Below, one piece after another: positions 1 through 64,000 of a stretch of DNA of 64,000 bases. The notes beneath the pieces were generated by a model. It was not told where the DNA came from and ran no database searches. It saw only the letters and a program-made list of their open reading frames with translations. A program made the position numbers and the translations under genes. The DNA is from Allobosea sp. WAO (lineage in GTDB: Bacteria > Pseudomonadota > Alphaproteobacteria > Rhizobiales > Beijerinckiaceae): contig NZ_JXTJ01000004.1 of the NCBI RefSeq assembly GCF_001509835.1, forward strand, positions 310,001 to 374,000, read 5' to 3'. Each line of letters opens with the position of its first letter. The first letter of the stretch is position 1.

Positions 1-1023
1 GACATAGGTGATGCCGATCAACTGGCCGTTCGCATCACGCTCGCCGCGCGGGCGGACCTGCGCGAAAGCATAGCCGCGGCGCGAAACCTCGGTCGTCAGA
101 TTGACCAGCGACCGCTCGACCGCCTCGGCGTTGTAGGTATCGCCGGCGGAGGTGGTGACCAGCCGCTCGAGCGCGCCGGGATCGATGTCCCGCAACTTGG
201 AATCGACCGAGACGTTTCCGACGCGATAGCGCTGACCTTCATCGACCGTAACGTCGATGATCCAGCCACCCTTGGCGTCGTCGAAGCGCGCATCGTTCGC
301 GACGATCCGGAAATCGGCGTAGCCGTTCTTCAGATAGTAGCGCCGAACCAGTTCGAGATCGGCAGCGATACGATCGGGATCGTAGACGTCGGACGTCTTG
401 ATGAAGCTGAGGAAATTGGACTCCGTCGAGCTCATCAGATTGCGCAGGCGCGACGAGGAATAGACACCGTTCCCGGAGAAATTGATCTCCTTGATACCGG
501 TCTTGCCGCTCTCGACGATCGTGAAGACGACGTCCGAGCGGCCGTTCGGCAGCGCCTGGATACGCCCGGAAACGGTCGCCGAGCCATAGCCCGCGCGACG
601 ATAGACTTCCTTGAGGCGCTCGACGTCGGCGTCGATCAGCGCCTGGCTCATCGGACCGTTCGCCTTGGACTGGACCTGACCGAGCAGCACATCGCTCTTC
701 AGGCGGCGATTACCCTCGAAGGCGACGCGGTTGATCGAGTCGTTCTCCTGGACGGAGACGACGGTCTGGGAGCCGCGACGGCTCACCTGAACATTGGAGA
801 AGAGCCCGGTAGCCAGCAGATTCTGACGAATCTCCGCCGGATTTCCGGCTCCCTGCGCGGTCACGTAGGAGCGGATCGTCTCCGCATCGACGCGCCTGTT
901 GCCTTGGACAATCACGGCCTGCGCAAACGCCACGCCACCGCTTACGGCCAACATAAAGGCCGAAAGTCCGACTGATCGAGAGAGCCGAGTTCTCAAGGGC
1001 CGGCTCTGAAGCGTCGACGTCAT
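1..1023 (-). CDS. bamA: Outer membrane assembly factor BamA, N-terminal part (cut by window start)
   Basis: BamA is the central barrel of the BAM complex, which folds beta-barrel proteins into the outer membrane. Only the first 341 codons lie in the window; the 3' end is beyond position 1. Translation from the ATG at 1023 gives a signal peptide of about 35 residues ending near GGVAFAQA. Repeated POTRA-type units follow, with typical patterns such as VQGNRRVDAETIRSY, FEGNRRLKSD and YYLKNGYADF. The window covers roughly POTRA 1 to 3 and part of 4; the barrel is missing. It lies downstream of rseP on the same strand, as in most alphaproteobacteria, separated by about 300 bases. The family call is firm from the POTRA repeats and the neighbourhood. 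Confidence 0.93.
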   Translation of the reverse strand, partial: MTSTLQSRPLRTRLSRSVGLSAFMLAVSGGVAFAQAVIVQGNRRVDAETIRSYVTAQGAGNPAEIRQNLLATGLFSNVQVSRRGSQTVVSVQENDSINRVAFEGNRRLKSDVLLGQVQSKANGPMSQALIDADVERLKEVYRRAGYGSATVSGRIQALPNGRSDVVFTIVESGKTGIKEINFSGNGVYSSSRLRNLMSSTESNFLSFIKTSDVYDPDRIAADLELVRRYYLKNGYADFRIVANDARFDDAKGGWIIDVTVDEGQRYRVGNVSVDSKLRDIDPGALERLVTTSAGDTYNAEAVERSLVNLTTEVSRRGYAFAQVRPRGERDANGQLIGITYV

Positions 1024-1324
1024 CGGGTCGCCTATTCCATTCTTGGGTCACCATCCCCGCGAGGGGACCCCCGCGAGTAGCGGGAGCACGGCGACATTGA
1101 AGACCAAACGCTTCTACAAAGTTTCCTGCGGGACGCAAACCAGCATTGTCGTTAACAAAGTGTTTTTACGCCGTTCGTTGCCGTCAGGTCACGCGCGGCC
1201 CCCGATAAATTCGGGCGCCGCCGCCGGAAACGGCCAGAAAATGCCATAATCCGGCGAGGCAGCGTGGCGGGGATATCACAACCGGAAAGGTTGGATTCGG
1301 CAATTTCCGTTAACGCGCCGCCGC
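1024..1324 (-). other. Intergenic region upstream of bamA
   Basis: About 300 bases between the stop of rseP and the start of bamA. I see no convincing gene; short open frames here are not supported by codon pattern or ribosome sites. On the minus strand it holds a run of AT-rich bases near 1140-1170, in an otherwise GC-rich context, which could contain a bamA promoter. Two copies of a CCCCGCGAG-type motif lie near 1056-1080. No exact promoter can be assigned. Confidence 0.4.
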
Positions 1325-2473
1325 TCAGAGCAGCGAGCGGACATGGACGAGATCATTCCATGTCACGAACAGCATCAGCATCAGCACCAGGCCGAGGCCG
1401 ACCCTGAAACCGATCTCCTGCGCCCGTTCGCTCAGCGGCCGGCCGCGCGCGGCCTCGATCGCGTAGAACATCAGATGCCCGCCATCGAGCATCGGCACCG
1501 GGAACAGATTCATCAGGCCGATCGAGACCGAAAGGATCGCGGCGAGGTTGATCAGCGCCAGCAGACCACCGCTGGAGGCGACCATTCCGGAGACCTGGGC
1601 GATGCGGATCGGCCCGGAAAGCTGGTCGGTCGACTCCTTCCCCTTGATGAGCTTGGCGAGGTAGTCATAGGTCCGCTCGACCACGAACCAGGTCTCGCTC
1701 ACGCCGAGCTTCAACGATTCGACCAGGCTGAAATGCTGGGTGGTCCAGTCGCTTGGCTTCGACGACGCCTGCACGCCGATGATGCCGAGGCGCTGCTTGC
1801 CCAGCGGCGAGGATGTCTCGACCAGATCCGGCGTCACGGTCAGGACCATGGTCGCCCCGTCCCGCTCGAAGGTCACTGGCAGGGGCTCGCTCGGACGGGT
1901 CGAGATCTGGCGCTGCAGGTCGGCGAAGCTCTTGATCTCCCGATCCTCGACCTTGAGGATCAGGTCGCCGGCTTTAAGGCCGGCCCGCTCCGCCGCGCCT
2001 CCGGACGTGACCATCTCGACGCGAGGCGCCAGCACCGGCTTGCCGAAGCTGTAGGCGGTGGCCGCGAAAATCGCGATCGCAAGCAGGAAATTGGCGATCG
2101 GCCCGGCAGCGACGATCGCCGCGCGCTCGCCGACGGATTGAGCCGGGAAGGAGCGCTCGCGCTCCTCGCGGCTCATATTCGCAACGGCTTCGCCATCCGG
2201 CGAGCTCGAGGCGTCGGCATCGCCGGAGAACTTGACGTAGCCGCCGAGTGGGATCAGCGCGAAGCGCCAGCGCGTGCCATGGCGATCGTTGAAGCCGAAG
2301 AGTTCCCGTCCGAAGCCGATGGAGAAGGTTTTGACGTCGACGCCGCACCAGCGCCCGACCAGGAAATGGCCGAGCTCATGGACGAACACGACGATGGTCA
2401 GGACGAACAGGAAGGGCACGAGGTAGCCCAGCAGGAAGCTTCCCGCGTGCCAGACCGATCCCAGGATATCCAT
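1325..2473 (-). CDS. rseP: RIP-type zinc metalloprotease RseP/MmpA (M50 family)
   Basis: Site-2-type intramembrane protease of the inner membrane. The family cleaves membrane-anchored anti-sigma factors or other single-pass proteins; in Caulobacter the homologue MmpA acts on PodJ. The HExxH zinc motif is HELGH at residues 32-36 inside the first membrane segment. A PDZ domain lies around residues 160-240 (GLKAGDLILKV), and the third zinc-ligand region is NLFPVPMLDGGH near residue 328. A GTG at 2497 would give an 8-residue extension overlapping the dxr stop by one base. I chose the ATG at 2473 because GGGAG sits 8 bases before it. The gene is 382 codons, normal for the family, and lies between dxr and bamA as usual. 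Confidence 0.93.
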   Translation of the reverse strand: MDILGSVWHAGSFLLGYLVPFLFVLTIVVFVHELGHFLVGRWCGVDVKTFSIGFGRELFGFNDRHGTRWRFALIPLGGYVKFSGDADASSSPDGEAVANMSREERERSFPAQSVGERAAIVAAGPIANFLLAIAIFAATAYSFGKPVLAPRVEMVTSGGAAERAGLKAGDLILKVEDREIKSFADLQRQISTRPSEPLPVTFERDGATMVLTVTPDLVETSSPLGKQRLGIIGVQASSKPSDWTTQHFSLVESLKLGVSETWFVVERTYDYLAKLIKGKESTDQLSGPIRIAQVSGMVASSGGLLALINLAAILSVSIGLMNLFPVPMLDGGHLMFYAIEAARGRPLSERAQEIGFRVGLGLVLMLMLFVTWNDLVHVRSLL

Positions 2474-2496
2474 AAAACTCTCCCGACTTGCCGCCA

Positions 2497-3678
2497 CTAG
2501 GTGACAGCGAAGCGGCCTTCCGACAAGAGGAGGCGCGTCCGGTTTCTCGCATCTTGGTCAATCGCGAGCGCCGCGGCGACGCTGTCGGGGGCCTGACGCC
2601 CCTGCCCGGCCGGCTGCGCGCAGACGGCTTCGACCAGGGCTGGGATCGCCCAGAACGGGATCTGCCGCGCGAGGAACGCTGCCACGGCGATTTCGTTGGC
2701 CGCGTTCAGGATTGCCGGCGCAGCCCCGCCTTCCGCGAGAGCGGCCATGGCCAAGCCTAGAGCCGGAAAGCGCGTGAGGTCCGGGCGCTCGAAGACAAGA
2801 GGCGCACAGCCCGCGAGGTTCAGGAAGCGGTCCTGCGGCGCATCAAGCCTGCCGTCGACACCGAGACAATGCGCCGCGGCAACGCGCATGTCGGGGATAG
2901 CCATGCCGGCGCTGACAGAACCGTCGCGAAAATTCACCAGGCCGTGCACGATCTGCTGCGGATGGACCAGCACGTCGACCTGATCGGCCGAAAGCCCAAA
3001 CAGGAAACGGGCTTCGATCAGCTCGAGCCCCTTGTTCATCATGCTGGCGGAATCGATCGTGATTTTGGCGCCCATCGCGTAGTTCGGATGGGCGAGCGCC
3101 TGCTCCGGCGTCGCCGCGGCGATCTGCTCGGCGCTCCAGGTCCGGAACGGGCCGCCCGACGCGGTCAGCGTCATCGTGCGGATCGCCGAGACCGGCTCGG
3201 CGCCGAGCACCTGGAACAGGGCATTATGCTCGGAATCGAGCGGCAGGATGCGCGCGCCGACCCGGGACGCCTGGGCCATCACGGCCTCGCCGGCGCAGAC
3301 CAGGCTCTCCTTGTTGGCGAGCGCGACGACGCGTCCGGGCAGCAGCGACGCGAAGGTCGCCTCCAGGCCGGCCGCGCCCGAGATCGCGCTGACAACGATG
3401 TCGCACTCTAGGCTCGCAGCTTCCAGCACCGCCGAGCGCCCCGCGCCATGCGCGATTCCGCTGCCGGCGAGCGCCTCGCGCAGCGCGCCGGCAAGCGCTT
3501 CGTCGGCGACCGCGGCAAAGCGTGCACGGGTTTCGCGCGCCACACGCGCAAGGCCGGCCACGTCGCGCCCGGCGACGACCGCGGCAACCGCGAGGCGGTC
3601 CGGATTCTCGGCGATGACATCGCGTGTCGAGCGACCGACGGAGCCGGTCGCTCCGAGGATGGTGACGAGGCGGCGCAT
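2497..3678 (-). CDS. dxr: 1-deoxy-D-xylulose 5-phosphate reductoisomerase
   Basis: Cytosolic enzyme of the non-mevalonate isoprenoid pathway. It converts deoxyxylulose phosphate to methylerythritol phosphate with NADPH and a divalent metal. The N-terminus carries the NADPH-binding glycine motif ILGATGSVGRST (residues 7-18). The central part has LPLDSEHNALFQ and the metal/substrate region TLTASGGPFR, followed by NYAMGAKITIDSASMMNKGLE. The product is 393 residues, the usual size. The open frame extends upstream, but MRRLVTILG at 3678 is the family start and lies just 7 bases after the cdsA stop. Supplying isoprenoid units next to uppS is a common arrangement. Confidence 0.96.
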   Translation of the reverse strand: MRRLVTILGATGSVGRSTRDVIAENPDRLAVAAVVAGRDVAGLARVARETRARFAAVADEALAGALREALAGSGIAHGAGRSAVLEAASLECDIVVSAISGAAGLEATFASLLPGRVVALANKESLVCAGEAVMAQASRVGARILPLDSEHNALFQVLGAEPVSAIRTMTLTASGGPFRTWSAEQIAAATPEQALAHPNYAMGAKITIDSASMMNKGLELIEARFLFGLSADQVDVLVHPQQIVHGLVNFRDGSVSAGMAIPDMRVAAAHCLGVDGRLDAPQDRFLNLAGCAPLVFERPDLTRFPALGLAMAALAEGGAAPAILNAANEIAVAAFLARQIPFWAIPALVEAVCAQPAGQGRQAPDSVAAALAIDQDARNRTRLLLSEGRFAVT

Positions 3679-3685
3679 GGTACGA

Positions 3686-4510
3686 TCAGTGCCCCAGGCG
3701 GGCGAGATAGAGCAGCATGCCGGCAAAGACCAGCACGGCCCAGTAGCCATCGAGCCGGTCGAGGAAACCGCCATGGCCGGGAATCAGGCGGCTGGAATCC
3801 TTGGCGCCGAAGCGGCGCTTGATGGCGGATTCGAACAGGTCCCCAGCCTGGCTGAAGATCGAGGCGACGAGCGATATCGCCAGAACCAGACCAAGGCCGA
3901 ACCCGGTCGCCGGAGCGAGATACCAGACGGCGACGCCGCCCGCCGTGCCGGCCGCCGCTCCGCCGAGCGCCCCCGACCAGGTCTTCTTCGGGCTGACGCG
4001 CGGCATCAGCTTGGGCCCGCCGAGGGCGCGACCGGTGAAATAGGCGGCGATATCGGTGAACCAGACCACGGCGAAGGTCCAGACGATCAGGAACAGCCCG
4101 ATCTCCGGCACCTGGCGCAGCGCCGGGGCGACCAAAGCGAAGCAGAGCGCATAGGCGACGCCGCAGGCCTCCAGAATGCGTCGATCCTCGACGCGGGTGG
4201 TCACGACCGCACCCGCGAGGGCCAGTACCGCCGAGACACCAGCCAGTGCCGGATCGCTCAGCGGGGCGAAGCCCAGCGCGAAGCCGGCCAGGGCGACACC
4301 GACCCCGCCCGCTACGGCGTTGCGCGCGTTGACGATGGCGAGCCACTCATAGGCGACGAGGCCCGCGACCAGAACCCAGAGGAAGCGAAAGGCGGGACCG
4401 CCGACCAACGTGACCGTCAGGACCACGGCAGCCAGCACCAGCGCGGACAGGACGCGCAGGCGCAGTTCGGAAGCGCCGGCCTTCACAGCGTCGCCGGAAG
4501 GCTCATTCAC
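3686..4510 (-). CDS. cdsA: Phosphatidate cytidylyltransferase
   Basis: Inner-membrane enzyme making CDP-diacylglycerol from phosphatidic acid and CTP, the branch point to all membrane phospholipids. The 274-residue protein is mostly hydrophobic helices. It ends with the CdsA signature seen as [18 protein letters not shown] followed by FLDRLDGYW (about residues 228-257). [12 protein letters not shown] precedes it, a second conserved block. The start ATG overlaps the uppS stop by 4 bases, so the two are probably translationally coupled. Nothing unusual was seen. Confidence 0.95.
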
Positions 4511-5271
4511 GCGACCCCCACATTGCGGGAGGCCGCTTCCGTGACGCCGCCGAAGCGGCGCTCGCGGCGGTGGAACTCGGCCACCGCATCCTCGAGCGCC
4601 TTGCGGTCGAAATCGGGCCAGAGCACGGGCGTAAACACGAACTCCGCGTAGGCGGCCTGCCAGAGCAGGAAGTTCGAGATCCGGGTCTCGCCAGAAGTCC
4701 GAATGACAAGATCGGGCTCCGGAAGGTCTCCGGTGTCGAGCCTGGAGGTCAGCATGTCCTCGTCGATCGCCTCCGGGCTGAGGCGGCCGGCCGCGACGTC
4801 TGCGGCAAGAGCGCGGGTGACCCGGACGAGTTCGTCGCGGGAGCCGTAATTGAAGGCAACGACCAAGGTGAGCCCGTCATTGCCGGCGGTCATGCTCTCG
4901 GCGCGTTCGATCAGCTGGCGCAGATCCGGCGCGAGATCCCGGCTACCGATGATGCGGACGCGGACGCCGGCCTCATGCAGCTCGGCGAGATCGTTCTCGA
5001 CGAAGCGGCGGAGCAGGCCGAGCAGGAAGGAAACCTCCGCCTTCGGCCTGCGCCAGTTCTCAGTCGAAAACGAGTAGAGCGTCAGGACCCGAATCCCGAG
5101 CTCGCCGGCATTGCGGACCGTACGGCGCAGGGCCTCGAGCCCACGGCGATGGCCTTCCTGCCTCGGCAGGCCGCGCATCTGCGCCCAGCGGCCATTGCCG
5201 TCCATGATGATCGCGACATGGGTCGGGGCCGATTCGATGCCGGGCGATACCGGGCGCGGGCCGTCTGCCAT
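4507..5271 (-). CDS. uppS: Undecaprenyl diphosphate synthase (cis-prenyltransferase)
   Basis: Makes the C55 polyprenyl carrier lipid precursor for peptidoglycan and other envelope polymers by adding isopentenyl units to farnesyl diphosphate. The catalytic Asp is in the family motif [12 protein letters not shown] (D24 with the chosen start), followed by HRRGLEALR. The C-terminal part has [19 protein letters not shown], the conserved cis-prenyltransferase block. A TTG at 5292 would add 7 residues. The ATG at 5271 is preferred because GAGG lies 7 bases upstream and it gives 254 residues, the normal size. The gene sits 57 bases after frr and overlaps cdsA. Confidence 0.95.
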
Positions 5272-5328
5272 TCCTGTGCCTCTTCGGGCCAAGCCCGTCC
5301 GTCGATGATTACAGGCCTGCGCCGAAGC

Positions 5329-5892
5329 TCAGACGTGCAGGATTTCCTTTTCCTTCGACGCCAGCGCCTGATCGATCTCGCCGATATGCTTGTCGGTCGC
5401 CTTCTGGACCTGGTCCGACTGCTTGGTGACGTCGTCCTTGGGCAGGTGGCCGTCCTTCTCGAGCTTCTTGATCAGGTCGATGCCGTCGCGGCGGACATGG
5501 CGGACCGCGATCTTTGCCTCTTCGGCGTATTTATGCGCGACCTTGACCATCTCCTTGCGACGCTGCTCGTTCAGCTCGGGGATGCGGATGCGCAGGACCT
5601 GCCCCTCGGTCTGCGGGTTGAGGCCGAGATCGGATTCGCGGATCGCCTTCTCGACCGCCTGAACCATGCTGCGGTCCCAAACCTGGACCGAGAGCAGCCG
5701 CGCTTCGGGCACGCTGACCGTGGCGAGCTGGGAGAGCGGCGTGCGCGCGCCATAAGCCTCGACCGTGATCGGATCGAGCACATTGGCCGAGGCGCGGCCG
5801 GTGCGCAGCGAAGCGAGATCGCTCTTGAACGACTGGACTGCGCCGTCCATGCGGCGGTTCAGATCGGCGAGATCGAAAGTGGTTTGGGCCAT
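5329..5892 (-). CDS. frr: Ribosome recycling factor
   Basis: Cytosolic factor that, with EF-G, splits the post-termination ribosome complex. The product is 187 residues from [11 protein letters not shown], with the typical pattern [19 protein letters not shown] near the N-terminus and the C-terminal helix block [20 protein letters not shown]. The open frame runs a further 35 codons upstream, but that extension is not family-like and is rejected. In many bacteria frr directly follows pyrH. Here an opposing gene separates them, so frr probably has its own promoter in 5893-6156, where no clear consensus was seen. Confidence 0.96.
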
Positions 5893-6156
5893 CGTCTTCA
5901 AAACCTTGTCGAAACCCGGCAGAGGACCGAACCGGAAATGCGCGCGACCATGGCGAGCGGCTCGCGCAGGGTCAAGGATTTCATGCCTCGGTGGCACTTT
6001 GCCGGAGCAAGCTGGATATCAGCCTCCCGGTCGCGTGTATTGCACCTGTCCGGAAAGCCTTGCGGCGGCGAACATGCCGCCCTTTGCTTCATAGCCGATC
6101 TGGAAGGCTGCGCCAGCCCATCGGCCCTCCATTCTGAACAGCCGAGGAGCAAGCAC

Positions 6157-6570
6157 GTGCCCCGCCTCAACCGCATCATCGAGACCGCGCTCTATGTCGA
6201 CGACCTCGAGCGTGCCCGCGAATTCTACGAGGACAAGCTCGGCCTGGCCCCGCTGCTCAAGACCGCCACGCTGTTCGCCTACGATATCGGCGGGGCGAGC
6301 GTGCTACTGCTTTTCCTGCGCGGCCAGTCGCTCAGGACGCAAATGTCGGCCGGTGGCAGCATACCGCCGCATGACGGCTCCGGCCCGCTCCACATCTGCT
6401 TTGCCGTCGATCTCGACGAGCTCGCCCTCTGGGACGAGAGGCTGCAGCAGCAGGGGATTGCGATCGAGGGCCGGATGAGCTGGGAGCGCGGCGGCAAGAG
6501 CCTCTACTTCCGCGATCCCGACGGCCACATGCTGGAGCTGGCGACGCCCGGCCTGTGGCCGAGCTACTGA
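6157..6570 (+). CDS. VOC-family (glyoxalase/dioxygenase-like) protein
   Basis: A small 137-residue protein of the vicinal oxygen chelate fold. The two beta-alpha-beta-beta-beta units are seen as IIETALYVDDLERAREFYED at the start and GKSLYFRDPDGHMLELATPG at the end. The first His/Glu ligand positions of glyoxalases are only partly visible (TALYVDD at the first, HICFAVD and HMLELA later), so the substrate is unknown. The start is GTG at 6157, with GAGGAGC 7 bases upstream, a strong ribosome site; the longer open frame upstream is antisense to uppS and frr. It lies head-on between pyrH and frr, which are normally adjacent. Fosfomycin-resistance-like, glyoxalase or dioxygenase roles are all possible and none is shown. 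Confidence 0.85.
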   Translation: MPRLNRIIETALYVDDLERAREFYEDKLGLAPLLKTATLFAYDIGGASVLLLFLRGQSLRTQMSAGGSIPPHDGSGPLHICFAVDLDELALWDERLQQQGIAIEGRMSWERGGKSLYFRDPDGHMLELATPGLWPSY

Positions 6571-6597
6571 GGCCAGCCCCTTGATGGCGCGCCCCGA

Positions 6598-7305
6598 TCA
6601 GGGGGTAACGTAGGTCGCCCTGCCCTCGCCGCGCAGGACGGCCGCGAGCATGCCGGGTTCGGCAATCGAGAAGACCACGATGGTCAGACCGGCATCGCGT
6701 GCCAGCGCGAAGGCGGCCGTGTCCATCACCTTGAGGTCGCGGGTGATCGCCTCGACATGGGTCAGCCGCTCGAAGCGAACCGCATTCGGGTCCTTCTTCG
6801 GATCGGCGGTGTAGACGCCGTCGACCTGCGTGGCCTTGAGCAGATGGCTGCAATCGAGCTCGGCCGCACGGAGCGCAGCGCCGGTATCCGTGGTGAAATA
6901 GGGATTGCCGGTGCCGCCGCCCAGGATCACCACCTTGCCGTTGCTGAGATGGTCAAGCGCCCGTTTGCGGGCATAGCTCTCGCAGAGCGAGGGCATCGGC
7001 ACGGCCGACATGGCGCGTGCGGGAGCACCAGCCGTCTCGATCGCATGTTCGAGCGCGAGCGCGTTCATAACCGTGCCGAGCATGCCGATCGAGTCGGCGC
7101 TGGTGCGATCGAGACCCTTGTTCAGCCCCTGGACGCCGCGGAAGAAATTGCCGCCGCCGACGACGATGCCGATCTCGACACCCTCGCGCGCCGCAGCGGA
7201 GATGTCGGCAGCGAGCGCCGTCAGCGTCGCGCCGTCGAGGCCGTTTCCGCTCGCTCCGGCAAGGGCTTCGCCCGAGAGCTTCACAAGCACGCGTTTGGGT
7301 CTCAT
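6598..7305 (-). CDS. pyrH: UMP kinase
   Basis: Hexameric bacterial UMP kinase of the amino-acid-kinase fold, forming UDP for pyrimidine nucleotide synthesis. The start MRPKRVLVKLSGEALAG carries the phosphate-binding lysine region. IGIVVGGGNFFRG is the second glycine loop, and TGNPYFTTDTGAALRAAEL is the family-specific block. The product is 235 residues, the normal size. The start ATG follows GGAGAG. It is downstream of tsf and a hairpin terminator, so it may be expressed by readthrough or from its own promoter. Confidence 0.96.
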   Translation of the reverse strand: MRPKRVLVKLSGEALAGASGNGLDGATLTALAADISAAAREGVEIGIVVGGGNFFRGVQGLNKGLDRTSADSIGMLGTVMNALALEHAIETAGAPARAMSAVPMPSLCESYARKRALDHLSNGKVVILGGGTGNPYFTTDTGAALRAAELDCSHLLKATQVDGVYTADPKKDPNAVRFERLTHVEAITRDLKVMDTAAFALARDAGLTIVVFSIAEPGMLAAVLRGEGRATYVTP

Positions 7306-7362
7306 CGGGGCTCTCCGTTTCGTGCCGCCACTCTCGGATTGGGAGCGATGTCAGCTTCTTGC

Positions 7363-7390
7363 AAAAAAGGCCGCGCGATGCGCGGCCTTT
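7363..7390 (-). terminator. Rho-independent terminator after tsf
   Basis: Read on the minus strand, an AAAGGCCGCGC arm pairs with a GCGCGGCCTTT arm across a two-base loop, and the second arm runs on into six T residues. It lies 22 bases after the tsf stop and 57 bases before pyrH, so it probably sets rpsB-tsf apart from pyrH, at least partly. Confidence 0.85.
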
Positions 7391-7412
7391 CTGGTCTCTA
7401 TCAACCGGCTTT

Positions 7413-8336
7413 TCAGCCAGCCGTCCCGCCGGCCGCGGCAACCTCGGCCGCGAAATCCTGCTCTTCCTTCTCGATGCCCTCGCCGAGCGCGAAGCGCGCG
7501 AATCCGGTGACCTTGATCGGTCCGCCGACCTTGCCCTCGGCCTCCTTCAGCACCTGCGAGACCGACTTGGAGCCGTCATGGATGTAGACCTGCTCGAGCA
7601 GGCAGTACTCCTTGGCGTAGCTCTTCATGCCGCTCTCGACGATCTTGGCGAGGACGTGCTCGGGCTTGCCGGCGTTCTTCTCGGCCAGGATGCCCTTCTC
7701 GCGTTCCAGCACGGCCGGATCGACCGAGGCGAGATCGAGCGCGACCGGGTTGCTGGCGGCGATGTGCATGGCGACCTGGCGGCCGATCGTGGCGAGTTCC
7801 TCGCCCTGGCCCGACGTTTCCAGGCCGACGATGACGCCGATCTTGCCGAGACCGTCGGTGACCGCGCCATGGACATAGGAGCCGATGACGCCGGCCGAGA
7901 CCGAGACCTGCGCAACACGGCGCAGCGTCATGTTCTCGCCGATCGTGGCGATGGCGTTGGCGATCGCGTCGGCGACCGTGCCGCCGCCCGGATAGTGATG
8001 GGCGGCCAGCGCCTCGACGTCGCCGCCACGCTCGAGCGAGACATCGGCGATGGTGCGGGCCAGCGCCTGGAATTCGAGGTTGCGGGCGACGAAGTCGGTC
8101 TCGGAGTTGACCTCGACCACGACGCCGCTGTTGCCGCGCACGGCGACGGCGACAAGGCCCTCGGCGGCAACGCGGCCGGCCTTCTTGGCGGCCTTGGACA
8201 GGCCCTTGGCGCGCAGCCAGTCGATGGCGGCTTCCATGTTGCCGTCGGTGGCCGACAGGGCGGCCTTGCAGTCCATCATGCCCGCGCCGGTCTTGTCGCG
8301 GAGTTCCTTCACCATGCCGGCGGTGATCGCAGCCAT
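7413..8336 (-). CDS. tsf: Translation elongation factor Ts
   Basis: Guanine nucleotide exchange factor for EF-Tu. The N-terminal UBA-like domain reads [19 protein letters not shown], the hallmark of EF-Ts. The next block includes [16 protein letters not shown], which contacts the EF-Tu nucleotide site. The product is 307 residues, the normal size. It is downstream of rpsB in the standard rpsB-tsf order, with a 167-base spacer that carries a direct repeat. Confidence 0.97.
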
Positions 8337-8368
8337 TTGCGTCGTCCTTGCTCTCTTGGCGGCGCCGC

Positions 8369-8499
8369 CCGATGGCGTGCCGCAATCCTGGTCGTGGTTC
8401 CGATCGGCAAACGCCGACGCTCCGTTTCCGGCCGTCGGCGCTGCTTCGGCTTTAGTCAGTATCGAAGTGCGACGCGCCGATGACGCGCCGCAATCCTGG
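8369..8499. repeat. 23-bp direct repeat pair in the rpsB-tsf spacer
   Basis: Copies at 8369-8391 and 8477-8499 share 21 of 23 bases by eye (both read CCGATG, then a variable base, then a GCCGCAATCCTGG end). Between them are CGCCGAC at 8412-8418 and GTCGGCG at 8434-8440, which could pair as a hairpin. The repeat may be a duplication of the spacer or part of an RNA structure. No function is known to me. Confidence 0.6.
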
Positions 8500-8503
8500 A
8501 AAA

Positions 8504-9508
<1,005 letters not shown>

Positions 9509-9691
9509 GGTATTCTTGTCCTTCCGGTTGAGCCTCTGGGGAGCGAATGAGCCGGGCATCGACTGGCCGGTCACCGGAACGCCTCGGTATCGAGGTGATG
9601 CTCCCCATGTGGAATGGCCTGCGCCTTACAGGGCGCGCGGCGAAATTGCAAGGCGGCACCTTGGAAATTCCAGGAGCCGAACCGGCCGACC
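9509..9691 (-). promoter_or_regulatory. rpsB upstream leader with small inverted repeats
   Basis: The 183 bases before rpsB hold several short stems: CCTCG/CGAGG around 9582-9595, CCGGT/ACCGG near 9567-9577 and GCGCC/GGCGC near 9621-9634. A possible weak promoter on the minus strand is TTGCAA at 9651-9646 with TAAGGC 17 bases on. S2 autoregulates its mRNA in several bacteria, so a structured leader is plausible, but I cannot match a known leader motif. Confidence 0.35.
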
Positions 9692-11032
9692 TCAGCGGAC
9701 GCCCCCGAGCCCGACCGCGAGCTTGTCGCCAATCTCGATGAACTTCAGCGGATTGCGCGCCTGATCGGACAGGCGCGTCTCATAGTGCAGATGCGGCCCG
9801 GTCGAGCGCCCGGTCGAGCCGACTCGGCCGATCATCTGCCCGGCCGCGACAAGCTGGCCCGCCTTGACCTCGAAGGCGTTGAGATGGGCATAGCGGCTGG
9901 TGACGCCATTGCCATGGTCGAGCTCGACGAGATTGCCATAGCCGCCCGAGACTTCGGCGCGCAATACCTGCCCGGCCCCTGCGGCGCGCACCGGCGTGCC
10001 GATCTCACCCCGAAAATCCATGCCGGCATGCATGGCCGTCTGGCCGGTGAACGGGTCGCTGCGCGGGCCGAAATTGCTGGTCGTGCTGTCGTCGCCTTCG
10101 AGCGGCCGCTGGAACGGCACGATGGTGGCGAGGTCACGCCAGCGCCCGTAGACCGAGCGAGCCTGGTTGAGCTGCATCAGCGCGTGCTCGAAGCTGCCCG
10201 GCCTGATCGAGGCCGAGAGCGGAACCAGCGGGCCGCCCATGCCGGCCCGCGCCGCCGGCAGCTTGACCTTGGCGGGATCGAGGCCGATCTCGCCCAGCGC
10301 CGCCCTGACCTCCTGGACCCTGCCGACGAACTGCCGCCCCAGCCCGGATATCTGTCGGCTCTGGCCGGTTTCGACCCGGTCGAGCGACTGGCCGAGCAAG
10401 GCGATGCGCTGATCGAGCGACAGGGCCTCGCCCGCCTTGACCTGTGCCGAGACTTGCCGGCGCTGCTGCGCCAGCACCGCCGGATTGATCTTGTCGATGA
10501 TGCTGGATTCGCCGGCGAACTGATTGCCGCCCGGCACCTGCGCCCCGCCCTGGGGCAGCACCGGCCCGACCGCCTGCCCGGCCAGCGCCCCCAGCAGCGC
10601 CTGGCGCGCCTCGAGCTCGATCTGCCGGGTGATCAGGTCGGCGAGTTGGTCCTGCGTGCCTCCCCCGGCGACGGAGGGCGGCTGCCCCGGCTGCGCCGGC
10701 ACGCCCGGCGAAGCGCCTTGCGCCATGATCGCGCCGACCAGCCGCCGCTGCAGCGCCTTCAGCTTCTCGTCATAGCTGCTTTGCAGGAAGGCCTGCTCCT
10801 GCTCCAGCGCCGCGACGCGTCTCTTCTCCTGATAGAGCAGATAGCCGGTCACGCCGGTCGCGAGACATGCCGCGACTGCGACGCTCCAGGGCAGCAGACC
10901 ACCACGGCCGCGCAACGAGCCACCGGAGCCTGAGCTCCGTTGCCGCGGCGAAGGGCCGAGCGCGGTCGGCGAGCCGGGCGCCGGCGCGGCGGCCTTCTCC
11001 TCGTCGCGCCGTTTCAGTCGAACGGGCTGCAT
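9692..11032 (-). CDS. Membrane-anchored M23 (LytM-type) peptidase
   Basis: Likely cell-wall endopeptidase or a regulator of amidases, inserted in the inner membrane with its catalytic domain in the periplasm. The first 45 residues are basic and glycine-rich. A single membrane helix follows (about residues 46-67, VAVAACLATGVTGYLLY), then a coiled-coil stretch (EKRRVAALEQEQAFLQ). The C-terminal LytM domain starts near residue 320 with zinc-ligand motifs MHAGMD and GPHLHYET. It is full length (446 residues) with all catalytic residues present. The gene at 61837-63165 is a clear paralogue, with matching GRVGSTGRSTGPHLHYET. It lies upstream of rpsB on the same strand. Confidence 0.88.
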   Translation of the reverse strand: MQPVRLKRRDEEKAAAPAPGSPTALGPSPRQRSSGSGGSLRGRGGLLPWSVAVAACLATGVTGYLLYQEKRRVAALEQEQAFLQSSYDEKLKALQRRLVGAIMAQGASPGVPAQPGQPPSVAGGGTQDQLADLITRQIELEARQALLGALAGQAVGPVLPQGGAQVPGGNQFAGESSIIDKINPAVLAQQRRQVSAQVKAGEALSLDQRIALLGQSLDRVETGQSRQISGLGRQFVGRVQEVRAALGEIGLDPAKVKLPAARAGMGGPLVPLSASIRPGSFEHALMQLNQARSVYGRWRDLATIVPFQRPLEGDDSTTSNFGPRSDPFTGQTAMHAGMDFRGEIGTPVRAAGAGQVLRAEVSGGYGNLVELDHGNGVTSRYAHLNAFEVKAGQLVAAGQMIGRVGSTGRSTGPHLHYETRLSDQARNPLKFIEIGDKLAVGLGGVR

Positions 11033-11124
11033 GGTCGTCGTTCCGATCCAGAGCCGTCAGTTCGCGCTGCCGGCGAGCCACGGGCGGTGACGCGGCACAG
11101 GGGAGCGTCACCGGATCGGGTACA

Positions 11125-11130
11125 AGTATA
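11125..11130 (-). promoter_or_regulatory. Possible -10 element for the M23 peptidase gene
   Basis: On the minus strand TATACT lies 93 bases before the ATG at 11032, a near-consensus -10 box in a GC-rich gap. The -35 region 17 bases upstream is poor (TCGCGG), so the call is tentative. Confidence 0.3.
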
Positions 11131-11241
11131 GCGCAAACAGGGGCTTGCCGCGATCCTCAGGACTTGCGAGGCCAAGGCCGGCCTCCTCCTGCGGAGCTGG
11201 GCGTACGCCGCTGCCGAACGCCCCGATTACCGCCGGCACCG

Positions 11242-13944
11242 TCATGCACAGGCATAGCGGAACTCGCCATTCTCGACGCTGACGCTCGCTCTGGTCAGCG
11301 GCTTCTTCTCCAGTTGCAGGTTGAGGATGCTGCGCGACAGCGCCGGCAGCATCGAGTTGGTGATGATGTTGTCGATCATGCGGCCGCCCGAATCCGGATC
11401 GTTGCACTGGGCGACGATATGCTCGACGACTGCATCATCGTAGCTGAAGGCCGCGCCGTGATTGTCGCGCAGGCGCTTGCCGATGCGACCGAGCTGGAGC
11501 CGCACGATACCGCCGAGCATCTGGCCGGAGAGCGGATAATACGGGATCGTCACCAGACGCCCGATCAGCGCCGGCGGGAAAACCTTCAGCAGCGCCGGCC
11601 GCAGGGCCACTGCGAGCGCCTCGGGATCAGGGCGGCTCGCCTCGTCGCCGGCCATGCGCATGATCTCGTCGGTGCCGACATTCGAGGTCAGGATGATCAG
11701 CGTGTTCTTGAAGTCGATGCGCCGGCCGGTGCCGTCCTCCATCTGGCCCTTGTCGAAGACCTGGAAGAACAGCTCGTGCACATCCGGGTGCGCCTTCTCG
11801 ACCTCGTCGAGCAGCACCACCGAATAAGGCTTGCGGCGCACCGCCTCGGTCAGGCGCCCGCCTTCGCCATAGCCGACATAGCCGGGAGGCGCACCTTTCA
11901 GCGTCGAGACGGTGTGCGCCTCCTGGAACTCGCTCATGTTGATGGTGATGACGTTCTGTTCGCCGCCATAGAGCGACTCCGCCAGCGCCAGCGCCGTCTC
12001 GGTCTTGCCGACGCCCGACGGGCCGCAGAGCATGAACACGCCGATCGGCTTGTTGGGATTGTCGAGCTTCGCCCGGCTGGTCTCGATGCGCTTGGCGATC
12101 ATCGAGATGCCGTGCCCCTGCCCGACCACGCGCCGGTTCAGCGTTTCGGCGAGATTGAGCACCGTCTCGATCTCGTCCTTGACCATGCGGCCGACCGGGA
12201 TGCCGGTCCAGTCGGAGACCACGGAGGCGACCGACTGCTCGTCGACATGGGCGTAGATCATCCGGTTGGCCGGATCGATCTCGCCGAGCGAGTTGAACTT
12301 CTCCTTCAGGCTGGCGCGCGTCGCCTCGGGATCGACCGGAGCCTCCGCGGAGGCGGAGTCGGCCGCCGCTGCGCCACCATCGGCAGGCGGCGCTTCGGCG
12401 GCCGGTTTTTCGCCGAGCTTGCCGCGCAGCAGCGTGATCTCCTCGACCAAAGCAAGCTCGGAGGCCCAGTCCGCCTCGAGCTTTTCGAGCTTCGCCTTCA
12501 GAGCTGTGCTCTCCTCCTCGATCTTGCCGAGGCGCTCGTCCGTGGCGTCACCGAGATCCTGGTCGGCGATCAGCGCCACCTTCTCCTTTTCCAGCGCCGC
12601 GAGGCCGACGCGAGCATCCTCGATCGCAGCCGGAACCGCGGTCTGGCTGATCGCGACGCGGGCGCAGGCCGTATCGAGCAGGCTCACAGCCTTGTCCGGC
12701 AATTGCCGCGCCGGGATGTAGCGTGAGGAAAGCTGCACGGCGGCGACGATCGCTGCGTCGGAGATACGAACCTTGTGATGCTTCTCCATCGGCCCGATCA
12801 GCCCGCGCAGCATGGTGCAGCAGCACGCGACGTCCGGCTCATCGACCTGCACCGGCTGGAAGCGCCGGGTCAGGGCCGGGTCCTTCTCGAAATACTGGCG
12901 GTATTCCGACCAGGTCGTCGCCGCGATGGTGCGCAAAGTGCCTCGCGCCAAAGCCGGCTTGAGCAGGTTGGCGGCGTCGCCCGTGCCGGCCTGTCCGCCT
13001 GCGCCGATCAGCGTATGCGCCTCGTCGATGAACAGGATCACCGGGGTCGGCGAGGACTGGACCTCGTCAATCACAGAGCGCAGGCGCTGCTCGAACTCGC
13101 CTTTCATCGAGGCGCCAGCCTGCATCAGGCCGATGTCGAGCGCGCAAACCTTGACCCCGCGCAGCGGCGGCGGCACGTCGCCCGAGACGACGCGTTGCGC
13201 GAAGCCCTCGGCGATCGCCGTCTTGCCGACGCCGGCCTCGCCGGTGAGGATCGGATTGTTCTGACGCCGCCGCATCAGTACGTCGATCACCTGGCGGATC
13301 TCGTCGTCCCGGCCCAGGATCGGATCCATCGTGCCCGAGCGTGCCTTCTCGGTCAGGTCCTGCGAGAAGCGGTCGAGCGCCGTCGTGCCCTTGGGCCCTT
13401 CCGCCTGCTCGGCGCCGGGCGTGCCGGCGGCACGCAGGCCCGAGCCGTCCATCGGCCGCAGGTTCTCTTCCTCGGAGTCCTTCCAGATCTTGGCGTGCCC
13501 GGCCGCGAGTTCCTCGACCGCGATCTTGCCGAACTCCCGGGAGATCGCGGCGAGCGCCCGACGCAGCTCCAGCGACTTCAGGGCCGCGACCAGGACATGG
13601 CCTGTCCGGATCTGGGTCTCGCCGAAGAACAGGGTCGCGTAGTGCCAGCCGCGGTCGAGCACGTCGACCACGTTGTTGGCGACGCCCGGCATCTCGGTTT
13701 CGTTTTTGCGGAAGCCCTCGATGACGCCGCCGATATCGGTGGCGAGCCGCGCCATGTCGAGGCCGTAATGCTGCGCGGTGAGGCCGATATCGGTCGAGCG
13801 CCGCTGCAGGATCTGGGCGAGCCAATGTGCCAGCTCGACATTGCGGTTGCCCGCTCCCTTGGCCTGGCGCAGCGCCTGGATGAAGGCCTCATAACCGACG
13901 CGGTTGAGCTTGCCGGTGACGGCTTCGAGACTGATGTCGGCCAT
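11242..13944 (-). CDS. tssH: T6SS ATPase TssH (ClpV)
   Basis: AAA+ unfoldase that takes apart the contracted TssB-TssC sheath so it can be reused. It is 900 residues with a ClpB-like layout. An N domain covers about residues 1-160. The first ATPase module has Walker A GEAGVGKT at about 235-242 and Walker B LFIDEAHTLIG. A coiled-coil middle region follows, then the second module with GPSGVGKTETAL near residue 640 and VVLLDEVEKAHPDV. Its place as the last gene of a tss operon, and the N-terminal LNRVGYEAFIQAL helix, mark it as ClpV rather than housekeeping ClpB. An insertion rich in Ala and Glu (EAPPADGGAAAADSA) sits in the middle region. Confidence 0.95.
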   Translation of the reverse strand: MADISLEAVTGKLNRVGYEAFIQALRQAKGAGNRNVELAHWLAQILQRRSTDIGLTAQHYGLDMARLATDIGGVIEGFRKNETEMPGVANNVVDVLDRGWHYATLFFGETQIRTGHVLVAALKSLELRRALAAISREFGKIAVEELAAGHAKIWKDSEEENLRPMDGSGLRAAGTPGAEQAEGPKGTTALDRFSQDLTEKARSGTMDPILGRDDEIRQVIDVLMRRRQNNPILTGEAGVGKTAIAEGFAQRVVSGDVPPPLRGVKVCALDIGLMQAGASMKGEFEQRLRSVIDEVQSSPTPVILFIDEAHTLIGAGGQAGTGDAANLLKPALARGTLRTIAATTWSEYRQYFEKDPALTRRFQPVQVDEPDVACCCTMLRGLIGPMEKHHKVRISDAAIVAAVQLSSRYIPARQLPDKAVSLLDTACARVAISQTAVPAAIEDARVGLAALEKEKVALIADQDLGDATDERLGKIEEESTALKAKLEKLEADWASELALVEEITLLRGKLGEKPAAEAPPADGGAAAADSASAEAPVDPEATRASLKEKFNSLGEIDPANRMIYAHVDEQSVASVVSDWTGIPVGRMVKDEIETVLNLAETLNRRVVGQGHGISMIAKRIETSRAKLDNPNKPIGVFMLCGPSGVGKTETALALAESLYGGEQNVITINMSEFQEAHTVSTLKGAPPGYVGYGEGGRLTEAVRRKPYSVVLLDEVEKAHPDVHELFFQVFDKGQMEDGTGRRIDFKNTLIILTSNVGTDEIMRMAGDEASRPDPEALAVALRPALLKVFPPALIGRLVTIPYYPLSGQMLGGIVRLQLGRIGKRLRDNHGAAFSYDDAVVEHIVAQCNDPDSGGRMIDNIITNSMLPALSRSILNLQLEKKPLTRASVSVENGEFRYACA

Positions 13945-13953
13945 GCCTGTCTC

Positions 13954-15069
13954 CTATCGTCGGTCTTTTGGGCGGGTATCCTTTGAGCGTCGATCCTGAC
14001 TTTGCCGGCTACGTTTCTGGCGCATGCGCTCGGCGGGGTGGAAACGCGCATCGCGCCGGAGCGTACCGTCGGGCACATCCCAGTTCGGCGAGAGCCAGCT
14101 CGACCAGCCGAGCGCCCCGAAGCGCCCGAGCTGTGCCGGCCTGACCTTGCCGACCGGCAAGGCGAGCTCGACATCCCATTCGAACTGCTCGCCGAGGTAG
14201 AAGAACACTGCATCGGCCAGCGGCTCGCAGCGATCGCCATTGGGCAGGAAGCGGTTGAACTGCTCCATGTCGCGGGCGACGATGCGCAGCCGGAACTTGT
14301 CCTCGACGCTGTAGACGCTGGCGCCGACCAGGGCATTGCTGCCAATGGCGCATTGCCCACGGCCGAGCCTGGTGCGGTCGGCCGGATCGAAGGTCAGCCA
14401 CATGCCGACGAACTGCTCGACCTCGACCTCGATGTCGAACAGGCCGGCGAGCAGGTTGCGCAGTCGCGAGGCTGATTTGGCCTGCGCCCCGGTCAGCCCG
14501 GCATGGGCGAGCTTCTCGGCGTCCGGCACGCTGTCCAGGTTCTGGTAGGGCTTGGAGCCGAGGCCGGTCATGCTCCCGACATAGGCGACGAACCTGTCGA
14601 GATCGGGCCGGTCATGCTGGGCGATCGGCCGCGAATCCGCCCAGGCCCGGAAGAAGAGCTGCAAGAAACGGTGATTGAAGATGTCGAGGAAACGCGGGAA
14701 GGCGTCGTCGTGCGCGATCTGCCAGTGATAGCTTTCCTCGGTGGTCGCCAGCGGCAGCGCGCCCTGCGGCCCGAGCAGGCCAAGGAACTTGACGAAGAGC
14801 CGTAGCCGCCCCTGTCCGTCCCGATCCGCCCCAGCAAGGGACGAGGCCGGGAAATCCATATAAGCCTGCTCGCCCAGTGCCAGGTATTCATCGCGCCGCG
14901 CCGCCACGTCGCCGATGCGCTCGCGGTCGGGAAAGCTGCGCTCGATACGTCGCAGCACCGCATAGAAATCGTGGCGCCAAGGCTCGGCCCGCAGCGCCTC
15001 GACGAAGGGCGGCTCGACGCGCAAGCCTTCGAGCACGGCCGGCGGGACCGTATCGTTCTCCGCGCTCAC
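13954..15069 (-). CDS. tssG: T6SS baseplate protein TssG
   Basis: Baseplate wedge subunit that pairs with TssF and TssK. The start has the family pattern VEALRAEPWRHDFYAVLRRIE, and the centre has LSLTHRTA-like TssF contacts replaced by the TssG block FLDIFNHRFLQLFFRAW. It is 371 residues, slightly long because of a basic C-terminal tail (about residues 350-371, rich in Arg, Lys, Ser and Asp). The start is GTG and overlaps the tssF stop by 4 bases, showing coupled translation. The tail is low complexity and may be poorly ordered. Confidence 0.93.
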   Translation of the reverse strand: MSAENDTVPPAVLEGLRVEPPFVEALRAEPWRHDFYAVLRRIERSFPDRERIGDVAARRDEYLALGEQAYMDFPASSLAGADRDGQGRLRLFVKFLGLLGPQGALPLATTEESYHWQIAHDDAFPRFLDIFNHRFLQLFFRAWADSRPIAQHDRPDLDRFVAYVGSMTGLGSKPYQNLDSVPDAEKLAHAGLTGAQAKSASRLRNLLAGLFDIEVEVEQFVGMWLTFDPADRTRLGRGQCAIGSNALVGASVYSVEDKFRLRIVARDMEQFNRFLPNGDRCEPLADAVFFYLGEQFEWDVELALPVGKVRPAQLGRFGALGWSSWLSPNWDVPDGTLRRDARFHPAERMRQKRSRQSQDRRSKDTRPKDRR

Positions 15070-17027
15070 AGGATCCGCCTCGTGCCGGCACGCGGCGGAA
15101 AGCGCATGATCTCGCCGCGCTCGACGGTGCGGATCACCGTCTGGGTGAAGTGGTTCATCCCGGCGTATTCGGCGAGGAAACGATCGAGTACCGCCCCGAG
15201 CAGGAAGACGCCGCTGCCCTCGAAGGCCTTCTCGTCGAGCAGCAATGTGACCTCGAGCCCCCGGGCCGCGCCGGTCCCCGCCCGCTGCGGGAACCGCCTG
15301 ACGACCGGCCTACTGTCGACGCTTTTGACCCCGCGGATGCGGCGCTCGATGGCGCCATCGGCGAGATCGGCGAAAAGCGAGAGCATTTCGCGCAGCGCCT
15401 CGCCATTGCGCCCGGCACCGTGCTGGACGAGGCCGAGCTGGTTCAGGCTGAGCAGGTTGATCAGACGCCAGGTGACGACGCCCGTGCTCGCCGTCTCCGA
15501 GCGCAGCCTGAGTTGCGAGACGATCGGTTCGCGTGGCGGCGTCGGCCCCGCGAGGCAGACGACGTCGAGCGCGACATTGTCGATCAGGCGAAAATCGGCA
15601 CCGCCGGTCCCGGTCGGCAAATGCTCGGTGAGGTGGCGGTTCGAGCACAGCGCCCGCACGCTGAGCTCGGCCACGGAGGCTGCGTCGCTGACTGTTGCGG
15701 GCTCGGCCAGCGAGATGAACATCTCGGTGCCGACATAGTCGGTTTCGCGCCCTTCGCGGCGCTCGGCCGCCGAACGGCGGCGCGGCAGCCGGCGTTGCGT
15801 GTAGAGCAGCCCCTGCGCCGGCGAAGCCCCCTCCGGAGAGGAGTAGAGCGGGTGCACCTTCTGCTTCTCGCGCCCGCCGACATAATGGGCGTAGACATCG
15901 AGGATACTGTGCGGCTCGTAATCCAGCATCCGGCTGCGATCGGGCACGACGTGGTACTCATGCTCGTTCTTGCGCACCGGGATACGGTCGGTCGTCTTCT
16001 CGAACAGGTTGACGGCCGGCGCGGCATAGAGCGCGAACATCGCGCGCTGCACCGCCGCCGCGAGCCGGGCATTGACCTCGTCGAAGACGAAGATCACGTC
16101 GACGTTGTTGGACTTGAGGCGCGGCATGATCCGCTCCAGGCCGCCGAGCCTGAAGCCCAGGAACTTGCGCGGAAACCAGAAATACTCGCGCAGCAGGTCG
16201 AAGCCGCGGAACACCCGCGTGTCGGCAGGCAGCAGGGGCTCGTCCTCGTCGAAACCGATCTGTTCGAGCGTGCATTCGGCGCCCGAGGTGATCACGGGGT
16301 CGCCGAACGCGTCGAGGTGGCGGAAATGGATGCCGACGCAGTTGGCGAAGAGCTGCTCGTAGAGCGCGACCGCATCGGCCTCGCCGCCGAGCAGATGCAC
16401 CTTCAACTCCCGGCATTTGCAGCCGGCAAACCAGCTCATCGGCAGCTTTGCCGCCTGTGCCGGGCCCGGCTCGTCGGCAGGGTCGCTGGCGGTCCGGTGG
16501 GTCAGGGACAACCGCAAACCCGACAGCATGCGCGCATCGGCCGGCAGGCCCAGCGCCTGCAGCGGGCCGGGCGCAGGAATGTACTCGGCCGCCGCCACGT
16601 CGAACGGCCAGAGCGTAACGTCCGCCCCCAGCCGGTAGCGGCAGGCGATGCGCCGGTCCCGCTCGACATAGGTAGCGTCGAGATAGGCTCCGCGTGGGAC
16701 CTTCACCCCCTCGCGCAGGCCCGGATCGGCATAGAGCGGCATAACCCCGGCTAGCAGCGCCGAGGGAGTCGGCGCGAGATAGTTCGGGATCAGCTGTTCG
16801 AGCAGGTTGTTGGTGAATTCGGGAAACTCGTGCTTCAGCTTGAGCTGGACGCGCGCCGCGAGGAAGGCGGCACCATCCAAAAGCCCGCGGACCATCGGGT
16901 CCATGCGCTCGCCGACCAGGCCGCCGAGCCGCTCCGCGATCCCTGGATACTCCTCCGCGAACTCCTTGGTGTGCTCCTCGAAGAGCCGAAGCTCGCGATT
17001 GTAGAAATCCAGGAACTCTTGGTTCAT
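15066..17027 (-). CDS. tssF: T6SS baseplate protein TssF
   Basis: Large baseplate subunit (653 residues), usually in a two-to-one complex with TssG. The N-terminus NRELRLFEEHTKEFAEEYPG is the characteristic TssF start, followed by ERLGGLVGERMDPMVRGLLDG. The C-terminus contains the typical GVFLLGAVLDRFLAEYAGMN and FTQTVIRTVERGEIMRFPPR. The ATG lies 6 bases after the tssE stop. The protein appears intact and of normal length. Confidence 0.95.
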   Translation of the reverse strand: MNQEFLDFYNRELRLFEEHTKEFAEEYPGIAERLGGLVGERMDPMVRGLLDGAAFLAARVQLKLKHEFPEFTNNLLEQLIPNYLAPTPSALLAGVMPLYADPGLREGVKVPRGAYLDATYVERDRRIACRYRLGADVTLWPFDVAAAEYIPAPGPLQALGLPADARMLSGLRLSLTHRTASDPADEPGPAQAAKLPMSWFAGCKCRELKVHLLGGEADAVALYEQLFANCVGIHFRHLDAFGDPVITSGAECTLEQIGFDEDEPLLPADTRVFRGFDLLREYFWFPRKFLGFRLGGLERIMPRLKSNNVDVIFVFDEVNARLAAAVQRAMFALYAAPAVNLFEKTTDRIPVRKNEHEYHVVPDRSRMLDYEPHSILDVYAHYVGGREKQKVHPLYSSPEGASPAQGLLYTQRRLPRRRSAAERREGRETDYVGTEMFISLAEPATVSDAASVAELSVRALCSNRHLTEHLPTGTGGADFRLIDNVALDVVCLAGPTPPREPIVSQLRLRSETASTGVVTWRLINLLSLNQLGLVQHGAGRNGEALREMLSLFADLADGAIERRIRGVKSVDSRPVVRRFPQRAGTGAARGLEVTLLLDEKAFEGSGVFLLGAVLDRFLAEYAGMNHFTQTVIRTVERGEIMRFPPRAGTRRIL

Positions 17028-17033
17028 GAGGCG

Positions 17034-17579
17034 CTATCGGCTCTTGATTGCGATCTTGCCGGTGTCCAGCTCGACATCGGCGACGAATTGAACCGGCACG
17101 TCGACCGGCTCGCAGTTCAGGTCGGCCCGGACGAGGAAGCGGACCTTCAGTTCGGCCTTGTCGACGCTCTCATCGCGCTCGACGGCGATGGACTGCCGGA
17201 TCAGACGCGGCTCGTAGCCGATCAGCACATCGGCCAGCTCGTCCCTGATCGAGCCGACCCGGTACTCGTCGATCGAACGGTTGGTGATGTCGGGGAAGCC
17301 ATGATTGAGCACCGAGCGCCGGACATGCTCGAAATGCGAGAGATCGGTCGAGGAGGCGAGGTTGGTGGAGTTGACCAGCGCGTCGAGATCGAGCGCGATC
17401 TCCTGCCGCAGCTTCTGCTCGGTGATCGCGGCGCGTGGCGCGGCGCGGCGCCCGGCGATGACCCGCTCGCCGCCGGCATCGCGCAGGTCGAGCGGCGTCT
17501 TGGCGTCCTTGCTGCGATGCGCCTCCCGGAACGCGAACATCAGCGGCGGGCGCAGTCTGTTCTTCGCTCTCGCATCCAT
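17034..17579 (-). CDS. tssE: T6SS baseplate protein TssE (gp25-like)
   Basis: Baseplate component related to phage T4 gp25, which starts sheath assembly. The lysozyme-like gp25 core is seen as SVLNHGFPDITNRSIDEYRV and RDELADVLIGYEPRLI, around residues 85-130. The C-terminal half continues VRADLNCEPVDVPVQFVADV. The chosen ATG (17579) has GGAGGG 8 bases upstream and gives 181 residues. The open frame continues 75 codons upstream with an Arg-rich non-family sequence, which is rejected. It follows hcp across a 221-base gap that contains a strong hairpin. Confidence 0.9.
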   Translation of the reverse strand: MDARAKNRLRPPLMFAFREAHRSKDAKTPLDLRDAGGERVIAGRRAAPRAAITEQKLRQEIALDLDALVNSTNLASSTDLSHFEHVRRSVLNHGFPDITNRSIDEYRVGSIRDELADVLIGYEPRLIRQSIAVERDESVDKAELKVRFLVRADLNCEPVDVPVQFVADVELDTGKIAIKSR

Positions 17580-17764
17580 GACCGAGCCCTCCAGCCGCCG
17601 CGTGAAGGCCGGACGCCGCAGCGTCCGGTCATCGTTTCCCCGTGAACCCCGCAGGACGCAGCCCCTGCTTCCCGGCCTTCGAACATCGCTCCCAGAAGAC
17701 CGGAAGCGCAGCCGCCACTGTGTCTCCCGCACGAGCGACCGTCGCGTTCCCGCACGCGGCATGC

Positions 17765-17794
17765 GGAGCCCGGCCGCCTTTGCGGCCGGGCTCC
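17765..17794 (-). promoter_or_regulatory. GC-rich hairpin directly after hcp
   Basis: A perfect 13-base stem (17765-17777 with 17782-17794, GGAGCCCGGCCGC arms) and a four-base loop lie 6 bases beyond the hcp stop on the minus strand. There is no T run on either side, so it is not a classic terminator. A structure here could protect the hcp mRNA 3' end or reduce transcription into tssE, giving Hcp in excess over the baseplate genes. Function is inferred from position. Confidence 0.7.
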
Positions 17795-17800
17795 GGCCTG

Positions 17801-18283
17801 TCATTCCTTGTTGGCCTTGATGTCCCAGGTGCCGGTCGAAGGCGGACCGAGCGTGCCATCATCCTTCTGGAACTTGTACTCGAACTTGATCTTGGCGAAG
17901 TTGAGCGAGAACTGGTCGGTCGGGACCGGGTTGCCGCCGGTCGAGTCACCGGACTGGTAGCTCGAGACGAGAAGATCCTGCAGGGTCACAGTATAGAACT
18001 CCTGCTGATCCTTGCCCTGCTTGCGGACGAACAGGACGGCCTTCTTGATGTGCTTGCCCGAAGCGCAGGACAGCATCAACACGGGCGAGGCCTTGTTGAC
18101 ATTGGCCGTGCAATGGAGATCCTGAAAGCTGACTTTGCCGGCACCGCCGCCGGACCCGGCCGAATGCGTGCCGGAGTTGCTCGCCCCCCAGGAGAAGGAT
18201 TCGATCTCGATCGTTTCCTTGTGCTTGGAATCGTGGCTCTCGCCCTTGATCCCCTCGATCTCGAGCAGGAAGTCGCTTGCCAT
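17801..18283 (-). CDS. hcp: T6SS tube protein Hcp (TssD)
   Basis: Forms the hexameric rings stacked into the secreted inner tube. The 160-residue sequence starts MASDFLLEIEGIKGESHD. It has the Hcp patterns IEIESFSWGASNSG, KVSFQDLHCTANVNKASP and LHC-near VLMLSCASGKHIKKAVL. It is the normal size with no effector extension. A good ribosome site (GGAGAGAGAA) precedes the ATG. A 156-base gap separates it from tssC and a 221-base gap follows, consistent with separate high expression. Confidence 0.95.
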   Translation of the reverse strand: MASDFLLEIEGIKGESHDSKHKETIEIESFSWGASNSGTHSAGSGGGAGKVSFQDLHCTANVNKASPVLMLSCASGKHIKKAVLFVRKQGKDQQEFYTVTLQDLLVSSYQSGDSTGGNPVPTDQFSLNFAKIKFEYKFQKDDGTLGPPSTGTWDIKANKE

Positions 18284-18439
18284 TTCTCTCTCCAGTGCTT
18301 GACCGTCATGAGACGAGGTCGATTGCGACGGCGCATCGCTCGCGGGGTTGCACCGGCGCGCGACCGCTCAGCCCCCGACGCGACCGGCGCGGGGTAGGCA
18401 CAGGCTGGCGACCCCGCGCGCCCGAAAGCGCGCGACGCC

Positions 18440-19942
18440 CTACTCCTTTCGCCCGGGTAGGCGCGAGACCAGGCTCAGGCCGATATCCATTCCTTCGAGC
18501 TGGAAATGCGGCCTGAGATAGAACTTGGCCGAATAATATCCGGGGTTCTCCTCGTCTTCGAAGACGTCGATGCGCGCATCGGAAAGCGGACGACGCGCCT
18601 TCGTCTCCTCGCTGGAATTGACCGGATCGCCGTCGATATAGTCGGTGATCCATTCCTGCAGCCAGCGACGCAGGGGTTCGCGCTCCTTGTAGGAGCCGAC
18701 CTTGTCGCGCACCATGCATTTGAGGTAGTGCGCGAAACGCGAAACGGCGAACATGTAGGGTAGCCGCGACGACAGGTTGTCCGACGCGGTCGCCGCGACG
18801 CCGTCGGGACCGAAGAAGGCTTTCGGCTTGTAGAGCGACTGCGCCCCGATGAACGCCGCCTTGTCGGTGTTCTTGCGGTGGATCAGCGGGATCAATCCGG
18901 ACTTCGCCAGCTCCGCTTCGCGGCGATCGCTGATCGCGATCTCGGTCGGGCATTTCAGGTCGACGCCGCCATCATCGGTCGGGAAGGTGTGGGTCGGCAG
19001 GTTGACGACCTCGCCGCCCGACTGCACGCCGCGAATGCGGGTGCACCAGCCATATTCCTTGTAGGCGCGGTTGATGTTGACCGCCATCGCATAGGCCGCG
19101 TTCATCCAGGCGTACTTCTCGCCCCGGTGCCCGTCGGTATCCTCCTCGAAAGCGAACTCCTCGACCGGCTCGGATTTCGCGCCATAGGGCACGCGCGACA
19201 GGACGCGCGGCAGGCACAGGCCCATGTAGCGCGAGTCCGCGGCGTCGCGGAGCGACTTCCAGGCCGCATAGTCCGGCGTGTCGAAGACCTTGCCGAGATC
19301 GCGCGGGTTGGAGAGCTCCGTCCAGGCATCCATGCCCATCAGCACCGGGTCGGCACCGGCGAAGAACGGAGCATGGGCCGAGGCCGCAACCTTCGACAGA
19401 TCGCGCAGCAGCTGCACGTCGGTGGCGAGATGGCTGAAATGGTAGTCACCGATCAGGCAGCCGAAAGGCTGGCCGCCGAGCTGACCGAACTCCTGCTCAT
19501 AGACCTGCTTGAAGAGCGGGCTCTGGTCCCAGCGCGCGCCGGGATAGGTCTTGAGATTGCGGTAGAGCTCGTTCTTGCCGACATTCATCACCTTGATCTT
19601 CAGCTGCGAGTCGGTCTCGGAGTTGAAGACAAGGTAGTTGAGACCACGCCAGGCGCTCTCGATCTTCTGGTATTCGGGCGCGTGCAGCACCTCGTTGATC
19701 TGCTCGGTCAGCTTCGCGTCGAGCCGCGCGATCATTTCCTCGATCGTGTCGAGCACGTCGTTCTTGATCAGCGTGGAATCTGCGAGCGCCTGGTTGACCA
19801 GCGTCGCGACCGCATTCTCGACTTCGGTCGCGGCCCGCTCGGTCTTCGGCTTGAAACTCTGCTTGAGAACGTTCGCGAACTCGTCCGCGTCGCGCGTCTC
19901 GGTGGCCGCTGCGCCGGGCTGTTGGATCTGTGCTTCCGCCAT
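18440..19942 (-). CDS. tssC: T6SS sheath large subunit TssC (VipB)
   Basis: Forms the contractile sheath with TssB. The sequence has conserved blocks VLHAPEYQKIESAWRGL, FGCLIGDYHFSH, APFFAGADPVLMG and SRFAHYLKCMVRDKVG. It is 500 residues, the normal size. The start ATG is 11 bases after the tssB stop, so the two sheath genes are expressed together. No odd features were seen. Confidence 0.97.
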   Translation of the reverse strand: MAEAQIQQPGAAATETRDADEFANVLKQSFKPKTERAATEVENAVATLVNQALADSTLIKNDVLDTIEEMIARLDAKLTEQINEVLHAPEYQKIESAWRGLNYLVFNSETDSQLKIKVMNVGKNELYRNLKTYPGARWDQSPLFKQVYEQEFGQLGGQPFGCLIGDYHFSHLATDVQLLRDLSKVAASAHAPFFAGADPVLMGMDAWTELSNPRDLGKVFDTPDYAAWKSLRDAADSRYMGLCLPRVLSRVPYGAKSEPVEEFAFEEDTDGHRGEKYAWMNAAYAMAVNINRAYKEYGWCTRIRGVQSGGEVVNLPTHTFPTDDGGVDLKCPTEIAISDRREAELAKSGLIPLIHRKNTDKAAFIGAQSLYKPKAFFGPDGVAATASDNLSSRLPYMFAVSRFAHYLKCMVRDKVGSYKEREPLRRWLQEWITDYIDGDPVNSSEETKARRPLSDARIDVFEDEENPGYYSAKFYLRPHFQLEGMDIGLSLVSRLPGRKE

Positions 19943-19953
19943 GACCGCCTCGC

Positions 19954-20490
19954 TTACCCGTTGCCGTCTTGCTTGTTGCCGTCAGCCGATTTCTCGCCGA
20001 GCCTGTCTTTCAGCGCCGCCATCAGTTGCGGATCGGCGAGCAGCGCCTTGATCTGGTCGCTCGCAGCCATCTTGCCGTCCATGTAGCGCAACAGGTTGGC
20101 GAGCTGCTCGCGCGCCTCCAGCAGTTTCGCCGTGGCTGGAATCTGGCGGGCGATCGCCGCGGGGTTGAAGTCATCGAACTTCGAGAACTTCAGCGCGACC
20201 GAGAGCTTCTCGTTGCCGTCGCCTCCGAGCTTGTTCGGCACGTTGAAGGCGATGCCGGGTTCGATCGCCGCCATGCGCTGATCGAAATTATCCATGTCGA
20301 TGTCGAGGAACTTGCGCTCGGAGATGTCGGGTTTCTCGACGGCCGACGCATTGCCGGAAAGGTCGGCGAGGACGCCCATCACAAAGGGCAGTTCGATCTT
20401 CTGCTCGGCGTTGTAGGGATCTTCATAGGTGATGTGGACGCGTGGCGGCCTGTTGCGGCGAATGAACTTCTGCCCGGAATCCCCAGCCAT
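19954..20490 (-). CDS. tssB: T6SS sheath small subunit TssB (VipA)
   Basis: Partner of TssC in the contractile sheath. The start MAGDSGQKFIRRNRPPRVHI leads into ITYEDPYNAEQKIELPFVMG and GVLADLSGNA, the family signature. The C-terminal helix contains EAREQLANLLRYMDGK, typical of VipA. The chosen ATG (20490), rather than the upstream frame start at 20550, gives 178 residues, with AGGGGC upstream. It is preceded by a 237-base gap from tssA that holds a perfect palindrome and a possible promoter. Confidence 0.95.
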   Translation of the reverse strand: MAGDSGQKFIRRNRPPRVHITYEDPYNAEQKIELPFVMGVLADLSGNASAVEKPDISERKFLDIDMDNFDQRMAAIEPGIAFNVPNKLGGDGNEKLSVALKFSKFDDFNPAAIARQIPATAKLLEAREQLANLLRYMDGKMAASDQIKALLADPQLMAALKDRLGEKSADGNKQDGNG

Positions 20491-20636
20491 CTCAGTGCCC
20501 CTTCGTTCAGAGGCATCACGCAAAGGTAGCGTGACACCACGCCAAGTCACCTAGCTCGCTATACCATACACATTTGCCGTCAGCTTGACAGTTCCCGTCG
20601 AACTGCTCGCCTCGTATCGGCTGGTCATGCAGTCCG

Positions 20637-20660
20637 GTCGCGAATTCGTGAATTCGCGAC
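20637..20660. promoter_or_regulatory. Perfect palindrome in the tssA-tssB gap
   Basis: A perfect 24-bp inverted repeat (11-base arms GTCGCGAATTC and GAATTCGCGAC around GT). It lies about 150 bases before the tssB ATG and 70 bases after the tssA stop. It could be a regulator binding site or an mRNA hairpin. On the minus strand, CTGTCA followed 17 bases later by TATGGT lies between the palindrome and tssB, a possible internal promoter for tssB-tssC-hcp. Confidence 0.55.
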
Positions 20661-20727
20661 GGCCGAAAGGCAGCACGACAACATTCGCGGGGCGAACACC
20701 TGCCCGGTCGGACAGGCATCCGGGTGC

Positions 20728-22224
20728 TTACTCGTCGCTGCTCCGACGTATGCCTACTTCTGGAAGGATATCGCTGAGCAGCGATATAAAATCCTGCTGC
20801 GCCATGGCGCAGGCCTTATCCATCAGGAGCGGTACAGGGTTCGAAGGCTCGACCTGACGGTAGAACGCCGCGACGGCCTTCATCCGGCCCACCGCCTCCG
20901 CTCGGGTCGCCACACTGGCCATCGAAGATTTCGCGGCAGGCTCTGCTTCGATGAATGTCTCCTGCTCTGCAGCAGGCTCGGCTTCGCCATCTCCGCCCTC
21001 GCCTTCCCCTTGCTCGGTCTCGCGTCCTTCTTCGGCTGCCCCCTCCTCCCTGGGCGCCTCGTCCCAGGAGCCCGCAGTCTCCTCATCTTGTCCGGAATCG
21101 TATTCGCCGCTGCCGGAACCGCAATCGTCGCCATAGCCCTCCGACGCATTGAGGCGTTCGAGCGGCAGCTGGAAGCGCGGCTCGGTGCCGATTTCGAGGA
21201 TCGCCTTGTCGACATGCTCCGGGAACATGATCTGGATCACCTCGATCAGCGACTTGCCGATCAGGCGCTGCGCCTGCCCGATCAGCAGCACCGCCGGGCT
21301 GGAAGGCTCGGCCCGGCGGAAATAGGCCAGGCAGCCGGCGAGTGCTGCGCGCGCCTCCTGCACCGAGGTGCAAGAGCCCGGCGGCAAGGGGACGGAAGGC
21401 ACCGTAGCCGCGGCCGGAACTCCGGAATCCCCGGCGGGCTCGGAAGCTTCGGCCAGAGCTCTCCGCCCGACGAACGGCTCCAGGAAGTCGACGATCTGGC
21501 CGATAAGCGCCGAGAGCCGTGGAAAGCTCAGCGCCTGGACGCCACCCGCTCGCTCGATCCAGGTCGTGCGGATCCGGCCAAGCGCCTCGTGGATCGCTAC
21601 GACGTGTCCGAACGCCGTATTCAGCTCCGCAGCGTCGTGCTTCGCGAGCTCCTTGAGCGTGGCCTCGATCGCACCGGCTTCCGGATGCTCCTCCCCCTCG
21701 TTGGGCTGGACGGCGCCGATGGCGACGAGCTGGCTGCGGAAAGCCAGAGCCCCGATCCGCTTGCTGTTCAGGAGCGGCGCATGCTGAAGCGGCAGCACCA
21801 CCGTGGCGAGATCGTCGAGGCTCTGCAGCGCGACCTCGCGCAGGACGAGGCTGCCTCCATCGGGGCGGGGGTGCACCTCGTTCCAATATTGCGAGAGATG
21901 GGCGGCGACCAGGTCTAGGCAGGCGGAAAAGCCGGGGATGTCGCGGTTGAGCAGGCAGAGCTTGCCGGCCAGCACCAGCACGCGGATATCGCGGCTGAGT
22001 TTGAGGAGCTTGGTGACATCGCCGAAGGCGGCGGGGAAATCGATCGTCGACCGGTCGAAAGCGACCAGCCCGCCCTCCGTCTTGGATGTGAAATAGGACG
22101 TCGGCAGCATCACTTCGAGATGCGCGATGATGTTGGTGAGGTCCGCGTCTTCCTCGGGATCCGGTCCGCACGGACCACCCACCGAAACCGGGCCGGCGAG
22201 GTCAGCGAAGTTCAGCGCCGCCAT
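20728..22224 (-). CDS. tssA: T6SS cap/baseplate organiser TssA (ImpA-type)
   Basis: TssA primes sheath and tube assembly at the baseplate and distal end. The N-terminus has the ImpA domain: DLAGPVSVGGPCGPDPEEDAD followed by LLKLSRDIRVLVLAGKLCLL and LDLVAAHLSQYWNEVHP. A low-complexity Glu/Ala/Gly stretch lies around residues 365-435 (EEGAAEEGRETEQGEGEGG). The C-terminal helix FYRQVEPSNPVPLLMDKAC is the conserved end seen in TssA proteins. It is 498 residues, longer than many because of the acidic linker. The start is ATG at 22224, 52 bases after the OmpA-like gene. Confidence 0.9.
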   Translation of the reverse strand: MAALNFADLAGPVSVGGPCGPDPEEDADLTNIIAHLEVMLPTSYFTSKTEGGLVAFDRSTIDFPAAFGDVTKLLKLSRDIRVLVLAGKLCLLNRDIPGFSACLDLVAAHLSQYWNEVHPRPDGGSLVLREVALQSLDDLATVVLPLQHAPLLNSKRIGALAFRSQLVAIGAVQPNEGEEHPEAGAIEATLKELAKHDAAELNTAFGHVVAIHEALGRIRTTWIERAGGVQALSFPRLSALIGQIVDFLEPFVGRRALAEASEPAGDSGVPAAATVPSVPLPPGSCTSVQEARAALAGCLAYFRRAEPSSPAVLLIGQAQRLIGKSLIEVIQIMFPEHVDKAILEIGTEPRFQLPLERLNASEGYGDDCGSGSGEYDSGQDEETAGSWDEAPREEGAAEEGRETEQGEGEGGDGEAEPAAEQETFIEAEPAAKSSMASVATRAEAVGRMKAVAAFYRQVEPSNPVPLLMDKACAMAQQDFISLLSDILPEVGIRRSSDE

Positions 22225-22276
22225 AGGCCCTCTCGGTGGTTAAGGGGCGCCAAGCAGCGGCCGGCAAGAGCCACGC

Positions 22277-22822
22277 TCACTCCACCTTGATCCTGGTCTC
22301 AACTCGACGATTATCGCCCGAGAACGGGTCGGCGACGATCGGCTTGCTCTGGCCATAACCGCGCGGCACCAGCTTGGCGGCGTCGACGCCGCGCTCGCTG
22401 AGGTAGCCGACCACGGCCTTCGCACGCCGTTCGGACAGGTTCAGATTATAGTCGGCCGAGCCATGGGCGTCGGTATGCCCTTCGACCAGAAAACTGTTCG
22501 TCGCCAGCTGTGGGTCCTTCAGCGCCTTGGCGAACTCGTCGAGATTGCTCTTTGCATCGGGCTCGAGCGCGTCGGAATTATACTTGAACCTGACGACGAG
22601 ATCGAAGGCTGCCGCCGGCTTCACGCCATGTCCAGCCTTGTTGCATTCCGCTTCCGTGCCGATGCAGAGTCCGCGCGAAACGCCGAGATCGGACTTCCCG
22701 CCTCCGAAGTGCTTGATGATGTCATCCGCCTTGTAGCTCTGTGACAGTGCGGGCAAGGATAAAAACGTCCACACAACCGCAGCGAAAGCGGCGCCGACGC
22801 TCGCAATGGCCTGCTTGCGCAC
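22277..22822 (-). CDS. Secreted OmpA-family peptidoglycan-binding protein, first gene of the tss operon
   Basis: A 181-residue protein with a signal peptide (residues 1 to about 28, ending LSLPALSQS) and a C-terminal OmpA domain. It has the peptidoglycan-binding pattern FLVEGHTDAHGSADYNL and LSERRAKAVVGYLSERGV. The two Cys residues (GLCIGTEAEC) could pair. The GTG at 22822 is chosen because GGGAGGAAG lies a few bases before it; the longer frame upstream overlaps the divergent promoter region. It heads the minus-strand tss operon. As no tssJ is present, it might help anchor the system in the envelope, but this is inference. OmpA-like TssL and another OmpA protein (41623-42864) lie in the same window. 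Confidence 0.8.
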   Translation of the reverse strand: MRKQAIASVGAAFAAVVWTFLSLPALSQSYKADDIIKHFGGGKSDLGVSRGLCIGTEAECNKAGHGVKPAAAFDLVVRFKYNSDALEPDAKSNLDEFAKALKDPQLATNSFLVEGHTDAHGSADYNLNLSERRAKAVVGYLSERGVDAAKLVPRGYGQSKPIVADPFSGDNRRVETRIKVE

Positions 22823-22938
22823 CGTCTTCCTCCCGTTTAACTTCAGGAACGGCGGTTGAAGACTGAATACGGAGATTATGACTCGCAGCACCCGCTGCGT
22901 CAATGTCGTGTCCGAGCACAAGCGACGAGGTTTCGTTG
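22823..22938. promoter_or_regulatory. Divergent intergenic region of the two tss operons
   Basis: The 116 bases between the OmpA-like gene (minus) and vgrG (plus) should hold promoters for both T6SS operons. I see no good -35/-10 pair and no RpoN-type GG-N10-GC box that I would trust. Confidence 0.5.
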
Positions 22939-24801
22939 ATGCCCGCCGAACTTCGACAGTCAAAAAGACTTGCCTCCTTCACGACTCCTCTGGAGGCAGA
23001 CTTCTTTTCACTTATCAAGTTCGAAGCGCGCGAAGCTCTTAGCGAATTGTTCGTCTATCAGGTCGAAGCGACGAGCATGACTGCCAATGCCGACCTGCAA
23101 AGCATCATCGGCGAAAAATGCTCCGTCAAGATGACTTTGAAGAACGGGCAGGAGCGCGTCTTCAATGGCGTTCTGGTCGATGCGCAATGGCTCGGCCGCG
23201 AGAATGACATCGACAGCTATCGTTTCATCCTGCGCCCCTGGCTCTGGCTGCTCTCGCAACGCTCCGATTGCCGCATCTTCAAGGACAAGACGCCGATCGA
23301 GATCGTCAAGACGATCTTCGGCAAGGAAGGCAAGGCAAGCTTCGACGACCGGGTCAGCGACAAGCCGACCGCCATCGACTACTGCGTGCAGTACCGCGAG
23401 ACCGATCTCGACTTCGTGCTTAGGCTCCTCGAGAAGTACGGCATCTATTACTATTTCAAGCATACGGACAACGATCACCAGCTCGTCCTGTCCGATGCCC
23501 GCTCCTCGCATGATCCCGTCATGGCCGCCGCCGAGCCGACCTTCGCCGGCGCCGGCACGGACTATCCCTTCATGCCGAAAGACGGCCGGCAGCGCCGTCA
23601 GATCGAGCACATCACGCAATGGTCTACGCTTCGACGCCTGCGCACCGGCAAGATCGAGCTCAAGGACTACGATTTCGAGAAGTCGACCGCCGACCTGACC
23701 GCCAAGGCCGAGGAAGGCTTTGCGCGCAGCAAGGCCTATGAAAGCTATGACTATCCGGGCGCCTATCTCGACCGCGGCAAGGGTGAGCGCTTCGCCAAGG
23801 TGCTGGCACAGGCCGAGCAGGCGCAGGACGACCGCCGTCAGGCCATGGGCGAGGCGCCCAGCCTGCATCCGGGCTCACTGATGAAACTCGGCGTCCACCC
23901 GGTCGGCTCCGAGAACGCCGAGTATCTGGTGGTGCGCGCCACGCACAGTTTCGGCGTCCAGAGCTATCGCTCCTCGAAGCGCGCCGACGATGCGATCTAT
24001 CAGGGATCCTACGAGTTCCAGAAGGTCGACAAGCGCTTCCGCGCGCCCCTCGTCACGCCCTGGCCGGTGATCGTTGGGCCGGACACCGCCAAGGTCGTCG
24101 GCGAGAAGAACAAGGGCGAGGAAGGCGATATCGACGTCGACAAGTTCGGCCGTGTCTGGCTGCGCTTCCACTGGGACCGCGAAAAGGATTCGACCTCCTG
24201 TCGCGTCCGCGTCGGCCAGGTCTGGTCCGGCAAGAACTGGGGCGGGCAGGTCATCCCGCGCATCGGCCAGGAGGTCATCGTCGAGTTCATCGAGGGCGAC
24301 CCCGATCGCCCGCTCGTCACCGGCACGGTCGTCAACGACGAGCATATGCCTCCCTATGCCCTGCCGGGCAGCAGGACCCAGTCAGGCCTCAAATCGGAAT
24401 CGACCGACGGCGGCGGCAAGAGGGGCAAGTTCAACGAGATCAAGTTCGAGGACCTCGCGGGCAACGAGGTCTTCAGCATGCAGGCCGAGAAGGACCACAA
24501 GACCGTAGTCTTCAACACCGAGACCCGCGATGTCGGCGAGAAGTTCGAGGGCGGGCCGACCGATTTCACCCGCACCACCCAGATCATCGGCGGCAGCGAC
24601 AAGCTGCACGTCAAGGATGGCAAGCGCTATGTCGAGGCGGCCCTGGAGATCAAACTGGTCTGCGGCCAGAGCACCATCACCATGACGCCGACCGAGATCA
24701 CGATCTCGTCGCCGACCATCAAGGTCACCAGCACCCTCAAGACCGAGGTTCACGCCGACGCGACCACGATCATCACCGGCGGCATCGTCAAGATCAACTG
24801 A
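22939..24801 (+). CDS. vgrG: T6SS spike protein VgrG (TssI)
   Basis: Trimeric needle tip that sits on the Hcp tube and carries effectors. The 620-residue sequence has the gp27-like part (YQVEATSMTANADLQSIIG, CVQYRETDLDFVLRLLEKYG). The gp5-like OB fold follows, with FGRVWLRFHWDREKDS and GQVWSGKNWGGQVIPRIGQE. The C-terminal beta-helix has TMTPTEITISSPTIKVTS and ends at GGIVKIN. There is no extra C-terminal toxin domain. The start ATG at 22939 lies just after a GACGAGG site; an upstream frame start at 22903 is possible. DUF6931-like and fha genes follow. Confidence 0.96.
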   Translation: MPAELRQSKRLASFTTPLEADFFSLIKFEAREALSELFVYQVEATSMTANADLQSIIGEKCSVKMTLKNGQERVFNGVLVDAQWLGRENDIDSYRFILRPWLWLLSQRSDCRIFKDKTPIEIVKTIFGKEGKASFDDRVSDKPTAIDYCVQYRETDLDFVLRLLEKYGIYYYFKHTDNDHQLVLSDARSSHDPVMAAAEPTFAGAGTDYPFMPKDGRQRRQIEHITQWSTLRRLRTGKIELKDYDFEKSTADLTAKAEEGFARSKAYESYDYPGAYLDRGKGERFAKVLAQAEQAQDDRRQAMGEAPSLHPGSLMKLGVHPVGSENAEYLVVRATHSFGVQSYRSSKRADDAIYQGSYEFQKVDKRFRAPLVTPWPVIVGPDTAKVVGEKNKGEEGDIDVDKFGRVWLRFHWDREKDSTSCRVRVGQVWSGKNWGGQVIPRIGQEVIVEFIEGDPDRPLVTGTVVNDEHMPPYALPGSRTQSGLKSESTDGGGKRGKFNEIKFEDLAGNEVFSMQAEKDHKTVVFNTETRDVGEKFEGGPTDFTRTTQIIGGSDKLHVKDGKRYVEAALEIKLVCGQSTITMTPTEITISSPTIKVTSTLKTEVHADATTIITGGIVKIN

Positions 24802-24823
24802 GCAAGGTTCAACCAGGCACGAG

Positions 24824-25381
24824 ATGTCCCGCCTCCGCTTCAGTTCGGCCCGCGAGGTCTTCGAGAGCTTCCCGGCGCTGCGTCAGCTCGTAGGCACCGC
24901 GCCCACCACCGAGCCGCCGCTGACCTTTCTCGCCCGCCTCGCCGCCGGCGCGGAGCCCCAGCAGGCTATCGGCTTCTGCGCCTTCCTGCTGCCGCGGCGC
25001 GAGGCCGTCTGGTGGGCCCTGCAGAGCGTCCAGCGGCTGCGGCCGCCCGGGGCGCCCGCCGACCCCGGGCTGCAGGCGGCCGAGGCCTGGGTTCGCGATC
25101 CCAGCGATGCCTTACGCCGCGCTGCCCTCGACATCGCCGAAGCTGGCGACAGCGCCGAGCCCGGTACCTGGGTCGCCTGGGCGGCGGGCTATTCCGGCGG
25201 CAGCATGCTGGCGAGCCATCCGGTCCCCTGCCCGCCCGACCTCACGGCCAAGACGGCGCGCATCGCGGTGTTAACCGCACTCGGCCGCGTTCCGGCCCGC
25301 GAGCGTGATGCCGCATTGCGGAATTGCGTCGAAGCATGCTTTCGTTTGGTCGATGACGAAGGCGGCGGAACGCGGACGTAG
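24824..25381 (+). CDS. DUF6931-like protein following vgrG
   Basis: A 185-residue protein with no signal peptide or membrane helix, rich in Ala and Arg, and with a helical look. The conserved-looking parts are FLARLAAGAEPQQAIGFCAF, LLPRREAVWWALQSV and RDAALRNCVEACFRLVDD. I recall a DUF6931 family with this appearance next to T6SS genes, but the match is from memory. It starts 22 bases after vgrG and is followed by fha, so it is probably co-transcribed. A role as adaptor for effector loading, as seen for other small proteins after vgrG, is a guess. Confidence 0.6.
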   Translation: MSRLRFSSAREVFESFPALRQLVGTAPTTEPPLTFLARLAAGAEPQQAIGFCAFLLPRREAVWWALQSVQRLRPPGAPADPGLQAAEAWVRDPSDALRRAALDIAEAGDSAEPGTWVAWAAGYSGGSMLASHPVPCPPDLTAKTARIAVLTALGRVPARERDAALRNCVEACFRLVDDEGGGTRT

Positions 25382-25444
25382 AGCTGGCGTGGCGATGCCG
25401 CCGGAGCGGCGGAAGCCTTGTGGCAGCGATACGGGCATTTCCAG

Positions 25445-26818
25445 ATGGCGCTGACGCTGACGATCGAGAACGAGACCTCGCTGCCCGATGGCGGCCCGCT
25501 CAGCGTGACCTTGAGCGGCGGCCGCGGCCTCGACATCGGCCGCGACCAGCATCTCGACTGGGCGCTGCCTGACCCGACGCGCGCCATTTCCGGCCGGCAT
25601 TGCGAAATCCGCTATCGCGACAACGCCTATTGGCTGCGCGACATCTCGACCAACGGAACCTTCGTCAACGGCGGGACCCACAGGGTGCAATCGCCCTATC
25701 GGCTGCAGCATGGCGACAGGCTCGAGATCGGCCACTACATCATCGCGGTGACCATCGACGAGGCGGACCGCCAGGCCGCGGCGATGGCCGAACGCCCGCC
25801 CGCCCCGCCACCACCAGGGCAGTCCCTCTGGGACGGGAATGGCGACGAGGCTCCGCCGATCGCGCGCCGGGACCTGATGCCGCTGCAGAAATACAAGCCG
25901 GTCCATGCCGGTTTCATCGACTGGGCGACCGACATCCCCAATCCCGCCGACACGGGCCAACCCGCCTTCACGCCCTATGCACCATCACATGCGCCTGCGC
26001 CGCCACGGCAAGATGACCTCGCCTGGGCTCCCTATCAGCCGCCGGCGGCTCCGGAACCCGAACCGATCGCGCCGATCCCGACACCACGCCGACCGGTGAG
26101 CCAGCCGTCGGCAGGCGATCCCTGGGGCGAGCCGACGACCGCCGCCCAGCAGCCATCCGGATTCGGTGCGCCGCTCCATCAACAGCCCCCGCCGCCCTCG
26201 CCGACTCCTCAGCCCGTTCCGGCAGGCGCACCTGCCATCTCGCCGGCCGAGTTCATCGCCCGCTTCGCGCGCGGCGCCGGCCTGCCCGTCGAAGAACTAG
26301 CCTGGCAGGACCCCGGCGCCTTTGCCGAGCAGACCGGCATGCTGATGCGGCTGATCGCGGTCGAGCTGAAGCAGTTGCTGGCGGCGCGCGCCGAGAGCAA
26401 GCGCATCGCCCGCAGCGCCAACCAGACGATGATCCAGGCGCAGGACAACAACCCGCTGAAATTCTCGCCGACGATCGAGGACGCACTGAAACTCATCTTC
26501 GGCCGGCCGACCAGCGGCTACCTCAACGCCCAGAAGGCGTTCGAGGAGAGCTTCAAGGATCTGAAGATCCACCAGATCAAGACTTACTCGGCCATGCAGC
26601 ACGCACTGCGCATGCTGGTCGAGGATCTCGATCCCCAGGCCGTCTCGGAAAGCGTCAATACCGAGCGCGGCCTCGAAGGCCTGCTCTCCTCACGCAAGAG
26701 CAAGCTCTGGGACGCCTATGTCGCGCGCTGGGAGGCCAAGACCGCCCCCTATGAGGACGGGCTGGTCGACGCCTTCATGCTCTATTTCGCCGAGTGCTAC
26801 GACCGTGGAGGCCGCTGA
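25445..26818 (+). CDS. tagH: FHA-domain T6SS protein TagH (Fha)
   Basis: Phosphothreonine-reading scaffold of the T6SS threonine-phosphorylation pathway. The N-terminal FHA domain (about residues 15-100) shows GRDQHLDWALPD, SGRHCEIRY and STNGTFVNGG. A long Pro/Ala-rich linker covers about residues 110-260. The C-terminal TagH domain (from about 270) has FARGAGLPVEELAW and ends with EAKTAPYEDGLVDAFMLYF. The ATG at 25445 is chosen because the protein then begins MALTLTIENET, as in relatives; the open frame begins 9 codons earlier. PpkA and PppA encoded downstream are the expected kinase and phosphatase. It is 457 residues. Confidence 0.9.
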   Translation: MALTLTIENETSLPDGGPLSVTLSGGRGLDIGRDQHLDWALPDPTRAISGRHCEIRYRDNAYWLRDISTNGTFVNGGTHRVQSPYRLQHGDRLEIGHYIIAVTIDEADRQAAAMAERPPAPPPPGQSLWDGNGDEAPPIARRDLMPLQKYKPVHAGFIDWATDIPNPADTGQPAFTPYAPSHAPAPPRQDDLAWAPYQPPAAPEPEPIAPIPTPRRPVSQPSAGDPWGEPTTAAQQPSGFGAPLHQQPPPPSPTPQPVPAGAPAISPAEFIARFARGAGLPVEELAWQDPGAFAEQTGMLMRLIAVELKQLLAARAESKRIARSANQTMIQAQDNNPLKFSPTIEDALKLIFGRPTSGYLNAQKAFEESFKDLKIHQIKTYSAMQHALRMLVEDLDPQAVSESVNTERGLEGLLSSRKSKLWDAYVARWEAKTAPYEDGLVDAFMLYFAECYDRGGR

Positions 26819-26831
26819 GCCCCCGCCGCGC

Positions 26832-27605
26832 TCATAGTCCGAGCAACGTGCGGATCGCCTGCGGCTCGAGTTCGCGTGGCGTCTCGTCGAAGCTCGCCCG
26901 ATAGTAATCGAGCATGCTCAACTGCTCGAAGCGGTTCCGCAGACTCTTGTCGTTCATCGCCGCGCCGCGCTCCTCCAGGTTCGCAATCATATTGTGATTG
27001 GTGCCGTCGGGATCCTCGAAGACGAGGTCGGGCACCTGTGGTTTGACGCGTAGCGCGGCCGCGCCGGCAGCGATCCCGGCGAGCGCTCCCGGTGTCCAGA
27101 CCCGGGCATAGGCATCGGCGACATCGCGTTCGGGCGCGCCGGTCCCGGTCAACACCGCGCGGCAGGCATCGGCGAAGGCCTCGACCATGCCGCTCCGCTC
27201 GGCCCACCAATCTGCGCGGTTGAAGTTGGCGTGGATGGGTTCGACATAGGCGAACTCGTTCTGGAGCAGCCGGGCCGGTTCGCCCTGCAGGTAGAGCCAG
27301 GGCTCGGCATTGTCGATCAAGAGCTGCCCCGGCAGCAGATGCGCGGCCTGATCGTCGCCGGTGGCGCTGAAGAACTGCTGGCTGGCCCCTCGACATGTCA
27401 CAGTCGGAGATGCTGAAAGCGGCTTGCCGGGGCGTCCGGGAGCCCGGATCAGAACCATGAAGGCCAGTACCTTCGCGACCCCTGCATTGCGCGAGCGCCC
27501 GTGCCAGATCGCAAGGTCCGGATGGCTTTGGAAACGCTCGACCTCCACCAGCCGAAAGAACTCGGCCTGCTCGACGACCGGATCGGGAGAGCTGCGCTTG
27601 CCCAT
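26832..27605 (-). CDS. Orphan protein inside the T6SS locus, unknown function
   Basis: A 257-residue protein that I do not recognise. It has no clear signal peptide or membrane helix. The N-terminus is polar, followed by VVEQAEFFRLVEVERFQSHP, KVLAFMVLIRAPGRPG, LQNEFAYVEPIHANFNRADWW and a C-terminal EQLSMLDYYRASFDETPREL. It is Asp/Glu rich, with Trp and aromatic residues. The start ATG at 27605 has AAGGCGG 6 bases upstream; a GTG at 27647 in frame is weaker. It is the only gene on the opposite strand inside the plus T6SS operon and is convergent with tagH and divergent from tssK. An effector, an immunity protein or an unrelated insertion are all possible. Confidence 0.55.
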   Translation of the reverse strand: MGKRSSPDPVVEQAEFFRLVEVERFQSHPDLAIWHGRSRNAGVAKVLAFMVLIRAPGRPGKPLSASPTVTCRGASQQFFSATGDDQAAHLLPGQLLIDNAEPWLYLQGEPARLLQNEFAYVEPIHANFNRADWWAERSGMVEAFADACRAVLTGTGAPERDVADAYARVWTPGALAGIAAGAAALRVKPQVPDLVFEDPDGTNHNMIANLEERGAAMNDKSLRNRFEQLSMLDYYRASFDETPRELEPQAIRTLLGL

Positions 27606-27877
27606 CTCAGCCGCCTTGGAAGGCCTGGAAGCGGCCGCAACGATCACAATCCAGCGCGTGCGAGACCTGCATCATGCTGCTGCTCCACCGAAAATGGCCG
27701 CGTAATTCCAGCAGCCTACAGCCATCTGTGACGGCCTGCTATGATTTCGCGTCCCTACCGCAGCGAAAGCGGCTCAAATTGTTGCAATGGCGCCTTGCGA
27801 ATACCTCACGCCGCAGGGTGACGCTGGTTGACGAGCTGTATATGCTCTTGCCCTAGCCTAGAGATAGCGAGAACCGG
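27606..27877. promoter_or_regulatory. Divergent gap between the orphan gene and tssK
   Basis: These 272 bases should hold a promoter for tssK-tssL-tssM on the plus strand and one for the orphan gene on the minus strand. TTGACG at about 27828 followed by AT-rich TATATG is suggestive, but spacing does not give a clean -35/-10 pair. Confidence 0.35.
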
Positions 27878-29215
27878 ATGTCGTGGTACAGCAAGGTTGT
27901 CTGGTCCGAAGGCCTGTTCCTGCGACCGCACCATCTGCAGCAGAACGACCGCTACCTCGAAAACCTACTGGAAAACCGCGTCCGGCACACCACGCCCTAC
28001 CCGTGGGGATTTTCGGTGCTGGAGATCGACCGCGACCTCGCCCAGCAAAGCCGCATCGGCCTGCGCCGCGCCGTCGGCGTGATGCCGGATGGCACACCCT
28101 TCGCCATGCCCGACAACTCGCCGCTGCCGCCGGCGATCGAAGTGCCGGACAATGCCGCCGGGCAGGTCGCCTGGCTCTCACTGCCGCTGGCCTCGGCCAA
28201 CACCCGCGAGGTCGAGGACAGCCTGAACGGCAGCGCCAGCCGCTTCTTCCCGTCGACGGAGATGCTGATCGACTCCACTGCCTCGCTGCGGATCGAGGAG
28301 GAGATCGACATCGCCCATCCGCGCATGGCGCTGGAGCTGCGCAAGACCGCCAAGCCCGGCTTTGTCGGCCTTGCCCTCGGCCGCATCCTCGAAGTGCGCG
28401 ACCGCGCCGTCCTGTTCGACGAAAAATTCGCCCCTCCGATTCTGATCTGCTCGGCGCATCCGGTCGTCGACGGCTGGATGGACCGGGTCATCGGCTGGAT
28501 CGACAACAAGCTCGAGGAACTCGCCCGCTACGCCGCCGACCCGACCGCCGGCGGCGGCCTGCAAAGCGCCGACTACTTCATCCTGCAGATGCTGAACCGG
28601 CACATCCCGGTGCTGAAGCATATGCGCGGCTCGCGCTTCGTGCACCCAGAACGGCTGTTCGTGACCTTGCTTGCCATCGCCGGCGAGCTCGCCACCTTCA
28701 CCACCGCCGAGCGCCGCGCCCGCGATTACCCGGCCTATGACCATGACGACCTCGAGGGCTGTTTCACGCCGGTCGTGCGCGACATCCAGGACTTTCTCTC
28801 GGCACAGCTAGGCCGCCGGGCCATCCGCCTCGAAATCGTCGAGCGCGCCCCGAACGCCTTCATGTCGACGATCCGCGACCGGACCCTGGTGCGCAATGCG
28901 ACGCTGATCCTCGAGGTCGCGGCGCGCCGGCCGCTCACCGAGATCCAGGCGCAGTTCCCGCATCTCTTCAAGGTCGGCCCCAACACCAAGATGAACGAGA
29001 TCGTCCATGCCCATCTGCCGGGCATCAATCTCGTCCATCTGCCGACGCCGCCGCCGCAGATCCGGGCGCTGACCGACCACGTCTATTTCTATCTCGACCG
29101 TACCTCGCCGCTCTGGCCGGAGTTCAGCACGGCGAGTTCGATCGGGATGCACTTCTCCGGTGACTGGCCCGACCTCGAAATGGAGCTCTGGGCCGTGCTC
29201 GAGGGCAGGAGATGA
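27878..29215 (+). CDS. tssK: T6SS baseplate protein TssK
   Basis: Trimeric adaptor that links the baseplate wedges to the membrane complex. The start MSWYSKVVWSEGLFLRPHHL is the hallmark of TssK. Later blocks include GCFTPVVRDIQDFLSAQL and FYLDRTSPLWPEFSTASSIG. It is 445 residues, the usual length. It overlaps tssL by 4 bases (ATGA), so the membrane complex genes are coupled to it. A strong promoter is not visible in the upstream gap. Confidence 0.96.
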   Translation: MSWYSKVVWSEGLFLRPHHLQQNDRYLENLLENRVRHTTPYPWGFSVLEIDRDLAQQSRIGLRRAVGVMPDGTPFAMPDNSPLPPAIEVPDNAAGQVAWLSLPLASANTREVEDSLNGSASRFFPSTEMLIDSTASLRIEEEIDIAHPRMALELRKTAKPGFVGLALGRILEVRDRAVLFDEKFAPPILICSAHPVVDGWMDRVIGWIDNKLEELARYAADPTAGGGLQSADYFILQMLNRHIPVLKHMRGSRFVHPERLFVTLLAIAGELATFTTAERRARDYPAYDHDDLEGCFTPVVRDIQDFLSAQLGRRAIRLEIVERAPNAFMSTIRDRTLVRNATLILEVAARRPLTEIQAQFPHLFKVGPNTKMNEIVHAHLPGINLVHLPTPPPQIRALTDHVYFYLDRTSPLWPEFSTASSIGMHFSGDWPDLEMELWAVLEGRR

Positions 29216-30690
29216 GTGACAAGGGCTCGCCGTACGATCCGTTCGGCCGCTCAGACCGAACGATCATCAAGCCGAACCCCGCCGGAAGGCGAGCACCTGC
29301 GCCCTCGCGCCCCGATCCGCAGCCCGCCACGCCGGGCTATCCGCCCGCGCCGCCCGCCTCGCCTTATGGACACCACCCGTCGACGGCGCCCCAATACCCG
29401 CATGCCGCCTCGCCCTCGCCCGGCGTTCCCGGCGGTGAGGAATGGCTCTCGGCCCCGCCGCCGCGGCCAAGCGCTCCGGCTCCGCCGGGCTATGCCCCGC
29501 AGGCCCTGCCGAAGCGCGAGCAGATGCTCACGCCGAACGCCAATCCGATGCTCAAGGCGGCGGGCCCTCTGCTGCTGCTGCTCGGGCGTATGCGCGCCTC
29601 GCTGAGCAGCGCGCCGGCAACCCAGATGATCGGCCAGGTCGGGGAGACGATCGAGGCCTTCGAGCAGGAGGTCCGAGCAGCCGGTGCCTCGCCCGAGCAG
29701 ACGCGTACCGCGAAATACATCCTCTGCGCCTTCGCCGACGATATCGTCCAGAACATCCCCGGCGAGGATCGCCATGTCTGGACGCAGTACAGCATGCTCT
29801 CGCGCTTCTTCGGCGAGCGCACCGGCGGCGTGCGCTTCTTCGAGGAGCTGGACCGAGCCAAACGGGATCCAGCGGGCAACTACGACCTGCTCGAACTGAT
29901 GCATGCCTGTCTGGCGCTCGGCTTTGAGGGCATTCACCGCACCTCGGCCGGCGGGGCCGCCAATCTGCAGATGATCCAGCGCAGCCTGTTCGAGACGCTG
30001 CGGCGGGTGAAGCAGCCCGATCCGGAATTGTCGCCGCGCTGGCAGGGGCAGGCGCTGGTCTCGCGCATTGCCGGCTTCAAGATTCCGGTCTGGTCGGTCG
30101 CCGCCGTCGCCGCCGTCGCGGTGCTCGGCCTCTACTTCATCCTCCGAGCGCTGCTCGGCGGCAATGCCGAGGCCTCCGCCTCCGCTTTGCTCGCCGTTCA
30201 TCCCAAGGGCGAGCTCTCGATCGTCCGGAAGGTCTTCTCCAAGCCACCGCCACCGCTGCCACCACCGGCACAGCAGCCGAAAGTCTGCACCGCAGTGCGC
30301 CCGCCGATCACCTGCCAGGTCACGCCGAACCTGATCATCGTCCGGCTCGTCGACATCACCCTGTTCGAGCCGGGGCAGGCGGTGGTGCGCGACGAATTCC
30401 GCCCGCTGATCGAGCGGATCGCAGCGGTGCTGAACGAGGAAGGCGGGGCGATCAAGGTCGTCGGCCACACCGACAGCCAGCCGATCCGCACCGCGCGCTT
30501 TCCCTCCAACCAGCAATTGTCGCTGGAGCGCGCCAAGGCGGTCGGCGAGCTTCTCAAGACCAAGCTGAACCAGAAGGATCGGATCAGCGCCGAGGGCAAG
30601 GGCCCCGACGCGCCGATCGCCAGCAATGCCACGCCTGAGGGACGCGCCAAGAACCGCCGGGTCGAGATCCTGATCCAGCGCGAGAGCTAA
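29212..30690 (+). CDS. tssL: T6SS membrane complex protein TssL with C-terminal OmpA domain
   Basis: DotU/IcmH-like inner-membrane subunit that binds TssM and the baseplate. The N-terminal ~100 residues are Pro/Ala rich. The cytoplasmic DotU domain (about 100-270) has AKYILCAFADDIVQNIPGED and SRFFGERTGGVRFFEEL. One membrane helix is at about 286-308 (VAAVAAVAVLGLYFIL). A periplasmic OmpA domain (about 360-492) shows VVGHTDSQPIRT and GRAKNRRVEILIQ. The OmpA fusion is common when TssL must bind peptidoglycan itself, in accord with the lack of TssJ. In Agrobacterium, TssL is phosphorylated by PpkA; whether the same residue exists here is not known. Confidence 0.95.
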   Translation: MSDKGSPYDPFGRSDRTIIKPNPAGRRAPAPSRPDPQPATPGYPPAPPASPYGHHPSTAPQYPHAASPSPGVPGGEEWLSAPPPRPSAPAPPGYAPQALPKREQMLTPNANPMLKAAGPLLLLLGRMRASLSSAPATQMIGQVGETIEAFEQEVRAAGASPEQTRTAKYILCAFADDIVQNIPGEDRHVWTQYSMLSRFFGERTGGVRFFEELDRAKRDPAGNYDLLELMHACLALGFEGIHRTSAGGAANLQMIQRSLFETLRRVKQPDPELSPRWQGQALVSRIAGFKIPVWSVAAVAAVAVLGLYFILRALLGGNAEASASALLAVHPKGELSIVRKVFSKPPPPLPPPAQQPKVCTAVRPPITCQVTPNLIIVRLVDITLFEPGQAVVRDEFRPLIERIAAVLNEEGGAIKVVGHTDSQPIRTARFPSNQQLSLERAKAVGELLKTKLNQKDRISAEGKGPDAPIASNATPEGRAKNRRVEILIQRES

Positions 30691-30738
30691 CTACGGAACT
30701 CGCACCGCGAGAGAGGCCATGAGGGAGATCGATACGAG

Positions 30739-33700
30739 ATGAGCGTCGCGATCTGGCTCAGGATCGTCGCGATCGCGGTCGGCACGCTGGCCCTGGCCCT
30801 GCTGGTCTGGTTCGGCGGGCCCTTCGTCGCGATCGGCGAGATCAGGCCGTTCGAGCCGCTCTTCGTGCGCGTGCCGCTCGTCCTCCTACTTGCGGTCGGC
30901 GCGGCCGCCTGGATCGCCCTCGTCGTCATCCGCAGGCGCAAGGCGGTGGCTGCGTTGAGCGAGGCGCTGGCCAAGGAGGAGAACGCGACGGGCGATGGCG
31001 CGGCGCTGAGCTCGGCGATGCGCGATGCCCTAGCGACGCTGAAGCGGACCCGCGGCAAGGATGGCGGCGACTATGTCTACGACCTGCCCTGGTACGTGAT
31101 GATCGGCCCGCCCGGCGCCGGCAAGACGACGGCGCTGGTCAATTCCGGCCTGAAATTCCCACTGGCGCGCGGCGGCCAGGCCCCGGCCGCGGTCGCCGGC
31201 AATGGCGGCACGCGCTACTGCGACTGGTGGTTCGCCGAAGAGGCGGTGCTGATCGACACCGCCGGGCGCTACACCACCCAGGACACCGACACCAAGGCCG
31301 AGCGCGCGAGCTGGCTCGCCTTCCTCGACCTCTTGAAGCACAACCGCCCGCGCCAGCCGATCAACGGCGTCATGGTCGCGATCAGCGTCGAGGACCTGCT
31401 GACCTCGACGCCGGAACAGATCGCCGCCCATGCCGAGGCGATCCGCGCCCGCCTGCTCGAGCTGAACGAGCGCCTGAAGATCGATTTCCCGGTCTATGCC
31501 GTCTTCACCAAGGCCGACCTGATCGCCGGTTTCAACGAGTTCTTCGGCGGACTCTCCGAGCCGCAGCGGCGCATGGTCTGGGGCCATACCTTCCAGACCC
31601 TCGACAAGACCCGCAACATGATCGGCGACGTGCCGCCGGAGTTCGACGCGCTGATCGAGCGCCTGAACGAGCGCCTTTCCGACCGCCTGCAGGACGAGCC
31701 CAACCCGACCGCGCGCGCCCAGCTCTTCGGCCTGCCGAGCCAGATGGCGGCGCTCAAGCCGATCGTCGTCGACTTTCTCGGCCGGGTCTTCGAGCCGACG
31801 CGCTACCAACAGAGCGCGACGCTGCGTGGCTTCTACTTCACCTCCGGCACGCAGGAAGGCACGCCGATCGACCAGCTGATCGGCACGCTCTCGCGCAATT
31901 TCGGCAGCGAGCATGCCGGCGCCGGCAGCTTTTCGGGCCGCGGCAAGAGCTACTTCCTGACCGACCTGATCCAGAAGGTGATCATCGGCGAGTCCGGCTG
32001 GGTCTCGACGGATCTGCGCGCCATCAGGCGCTCGGCGCTGCTGCGTGCTGCCGGTTTCACCGCGGTGGCGCTGGTCGCGGTCACGCTCGCCGGGCTGTGG
32101 TGGACAAGCTATTCGCGCAACAGCGACCTGATCAACCAGACCAATTACGCTCTCGCCGATTACCGCTCGAGCGCCGCTCCGGTGCTGCAGGAGACGACGA
32201 TCTCGGAGCGGAACTTCAGCCGCGTTCTGCCGCTGCTGCACAAGCTGCGACATATGCCGGCCGGCTATGCCAGCAAGGACGAGCCGACGCCCGTCGCCGC
32301 AACCTTCGGCCTGAGCCAGCGCGAGCGCCTGCAATCGGCGACGCAGATCAGCTATCAGGAGGCGCTGGAGCGGATGCTGCGCTCGCGCATCATCTTCCGT
32401 CTCGAAGAGCAGCTCGAGGCCAACGCCAACAATCCCGGCTTCATCTACGAGGCGCTCAAGGTCTATCTGATGATCGGCGGCCGCGCGAAGCTGGACCGCG
32501 ATCTCGTCCTCGCCTGGATGCGGCTCGACTGGGCCGAGAACCTGTTCCCGGGCGCCGCCAACGCCAAGGGCCGCGAAGCGCTGGAAGAGCACCTTACCGC
32601 CTTGCTCGACCTCGACGAGGGCGCCGAGCCGCTGGTCAAGCTCAACCAGACCCTGATCGAGACCAGCCAGCAGACTCTGCGGCGGATGAGCATCGCCGAG
32701 CGCGCCTACGAGTTGCTGCGCACGCAGGGGCGCAACGCCAACCGCGACTGGGTCGCGGCGCAGCGCGGCGGCTCGGATGTCCGGCTCGTCTTCGAAGGCG
32801 TCTCGGGCGAGGATCTCGACTCGATCCGGGTGCCCTATTTCTACACCTATGACGGCTTCCAGAACGCCTTCGTCGACCGCCTCGGCGATATCGGCGAGCG
32901 CATCGAGAAGGAGCGCTGGGTCCTCGGCGAGAATGTCGACCAGGCGGCGATCACCTCGCAATATGCCAGTCTTTTTCAAGATCTTCTGAAACTTTATTCA
33001 CGCGACTTCACAGCATCCTGGCAGCGTGCCCTGCGCCGGCTGAAGCTGCGCCCGCTCAATGCTGACAAGCCCAAATACGTGGCGCTTTCGGCGATCGCCG
33101 CGCCGACCTCGCCCTTCAAGCAATTGCTGGAATCGGTCCGCGACGAGACGCAGCTGACCAAGGAGCGCGCCGCCCGCCGGCCGACCGCCGCGCAGGCGGC
33201 GGCGCAGGCCGGCAAGGAAGCCGCAGCCAAGACGCTGGAGGAGCGCGCCAATGCGGCGCTCGGCCGGCTCGGCACATCGCTGCCGCTGAGCGCGTCGGGC
33301 GTCGACCGGGTGCTTTCCGGCGGCAGCGAGGCGCTAGGTGCCAATATCGAGGCCGGCTTCAAGCAGTACCATGTCCTGGTCGATGGCGATCTCGGACGCC
33401 GCCCGGTCGATCAGGCGCTGCAGATCTTCGCCGAGATCAACCAGAACCTCGCAATAGCCGCGACCACGCCGGTCCAGTCGGCAGCGGCGAATGCGGCGAT
33501 GGTGCCGCTGATCTCCTCGCTGCGCGGCAATTCCTCGCGCTACCCCGCCCCGTTCGATGCGATGATCGTCTCGGCGGTCAACGATTTCGAGGGCGACGCT
33601 ACCAGCGCGACCATCTCGCTGCTGCGCCAGGCGCTGGGCGACGACGTCAGCCGCACCTGCACCAATCTCCTCGCCAATCGCTACCCCTTCACCAAGGCCA

Positions 33701-34386
33701 GCACCCGCGACATCGCCTTGTCGGACTTTGCCCAGCTCTTCGCCCCCGGTACCGGCGCGATGGACAAGTTCCTGAAGGAGCGGCTCGACCCCTATATCGA
33801 CAAGTCCGGCGCGCAATGGACCTGGCGCGCCGACAGCCGCGTCGCCCGCTCGCTCTCGCCGACGACATTGCGTGAGTTCCAGCGCGCCAGCGACATCCGG
33901 GAGGCCTTCTTCCCGACGGGCGGCAACCTGCCCTCGTTCCAGATGGTGGTGGTGCCGACCGCCCTTTCCTCCGACGCCTCCGGCGCCAAGCTCGAGATCA
34001 ACGGATTCACGGTGGCGAGCCAGCAGGGCGTCAACACCCCGACCCCGGTGATGTGGCCGGGCGCCGGGCTGGCAAAGACCTCGATCACCCTGACGCTCGG
34101 CGGCGGCGCTGGCAGCAACAATGCCGGCGGCATCTTCGGCGGCGGCTTTTTCTCGAACAGCCCGACACCGGCCGCGCCGAGCGAAGTCAAGCTGTTTGAG
34201 CGCGACGGCGTCTGGTCGTTCTTCCGGTTGCTCGATGCCGGCTCGGTGCTGCGCCAGGGCGATAATGTCGTCTTCACGCTCGCCGCCGGCGGCCGGCAGG
34301 TCGGCTACCAATTCGGCGTCGGCTCGCTGAAGAATCCGCTGGTGCTTCCCGCACTGCGCGAAATCCGCTGTCCAACGGGGATTTAA
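30739..34386 (+). CDS. tssM: T6SS membrane complex protein TssM (IcmF-type)
   Basis: Large inner-membrane protein of 1215 residues that spans to the periplasm. Membrane helices are at about 5-30, 44-65 and 433-455. The cytoplasmic NTPase domain between them has Walker A GPPGAGKT at residues 123-130 and DTAGRYTTQD near 173. A long periplasmic C-terminal part follows, with a helical region and the TssM C-terminal beta domain (GYQFGVGSLKNPLVLPALRE). The predicted Walker A lysine is present, so ATP binding may be retained. It starts 48 bases after tssL. TssJ, which binds the periplasmic part in other systems, was not found. Confidence 0.95.
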   Translation: MSVAIWLRIVAIAVGTLALALLVWFGGPFVAIGEIRPFEPLFVRVPLVLLLAVGAAAWIALVVIRRRKAVAALSEALAKEENATGDGAALSSAMRDALATLKRTRGKDGGDYVYDLPWYVMIGPPGAGKTTALVNSGLKFPLARGGQAPAAVAGNGGTRYCDWWFAEEAVLIDTAGRYTTQDTDTKAERASWLAFLDLLKHNRPRQPINGVMVAISVEDLLTSTPEQIAAHAEAIRARLLELNERLKIDFPVYAVFTKADLIAGFNEFFGGLSEPQRRMVWGHTFQTLDKTRNMIGDVPPEFDALIERLNERLSDRLQDEPNPTARAQLFGLPSQMAALKPIVVDFLGRVFEPTRYQQSATLRGFYFTSGTQEGTPIDQLIGTLSRNFGSEHAGAGSFSGRGKSYFLTDLIQKVIIGESGWVSTDLRAIRRSALLRAAGFTAVALVAVTLAGLWWTSYSRNSDLINQTNYALADYRSSAAPVLQETTISERNFSRVLPLLHKLRHMPAGYASKDEPTPVAATFGLSQRERLQSATQISYQEALERMLRSRIIFRLEEQLEANANNPGFIYEALKVYLMIGGRAKLDRDLVLAWMRLDWAENLFPGAANAKGREALEEHLTALLDLDEGAEPLVKLNQTLIETSQQTLRRMSIAERAYELLRTQGRNANRDWVAAQRGGSDVRLVFEGVSGEDLDSIRVPYFYTYDGFQNAFVDRLGDIGERIEKERWVLGENVDQAAITSQYASLFQDLLKLYSRDFTASWQRALRRLKLRPLNADKPKYVALSAIAAPTSPFKQLLESVRDETQLTKERAARRPTAAQAAAQAGKEAAAKTLEERANAALGRLGTSLPLSASGVDRVLSGGSEALGANIEAGFKQYHVLVDGDLGRRPVDQALQIFAEINQNLAIAATTPVQSAAANAAMVPLISSLRGNSSRYPAPFDAMIVSAVNDFEGDATSATISLLRQALGDDVSRTCTNLLANRYPFTKASTRDIALSDFAQLFAPGTGAMDKFLKERLDPYIDKSGAQWTWRADSRVARSLSPTTLREFQRASDIREAFFPTGGNLPSFQMVVVPTALSSDASGAKLEINGFTVASQQGVNTPTPVMWPGAGLAKTSITLTLGGGAGSNNAGGIFGGGFFSNSPTPAAPSEVKLFERDGVWSFFRLLDAGSVLRQGDNVVFTLAAGGRQVGYQFGVGSLKNPLVLPALREIRCPTGI

Positions 34387-34389
34387 GCT

Positions 34390-35094
34390 ATGGCGTGCGG
34401 GCTGTTCGGGAAGCTGCCGGGCAAGCGCGACTTCATCGCCCTGGGGGCGTCCACGGTCTTTCTCTCGGTCTACGAACCCTGGCTCCAGGGCGGGCTGACC
34501 GCAAGCCGGCTCGATCTCGGCGCCGGCTGGCAGGATGCTTTCCTCCACGCGCCGATCTGGCGCTTCTGGTTTGGCTCCGCCTATGGCGGCAACACCGTCG
34601 CGGGAGCGTTCATGCCCTCGGTCGACGGCATCGGCCGGTACTTCCCGCTCACGGTCTTCGCGGTCGCGGGTCCCGGCGCGGCGATCCCACCTCCCGAGAC
34701 CGACCCGCAGGATGCCTGGTTCGACCGTGCGGAAGATTTCCTGCTGAATGCGCTGGAGCCCGAAGCGAGCTTCGAGACCGTTGCCGAGGCGCTGGCCCAG
34801 CTGCCGGCTCCGAATGACGAGCTGAAGGCCGCCCCGCCGGCCGACATGGTCAGGCTGTCCGACGGCACCATCGTCAGTGCGCTCGAGCCGGCGAGCTTCC
34901 CTGCCCGGCTGGCGGCGCTGCGGGTCGAGGACCATACGCGTTCCTACGCCCATGCCTGCTATCTCTGGACCGTCGGTGGCGAAAATTTCGAGCCGCTCGC
35001 CTTGGTCGGCCAGGCTCTGCCGAGCCCCTATCTGTTCAGCGGCCTGCTGACCGGCCGCTTCGACGCCTTTCTCGGTGTGGGAGCAGCGTCATGA
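34390..35094 (+). CDS. tagF: T6SS regulator TagF
   Basis: TagF proteins repress T6SS after translation by blocking Fha or related steps. The 234-residue sequence starts CGLFGKLPGKRDFIALG and has the conserved block WFGSAYGGNTVAGAFMPSVD and GIGRYFPLTVFAVAG. It is free-standing, whereas in some alphaproteobacteria it is fused to PppA. It starts 3 bases after tssM and overlaps pppA by 4 bases, so expression is coupled to the phosphatase. Confidence 0.92.
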   Translation: MACGLFGKLPGKRDFIALGASTVFLSVYEPWLQGGLTASRLDLGAGWQDAFLHAPIWRFWFGSAYGGNTVAGAFMPSVDGIGRYFPLTVFAVAGPGAAIPPPETDPQDAWFDRAEDFLLNALEPEASFETVAEALAQLPAPNDELKAAPPADMVRLSDGTIVSALEPASFPARLAALRVEDHTRSYAHACYLWTVGGENFEPLALVGQALPSPYLFSGLLTGRFDAFLGVGAAS

Positions 35095-35885
35095 ACCATG
35101 CCGGCGCCACACTTGCCTTCGAGACCGGCGCGATCAGCCATCCCGGCCGCGTGCGCAGCCACAATGAGGACAATCTCGTGACGCGGCCCGAATTCGGGGT
35201 CTGGGCTGTGGCCGACGGCATGGGCGGGCACGAGAATGGCGCCATGGCGAGCGCCACCCTCGCCGCCGCGCTCGACGGCATCGGCCCCGCCCTCTCGGCC
35301 GCCGATCTCTTGGCGCGGCTGGAACAGAGCGTGCTCACCGCCAATGCCGAGCTGCGCCGCCGGGCCCAGGCGCGCGCCGGCGCGACAATGGGATCGACGC
35401 TTGCCGTCCTGCTGGCGCATGACAGCCACTTCGCCTGCGTCTGGTCGGGCGACAGCCGAATCTACCTCGTCCGCCACGGATACATCACCCAGATCTCGCG
35501 CGATCATACCGAGGCGCAGGATATGATGGATCGCGGCCTGCTCAGCGCCGAAGAGGCGCGGAACTGGCCACGCCGGCACGTGATCACCCGCGCCATCGGC
35601 GTCCACGATCTGCCCTCCCTCGAGATCGACCATGGCGAGCTCGAAGGCGGCGACACCTTCGTGCTCTGCTCCGACGGCCTGACCGGCCATGTCGAGGATG
35701 ACGAGATCCTGCGCGCCGCATCCGGCCCGGATGTCCAGGGCGCGTGCGATGCCCTGCTGGCGCTGACGCTGGAGCGCGGAGCGAGCGATAATGTCACCGT
35801 CGTCATTGTCCGCTATCATCACGATCGCCGCGTGCAGACCCGCTGGATGCCGAACATGCGTCAGCCGAAGAACGAGGCCTCATGA
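35091..35885 (+). CDS. pppA: PP2C-type phosphatase PppA of the T6SS
   Basis: Metal-dependent serine/threonine phosphatase opposing PpkA. The metal-binding motifs are RVRSHNEDNL near residue 22, VWAVADGMGGHENG near residue 40, GSTLAVLL and SDGLTGHVEDDE. GASDNVTVVIVRY is the C-terminal PP2C end. It is 264 residues with all canonical acidic residues. It overlaps tagF before and ppkA after by 4 bases each, the common tagF-pppA-ppkA order. It is expected to reset the threonine phosphorylation read by Fha. Confidence 0.94.
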   Translation: MNHAGATLAFETGAISHPGRVRSHNEDNLVTRPEFGVWAVADGMGGHENGAMASATLAAALDGIGPALSAADLLARLEQSVLTANAELRRRAQARAGATMGSTLAVLLAHDSHFACVWSGDSRIYLVRHGYITQISRDHTEAQDMMDRGLLSAEEARNWPRRHVITRAIGVHDLPSLEIDHGELEGGDTFVLCSDGLTGHVEDDEILRAASGPDVQGACDALLALTLERGASDNVTVVIVRYHHDRRVQTRWMPNMRQPKNEAS

Positions 35886-37930
35886 CCGATTCCGAGCGCA
35901 CGATCATCATGCCGCGCAACGGGCTTTCAGCCGGCACCAGGCTGAACGGCATCTATGAGATCGAGCGCCTGATCGCCGTCGGCGGCATGGGCGAGGTCTA
36001 CAAGGGCCGGGCCATCCAGACCGGCGATGCGGTGGCGATCAAGATGGTCCGCCCCGACATGGCGCAGGACGAGGCAGTCGTCACCCTGTTCCGCAAGGAA
36101 GCTGCGGCGCTGCACAACGTCTACAACGAGGCGATCGTCCGCTACTACGTCTTCACGGTCGACCCCGGCACGCAGGCGACCTACCTCGCCATGGAGTTCG
36201 TCGACGGACAGCCCCTGTCGGAGCGGCTCAAGCAGGGCCCGCTGTCGCCGGAGGAGGTCGATCTGCTGCGCCGGCGCATCGCCAGCGGTCTGCATGCGGC
36301 GCACATGCTCGGCATCACCCATCGCGACGTCTCGCCCGACAATATCATCCTGCCCGGCGGTCAGGTCGGGCGCGCCAAGATCATCGATTTCGGCATCGCC
36401 AAGTCCAGCGTGCTGGGCGAAAAGACCGTCATCGGCACGGGCTTCGCTGGCAAGTACAACTATGTCTCGCCGGAACAGCTCGGCCTGTTCGGCGGCGAGG
36501 TCACCGGAAAGTCCGACATCTACAGCCTCGGCCTCGTCCTCGCCGAGGCGCTCGGCGGCCGCCCGCTCGACATGGGCGGCACCCAGATGCAGATATTGGA
36601 GAAGCGGCGGCGCGTGCCCGACGTCGCCTCGCTGGACAAGAGCCTGCGCCCGCTGCTGGCCCGCATGCTCGCACCCGATCCGAAGGACCGCCCCGCCGAC
36701 ATGGCCGAGGTCGCGTCCTGGCAGCCGAAGGGCAAGCAGCCGACAACCGGCGGAGGCGCTCCCTGGAAGGCGCTTGCCGGCGTCGCTGCGCTCGTCCTGA
36801 TCGCTGGCGGCGGTTTCGTCGGCTGGCAATTGCTGGGGCAGGACGATAGCTCACCCATCTCCCAGGCCCCACCGGTGCTCGCCGGTCGCAGCGATGTCCC
36901 GCCCGCACCAAGCCTGCAGGGCGTCGCGCCCGAGCCGAATGCTCCAGACCCGCCCCAGGCCCGTCCGGACCGAACACCGCCGTCTTCGCCCCAGGCCGCG
37001 CCGACCCCACAGCCACCGGCCGGCAGCTTCGCCTCCGACCGCCAGGAGCCGCAGCAGCCGCCCTCGCAGCGCCGGCCAGCCTCGACCTCGCCTCCGGCGG
37101 CCACACCGGCCCCGTCGCCGGCGCCCGCGACGCCATCGCAGAATGCCGCCCGACCGGAGCCTCCGCCGGCCGCTCAGGTCCAGGCGCCACCGCCAACCCC
37201 GCTGCCGCCTGTCGCCGTTCCTCCCGTCACGGCGCCCCCTGCCGCCGCCCCGCCGCCAGCGGAGACCAAGACGGCAACCAACACCCTCGAGCCGCCCCCC
37301 GCCACCGCGACGGAGCGCATCGAGCGCTATATCGCCGGCTACGATGGCGGTGCCTGCTTCTTCCTCTGGCCGACTGCGATCGGCGACCGGCGTGCGACCA
37401 TCGAGGGCTTCGGCAGCTCGGCGCCGCCCTTCGTGGCCTTCGACACCGCCTTCAAGCGGAGCCAGGGCTTCGAAGCCCAGATCAGCCTGCGTTCGATCTC
37501 GACGGCGCAATGCCCGATGGCCGATTTCCTGCGCCAGCTCGGGCGCGGCATCGATCGCAGCCCGGTCATGCAGATCGGCGCCTTCACCATGAAGAGCGGA
37601 GACACGCTGAGCGGCACGGTCGAGAGCGACCCGAAGCAGAACCTCGCCGTACTGCTCGTCGGCGATGACGGGCTGGTCTACAACCTCGCCAACTTCACGC
37701 GGCGCGAGGGCGGCAAGGCGAGCTTCAATCTCCGGCTCCAATCGACGGCCGCGCCAGGAACCCCGGTCCGGCCGCAGGCGGTGATAGCGCTGGTCAGCCC
37801 CGCGCCTCTCCCGACCTTGTCCGGGCCGAACCCCGCTCCGGCAGGCGATATCTTCCCGGGCTTGCGGCAGGATGCTTCCCGCATCGGCGGCAAGCTCGGC
37901 GTCGGCATCAAGTATTTCCGGATCGAGTGA
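35882..37930 (+). CDS. ppkA: Membrane serine/threonine kinase PpkA of the T6SS
   Basis: Transmembrane Hanks-type kinase that starts the T6SS threonine-phosphorylation pathway. The cytoplasmic kinase domain (about residues 15-275) has IAVGGMGEVYKG, the ATP lysine in VAIKMV (K54), HRDVSPDN (catalytic D149) and DFGIAKS. The catalytic-loop lysine of HRDLKP is Ser here, as in some bacterial kinases. One membrane helix is at about 295-318. A Pro-rich linker (about 320-470) and a periplasmic domain (about 475-682, with ERIERYIAGYDGGACFFLWP) follow. The periplasmic domain may sense a signal; its fold is unknown to me. The stop lies 9 bases from the convergent gene 37940-38224. Confidence 0.9.
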   Translation: MTDSERTIIMPRNGLSAGTRLNGIYEIERLIAVGGMGEVYKGRAIQTGDAVAIKMVRPDMAQDEAVVTLFRKEAAALHNVYNEAIVRYYVFTVDPGTQATYLAMEFVDGQPLSERLKQGPLSPEEVDLLRRRIASGLHAAHMLGITHRDVSPDNIILPGGQVGRAKIIDFGIAKSSVLGEKTVIGTGFAGKYNYVSPEQLGLFGGEVTGKSDIYSLGLVLAEALGGRPLDMGGTQMQILEKRRRVPDVASLDKSLRPLLARMLAPDPKDRPADMAEVASWQPKGKQPTTGGGAPWKALAGVAALVLIAGGGFVGWQLLGQDDSSPISQAPPVLAGRSDVPPAPSLQGVAPEPNAPDPPQARPDRTPPSSPQAAPTPQPPAGSFASDRQEPQQPPSQRRPASTSPPAATPAPSPAPATPSQNAARPEPPPAAQVQAPPPTPLPPVAVPPVTAPPAAAPPPAETKTATNTLEPPPATATERIERYIAGYDGGACFFLWPTAIGDRRATIEGFGSSAPPFVAFDTAFKRSQGFEAQISLRSISTAQCPMADFLRQLGRGIDRSPVMQIGAFTMKSGDTLSGTVESDPKQNLAVLLVGDDGLVYNLANFTRREGGKASFNLRLQSTAAPGTPVRPQAVIALVSPAPLPTLSGPNPAPAGDIFPGLRQDASRIGGKLGVGIKYFRIE

Positions 37931-37939
37931 GGCCCGGCT

Positions 37940-38224
37940 TCAGTCCTCGCGGTAGAGGATGCCCCAATCGTCCTGCCAGAGCCCCTGCCCGTCCTCGACG
38001 ACGATCGGCGCCTTGATCTCGTTGGCGAGCCTGACCGCCGAGCGGAAAGCCTCGACCGGCTCCAGCTCGTCGCTGAGGAAGTCGTTGACGAGATGGCCGC
38101 CCGCGAGTTCCGCCGGGCAGGCGATCCTGCCGAAGGTCTTGCCGTCGCGCTGGCCGAGGCTCAGCGTGATCGCATCCGGTTGCTGCTCGTCGACCTGTTC
38201 GAACCGGTTCTTCGCCGCCGCCAT
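37940..38224 (-). CDS. Small acidic hypothetical protein
   Basis: A 94-residue protein with no signal peptide and a clearly acidic composition. Key parts are FEQVDEQQPDAITLSLG, IACPAELAGGHLVNDFLSDE and IVVEDGQGLWQDDWGILYRE. The start ATG at 38224 is preceded by GGGAGCGG; in-frame starts at 38260 and 38284 are weaker. It begins 63 bases after the transglycosylase-zinc ribbon gene on the same strand, so the two are likely co-transcribed. I do not recognise the family. It could be an immunity, chaperone or regulatory partner, but nothing proves this. Confidence 0.6.
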   Translation of the reverse strand: MAAAKNRFEQVDEQQPDAITLSLGQRDGKTFGRIACPAELAGGHLVNDFLSDELEPVEAFRSAVRLANEIKAPIVVEDGQGLWQDDWGILYRED

Positions 38225-38287
38225 AACCCGCTCCCGGATTGCCGCAACGGCAGCGATCATGAGCCAGGAAGCCCGGGCCGGCAAATC

Positions 38288-39922
38288 CTAACGTGAGAGT
38301 TGCCGCGCTGGGGCTACGGGCGCTGGCCCGCCGCGCACCACCTTGTAGCGGTCGAGCCGCACCCTGATCATCTCGTTGAACTTCTTGTGCACCTCCGAGA
38401 CCGAGAGCGTCTTGGTCTCGCCGCCGGCCTCGGCATAGAAGATCGGCCGGTTGGCCTGGGCCGGACGCGGCAGCAACTCGGCCGCGCTGGCGCCGGGCGT
38501 CTCCTCCATCGTTTCGATGAAGGTCTGCGCCGCATCCGGGCCGAGGAAGTGGATCAGGTAGATCTCGCCGCCGGTGAGATGGCGGCCCATCGCCTTCTCG
38601 AGCCGGAGCGTGTCGCGCTTCAGCATCTCCGCTGCGAGCAGGGCCGAAAGATAGGGCTCGCGCCTGAGATCGAGGATGCGCTGGCGCTCATTGGCGTCGG
38701 CGACGACGAACTGCCGGCCATTGCGCGTGATCAGCGCTGCCTCGGCCACCATGCCGTGCTTGCGCCCGAACTCGAAGACGACGCCGAGCCAGGTCTGCTC
38801 GATGAACTGGTAGAGCCCGGTCGCCGAGGAGGTCTTCGCCTGGACCGTGGTGGCGAAGGAGGATTCCTTGTCGGCGACCGCCATCAGCAGCGTCGGGTCG
38901 GCCCCGACGATCCGCCCCGCGCGCACGATGATGTCTACGAGATGCCGGCGGATGCGGATGGGCCCAAAGGTCAGGATCTGGTCGGGATCGCCGCTGGTCG
39001 TCATCGGCGCGCGCGGCAATTGCTGGCCCGGCGTCGCGGTCGGAACCGGCGCGGCGCCGGGCTTCGCCGGCAGTTTCGGCGGCACCAGCAGGATGTTCGA
39101 AGGCGGCAGCACCGGCAGCGGCAGGGCCGGCGCCTGCGGCGATGCCCCGGAGGCTTCGTCCGCCGACTGTTCGGTCAGCGCCGCCAGCGAAGGATCGTTG
39201 CTGAGCGCGAACTGCGTCGCCTGCCGCGCCGCTTCAAGATCGCCCTCGACCGAGGACAGGATCAGCGAGGGCCGCATCGGCGCCTGCAGCGAAGGCGCGT
39301 CCACCGTCTCCACCGGCGTGAAATCGGGGTCGGGAACCGGCGCGGGAGCAGGTGTCAACGTCGCCACCGCCACCCCTGCCATCACCGCCACGACGACGGC
39401 ACCGGCGCCCGACAGCGCGAGCAGTCGGCCGCGGCCTCCGCCGTCCGCCGCCAAGGCGCCCGCGGAGCCCCCTGCGCCCGAGCCCACGGCGCCCGTCACC
39501 GGGACCGGAGTAGCGTCGCCCGTGACCGCCTTGCGGGCGGCCGTGAACCAGCCGCGCCCATCCTCGGCGGCGGCTTCGAGCTCTCCGACCATCCGGCGGG
39601 CTTGCTCGATCGAGATGCCCGCCTCGCGCTCCAGCGTCGACGCTGCTGCCTTGGGCCCCTGCTCGGCCAGCACCCTGACCGCGAAGAACCAGAGCTGCAG
39701 CGAGGTCCGGCGGTTCTGCAGCGGCGTCCCGGCGCAAGGCGAGACCAGGAAGTTGCAGTGCCCGCAGGCATAGGCGCGCAGCTTGATCCGCGGCACGAAG
39801 GCCGAAACCCGGCCGCAGGCCGGGCAGGCGATGCTGATGCCGCCCCGGCTCGCCTGCATCATCGCCTCGAGGCAGGCATCTTCCCGGAACGCGGCCTGGA
39901 ACTGCTTGAAGCGCTGGCTCAT
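38288..39922 (-). CDS. IS1595-type zinc ribbon fused to a membrane-anchored lytic transglycosylase-like domain
   Basis: A 544-residue protein with an unusual layout. Residues 1-115 look like the N-terminus of IS1595/ISXO2 transposases: a FREDACLEAMM helix, zinc ribbon cysteines at 33/36 (CPACG) and 53/56 (CGHC), then AGTPLQNRRTSLQLWFFAVR and a helix-turn-helix-like part to AGISIEQARRMVGELEA. A Gly/Ala linker and a membrane helix (about 167-190) follow. After a Pro-rich stretch, residues about 325-500 resemble SLT/lysozyme enzymes: VADKESSFAT (possible catalytic Glu near 352), TSSATGLYQFIEQTWLGVVF and GEIYLIHFLGPDAA. No DDE domain remains, so it is not a transposase. Peptidoglycan cleavage in the periplasm and zinc or nucleic-acid binding in the cytoplasm are inferred. 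Confidence 0.75.
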   Translation of the reverse strand: MSQRFKQFQAAFREDACLEAMMQASRGGISIACPACGRVSAFVPRIKLRAYACGHCNFLVSPCAGTPLQNRRTSLQLWFFAVRVLAEQGPKAAASTLEREAGISIEQARRMVGELEAAAEDGRGWFTAARKAVTGDATPVPVTGAVGSGAGGSAGALAADGGGRGRLLALSGAGAVVVAVMAGVAVATLTPAPAPVPDPDFTPVETVDAPSLQAPMRPSLILSSVEGDLEAARQATQFALSNDPSLAALTEQSADEASGASPQAPALPLPVLPPSNILLVPPKLPAKPGAAPVPTATPGQQLPRAPMTTSGDPDQILTFGPIRIRRHLVDIIVRAGRIVGADPTLLMAVADKESSFATTVQAKTSSATGLYQFIEQTWLGVVFEFGRKHGMVAEAALITRNGRQFVVADANERQRILDLRREPYLSALLAAEMLKRDTLRLEKAMGRHLTGGEIYLIHFLGPDAAQTFIETMEETPGASAAELLPRPAQANRPIFYAEAGGETKTLSVSEVHKKFNEMIRVRLDRYKVVRGGPAPVAPARQLSR

Positions 39923-40031
39923 GCCTCGCTACCGCCGGCAATGTCGGCCGCGCCCGCGAGCGCGCAGCCCGACAGCCGCCTTCTGCTCGGGCAAGGCCGA
40001 AGGATACGCGTGAAGCCCCCTCCCGACAACG

Positions 40032-41579
40032 TCACCCCGCCAGCAGGCCGAGCCGGGCGACGTCGCGCAGATGCATTTCGACCTCCTCCGCCGTCGCGTG
40101 CTGCGGCAGGCGCGTGCCGTCGCCTCCCGAGGCATGCGCCTCGGCCAGGAAGGCGTTCATCTCGGCGAGCAGCATCGGCGCCGTCCGCGTGCCGTCGAGC
40201 AGGCTGACGAACTTGCGCACCACGACGCCGTCAAGCGCCACGGCGCGGTGGCGCAGATCGGTGACCTCGTTGCCTGAAAGCGCCTGCCGCCGTGCCAGCA
40301 GGCTCGCCACCGGGCGCTCGCTGACGGCCGTGGTGAGCCGGTGCGGCTCCAGGGCGATCTCCAGCAGGCCGGCCCGGTAGATCGCCGTCAGCGCCTCGTC
40401 GAGTCGGCCGGTCTCGCGCGCGATATCGGGACCGAGGCTGTCCCTGGCCTCGCCCAAGGCGATCGCCACGAGCTCGGCATGGCCGATGCTGCCGGGCCAG
40501 GCCCGGCCGAGCGCCCGCAAGGCCGCCTTGGCGCTTTCGAGATCGACGGCAAGCCGGACATCGCTGCCGAACAGGAACCCGCCGACGCCGGGCCTGTCGT
40601 CTTGCTCCTCGGCCTCGCGAACATTCGCGGCGAGATGATAGGGCGCGAGCGCAAAGCGCGCGAAGCCGCGATGGAGCACGACATCCGAGCGGCAGAGCAG
40701 CGTCTGGCGGAAGCAGCGCCCGATCAGCAGGTCGAGCGACTGTTCCTGGCGCAGCGGCTCGTCGACCGGGATCGCGTTCAGGATCTGCTGGGCCGGCCCC
40801 TGCGCTCCGCCGAAGTTATTGGGGAACGAGGTCTCGGCCAGAAATTGCAGCCCATGCGGCGCTGCCGCGTCCAGCACCTCGTGCAGCGCGAACGCCCGCG
40901 CGCCGGGATTGAGATCGTCATGGTAGAGGACATTGTCCGGAATCTCGTCGATCTGCTGCAGGCGCTCGCGCAGGGCCGCGCCGTAGAACGAGCCGGGATC
41001 GGTCGCCTCGGCGAAGCGCCTGATCGCGGCCCGCGCGACCCTGACCCGCTCCAGCGGCTCATCGATGTCGCGCGTCTCGTAGAGCATGATGTCGCGGGCG
41101 AGATCGCGCAGCCGGCAGCCCGGCAGGGCATTGTAGCTGACATAGGCGATGCCTTGGGGCCGCAGCAATTGCCCGAACAGCGCAAGGATGCGCTCGCGCA
41201 CGAAAGGCGGCACCCAGGAATAGACACCGTGGACCAGGATGTAGTCGAAGCTGCCGAGCCCGGCATCCGCCGCCATGATGTCGAGGTGGTGGAAGGTGAT
41301 ATTGTCGAGACCGAGTTCGCCGGCCTCGGCCTTGGCCCGGGCGATCGCGCTGGCGCTGAGGTCGATGCCGACGAAGCTGGCGCCGGGCGATTGCAGCGCC
41401 ATCGGGATCAGGTTGCCGCCGCTGCCGCAGCCGAGCTCCAGTACCCGCATCGTCGCCGTCGGCGCCGGCTCCATGCCGTGGAAATGCGCGATCGTCGCCA
41501 GATGGCCGGGATGGGTCTGGGAGAAGGCATGGCCGGGATAGGCGACGGCATCGTAGGGGTTGGTGCTCGTCTCGCTCAT
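40032..41579 (-). CDS. Class I SAM methyltransferase with regulatory domain (protein lysine methyltransferase-like)
   Basis: A 515-residue cytosolic methyltransferase. Motif I is VLELGCGSGGNL (residues 47-58), followed by FVGIDLSASAIARA and FDYILVHGVYSWVPPFVRER. This last block and the following middle domain resemble the methyltransferase-plus-regulatory-domain proteins related to rickettsial lysine methyltransferases of outer-membrane proteins. The C-terminal part, rich in Arg and Leu, probably binds substrate. The chosen start MSETSTNPYDAVAYPG (41579) is preferred over the frame start at 41675. It lies upstream of the zinc-ribbon transglycosylase gene and downstream of the OmpA-like gene, all on the minus strand. 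The substrate is unknown. Confidence 0.75.
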   Translation of the reverse strand: MSETSTNPYDAVAYPGHAFSQTHPGHLATIAHFHGMEPAPTATMRVLELGCGSGGNLIPMALQSPGASFVGIDLSASAIARAKAEAGELGLDNITFHHLDIMAADAGLGSFDYILVHGVYSWVPPFVRERILALFGQLLRPQGIAYVSYNALPGCRLRDLARDIMLYETRDIDEPLERVRVARAAIRRFAEATDPGSFYGAALRERLQQIDEIPDNVLYHDDLNPGARAFALHEVLDAAAPHGLQFLAETSFPNNFGGAQGPAQQILNAIPVDEPLRQEQSLDLLIGRCFRQTLLCRSDVVLHRGFARFALAPYHLAANVREAEEQDDRPGVGGFLFGSDVRLAVDLESAKAALRALGRAWPGSIGHAELVAIALGEARDSLGPDIARETGRLDEALTAIYRAGLLEIALEPHRLTTAVSERPVASLLARRQALSGNEVTDLRHRAVALDGVVVRKFVSLLDGTRTAPMLLAEMNAFLAEAHASGGDGTRLPQHATAEEVEMHLRDVARLGLLAG

Positions 41580-41622
41580 GCCCGCGGCCCGTCCGTCACG
41601 CCAACCTCCTGCGTCGTGCCGC

Positions 41623-42864
41623 TCAGCAGCCGATGACCTTGAACTCGACCCGTCGGTCGAGCGCGTCGCTGGCATCGTCCTTTCCGGTCCCGATCAGGTT
41701 CTCGTTGAAGCCCTTGCCGGTCGCGATCATGCGGTTGCGGCTGTCGGGCGCCCCGGCCTGGAGCAGTTCCATCACATATTGCGCGCGCAGCACCGAAAGT
41801 CGCTCGTTGAGGTGCTGCGTGCCGGTGCGCGAGGTGTGCCCGACGATCTCGATGCAGGCGCCCTTCTGCCGGGCCCGTGTCGCGATCTGGCTCAGCCACA
41901 TCGGATAGGGCTCCGTGATCTGCGGGTTGGCGATGAACTGCGTCGTTCCAGGCTGGAACAGCAGCTTGACCATCAGCTGGTTGCTGGTGAGGCCACTGTC
42001 GACGAGATCGCCGAAAGCATCGACCGCATCCTCGCCACGGCCTAGCTTGCTGGCGGCGAGATAGGCACCGACCCGGACGCGATGCTGGTCGCCGCCGGGC
42101 AGGCTTCGCGCCGTGCGATAGAAGGCCAGCGCCTCGCGATAACGCCGCGCCTCATATTCGAGGATGCCGTCATTGATCAGCGCCGCGGCGTTCAGCCGCT
42201 CGAGATAGACGGGGTCGATCGGCTCACCGAGCCTGGTCCCCTGGCAGACCTTGATATAGGCCTCGGTCGCCGGGTCCTTCGTCCACATCGGCGTATCGCG
42301 ATAATAAGTCGTCGGCGTCACGTCGACGCCCTCCGGCCGTGCCCGAGCGACGCCTTTCGAGACGACACGCTTCGATTTCATATCCGCGAGCGTCAGGCAG
42401 ATCCGGTAGGCGTCGCGCGCTCCCTTCGCGTCGCCGGCGTTGTTGACCGCGGTGAAGGTACCGACCAGCACGACCGGCTCGCGTGCCAGGCTCTCGGTTG
42501 TGAAGGGCTGCAGCTGGAAGCGTGGATATGATTTCGAGACGATCTCCGCGAGCGTCTGCTGCATCGAGCGGGTCGAGGCCGACTGCGCACCCGAGACGCC
42601 GTCGATCAGCGGGTCGATTACCAGCGCGATCCGGTCGCCGGCGAGATCGGCCTTGGAGAACAGGTCGGCGGCGGCGCGCTGCAGCGCTTCCGGGAACGGG
42701 ATCGGCGTCGGCGCGGGCGCTGCGGCCGGAGGCGCCCCGGAGGGCGCCGGCGCCTGAGCGGACACCGCCGCGGGCACGACGAGCATGGCAAGGAGGACGC
42801 AACAGGTCAGGGAGGATCGACGCGCACGGCCAGTTGCCGAAGACATGGTCCGAGACGCGTCCAT
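41623..42864 (-). CDS. Secreted protein with C-terminal OmpA domain
   Basis: A 413-residue protein with a signal peptide (about residues 1-37, ending PAAVSAQAPAP) and a Pro/Ala-rich linker. A central domain with FTTESLAREPVVLVGTFTAV follows, then a TPR-like helical part (YEARRYREALAFYRTARSL). The C-terminal OmpA domain (about 290-413) has GACIEIVGHTSRTGTQHLNE and ALDRRVEFKVIGC, expected to bind peptidoglycan. The ATG at 42864 is supported by GGGAG 8 bases before; an earlier start at 42879 is in frame. It lies 43 bases upstream of the methyltransferase and 34 bases downstream of the caspase gene, so the three may form one operon. A terminal Cys is odd and could be unpaired. Confidence 0.8.
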   Translation of the reverse strand: MDASRTMSSATGRARRSSLTCCVLLAMLVVPAAVSAQAPAPSGAPPAAAPAPTPIPFPEALQRAAADLFSKADLAGDRIALVIDPLIDGVSGAQSASTRSMQQTLAEIVSKSYPRFQLQPFTTESLAREPVVLVGTFTAVNNAGDAKGARDAYRICLTLADMKSKRVVSKGVARARPEGVDVTPTTYYRDTPMWTKDPATEAYIKVCQGTRLGEPIDPVYLERLNAAALINDGILEYEARRYREALAFYRTARSLPGGDQHRVRVGAYLAASKLGRGEDAVDAFGDLVDSGLTSNQLMVKLLFQPGTTQFIANPQITEPYPMWLSQIATRARQKGACIEIVGHTSRTGTQHLNERLSVLRAQYVMELLQAGAPDSRNRMIATGKGFNENLIGTGKDDASDALDRRVEFKVIGC

Positions 42865-42898
42865 CGTTCGCTCTCCCATCGATCGTCAAAAGCCCCGC

Positions 42899-44416
42899 TC
42901 AGCGGCAACCCTGCAATGAACTCCCGCCGCCGTCGCCGAGTTGGGCCCGCATCAGCTCCTCGTTGCAGTCGCGTGCGCTGCCCGGCCGTCGGTTCCTGCT
43001 GCCTCGCGCCGGCACAGAAGCGTCGCTACCGCCAAGCGTGTCGTTGGACCGGCGGTCGACGACCGTGCGCTCCTGCGGCTGCGGCTCCTGACGGGGCAGG
43101 CGGGCGCTCGGCAGGAGAGGCTTCTCCGGCACCGGCAATTCCTTGACGGCGCCGCCGGAGCTGATCCGCGCCGCGACTGCCTTCTCGCGCTCCTGACGCT
43201 CCTGGGAGAGCTTGACCTTCTCGGCTTCGAGCACCGCGAGTTCCTGCTCGCGCCTGGCGAGTTCGCGGGCGAGGCGCTCGCGCTCGCCGGCCTCGGAAGG
43301 CTTCGTAGCGGGAGCGATCGCAACCGGCGCCGGCGCATCGGCAGGCAGTGGCGCCGGGCGCCCGGCACCGATCTTTCCAGAATCGCGATCGGCGAGGTCG
43401 GTCGCGGCCTGCTGCCGGCTCTTCTCCGCCTGCTGGAGCCGCTCCAGCAGAGCCCTTTCCCGCGCAGCGAATTCGTTTTCTAGCTTCTCGCGCTCGCGCG
43501 CCGAAACGCTGCGGCGCTCGAGCAGGTCGAGCCTTGTCCTGGCGTCGACGGCGAAGAAGCTGGCGGGGAAGCGCTGGATGAAGGCCTTGATCTCCGCCGC
43601 GTCGTCGCTGCTGCGCAGCCTCTTCCAGATGTCCGCGTCCGTTTCCTCGCGGTTCAGGTAGAAGTCGCCGAGCAGCGACAGGGTCAGCTCCGGCGTCTGC
43701 TTGCCGCCGGTCGCGTCGTAGACCACCTTCTGCACCCGGCGGAACATCGTCGCGATCTCGAGCCCGGGCTGCTTCATCTCCTGCACCAGCGCCGCCGTGA
43801 ACGGGCTGTTGCGGCCCGAGCCATCGGCCGCGACATCGTTGGCCTGCGTCGCATAGGCGGTGACCATGCCCTGCGCCCGCGCGATCGGCGCAAGACCGGT
43901 GCCGACCGAGAAGCTGCGCGTCGCCTGGTTCTTCGAGAGCTGCGCGACGAAGGGGTTGTTGCGGCAGGCGTCGAGCACCATGATCTTGACGCCCTTGGCG
44001 AAGCCCAGCGCCGTGATCACTTCGCTGAGCTTCAGCGTCTCGTACTGGACCGAGACCTCGTCATCGATCCTGGCCTCGACCGGCACCAGGAAGTTCTCGC
44101 CGTTGAACTGGAAGCCGTGGCCGGCGTAGTAGAACATCACAGCATCGGCGTCCCGGGCCAGCCTGGCGAAGCGAAAGAGCGCGGTATCCATGTCGCGCTT
44201 GTCGAGATCGACACCGTCGACCACTTCGAAACCGACTTTGCGCAGGGCGTCCGCTGTATCGCGGGCGTCATTGACGGTGTTCGGCAGGGCGGGCGCATTC
44301 TTGTAGGCGGAATTGCCGATGACCAGCGCGACGCGCCGGTCCTGCGCCAGCGCCGGCAGGGCCAGCAACTGCGAAAGAAGAGCCACCAGTGCACAGAGCC
44401 TGAGCGCAGCGTTCAT
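42899..44416 (-). CDS. Secreted caspase-like peptidase (C14) with coiled-coil tail
   Basis: A 505-residue protein with a signal peptide (about 1-24, ending LALPALAQ) and a caspase p20-like domain up to about 240. The domain start is RRVALVIGNSAYKNAPAL. The catalytic His lies in MFYYAGHGFQ and the catalytic Cys in MVLDACRNNPFV, so both active-site residues are present. A motif SSDDAAEIKAFIQRFPASFF follows. The tail is Ala/Glu/Arg rich, with two heptad-like coiled coils (about residues 310-450) and a Pro/Arg-rich end. The ATG at 44416 has a GGGA site; the frame begins earlier at 44452. It is divergent from the DUF4399 genes. The substrate is unknown. Confidence 0.85.
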   Translation of the reverse strand: MNAALRLCALVALLSQLLALPALAQDRRVALVIGNSAYKNAPALPNTVNDARDTADALRKVGFEVVDGVDLDKRDMDTALFRFARLARDADAVMFYYAGHGFQFNGENFLVPVEARIDDEVSVQYETLKLSEVITALGFAKGVKIMVLDACRNNPFVAQLSKNQATRSFSVGTGLAPIARAQGMVTAYATQANDVAADGSGRNSPFTAALVQEMKQPGLEIATMFRRVQKVVYDATGGKQTPELTLSLLGDFYLNREETDADIWKRLRSSDDAAEIKAFIQRFPASFFAVDARTRLDLLERRSVSAREREKLENEFAARERALLERLQQAEKSRQQAATDLADRDSGKIGAGRPAPLPADAPAPVAIAPATKPSEAGERERLARELARREQELAVLEAEKVKLSQERQEREKAVAARISSGGAVKELPVPEKPLLPSARLPRQEPQPQERTVVDRRSNDTLGGSDASVPARGSRNRRPGSARDCNEELMRAQLGDGGGSSLQGCR

Positions 44417-44558
44417 GGCACGCATTCCCTGCGTCAGCCTAAAGAAAGGCAAGGTGAAAATCCAGACCTATCCATTATTGCCACGGGCGGTTTGCTTGCT
44501 CCTGCGATAGCGGCCTGATAGTTTCGAGGTCCGTGCCGCGCCCTCAGGAAGAGCGCCG
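44417..44558. promoter_or_regulatory. Divergent gap, caspase operon versus DUF4399 operon
   Basis: 142 bases between two divergent operons. AT-rich stretches near 44440-44500 could be promoters, but no consensus pair is trusted. The arrangement suggests that the two operons are co-regulated. Confidence 0.4.
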
Positions 44559-45812
44559 ATGCAAGGTATCCGGCTGAAGCTCATTGTCGGCATCTCGGCG
44601 GCTTTCGCCTTGCTGGCGGGAGACGCCGGCGCACAGGAGCGCCCGCGGCAGCGTAATCCGGCCCCCGCGAACGCCAAGGTTTCCTTCGTCGATCTCGGCG
44701 ATAACGCCAAGGTTCCCGGCAAACTGCTGGTGCGTTTCGCCATCACCGGCATGGAGATCGCGCCAGCCGGCACGCAACGCCGCAATGCCGGCCACCATCA
44801 TCTGCTGATCGACACCAATCTGCCCCCGCTCGGCCAGCCGATCCCGAGCGACTTCAACCATCTGCATTTCGGCGGCGGTCAGACCGAAGCCGAGATCCTG
44901 CTCTCGCCCGGCCGCCACACCTTGCAGCTGCTCTTCGCCGATCACGATCACGTGCCGCACGACCCGCCGGTGATGTCCGAGAAGATTACCGTCGAGGTCG
45001 AAGCCATGCCGGAGGAGAAACCGCGCACCGCCGCCGCACCGAACGCCCAGGTCTTCTTCGTTGGGCTTCAGGATGGCGCGACGATCCCCGCCCGCTCGGT
45101 CATTCGCTTCGGCACCGCGAACATCGCGATCGTCCCGGCCGGCACGAAGCAGGACAATGCCGGCCACCACCATCTCCTGGTCGATGCCGAACTGCCGCCG
45201 CTCGACCGCGAGATACCCAGCGATTTCAACCATCTGCACTTCGGGCGCGGCCAGACCGAAACCGAGCTGACGCTGCCGCCCGGCGAGCACACGCTGCAAC
45301 TGCTCTTCGCCGACCACGAGCATGTCCCGCACGATCCGCCGGTGATGTCGCAGAAGATCAAGGTGCGCGTCGAGGCGGCCTCGGCAACGCAGGCGCCAGC
45401 TGTGCCTCAGGCTCCAGTCGGCAAGCCGGGGCGCACGCCCGCGCCCAACGACGCCGCCGTCTATTTCATCTATCCGCGCAATGGCACGACGATCTATGCG
45501 ACCTCGACGATCCGCTTCGGCCTACGCAACATGGGCGTGGCTCCGGCCGGGATCATCAAGCCGAATACCGGCCATCACCATCTCCTGATCGACGTACCGA
45601 CGCCGCCGCTCGACGTCGCCATTCCCAGCGACCTCAACCATCTGCATTTCGGCAACGGTCAGACCGAGCGCAAGATCACCCTTCCTCCCGGCAGGCACAC
45701 CCTGCAACTCATCCTCGGCGACGATCAGCACGTGCCGCACGATCCGCCGGTGCTGTCCGAACGGATCGAGGTCTTCGTCGGCAATCCCCGAAAGCGGAGC
45801 AAGCGTCGATGA
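44559..45812 (+). CDS. Secreted protein with three DUF4399-type domains
   Basis: A 417-residue exported protein with a signal peptide of about 25 residues (ending LAGDAGAQ). It holds three tandem copies of one domain (about residues 40-150, 158-275 and 295-410). Each copy has the motif GHHHLLID or GHHHLLVD, then an IPSDFNHLHFG or IPSDLNHLHFG block, a GQTE turn, and an HVPHDPPV tail motif. The many His residues suggest metal or ligand binding, but this is inference. The single-domain protein 45809-46291 follows with a 4-base overlap. The DUF4399 label is from memory. Confidence 0.82.
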   Translation: MQGIRLKLIVGISAAFALLAGDAGAQERPRQRNPAPANAKVSFVDLGDNAKVPGKLLVRFAITGMEIAPAGTQRRNAGHHHLLIDTNLPPLGQPIPSDFNHLHFGGGQTEAEILLSPGRHTLQLLFADHDHVPHDPPVMSEKITVEVEAMPEEKPRTAAAPNAQVFFVGLQDGATIPARSVIRFGTANIAIVPAGTKQDNAGHHHLLVDAELPPLDREIPSDFNHLHFGRGQTETELTLPPGEHTLQLLFADHEHVPHDPPVMSQKIKVRVEAASATQAPAVPQAPVGKPGRTPAPNDAAVYFIYPRNGTTIYATSTIRFGLRNMGVAPAGIIKPNTGHHHLLIDVPTPPLDVAIPSDLNHLHFGNGQTERKITLPPGRHTLQLILGDDQHVPHDPPVLSERIEVFVGNPRKRSKRR

Positions 45813-46291
45813 GCAGGCCAGTGCGCATCGCCGAGCCACCTGCTTCCTTCCGCATGCGGCGGCTGACTGCCCTCGCCTGCCTCGCCCTGCTCTGCCCGCT
45901 GCTTGCGGCCACGGCCCCGTCCGCGCAGACGGCCCAGCGCCAGCCATCGCCGCGCGGCGCCCTGCTCTACTTCCATTACCCGCTCGACGGCCTGCGCGTG
46001 CCAGAGCGCTTCACCGTGCGGATGGGGCTGAAAGAGATGGGCGTCGCGCCGGCCGGCATCGACAAGCCGCTGACCGGCCACCATCACCTGCTGATCGATG
46101 TCGAGCCGCCGCCGCCGGACCAGCCGATTCCAGCCGACTACAATCACATCCATCTCGGCAACGGCCAGACCGAGGTCGTCGTCACCCTGCCGAAAGGCAC
46201 TCACACGCTGCAATTGCTGCTCGGCGACCACCTGCACACACCGCATCAGCCGCCGGTTATGTCTCAGAAGATCACAGTCTATGTCCGCTGA
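45809..46291 (+). CDS. Secreted single DUF4399-type domain protein
   Basis: A 160-residue protein with a probable signal peptide or anchor (LTALACLALLCPLLAATAPS) and one copy of the same His-rich domain: TGHHHLLID, IPADYNHIHLG, GQTEVVV and HTPHQPPVMS. It is closest by eye to the third copy of the upstream gene, suggesting duplication. It overlaps the upstream gene by 4 bases, so they are translationally coupled. It precedes the pseudo-caspase gene by 49 bases. Confidence 0.82.
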   Translation: MSRPVRIAEPPASFRMRRLTALACLALLCPLLAATAPSAQTAQRQPSPRGALLYFHYPLDGLRVPERFTVRMGLKEMGVAPAGIDKPLTGHHHLLIDVEPPPPDQPIPADYNHIHLGNGQTEVVVTLPKGTHTLQLLLGDHLHTPHQPPVMSQKITVYVR

Positions 46292-46340
46292 ACCTTCACG
46301 CCCGTGACGGCGCGGGCGGCCTGTCGGAGCGCTGAACCGA

Positions 46341-48119
46341 ATGTCCTGGTACCGCCAGCTCGCTACCTTGCTTTTGGCACTGGCCGCCCTACTCGCTCCG
46401 GCCTGGCTGCCGACGCCCGCCGGCGCGCAGGGCGGCGGGGCCCCTGCAAGGCTGGCGCTGGTGATCGGCAACGCCGGCTACAAGGACGCAGCGCTCGCCA
46501 GCGCCGTGACCGATGCCCGCGCCGCCGCCGAGATCCTGCGCCAGGGCGATTTCGACGTGATAGCCGTCGAGAACGCCGACGCCGCCGGGCTGGAACGGGC
46601 GCTGAGTTCGTTCAAGGACAAGCTGACACGCGGCGCCCAGGTCGTCGTCTTCTATGCGGGCCATGCGGTCCAGCTTCGCGGACGCAATTTCCTTGTCCCG
46701 GTCGATGCCGCGATCAGATCGCCCGGCGATCTCAGCCGCGCCGCAATCGACTTCGACCGTCTGCTCGACGCGCTGATCGTCAGCCGGCCGGCAAGCGCGG
46801 TGATCGTCCTCGACGCCGCCCGCGACAATCCCTGGCAGGCAGCACTCGGCGGCAACCTCAAGGGGCTCGCTCCAATCGAGCCCATCGAGAATATAGCGGT
46901 GATGGCGCCTGCCGCTCCCGGACGGACCATCGCCGAGCCGGCCGGGCGCTCCAGCCCGGCGGTCGAGGAATGGTTGAAGGCGATCCGGACGCCCGGGCTC
47001 GACATGGCTGCCGCCCTCACCCGCAGCCGCGATGCCCTCGCCCGGCGAAAGCTGCAGATCTGGATCTCGTCGCTCCCCGCAGCCGGGCTCGTGGTCACGC
47101 CGACGGCGAGGCCTGCCGTCGCCGCACAGGCGACGCGCGGCGTCATCACCGCGCCGCCGCCGCCCGGGCCGCAATCCGACCAGCTCGGCCCCTATGAGCT
47201 CTCCTTCTGGGAGACCATCCGCAACAGCGAGAACCCGGCCGAATACCGCGCCTATCTCGACGCCTATCCCAATGGCCGCTTCGCCAGTCTCGCCCGGACG
47301 CGGGAAGAGTTCTTCAGGAGCCGCGGCCAGGGCCGCCCGGCCCCCAGCTCACCGCCCCAGACCGCCAGCGTCGCGCCTGGGCGAACGAGCGCCGCCCCGG
47401 GACCCGCCAGAATCATCCGCGATTGCGATGATTGCCCCGAGCTCGCGCTGATCCCCGCAGGCGGCTTCGAAATGGGCTCGAACGAGATGTTCGAGTTCGA
47501 GAAGCCGGTGCGCACGGTCACGATCGGCAATCCCTTCTATATCGGCACGCGCGAGGTCACTTTCGCCGAATGGGACGCCTGCGTCGCCCAGGGCGGCTGC
47601 AGCCATCGCCCTGGCGACCGCAATCTAGGCCGCGGCAACCGGCCGGTCACCGACATCCATTGGAACGATGCCGGCGCCTATGTCGTCTGGCTCTCGCTGA
47701 AGACCGGGCGGAAATATCGCCTGCCGACGGAGGCTGAGTGGGAATATGCCGCCCGCGCCGGCACGGCGACCAGCTATCCCTGGGGGAACGCCATCGACAA
47801 GGAGAAGGCCAATTGCGTCGGCTGCAACGCACAGCCGCGGCGCCAGGCCATCGAGGTCGGCCAGTTCCCGCCCAACGCTTTTGGCCTCTACGACATGGCT
47901 GGAAACGCCGCCGAATGGGTCGCCGATTGCTGGAGCGAGAGCTATCGGGCCTCGCCACGCGACGGCAGCGCCTATTCGCCGCCGGGCTGCCGTGAGCGCG
48001 TGCTGCGCGGCGGCTCCTTCAACAACGACCCGCGTTACCTGCGCTCGGCCGCGCGCTTCAAATACGAAAGCGACGTGCGCTTCTACACCAATGGCTTCCG
48101 CGTCGTCCGCGAGCCCTGA
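46341..48119 (+). CDS. Secreted caspase-like domain lacking catalytic Cys, fused to SUMF1-type domain
   Basis: A 592-residue protein with a signal peptide (about 1-31, ending TPAGAQGG). The caspase-like domain (about 33-235) matches the neighbouring active caspase: RLALVIGNAGYKD, VVFYAGHAVQ (His kept), but VIVLDAARDNP in place of the DACR motif, so the catalytic Cys is Ala. The linker has SENPAEYRAYLDAYPNGRF, also found in the neighbour. The C-terminal SUMF1/FGE-like domain (about 355-592) starts ELALIPAGGFEMGSNE and has RLPTEAEWEYAARAG and MAGNAAEWVADCW. Near the end, RVLRGGSFNNDPRYLRSAARF lacks the two active-site cysteines of true formylglycine-generating enzymes. Both halves therefore look non-catalytic or use another chemistry. 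Six or more other Cys residues are present. Confidence 0.85.
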   Translation: MSWYRQLATLLLALAALLAPAWLPTPAGAQGGGAPARLALVIGNAGYKDAALASAVTDARAAAEILRQGDFDVIAVENADAAGLERALSSFKDKLTRGAQVVVFYAGHAVQLRGRNFLVPVDAAIRSPGDLSRAAIDFDRLLDALIVSRPASAVIVLDAARDNPWQAALGGNLKGLAPIEPIENIAVMAPAAPGRTIAEPAGRSSPAVEEWLKAIRTPGLDMAAALTRSRDALARRKLQIWISSLPAAGLVVTPTARPAVAAQATRGVITAPPPPGPQSDQLGPYELSFWETIRNSENPAEYRAYLDAYPNGRFASLARTREEFFRSRGQGRPAPSSPPQTASVAPGRTSAAPGPARIIRDCDDCPELALIPAGGFEMGSNEMFEFEKPVRTVTIGNPFYIGTREVTFAEWDACVAQGGCSHRPGDRNLGRGNRPVTDIHWNDAGAYVVWLSLKTGRKYRLPTEAEWEYAARAGTATSYPWGNAIDKEKANCVGCNAQPRRQAIEVGQFPPNAFGLYDMAGNAAEWVADCWSESYRASPRDGSAYSPPGCRERVLRGGSFNNDPRYLRSAARFKYESDVRFYTNGFRVVREP

Positions 48120-48148
48120 CCGGCAACAAGCCACGGCCTGAAACGAGA

Positions 48149-48174
48149 AAGGCCGCTGCGCAGGCAGCGGCCTT
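48149..48174 (-). terminator. Terminator after sufT
   Basis: An 11-base stem (AAGGCCGCTGC and GCAGCGGCCTT arms, four-base loop) lies between convergent genes. On the minus strand it is followed by TTTCTCGTTT, giving a U-rich tail 26 bases after sufT. It may also end the plus-strand transcript, though without a T run. Confidence 0.75.
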
Positions 48175-48199
48175 GCTCATGCCTCGGATGAACGTCCGC

Positions 48200-48580
48200 T
48201 CACCACATGTCGAGCGCGACGCGCGCCTCGTCCGACATGCGCGACTGATCCCAGGGCGGATCGAAGGTCATGTTGACCGTGACCGAGGCGATGCCCGGCA
48301 CCGCGCCAACCGCGTTCTCGACCCAACCGGGCATTTCGCCGGCGACCGGACAGCCGGGCGCGGTCAGTGTCATGTCGATCGTGACCTGGCGGTCATCGGC
48401 GATATCGACACGGTAGATCAGCCCGAGCTCGTAGATGTCGGACGGAATCTCGGGGTCGTAGACCGTCTTTAGCGCCGCCACGATATCGTCGGTCAGACGA
48501 TCGATTTCCTCCGGCGGCAGGCCGGTGCTGGCGCCCATCGTGGGCGCGTTCGGCTTGATTTGCTCGGCAGTGTCGCTCAT
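48200..48580 (-). CDS. sufT: SufT (DUF59/MIP18-type) iron-sulfur assembly protein
   Basis: A 126-residue cytosolic protein that helps mature Fe-S proteins. The family blocks are ALKTVYDPEIPSDIYELGLI and VTIDMTLTAPGCPVAGEM; the Cys in APGCP is the conserved one. The C-terminus has VTVNMTFDPPWDQSRMSDEA. It is the last gene of the suf operon, 28 bases after sufS, and is followed by a terminator. A sufA (A-type carrier) gene, usual next in order, is absent here. Confidence 0.92.
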   Translation of the reverse strand: MSDTAEQIKPNAPTMGASTGLPPEEIDRLTDDIVAALKTVYDPEIPSDIYELGLIYRVDIADDRQVTIDMTLTAPGCPVAGEMPGWVENAVGAVPGIASVTVNMTFDPPWDQSRMSDEARVALDMW

Positions 48581-48608
48581 GGCGCTTCCAGTTCAGGCAA
48601 TCGGCGGT

Positions 48609-49847
48609 TCAGGAGAACAGGTCTTCCGCCTTGCGCAGGGCCTCGACCAGCTTATCGACTTCCTCCAGCGTATTGTAGAGGCCGAACGACGCACGGCAGG
48701 TCGACGTCACCCCATATCGTGCGAGCAGAGGCATCGCGCAATGGGTACCGGCCCGCACGGCGACGCCGGCCCGGTCAATCACGGTGGCGACGTCGTGCGC
48801 ATGCGCGCCCTTCATCTCGAAGGCGACAATCGCGCCCTTCTCCTTCGCCTTGCCGAAGATGCGGATCGAGTTCATCTCGCCGAGCCGCTGCATGGCGTAG
48901 TCGTGGAGGCGCGCCTCATGGGCCGCGATGTTCTCGCGTCCGAGCGCCATCATGTAGTCGAGCGCGGCACCGAGGCCGACCGCCTCGATGATCGCCGGGG
49001 TACCGGCCTCGAAGCGGTGCGGCGGATCGTTATAGGTAATCGCGTCCTCGCTGACGGTCAGGATCATCTCGCCGCCACCCTCATAGGGAGGCAGCTTGGC
49101 GAGCCATTCGCGCTTGCCCCAGAGCACGCCAGAGCCGGTCGGCCCATAGTTCTTGTGGCCGGTGAAGGCGTAGAAATCACAACCGAGCGCCTGTACGTCG
49201 ACCGGCAGATGGACCGCGCCCTGGCTGCCGTCGACGACCAGCGGGATCCGGTAGCTCTGGCAGATCTTCGCGACCTCGGCGATCGGGACGATGGTGCCGA
49301 TCGCGTTCGACATATGCGTCAGCGCCACCACCTTGGTCCGCGGCGAGATCAGCTTCTCGAACTCCTCGATGAGGAAATTGCCGTCCTCGTCGACCGGCGC
49401 CCATTTGATCACGGCGCCGTGGCGCTCGCGCCAATAGTGCCAGGGCACGATGTTGGAGTGGTGCTCCAGGATCGAGAGGATGATCTCGTCGCCTTCCTGG
49501 ATCTTCAGGTGCTGCCCGAGCGACGAGGCGACAGCGTTCAGCGCCCCCGTCGAGGAGCGCGTGAAGATGATCTCCTCGATATGGGCGGCGTTGAGGAAAC
49601 GCCGCGCGCTTTCGCGCGCCGCCTCATAGGCCTCGGTCGAGGCATTGGCGAGATAATGCAGGCCGCGATGGACGTTGGCATAGTCCTCGCGCATCAGCTT
49701 CGTCATCGCCTCGATAACCGCCTCGGGCTTCTGGGCCGAGGCGGCATTGTCGAGATAGACCAGCGGCTTGCCGTAGACCTCGCGCGAGAGGATCGCGAAA
49801 TCCTTGCGGATGGCCTGGACGTCGTAGGGCTTCGCGATCACGTTCAT
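48609..49847 (-). CDS. sufS: Cysteine desulfurase SufS
   Basis: PLP enzyme releasing sulfur from cysteine for Fe-S cluster building. The PLP lysine is in AFTGHKNYGPTGSG, and the catalytic Cys is in VAVRAGTHCAMPLL near residue 370. The N-terminal YLDNAASAQKPEAVIEAM and DEIILSILEHHSN are class II desulfurase blocks. It is 412 residues with no missing part. It starts 3 bases after the tautomerase stop and probably accepts sulfur relay from a SufE-type partner outside the window. Confidence 0.95.
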   Translation of the reverse strand: MNVIAKPYDVQAIRKDFAILSREVYGKPLVYLDNAASAQKPEAVIEAMTKLMREDYANVHRGLHYLANASTEAYEAARESARRFLNAAHIEEIIFTRSSTGALNAVASSLGQHLKIQEGDEIILSILEHHSNIVPWHYWRERHGAVIKWAPVDEDGNFLIEEFEKLISPRTKVVALTHMSNAIGTIVPIAEVAKICQSYRIPLVVDGSQGAVHLPVDVQALGCDFYAFTGHKNYGPTGSGVLWGKREWLAKLPPYEGGGEMILTVSEDAITYNDPPHRFEAGTPAIIEAVGLGAALDYMMALGRENIAAHEARLHDYAMQRLGEMNSIRIFGKAKEKGAIVAFEMKGAHAHDVATVIDRAGVAVRAGTHCAMPLLARYGVTSTCRASFGLYNTLEEVDKLVEALRKAEDLFS

Positions 49848-49850
49848 GGC

Positions 49851-50057
49851 TCAACCCTTTCCGGGCTCGGGCGTGCGGTTGGCGACGAGGATGCCGGCAT
49901 GCCCCCAATCCTCGCGCTCGATCTCCTGGATCACGATATGGGTGTTCTGCGGGTTCTTGCCGAGCACGCGCACCAGAGTCTGCGTGAACTCCTTGACGAT
50001 CTCGGCCTTCTGCTCGCGGCTCGCGCCCTTGGTGAGCTGCAGGTTGACGTAAGGCAT
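49851..50057 (-). CDS. Small 4-oxalocrotonate-tautomerase-like protein
   Basis: A 68-residue tautomerase-superfamily protein. The conserved Pro1 after the initiator Met is present (MPYVNLQ), and the Arg near residue 14 (GASREQK) fits a catalytic role. DWGHAGILVANR near the C-terminus is family-like. It sits between sufD and sufS with a 1-base overlap (TGATG) to sufD and a 3-base gap to sufS, so it belongs to the suf transcript. Its substrate and any Fe-S link are unknown. Confidence 0.85.
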   Translation of the reverse strand: MPYVNLQLTKGASREQKAEIVKEFTQTLVRVLGKNPQNTHIVIQEIEREDWGHAGILVANRTPEPGKG

Positions 50058-51406
50058 CAGATCGTCTCCAGCTTCGGCGCCGCCTCGCGCTGCGAGAGCC
50101 AGCGGTCGATCTCCCGCATGACGATCTCGCGCACTGCCTCGTCGCCGACGAACTCGGTGACCTCGCCGGCAAAGGCGGTGAGCACCAGCGCCTCGGCCTG
50201 CGGCCGCGGCAGACCGCGCGCCATCAGGTAGAAGAGCTGCTCGCCATCCATCTGCGCGACGGTCGCACCATGGCCGCAGACCACGTCGTCGGCGAAGATC
50301 TCGAGCTCGGGCTTGTTGAACATCGTCGCGCCGTCATTGAGCAGGAGCGCGTTGCTCTTCATGCTGCCGTCGGTCTTCTGCGAATGCTGGCGAACGACGA
50401 CCTTGCCCTGGAAGACGCCGGTCGCCTCACCCTCTATGATGTTCTTGAACAGCTCGCGGCTTTCGCCATGGGCCGCCGCATGATCCATCACCAGCGTGAC
50501 GTCGGAGTGCTCCTGCTTGCGCAGCAGGTTGATGCCGCGCAGCGCCGCCCGGCTGTGCTCGCCGGCGTAGCGCACGAAGCTCTGCTGGCGCAGCACGCCG
50601 CAGCAGGTCGCGAGCGCGACCGAGGCGAAGTTGGCATGCGCGCCGATCTCGGCGAGCAGCGACTGCACCCGCACAGTCTCCGGCCGCTGGCGCGTGACGA
50701 TGCGGACATGCTCGACCTCGGCATTGTCGCCGACGGCAAAGGACAGCGCGCTGTTGATCTGGCTCGGGGCCGCGCCGACGCTCTCGCACTGCTCGACGAC
50801 CGTGGCCTTCGCCCCGGCGCCGACCGAAACCAGCACGCGGGAGAACTGCGCGGTCTCCTTCGCGCCGGAATCGATGCCGAGAAGCAGGATCGGCCGCGAA
50901 AGCTCGACGCCGGGCGCGATCTCGATGACTATGCCGTCCCGTGCGAAGGCCGCGTTGAGCATCAGCGCGCTGTCGTCGCGCGCCACTTCCGGCAGCGCGA
51001 GCGCCGCCGCCGTCGCCTCCGGCGCCTCGGTCAGCGCCTCGGCAAGGCTGCGGACCGTGACGCCCTCGGGCAGCGTGTCGAGGTCGGAATCGGTCGGGCT
51101 GAAGATGCCGTCGATGCTGACCAGGCGCGGGCCCGGGATGGTCTGGATGGCGAGACGGTCGGCCACCGCCTGCGGACGCTCGGAGCGGCGCGCCAGCGGC
51201 ATCGCCTCGCGCACGAGCGAGCGCAGATCGGTATAGCGCCAGGATTCGAGCCGGCGATGCGGCAGGCCTTTGGCCTCGAAGCCGGCGAAGGCATCCTCGC
51301 GCAGCTTGCGCACCGCGCCGGCGCCCGGCAGCTCCGCCTTCACATTGGCGAACTGCTCGGCGAGCTGCTGCTCGGCCGCGGTCTTGAGGGGGGTGATGAT
51401 CGCCAT
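50057..51406 (-). CDS. sufD: SUF complex subunit SufD
   Basis: Part of the SufBCD scaffold on which clusters are built. The 449-residue protein has the C-terminal SufBD beta-helix with VFQGKVVVRQHSQKTDGSM and FADDVVCGHGATVAQM, and the conserved His in GHGATV. The N-terminal third is helical and less conserved. It shares one base with the sufC stop and one with the tautomerase start. Confidence 0.94.
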   Translation of the reverse strand: MAIITPLKTAAEQQLAEQFANVKAELPGAGAVRKLREDAFAGFEAKGLPHRRLESWRYTDLRSLVREAMPLARRSERPQAVADRLAIQTIPGPRLVSIDGIFSPTDSDLDTLPEGVTVRSLAEALTEAPEATAAALALPEVARDDSALMLNAAFARDGIVIEIAPGVELSRPILLLGIDSGAKETAQFSRVLVSVGAGAKATVVEQCESVGAAPSQINSALSFAVGDNAEVEHVRIVTRQRPETVRVQSLLAEIGAHANFASVALATCCGVLRQQSFVRYAGEHSRAALRGINLLRKQEHSDVTLVMDHAAAHGESRELFKNIIEGEATGVFQGKVVVRQHSQKTDGSMKSNALLLNDGATMFNKPELEIFADDVVCGHGATVAQMDGEQLFYLMARGLPRPQAEALVLTAFAGEVTEFVGDEAVREIVMREIDRWLSQREAAPKLETI

Positions 51407-52158
51407 TACGCGGCCTCACCATAGGACGCATAGCCGCTCTTCTCGAGCTCGAGCGCCAGCTCCTTGCCGCCGGTCCGCACGATCTTGCCCTTCGACATCA
51501 CATGCACGGTGTCGGGCACGATATGGTCGAGCAGGCGCTGATAGTGGGTGATGACCAGGAAGCCGCGGTTCTTGGCGCGTAGCGCGTTGACGCCGTCGGC
51601 GACGATGCGCAGCGCGTCGATGTCGAGGCCGGAATCGGTCTCGTCGAGGATGCACATGGAAGGCGCCAGGAGCGCCATCTGCAGGATCTCCATCCGCTTC
51701 TTCTCGCCGCCGGAGAAGCCGACATTGAGCGGGCGGCGCAGCATATCGCGAGCGATACCAAGGCTATCTGCCGCAGTGTTGACCTGCTTGATGAAGTCGG
51801 GCGTCAGCAGCTCGGCCTCGCCGCGCGCCTTGCGCTGCGCATTCATCGCCGCCTTGAGGAAGGTCATGGTGGCGACGCCGGGGATCTCCAGCGGATACTG
51901 GAAGGCGAGGAAGATGCCGGCGGCGGCGCGGGCATCGGCCTCCATCTCCAGGATGTTCTCGCCATTGAGCAGGATCTCGCCGTCGAGGACCTCATAGTCC
52001 TCCTTGCCGGCGATGACGTAGGACAGCGTCGACTTGCCGGAGCCGTTCGGCCCCATGATCGCGGCGACCTCGCCGGCGTTCACGGTGAGGTTGAGGCCGT
52101 TGAGGATCTGCTTGTCCTCGTCGGCGATCTTGACGACCAGATTGCGAATTTCGAGCAT
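51406..52158 (-). CDS. sufC: SUF ATPase SufC
   Basis: ABC-type ATPase of the SufBCD complex. Walker [13 protein letters not shown], the signature [17 protein letters not shown] and Walker [18 protein letters not shown] are all intact. It is 250 residues, the normal size. It starts 137 bases after sufB; that gap holds an inverted pair of repeat elements, so sufC may be partly separated from sufB by an RNA structure. Confidence 0.97.
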
Positions 52159-52176
52159 TTATTTCGTTCTTTCGTG

Positions 52177-52287
52177 AGCCCTCATCCTGAGGAGCGCGCG
52201 CAGCGCGCGTCTCGAAGGATGCGTTTCAGGAGCAAGCCCACCATCCTTTTAAGACGCCGCCTCTGGCGGCTCCTCAGGATGAGGGCT
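52177..52287. repeat. Inverted pair of intergenic repeat elements between sufB and sufC
   Basis: The outer arms at 52177-52195 and 52269-52287 are perfect 19-base reverse complements (AGCCCTCATCCTGAGGAGC). Each half also contains a GC-rich stem and an AAGGATG/CATCCTT end, so the region is two copies of a roughly 44-base element facing each other. This CCTCATCCTGAGGAGC type is a familiar dispersed repeat in Rhizobiales. It could form a long hairpin inside the suf transcript. Confidence 0.85.
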
Positions 52288-52295
52288 GGTGAAAA

Positions 52296-53768
<1,473 letters not shown>

Positions 53769-53846
53769 ATCTACTCTCCTGTCGCGGGTTCAAGGCCCGC
53801 CGGTTTGGTCTTCGTCTTGTTGGTCGTGTTCGTCTTGCCGCAGGGT

Positions 53847-55061
53847 TCAGGCCGCCGCCTGTTCCTGCCGGTTCGGTATCGTGGCCACCGCCTTCGCATA
53901 GGCCACGAGAAAACGCTCGATATCTGCCCCGGAGGTGGTCCATCCGAGCGAGGCGCGCAAGGCCCCCGCGCTCATGGCAGGGTCTACTCCCATGGCGGCG
54001 AGCACATGCGAGCGCTTGACCTTGCCCGAGGAGCAGGCCGAGCCCGAGGACAGGGCGACACCAGCGAGATCGAGCATGATCAGCGCCGTCTCGGCCTTGA
54101 TGCCCGGCGTGGCGAAGGCGCTGGTCCCCGGGAGCCGGGCAACCTTGCCGCCGAATACCATGGTCTTGGGCGCCAGCTTCGCGAGGCCGACCTCGAGCGC
54201 ATCACGCAGCCCGGCGAGCCTGACAGCCTCGCTCGCGAGAGCAGCCTTCGCTTCTGCGGCAGCAACGCCGAAGCCGACGATGCCGACCACGTTCTCGGTG
54301 CCGGCGCGCCAGCCGCGCTCCTGGCCACCGCCACGCATCGGCTTGTCGGCGAGCTCGAGCGCCCCGGTCCGAAAGACGATGGCGCCGACGCCCTGCGGAC
54401 CGCCGAGCTTGTGCGCCGACAGCGTCAGGATGTCGACGCCGAGCGCCTCTATGTCGATGGCGACCTTGCCGGCCGCCTGGACCGCATCGCTGTGGATCAG
54501 GGCGCCATGGCGCCGCGCGATGGCAGCCGCCTCGGCGACCGGCTGGATCACCCCGGTTTCGTTGTTGGCGAGCTGCAGCGAAACCAGCGCCCGTTCGGCA
54601 GGCCGCTCCTCGGCATGGCGGGCCAGCCGTGCCGCCAGCCAGCCAAGATCCGCCAGACCGTCGCCATCGACGGGAATTGCCTCGACGGAGCCGGCCGCAA
54701 AACGATGGCCATCGCGCACGCAAGGATGCTCGGTCGCACCATGGAGCAGGAGCGCCACCGGCGCACGCACGCAGTCGCGCCCGCCGCTGCAATCGCTCAG
54801 GCCCGGCGCCAGCACCGTCGCGTTCGCCTCGGTTCCGCCGCTGGTGAAGACGACATTCGCGGTCTTCGCCGCACACAAAGCCGCGACCTGTTCGCGCGCC
54901 GCTTCAATGGCTGCGCGCGCGGCTCGGCCCTCGCCATGCACGGAGGACGGATTGCCGGTCGTTTGCAGCGCCCGCAGCATCGCCTCCGCCACGGCCGGGC
55001 GCACCGGCGTCGTGGCGTTATGGTCGAGATAGCTCCGGTGCGTCGCGTTAAACAGCGTCAT
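53847..55061 (-). CDS. NifS/IscS-class cysteine desulfurase at the head of the suf operon
   Basis: PLP enzyme of the class I desulfurase group. The start YLDHNATTPVRPAVAEAM is the usual NifS/IscS start, and the PLP-lysine region is TLSAHKLGGPQGVGAIVF. The flexible cysteine loop is SSGSACSSGKVKRSHVL, with the catalytic Cys intact. It is 404 residues from the ATG at 55061; an open frame goes 19 codons upstream. It heads the operon where iscR or rirA is often found, and no Rrf2-type regulator gene is seen. With SufS it gives two desulfurases in one operon, a known alphaproteobacterial arrangement. Confidence 0.9.
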   Translation of the reverse strand: MTLFNATHRSYLDHNATTPVRPAVAEAMLRALQTTGNPSSVHGEGRAARAAIEAAREQVAALCAAKTANVVFTSGGTEANATVLAPGLSDCSGGRDCVRAPVALLLHGATEHPCVRDGHRFAAGSVEAIPVDGDGLADLGWLAARLARHAEERPAERALVSLQLANNETGVIQPVAEAAAIARRHGALIHSDAVQAAGKVAIDIEALGVDILTLSAHKLGGPQGVGAIVFRTGALELADKPMRGGGQERGWRAGTENVVGIVGFGVAAAEAKAALASEAVRLAGLRDALEVGLAKLAPKTMVFGGKVARLPGTSAFATPGIKAETALIMLDLAGVALSSGSACSSGKVKRSHVLAAMGVDPAMSAGALRASLGWTTSGADIERFLVAYAKAVATIPNRQEQAAA

Positions 55062-55210
55062 TGCTCCATGTCCACACGGGCCTGCCGCGGCTGCGGCACG
55101 AAATGCTTGAAACTGCACCCCTGCGCCGTGCTATAGCCGCCCGTCCGAGCCGCACGGACTGGAGCGGCAAGCGTTCACCCGCCTGCTTGTTCCCGTCCTG
55201 TTCACGGCTG

Positions 55211-55225
55211 TTAGAACCATTCTAA
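55211..55225 (-). promoter_or_regulatory. Irr-box (ICE)-like palindrome
   Basis: TTAGAA, CCA, TTCTAA: a perfect inverted repeat with a 3-base centre. It resembles the iron-control-element motif bound by Irr in Rhizobiales and overlaps the expected transcription start of the suf operon, so binding would block transcription. The match to the Irr consensus is from memory. Confidence 0.65.
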
Positions 55226-55232
55226 GCGCTTG

Positions 55233-55261
55233 ATTTAGGGCGCGAGCGGCGGGGCCGTCAA
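55233..55261 (-). promoter_or_regulatory. Predicted suf operon promoter
   Basis: On the minus strand TTGACG (55261-55256), a 17-base spacer and CTAAAT (55238-55233) form a good sigma-70-type promoter. The start point should lie near 55226, next to the Irr-box-like site, giving a leader of about 165 bases before the desulfurase ATG at 55061. Confidence 0.6.
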
Positions 55262-55342
55262 GGGCGAGCGCATGCATCGGTGGCATTCCTGCCGCTTTTG
55301 CGCGCTTGCTCCGCAGCTTTGCCCAGCAAAAGGCGAGATACG

Positions 55343-56014
55343 ATGCCCGAGGTGATTTTCAACGGACCGGCCGGCAGGATCGAAGGCCGCTACCAGCCCG
55401 CCAAGAAGCGCGGCGCGCCACTGGCCATCATCCTGCATCCGCACCCGCAGTTCGGCGGGACGATGAACAACCAGATCGTCTACAACCTGTTCTACACCTT
55501 CGTGAACCGGGGCTTCTCGGCGCTGCGCTTCAACTTCCGTGGCGTCGGCCGCAGCCAGGGGCATTTCGACCATGGCGCCGGCGAACTCTCGGACGCCGCC
55601 GCGGCGCTCGACTGGATGCAGGCGCTGAACCCCGAGGCCAAGAGCTGCTGGATCACCGGCGTCTCCTTCGGCGCCTGGATCGGCATGCAGCTCCTGATGC
55701 GTCGTCCGGAGATCGAGGGCTTCCTCTCAATCGCCGCGATGGCGAACCGCTACGACTTCTCATTCCTCGCACCCTGCCCGTCCTCCGGCCTGTTCGTGCA
55801 CGGCTCGGAGGATCGCGTCGCCCCCGTCAAGGAGGTGATGGCGGTGATCGAGAAGGTGAAGACCCAGAAGGGCATCCAGATCGAGCATGCCGTGGTCGAG
55901 GGCGCCAACCACTTCTTCGACGGCCGCGTCGATCAGCTGATGGAGCAGGTCGGCGTCTATCTCGACCGCAAGGTCGGCCCGGAAATCCTGAAGACCGAGC
56001 AGGAACAGGCCTGA
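55343..56014 (+). CDS. Alpha/beta hydrolase, probable esterase or dienelactone-type
   Basis: A 223-residue serine hydrolase of the alpha/beta fold. The oxyanion region is ILHPHPQFGGTMNNQ, the nucleophile elbow is ITGVSFGAWIGMQLLM (G-x-S-x-G around residue 108), and the catalytic His is probably in VEGANHFFDGR. A charge-relay Asp is likely in SEDRVAPVKEVM. The start ATG at 55343, with AGGCGAG before it, is preferred over the frame start at 55280. Substrate is unknown. The gene is divergent from the suf operon and shares the gap with its promoter. Confidence 0.85.
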   Translation: MPEVIFNGPAGRIEGRYQPAKKRGAPLAIILHPHPQFGGTMNNQIVYNLFYTFVNRGFSALRFNFRGVGRSQGHFDHGAGELSDAAAALDWMQALNPEAKSCWITGVSFGAWIGMQLLMRRPEIEGFLSIAAMANRYDFSFLAPCPSSGLFVHGSEDRVAPVKEVMAVIEKVKTQKGIQIEHAVVEGANHFFDGRVDQLMEQVGVYLDRKVGPEILKTEQEQA

Positions 56015-56036
56015 GATTTCGCCTATCGGCTTCGAA

Positions 56037-56137
56037 CCGTCATGCTCGCCCTTGGGGGCGAGCATCCACGTCTTGAACACGGCGCTCGATCAGTGAAGTG
56101 AAGACGTGGATGGCCGGGACAAGCCCGACCATGACGG
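56037..56137. repeat. Inverted pair of dispersed repeat elements before tyrS
   Basis: The left arm (56037-56074) reads CCGTCATGCTCGCCC and ends in CATCCACGTCTT. The right arm (56101-56137) begins AAGACGTGGATGGCCG and ends CCATGACGG, its near reverse complement. The spacer is about 26 bases. The GACGTGGATGGCCGGGACAA sequence is a familiar intergenic repeat in Rhizobiales. It lies in the tyrS leader. Confidence 0.8.
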
Positions 56138-56163
56138 CAAACCGTCAAACCATCGAGTCCACC

Positions 56164-57405
56164 ATGACCACCTTTAAGTCCGACTTCCTGCGCACCCTCG
56201 ACGAGCGCGGCTTCATCCACCAGATCTCAGACCCGGAAGGGTTGGATCAGGCGGCGCTGAAGGGGCCCATCTCGGCCTATATCGGCTACGACGCGACGGC
56301 GACCTCGCTGCATGTCGGCCATCTCATGCAGATCATGATGCTGCACTGGATGCAGGAGACCGGCCACAAGCCGATCGCGCTGATGGGCGGCGGCACCACC
56401 ATGGTCGGCGACCCATCCTTCAAGGACGAGGCGCGCAAGCTCCTGACCCAGGAGACGATCGAGCAGAACCTTGCGGGCATCCGCTCGGTGTTCTCGAACT
56501 ATCTCGACTTCTCCGGCCCGGCGACGATGATGAACAACGCCGACTGGCTGCTCGGGCTGAACTATCTCGAATTCCTGCGCGATGTCGGCCGGCACTTCTC
56601 GGTCAACCGCATGCTGTCCTTCGACAGCGTCAAGACGAGGCTCGACCGCGAGCAGTCGCTGTCCTTCCTCGAATTCAACTACATGATCCTGCAGGCTTAC
56701 GACTTCGTCGAGCTCAACAAGCGCACCGGCTGCATCCTGCAGATGGGCGGCTCCGACCAGTGGGGCAACATCGTCAACGGTATCGATCTCGGCCATCGCA
56801 TGTCGGACGTGCAGCTCTACGCGCTGACCTCGCCGCTGCTGACCACCGCCTCGGGCAACAAGATGGGCAAGACCGCCTCCGGCGCCGTCTGGCTCGACGC
56901 CAAGCTGCTGCCGGTCTTCGAGTTCTGGCAGTACTGGCGCAATACCGAGGACGCCGATGTCGGCCGCTTCCTGAAGCTCTTCACCAAGCTGCCCATGGCC
57001 GAGATCGCCCGGCTGGCAGCCCTGGGCGGGGCCGAGATCAACGAGGCCAAGAAGGTGCTCGCGACCGAGGTCACGGCGCTGCTGCACGGCAGGCAGGCGG
57101 CGGAAGCCGCGGCCGAGACCGCGCGCAAGACCTTCGAAGAAGGCGAGACCGCTCAAGATCTGCCGAGCGTCGAACTGCCGAAGGCGCAGTTCGAGGCCGG
57201 GCTCGGCGTGCTCAGTGCCTTCGTCAGCGCCGGCCTCGTGCCCTCGACCGGCGAGGCCCGCCGCCAGATCAAGGCCGGCGGCCTGCGCGTCAACGACCAG
57301 ATCGTCACCGACGAGCGCGCCAGCCTCGGCCTCTTGGACCTGACGGACGGCACCGCCAAGCTCTCCTTCGGCAAGAAGAAGCACATCCTGCTGCGGGCCG
57401 TCTGA
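56164..57405 (+). CDS. tyrS: Tyrosyl-tRNA synthetase
   Basis: Class I aminoacyl-tRNA synthetase. The HIGH-type motif is [10 protein letters not shown] near residue 48, and the KMSKS motif is KMGKTASG near residue 235, a known variant. The C-terminal S4 RNA-binding domain is seen in [15 protein letters not shown]. It is 413 residues from [16 protein letters not shown]; the upstream frame to 56098 lies in the repeat and is rejected. The protein is intact. Confidence 0.96.
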
Positions 57406-57419
57406 CTGCCCAATGCGAA

Positions 57420-57444
57420 GCCCGGGCAGCGTCCCTGCCCGGGC
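57420..57444 (+). terminator. Hairpin after tyrS
   Basis: Arms GCCCGGGCAG and CTGCCCGGGC pair perfectly across a five-base loop, 15 bases after the tyrS stop. No T run follows, so termination would be weak or Rho-assisted. The rest of the 190-base gap shows no gene. Confidence 0.5.
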
Positions 57445-57595
57445 GAATCGAAATCTCAGGAACTCACGACAAACGACTGAGAAAACTCACAGTTTCGACC
57501 AGAGATTGCCGGGGTCATTCCCGTTGCCGCAAAACCGGCGACGCACGAGCCAGCCGCCGCTCCTCCACGAACTGCGAGCGGCCGCATCCTGAGCC

Positions 57596-60500
57596 TCAGC
57601 GCTCAGCCGTATCGGGGACCTTGCCCTGCGGTCGCTGCTCGAGCGGGCCGCCGCCAAGCGGATCGATGAAGCGGCGCAGGATGCCGGGCGCGATCGCCGA
57701 GAGCGGATTGACCGTCATGGTCGGCGCCGTCGCCGAGCCCGAGACGCGGAAATTCACCGCGAACAGCCCGCCATACTGGCCGCCGCCGAGAATCATCCCG
57801 ACCACCGGAACCTGCGCGAAAGCATTGTTGAGCGCATAGCCCGGCACGAACGTACCGCCGATATCGACCCGGTCGCGGCCGTAATCGACATTGCCCTGCA
57901 AGGTGAAGCCGACCTGCTGGCCCCAGATCACCGCCTCGCTGATGTCGATGCGGCTGGCACTGCGGGTGAACTCGGCCCGCATCTTGGTGAAGGCGACCTC
58001 GCTGACGTCGATGCGCTGCGGGATCGGCGCGCCATTGCGATCGAGCGCGCTCGGGGCGGTCGTGCTCTGCGCCCCGACGACGCGGCGCAATGCCGGCTCG
58101 TCGCGCACAGTGAAATTCCGCAGCAGCACCTCACCGTCCTGGCGGACATCGCCCGCCCCAAGGCGCAGGACGAGATCGCCACCGTGAGCGCGACGGTAGA
58201 GGTCGAAGAATCGCAGCGTCGCACCGCCATTCTCCGATTGAAGCACCAGCGGTCCGGCCCCCTCGCCCTGCCGCGCCTGCTTGATCGAGAGGTCGGCCCG
58301 CCCGATCCGGCCGGTGTAATTGATCGATCGGACGACGCCGCCACGTCGCGACAGCTTGAGCTGCGAGTTGCCGAGCGCCTCGTTGTTGAAGCCGGTCAGG
58401 ATCGGCACGTCGAGATCGAGCTCGTAATCGGGGCCGGCTGGCGCCGCGCCACGGGCGCCGCGCGTCGGTGCCGCCGGCGCGCTCATCAGGTCACGGATGA
58501 AGGGGCGGACATCGAGCACGGCGCCGCGCACGGAGAGCTTCGTCACCGCCCCGTCGCGGGAAATCTCGACCTTGTTCAGATTATCGCCCGGAGAGAGCCT
58601 GAGCTGCGACAGGCTGGCGCTTTCGAAGGCGTTCTGCTTGTTCAGTGAAACCCGGCCCTTCACCAGGATCGGGGCGCTGTCGATGGTCAGATCCTCGAAA
58701 TCCGGCCCGTCCGCATCCGCCACGTAAGTGAAGACCGCCCGGCCGGCCCGGCCGGCCGGCTTGCCTAGGCCGGGAATGGGGCTGTCGATCGCCGCGCGCG
58801 CCAGGTCGATCTCGACGCGTGGCGGCGCCTCCGGCGTCTTACCGAGCGTCTTGATCACCTTGACCTGAAGCACCCCGTTGATGCCGGCTTCCGGGCCGAT
58901 ACCGCGGCGCTGGCGGGCGGCGTTGTCGAGCGTCAGCGAAACCGTCGCCTCGCCCTGCCCCTTGGCGTTCTGGCGCAATTCGATCGGCCCACGATCGCCG
59001 CCGATGCGGCCTTCGCCCTTGATCGACAGCTGGCCACGGTCGTAGTTCAGCGTGAGATTGGCGCCGTCCAGCTTCTCGTTGCCGAGCAGCGTGTCCGACG
59101 CGACGCCGGTCAGCGTACCGTTGCTCTGGATCACCACGTCGGCAAAGCTCAGATCGTTCACCAGCGGCAGCGAGATCTGGTTCTTCAACTCACTCGTCCC
59201 GCGCAGCGATGCCGGATCGATCTGCAGCGGCGAGAACTCCTTGAGCGCCGGAAATCCGAACAGCGAGAGCAATGCGTCCATCGAGCCGGTCGAGCGGAAA
59301 CCGATCCGTGCCAGCGCTCGATCGGCCCAGCTGTCCGTCATCGTGAAGCTGCCCTCGTCCAGCATCAGCTTGCGGCCATTGCCGAGATCGGCCGCCGCCT
59401 GAGCGATGCCGAGCTGCACCGTGCGACCGGTAATCGTGCCGGCGACGCTGGCATCGACCAGCGGAGGCAAGCCGGGGCTCGGCAGGAAACGGACCTGCGA
59501 GCCCTTGAGCACCACGGTGATGGCATCGTCGTCCATGCCCTGGCCGCCATGCAGGCGCGCATTGGCCTCAGGAGACATCGCAAGATCGACCGTGATCTCC
59601 TCGACCCGTCCGCCGAGGATCTGCCGGCTCAGGGTCGCATGCAGATCGGGCGAGGTCACAGCCGGCCAGACAGCGAGCGCAGCGCGCATGTCGGAATTGA
59701 CGGCCCTGATCTTGAACTGATGCGAATTGCGCTCGCCGATGCGGCGGGCGGCCCCGGAGCCCTCAGCATCGATCAGCGGTCCCTTGACGACGAGCTGCTC
59801 GATCCGGACTTCGCCGGCGGCAGGCTCGACCTCAAAGGCGGCCCGAAGCTTGTCGACTGCGACCGGTGCATCATGGTCGACGCCGGCGACCTGCCCGGCC
59901 CCCTCGAAGCCGACCTTCCAGACCCCGCCCTCCTCGCGCGCCTGCCCACGCCCGATCAGCTTCGTCGCCCCCGCCTCGATCTCGGCCGTGGCGATGCGTA
60001 CGGTCTTGAGGCCGTCCTCGCTGTCGAAATCGAGGCGTGCGCCCTGAATCTCGAGCGGCTCGAGCGCTGCGCTGCGGAGATTGACGACTCCAGGCGCGAC
60101 ATTCAGCCCGGCCGCGATCTTGCGAGCCCCGTCCGGCATCTGGGTCAGAGAGATCTTGCCGCTGAGCGCCAGCCCGTCGAGCGCGACAGTCGCGTTGCCG
60201 AAGGCGAGGGCCACCGCCTCCGACGGCTCGAAACGCCGGATATCGATGCTCGCCCGGCGGGTACCGTCGGGACTGCTCGACAGATCGAGGGTGACATCCT
60301 TCCAGCGCGACCCGGTGCGTCCCCGCGCCGCGAGCCTGGTCAGCCCGCCGCCAAGCCGCTCCAGCCTGACCTCGACATCTTCGAGCCCAGCCTTCTGGCG
60401 TCCGGAAGGGTCGATCAGCGTGACCCGCGCGCCGCCCATGCCGGCCTGCTCGAGCGAGCCGAGCAGGCCGTCACCCTCGGCGAGCGCGCCGATCGCGTTC

Positions 60501-61066
60501 ATCACGCCGGTGAAGGCATTCCAGTCTGCGGGATCGCCGACGACCGGCGCATTGGGCAGTGGCACGGCTTGGGCGCCCTGCTCCAGCAGCAGTGCACCGT
60601 CCTGGGTGACGCCGAGACGGATATTGACGCCGCGTAGATCAAGGGAAACCAGCTTGATCTCGCCGCGCAGCAGCGCGAACGGCTCATAGCCGAGCACGGC
60701 CTCCGGCGCCCTGAAGGAAGCGCCGCCCGAATGACGGAACGAGACCTGCTGGACCCGCAGCCGCGAACGGCCATCGACACGGTCGAGCCCGGCCTGCTCG
60801 ACCTCGACTTTCCAGTTCGGGCCGAGCCTTTCTTCGATGGCGTTTGAAATCCGGCCTTCCAGTCCCGAGAGCGGAATGAAACCGCTGACGAGCAGGGCGC
60901 CGGCCGCCAGGCTCAGCGTCACGACAGCTACGACAATAGCGACGCCGATCGTGACCACGCCCTTCCAGGCGCGCTTTGCCACCGCGGCGGGGTCACAGGC
61001 TTCCGCTTGCGTCGGAGCAGGCGCCGCGGCGATCGGCGCCGGAGTGTTCCTGTTGTCCTCGGTCAA
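57596..61066 (-). CDS. Large AsmA-like/DUF3971 envelope protein
   Basis: A 1156-residue protein with an N-terminal membrane helix (about residues 37-65, VVTLSLAAGALLVSGFIPL) and a long periplasmic region of repeated beta-strand units. The DUF3971-like part includes LVSLDLRGVNIRLGVTQDG. The C-terminal AsmA-like end has ALNNAFAQVPVVGMILGG and GLFAVNFRVSGSATAPTMTV. Relatives of this type move phospholipids between the membranes. The start codon read here is TTG; no better in-frame start is seen. It is divergent from the peroxiredoxin gene. The DUF number is from memory. Confidence 0.85.
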   Translation of the reverse strand: MTEDNRNTPAPIAAAPAPTQAEACDPAAVAKRAWKGVVTIGVAIVVAVVTLSLAAGALLVSGFIPLSGLEGRISNAIEERLGPNWKVEVEQAGLDRVDGRSRLRVQQVSFRHSGGASFRAPEAVLGYEPFALLRGEIKLVSLDLRGVNIRLGVTQDGALLLEQGAQAVPLPNAPVVGDPADWNAFTGVMNAIGALAEGDGLLGSLEQAGMGGARVTLIDPSGRQKAGLEDVEVRLERLGGGLTRLAARGRTGSRWKDVTLDLSSSPDGTRRASIDIRRFEPSEAVALAFGNATVALDGLALSGKISLTQMPDGARKIAAGLNVAPGVVNLRSAALEPLEIQGARLDFDSEDGLKTVRIATAEIEAGATKLIGRGQAREEGGVWKVGFEGAGQVAGVDHDAPVAVDKLRAAFEVEPAAGEVRIEQLVVKGPLIDAEGSGAARRIGERNSHQFKIRAVNSDMRAALAVWPAVTSPDLHATLSRQILGGRVEEITVDLAMSPEANARLHGGQGMDDDAITVVLKGSQVRFLPSPGLPPLVDASVAGTITGRTVQLGIAQAAADLGNGRKLMLDEGSFTMTDSWADRALARIGFRSTGSMDALLSLFGFPALKEFSPLQIDPASLRGTSELKNQISLPLVNDLSFADVVIQSNGTLTGVASDTLLGNEKLDGANLTLNYDRGQLSIKGEGRIGGDRGPIELRQNAKGQGEATVSLTLDNAARQRRGIGPEAGINGVLQVKVIKTLGKTPEAPPRVEIDLARAAIDSPIPGLGKPAGRAGRAVFTYVADADGPDFEDLTIDSAPILVKGRVSLNKQNAFESASLSQLRLSPGDNLNKVEISRDGAVTKLSVRGAVLDVRPFIRDLMSAPAAPTRGARGAAPAGPDYELDLDVPILTGFNNEALGNSQLKLSRRGGVVRSINYTGRIGRADLSIKQARQGEGAGPLVLQSENGGATLRFFDLYRRAHGGDLVLRLGAGDVRQDGEVLLRNFTVRDEPALRRVVGAQSTTAPSALDRNGAPIPQRIDVSEVAFTKMRAEFTRSASRIDISEAVIWGQQVGFTLQGNVDYGRDRVDIGGTFVPGYALNNAFAQVPVVGMILGGGQYGGLFAVNFRVSGSATAPTMTVNPLSAIAPGILRRFIDPLGGGPLEQRPQGKVPDTAER

Positions 61067-61275
61067 GAAGGATTCGCTTCATGTCTTGCGGTTGAAAGGC
61101 CCGGCATCCGGTCAAACGCCCTTCCGGCACAATGCGCGCGACCGCCCGACGGGTACAGCCCGCGACAAAGTAACCGATTCTCCGGCCGCATGTTCCTGCT
61201 CTCTGGCCTCAGCCGGCTCAGCGTCCTATGGCTCGCCAGCCCATGCGGCGCGATATCGACCAAAGGAAGGCAGAC

Positions 61276-61740
61276 ATGGCCCTGAACGAAGGCAGCTTCG
61301 CCCCAGACTTCACCTTGCCGAAGGACGGCGGCGGCACTGTGACGCTCTCGGAGCTGAGAGGCGGCAAGGTCGTGCTCTACGCCTACCCCAAGGACGACAC
61401 CCAGAGCTGCACGCTCGAAGCGACCGCCTTTAACGGCCTGCGCAAGGCTTTCGCCGCCGCCGGAACGCGAATCATCGGCGTCTCGCCCGATTCGGTCGCC
61501 AGGCACGACCGCTTCAAGCAGAAATATGACCTGGAGATCGATCTCCTCGCGGACGAGAACCGCCAGATGATCGAAGCCTATGGCCTGTGGGTCGAAAAGA
61601 GCATGTATGGCCGCACCTATATGGGAGTGGAGCGCACCACCTTCCTGATCGATGCTTACGGCAAGATTGCCCGGATCTGGCGCAAGGTGAAGGTGAAGGG
61701 CCACGCCGAAGAGGTGCTTCTGGCCGCCGAAACCCTCTAA
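61276..61740 (+). CDS. bcp: Peroxiredoxin of the Bcp/PrxQ type
   Basis: A 154-residue thiol peroxidase. The active site is seen in LYAYPKDDTQSCTLEATAF, where Cys is the peroxidatic residue. The Cys five residues further on, usual in Bcp, is Thr here, so a separate resolving Cys is missing. FKQKYDLEIDLLADENRQMI and VERTTFLIDAYGKIARIW are family blocks. The ATG at 61276 has GGAAGG before it and is preferred to the frame start at 61228. It is divergent from the AsmA-like gene and followed by a terminator. Confidence 0.9.
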   Translation: MALNEGSFAPDFTLPKDGGGTVTLSELRGGKVVLYAYPKDDTQSCTLEATAFNGLRKAFAAAGTRIIGVSPDSVARHDRFKQKYDLEIDLLADENRQMIEAYGLWVEKSMYGRTYMGVERTTFLIDAYGKIARIWRKVKVKGHAEEVLLAAETL

Positions 61741-61762
61741 ACCGCGAAAAGGGCGCGGTTTT
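61739..61762 (+). terminator. Terminator overlapping the bcp stop
   Basis: AAACCGCG pairs with CGCGGTTT across AAAAGGG, and TTTT ends the stem region. It begins at the last bases of the bcp stop codon. Confidence 0.55.
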
Positions 61763-61836
61763 CGGGGTCGCTTTGCGATTGATTAACCCTAACAGGGTCT
61801 AATCGGATCATCGCAGCGTCACAGTCGGTATTGCGT

Positions 61837-63165
61837 ATGACACTCCCCGATTCCGCGGACCACCCCCGCGCGCCGGCACTCGCCGTGACCGGCATCCTCG
61901 CCCGTCGCAGTTTCGCCATCCGCCGTTCGACGGCGCTACTGGGGCTCTCGCTGCTCGGCCTGACCACGGCCTGGAGCGGCGCGACCACTTGGTACATCCT
62001 GCGCAAGGATGATCTCGCCGCCCGGCTGATCAACCGCGAAACCTCCAGGCAATACGCCTATGAGGACCGCATCGCGGCCCTGCGCGCCGATATCGACCGG
62101 CTCGCCAGCCGCGCCCTGCTCGACCAGGACGGCGTCGAAGCCCGCGTCGGCGAGATCGCCATGCGCCAGGCCGAGCTCGAATCGAAGCAGGCGCTGGTCA
62201 GCGCCGTCACCGAGACCCTGAAGGCCAACGGCATCGGCATCACGCAGGCCTCGAAGTCCGCCGCGGGGCCGCGCCTGATCAAGCCGGAAGCGCCGACCCG
62301 GGCCTCCAGCGTCAGCAGCTTCGCACCGCTCGGCCCATCCAAGCCGACCCCGGCACCCGATACCCCCCTGCTTCGCGGCGCCGAAGATCGCAATGCCGGC
62401 CCATGGCAGTCCGGCGAGGCACCGGAGCCGGTGTCGCCGGCGCAGCGCGTCGCCGAAGCGCTGGAACAGCTCGATCAGGCGATCGACCAGACCGGCTCGT
62501 CCCAGCTCGGCACGCTCCGCAACATCGACCGCAGCCTCGGCGAAACCCAGAAGACGCTGCGCTCGGCGCTCGCGGAAACCGGCCTCGACACCGACCGCCT
62601 CGCGGCCACCACGAGCATTGCCAAGGGCGTTGGCGGCCCCTTCGTTCCGATCAAGATCGACCCCGCCGCCGGCCCGTTCGAGGCGACGCTACACAGCCTG
62701 CAGCCGCGCATCGCCGCGGTGTCGCGCCTGCGCGAGCTCGCGCTGCAATTGCCGCTGCGCCGCCCGCTCCAGGGCGAGATCGACATGAGTTCGAACTACG
62801 GCTACCGCGTCGACCCGTTCACTCGCGGCCCGGCCATGCATACCGGAATGGATCTGCGCGCCGAGACCGGAACGCCGGTCCGCGCCACCGCCGCGGGCAA
62901 GGTCGTGACCGCCGAATATTCCGGCGGCTATGGCAACATGGTCGAGATCGAACATCCCGGCGGCATCAGCACCCGCTACGCCCATATGTCGGCGATCCTG
63001 GTTTCCGTAGGCCAGAACGTCAGCGCTGGCACCCTGGTCGGCCGCGTCGGCTCGACCGGCCGCTCGACGGGCCCGCATCTTCACTACGAGACCCGCATCG
63101 ACGGCGACACGCTGGATCCGATCCGCTTCCTGCGCGCCGGAGACAAGCTCGCCGGCCAGCTCTGA
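61837..63165 (+). CDS. Membrane-anchored M23 (LytM-type) peptidase, paralogue
   Basis: A 442-residue protein with a membrane helix at about residues 32-55 (TALLGLSLLGLTTAWSG) and a coiled coil (EDRIAALRADIDRLASR). The C-terminal LytM domain has zinc-ligand motifs MHTGMD and GPHLHYET. It matches the peptidase at 9692-11032 in domain order and at GRVGSTGRSTGPHLHYET, so the two are paralogues. A TTG at 61831 would add two residues. All catalytic residues are present. It is followed by a large hairpin. Confidence 0.87.
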   Translation: MTLPDSADHPRAPALAVTGILARRSFAIRRSTALLGLSLLGLTTAWSGATTWYILRKDDLAARLINRETSRQYAYEDRIAALRADIDRLASRALLDQDGVEARVGEIAMRQAELESKQALVSAVTETLKANGIGITQASKSAAGPRLIKPEAPTRASSVSSFAPLGPSKPTPAPDTPLLRGAEDRNAGPWQSGEAPEPVSPAQRVAEALEQLDQAIDQTGSSQLGTLRNIDRSLGETQKTLRSALAETGLDTDRLAATTSIAKGVGGPFVPIKIDPAAGPFEATLHSLQPRIAAVSRLRELALQLPLRRPLQGEIDMSSNYGYRVDPFTRGPAMHTGMDLRAETGTPVRATAAGKVVTAEYSGGYGNMVEIEHPGGISTRYAHMSAILVSVGQNVSAGTLVGRVGSTGRSTGPHLHYETRIDGDTLDPIRFLRAGDKLAGQL

Positions 63166-63228
63166 CGGGCAAGCAAAAGCCCCGCGAAGTCTTCCGCCCC
63201 AAGGACAGGACTTCCTCGCGAAGATCTT

Positions 63229-63267
63229 AATCAGCCTCCTGAAGAAAGAACCTTCAGGAGGCTGATT
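63229..63267. terminator. Strong hairpin between convergent genes
   Basis: A 16-base perfect stem (AATCAGCCTCCTGAAG arms) with a 7-base loop. A shorter GATTC/GAATC stem adjoins it. No long T run follows on either strand, but its location between the M23 gene and the SGNH-type gene suggests a two-way terminator. Confidence 0.55.
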
Positions 63268-63364
63268 TGATTCGAGAATCCCGCATCCCGTGGAAAAGCC
63301 GGACCGCCGTTCGAAGCGCCGCGGCTCGCTTCCTGGCCGTCCCGCAGGATTTCGGCCAAGCGCG

Positions 63365-64000
63365 CTAGCGCAACGCCTCCGCGATCGCCGCTGCGGCAAC
63401 CGCGTGGCCATACTCGTTCCAGTGCGCGTCGGAGTGGAAGTCGAAACGCTTCTGGTTCTTCGCCCAGTCCGACAAGAAAACCGGATGGAGGTCGAGGAAG
63501 GGAATGCCGTGCCGGCCTGCCATTTCGGCAGCGATGCGGTTCAGGCGCAATGCGCTGCTGTCGCGCCCGGCATAGATCGCCTGCCGCTCGCCATCCATGA
63601 CGAGCTGGAGCTTGGCGCCGACCGCCTCGGCGCGCGCCTTCAGCCGTCCGAACAGGTAGTCGATGGCGACTCGGATGTCGGCCTCACGCGCCAACACGCC
63701 GGCAACATCGATATTGGCGGCGAACCCGCCCTCTCCCGCGGCCTGCGCCGGCCCGAGGATGGCATCCAGCAGCACCTGCGGCCGCACCTGCCAGCGATAG
63801 AGCAGGAAGCGCGCTGTGGCGGTCTGGCGCAGGCTCTCGAATGCGCCGGGATGCCAGGGCTCCGGCGGCACCTCGCCGGCGACGCGGCCGTCCTCGATGC
63901 GCAGCTTCAGGAAGCTCGAGGTGTAGCGACCCGGCTTGAAGACGAAGCTCTCGTCGAAATCATTGTGGACCAGCATCACGACGATGCGGTCGGGACGACG
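63365..64000 (-). CDS. SGNH/GDSL-type hydrolase, C-terminal part (cut by window end)
   Basis: The reading frame is open to the window edge, so the 5' end lies beyond position 64000; about 212 codons are seen. The catalytic Asp-x-x-His pair is recognisable in FHSDAHWNEYGHAVAAAA at the C-terminus. IPFLDLHPVFL and LKLRIEDGRVAGEV precede it. SGNH-type esterase or acyltransferase-associated proteins fit, but the nucleophile block is outside the window. The family call is moderate. Confidence 0.65.
   Translation of the reverse strand, partial: RRPDRIVVMLVHNDFDESFVFKPGRYTSSFLKLRIEDGRVAGEVPPEPWHPGAFESLRQTATARFLLYRWQVRPQVLLDAILGPAQAAGEGGFAANIDVAGVLAREADIRVAIDYLFGRLKARAEAVGAKLQLVMDGERQAIYAGRDSSALRLNRIAAEMAGRHGIPFLDLHPVFLSDWAKNQKRFDFHSDAHWNEYGHAVAAAAIAEALR

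Follow-up and report, generated by a model that had tools for sequence, protein, structure and literature searches.

The window, a stretch of 64,000 nt from Allobosea sp. WAO, carries a T6SS cluster in which tssG, hcp, tssA (ImpA_N), vgrG, tssK, tssL, tssM, tagF and the genes for a DUF6931 protein, an FHA protein, a PP2C phosphatase and a kinase were recognised by Pfam. A ClpB-type AAA protein is putatively TssH, and tssF, tssE, tssC and tssB are putative assignments from gene position. Within this cluster lies a gene for an unusual fusion protein. A preliminary description, made from the letters of the window, had placed this gene next to a T6SS. Its coordinates are confirmed exactly (Table 1), the gene is one uninterrupted frame in the genome, and the link to T6SS genes proved to be strong in relatives as well.

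Table 1. Features of the fusion gene and its neighbourhood (positions in the window; residue numbers refer to the fusion protein)
Feature	Position	Strand	Evidence
tssK	27878..29215	+	Pfam
tssM (IcmF)	30739..34386	+	Pfam
tagF	34390..35094	+	Pfam
pppA-type PP2C phosphatase	35091..35885	+	Pfam
ppkA-type Ser/Thr kinase, convergent T6SS neighbour	35882..37930	+	Pfam
114-aa protein between ppkA and fusion, no assigned function	37940..38284	-	ORF; no Pfam match at E 0.01
Fusion gene, 544 aa: transposase N-module, transmembrane helix, lytic transglycosylase	38288..39922	-	ORF, ATG start
gp144-type lytic transglycosylase domain, residues 326-531	38330..38947	-	Pfam SLT, nearest solved protein
Catalytic Glu353, aligned with gp144 Glu115	38864..38866	-	alignment
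Conserved juxtamembrane segment, predicted periplasmic, residues 209-243 (AlphaFold2 helix 222-242)	39194..39298	-	AlphaFold2, dN/dS
Single transmembrane helix, residues 166-187	39362..39427	-	hydropathy; AlphaFold2 helix, low confidence
HTH-like helices lacking several recognition residues (residues 75-121)	39560..39700	-	alignment and AlphaFold2
Putative zinc ribbon, residues 30-66 (C33, C36, C53, C56; AGT turn)	39725..39835	-	alignment, 45 rows
IS1595-derived N-module, residues 1-125	39548..39922	-	pairwise, hhalign, tree; AlphaFold2 of residues 1-135
Methyltransferase, regulatory and PKMT winged-helix domains, upstream neighbour	40032..41675	-	Pfam

The protein consists of a zinc ribbon and HTH (together the N-module), one transmembrane helix and, from about residue 326, a gp144-type lytic transglycosylase domain. 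This architecture is confirmed as real, and the match to IS1595 transposases is far above chance. The closest named relative among the matches listed (best 80 of 168) is from a Bosea MAG (L032, 89% identity). When the full protein was modelled with AlphaFold2 from 35 sequences, residues 1-130 were confident (block pLDDT 89-95), helix 222-242 had low to middling confidence and the lytic transglycosylase domain was mixed; residues 1-135 alone gave a mean pLDDT of 93.0 and a pTM of 0.86.

The preliminary description had attributed the N-terminus to IS1595 transposases, on account of four zinc-type cysteines, an AGTPLQ turn and an LQLWFFAVR helix. All of these are found in the frame (C33, C36, C53, C56), together with an additional cysteine, C17, and zinc binding is predicted. 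Single-sequence Pfam searches left the assignment undecided: the N-terminus of the whole fusion protein had only sub-threshold matches (E 0.0097 for the zinc ribbon of SprT and 0.027 for that of IS1595), as did the N-terminal 125 aa alone, with SprT marginally ahead (0.0014 versus 0.0022). Because these matches were weak and ambiguous, the identity of the N-module was tested at the level of the family. When 36 members were scanned singly (E up to 1), the IS1595 ribbon PF12760 was both the most frequent and the best match (34/36, best 1.3e-7); the Cas12f1-like TNB ribbon was reported in 27 of the 36 (best 6.8e-5), C1_2 in 21 (best 4.1e-4) and the SprT ribbon in 20 (best 3.6e-4). The profile of the fusion N-modules was aligned by hhalign to that of 17 IS1595 transposases (profile A2, from 17 of 30 loci found by searching 190 genomes of the class) with a probability of 99.5 and an E-value of 2e-22 over 120 columns, which span zinc ribbon and HTH together. 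The captured part is thus larger than the zinc ribbon correctly noted before, as it also includes the HTH.

Pairwise comparison bears out the same origin. The fusion protein of the window has 42% identity over 123 aa to the full-length IS1595 transposase L210, and 39% to the transposases L134 (107 aa) and L118 (114 aa), while two divergent fusions reach 50% with L203 and L210. In a tree of 90 N-module rows, which like the first N-module tree is midpoint-drawn and has few columns, the 45 fusion rows (including the identical L056 and L181) form one clade (support 100/97). Its neighbours are the transposases L203, L205 and L210, with which it groups at a support of 100/94; the remaining IS1595 rows, 15 close and 27 distant, lie outside this group. 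With the distant transposases taken as outgroup, the fusions fall inside IS1595. The first tree had used 37 of 58 IS1595 loci, the rest having failed the motif filter, and the 90-row tree added eight transposases chosen for matching profile A1. Judged from these sequence relationships, the N-module goes back to a single capture from an IS1595 transposase.

As the preliminary description had claimed, the DDE catalytic domain is gone. In all 36 full-length members the N-module match to the transposase profile stops at position 134 or before, short of the first DE motif at about 155. No DDE core was found in these 36 proteins, the one further domain reported being chance-like (i-E 6.5). Two looser pairwise alignments pass residue 130 (window protein with L208 to residue 199 at 28%, L059 with L207 to residue 212 at 31%), and the end of similarity is therefore sharp for the closest transposases only. 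When the order was searched with profile A1, frames of about 546 aa were matched solely at the fusions in the genome of the window (G000) and in genome G174; the other matching frames measure 69 to 401 aa. A separate case is L209 (2605-4821, minus strand), with an IS1595 N-module near the end of an open frame that stops about 50 residues further on, and with neither DDE nor lytic transglycosylase in the 6 kb fetched; it is either a decayed transposase or a stand-alone module.

One hydrophobic helix is indicated by hydropathy (residues 168-186) and by AlphaFold2 (166-187, block pLDDT 39-53). Lysine and arginine are commoner on its N-terminal side in 26 of 36 members, on its C-terminal side in 3, and equal in 7; the N-module is therefore predicted to be cytoplasmic and the enzyme domain periplasmic, in agreement with the topology first proposed. 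Rates were compared among 10 close rows, from Bosea or from relatives without a name, L034 carrying the label Methylobacterium. The dN/dS of the N-module (0.27) exceeds that of the lytic transglycosylase domain (0.07), and the juxtamembrane segment has the lowest median of six segments (0.054), hence a stronger constraint than the N-module. It is possibly a contact site for TssM.

The enzyme domain, described initially as SLT-like, does exceed the gathering cut-off of Pfam SLT (24.7 versus 21.3 bits, residues 336-379) and can be specified further as gp144-type, the nearest solved protein being phiKZ gp144 (PDB 3bkh). E353, Y455 and H458 are retained in 45/45 fusions (35/35 plus 10/10 more); the roles of the catalytic Glu of gp144 and its partner Tyr and His are taken from the available text of PMC5406664. 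By sequence criteria, the domain is a lytic transglycosylase of the gp144/SLT type. It differs from the phage endolysin in being membrane-anchored, in its N-terminus, and in having Arg436/Phe385 in place of the proposed secondary-site pair Glu178/Tyr147.

Conservation in the N-module is uneven. All five cysteines (C17, C33, C36, C53, C56) are cysteine in each of the 45 fusion rows, and P62, L75, W78 and A108 are invariant among them. Among the HTH residues, 10 close transposases have Y105 (10 of 10), K106 (9), T107 (9), W109 (9) and R116 (10), whereas the 45 fusions most often have A at 105 (16), L at 106 (11), T at 107 (18), R at 109 (21) and, at 116, A or T (10 each). The 10 transposases were picked by position in the first N-module tree; L203, L205 and L210, found later and absent from this residue table, all keep the YK of the recognition helix. 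R99 (41/45) and R110 (34/45), both present in 10/10 close transposases, are mostly kept in the fusions. The mean net charge of residues 90-118 is +0.71 in the fusions compared to +3.2 in the 10 close and +3.9 in the 27 distant transposases; for the zinc ribbon the corresponding means are +3.5, +3.2 and +4.2. The fusion N-module thus keeps, on this comparative evidence, the zinc-ribbon/HTH fold without several of the residues and most of the HTH charge of transposases. By the general HTH pattern, the IS1595 residues at these positions would touch DNA. The term 'domesticated transposase module' used in the preliminary description fits the single origin, to which the loss of several DNA-reading residues has to be added. 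Some nucleic-acid binding may persist, since R99 and R110 are mostly kept, T107 is the commonest letter and the charge of the zinc ribbon is unchanged.

These data bear on the idea that the protein is a ToxR-like membrane regulator, with the cytoplasmic zinc-ribbon/HTH binding T6SS promoters and the periplasmic domain sensing or editing peptidoglycan to set the signal. We regard this as unlikely, given that Y105, K106, W109, R116 and most of the HTH charge are lost, and that the catalytic residues of the transglycosylase are kept throughout, which is unexpected for a pure sensor.

T6SS genes flank 35/35 fusion loci (L001 of the window, and L032-L065 from the best 80 of 168 matches); for six of these (L001, L040, L041, L050, L054, L056) this is the ppkA-type kinase only, with less than 8 kb of flank fetched on that side. 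Homologues devoid of the zinc module behave differently: with the T6SS proteins of the window as queries, flanks of up to 8 kb yielded no T6SS gene at 46/46 loci (L066-L111, from the same best 80 of 168), which are labelled Methylobacterium, Methylorubrum, Methylobacteriaceae and, once, Microvirga. Gene order around the fusion varies. It is convergent with ppkA in Bosea and Chelatococcus, lies directly behind ppkA on the same strand at L186, L187, L191 and L200, and downstream of ppkA at L188 and L190, while at L035 the FHA gene is the next matched gene. Both forms occur in genome G174, where the fusion neighbours ppkA and a homologue lacking the zinc module is encoded at another site.

Among 248 genomes of the taxonomic family, 22 have the fusion (L001, L172-L184, L186-L192, L200), with both halves seen in all 22. 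TssK was found in 55 of the 248, at 77% identity or more in 19 and at 75% or less in 36; the fusion is present in 19/19 of the former and 0/36 of the latter. Of these 36, 26 have no match to profile A1 at E <= 0.001; the matches in the remaining 10, all of which were read, are seven IS1595 transposases and three short pieces, none with a lytic transglycosylase. Three fusion genomes have no TssK match. In G617, tagF, pppA and ppkA stand beside the fusion, in G718 ppkA lies near the contig end, and in G632 (L189) the 9 kb fetched around the fusion gave no match to a T6SS gene. As the latter case and genome G514, where the fusion (L184) is about 0.9 Mb from the genome's own T6SS (L185), illustrate, linkage to the T6SS is not absolute. 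Nor is the fusion a core T6SS part, as more distant T6SS clusters (L193-L199) had none in the stretches fetched.

The protein might be a general peptidoglycan-remodelling enzyme that hitch-hikes beside the T6SS, its N-module tuning the enzyme in some unrelated way. The zinc-less homologues with no T6SS gene in their flanks, and the exceptions G514 and G632, speak for this. Yet the linkage contrast (35/35 versus 0/46), the co-occurrence with one TssK group (19/19 versus 0/36) and a T6SS linkage that survives changes in gene order argue against it, and we find it even less plausible than a regulator.

In a tree of the lytic transglycosylase domain (34 fusion rows, with 11 thinned out; 23 of the 46 zinc-less loci, taken by even number; 6 other family rows; as outgroup 18 of 23 loci, 5 having failed the motif filter), the zinc-less group is nested inside the fusions, and L184 from G514 is in its basal polytomy. 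Two changes of the fusion label are needed on this tree. The simplest reading would be one fusion event, then one loss of the N-module after the lineage concerned had separated from the T6SS; this order of one gain and one loss rests on a distant outgroup, as the root branch is long.

A T6SS effector, that is, a peptidoglycan-cutting toxin with an immunity gene next to it, is very improbable. The transmembrane helix is internal, after an N-terminal part of 165 aa. The only candidate for immunity considered here, the neighbouring 114-aa protein, has no Pfam match (E 0.01), was matched by tblastn in 32/54 loci searched and is unmatched at several fusions. In G514 (L185) it stands beside ppkA while the fusion is elsewhere; it is not a fixed partner of the fusion.

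The closest IS1595-family relatives found (Zn_ribbon_IS1595, PF12760), L210, L203 and L205, share with the fusion protein the succession of zinc ribbon, GT turn, W-F helix and HTH; the fusion protein differs in lacking the DDE core, in its eroded recognition helix and in being joined to a transmembrane helix and a lytic transglycosylase. A functional parallel is TagX from the Acinetobacter T6SS, which according to the available text of PMC5061870 was the first T6SS-dedicated wall enzyme. TagX is a membrane-anchored peptidoglycan hydrolase with a C-terminal enzyme domain in the periplasm, as the fusion protein is predicted to be, and both are T6SS-encoded. As described there, TagX belongs to the VanY-type L,D-endopeptidases and has two predicted transmembrane domains, whereas the fusion protein is a transglycosylase with one such helix and a transposase module. 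E. coli MltE, in the corresponding text of PMC5841429, is a lipoprotein without a cytoplasmic module, which the fusion protein has; the title of a source cited there describes it as a 'housekeeping transglycosylase'. Taken together, these accounts indicate that a T6SS can depend on a wall enzyme of its own or on a borrowed one; neither, in the parts available, mentions a module like the N-module for TagX or MltE.

It is an open question how a secretion machine restricts the opening of its own wall to the assembly site. To our knowledge, few T6SS-dedicated wall enzymes are known. We consider it probable that the fusion protein is such an enzyme, an inner-membrane transglycosylase which its former transposase module docks in the cytoplasm. 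Enzyme family and gene context suggest wall opening for the T6SS: the periplasmic domain would cut glycan strands and allow the TssM/TssL membrane complex or the tail tube to cross the wall. The N-module, predicted to lie in the cytoplasm, would most likely dock on the cytoplasmic face of the T6SS, with the baseplate, the cytoplasmic domains of TssL/TssM or the PpkA-FHA switch as candidate partners, and cutting would then be confined to assembly sites. The docking model is weakened by the high dN/dS of the N-module relative to the enzyme domain, which indicates less constraint than a tight docking surface would show. More tentatively, and with somewhat less confidence than an even chance, zinc ribbon and HTH may have been converted in one step to a cytoplasmic address tag which recognises the T6SS instead of DNA, couples assembly (via the baseplate or PpkA-FHA phosphorylation) to wall cutting on the far side of the membrane, and is shed once the enzyme parts from the T6SS. 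The family offers a built-in, separable candidate targeting module along with natural fused and unfused relatives for comparison, and represents a bacterial case in which a transposase N-module alone, without the catalytic core, is reused in another protein.

The same genome encodes a second gp144-type lytic transglycosylase (L002, G000:C1:151892-152410) without a predicted transmembrane helix or zinc module, and such forms are widespread in the order. The methyltransferase encoded upstream of the fusion gene has a match close to the fusion in the majority of Bosea loci and at L063, and none at the Chelatococcus loci L059 and L064. Further along the window are two proteins with a caspase-C14 domain (42899-44452, minus strand; 46341-48119, plus strand), the second also with an FGE-sulfatase domain. 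They flank a pair of DUF4399 genes (44559-45812 and 45809-46291), and many Bosea loci have portions of this block next to the T6SS.
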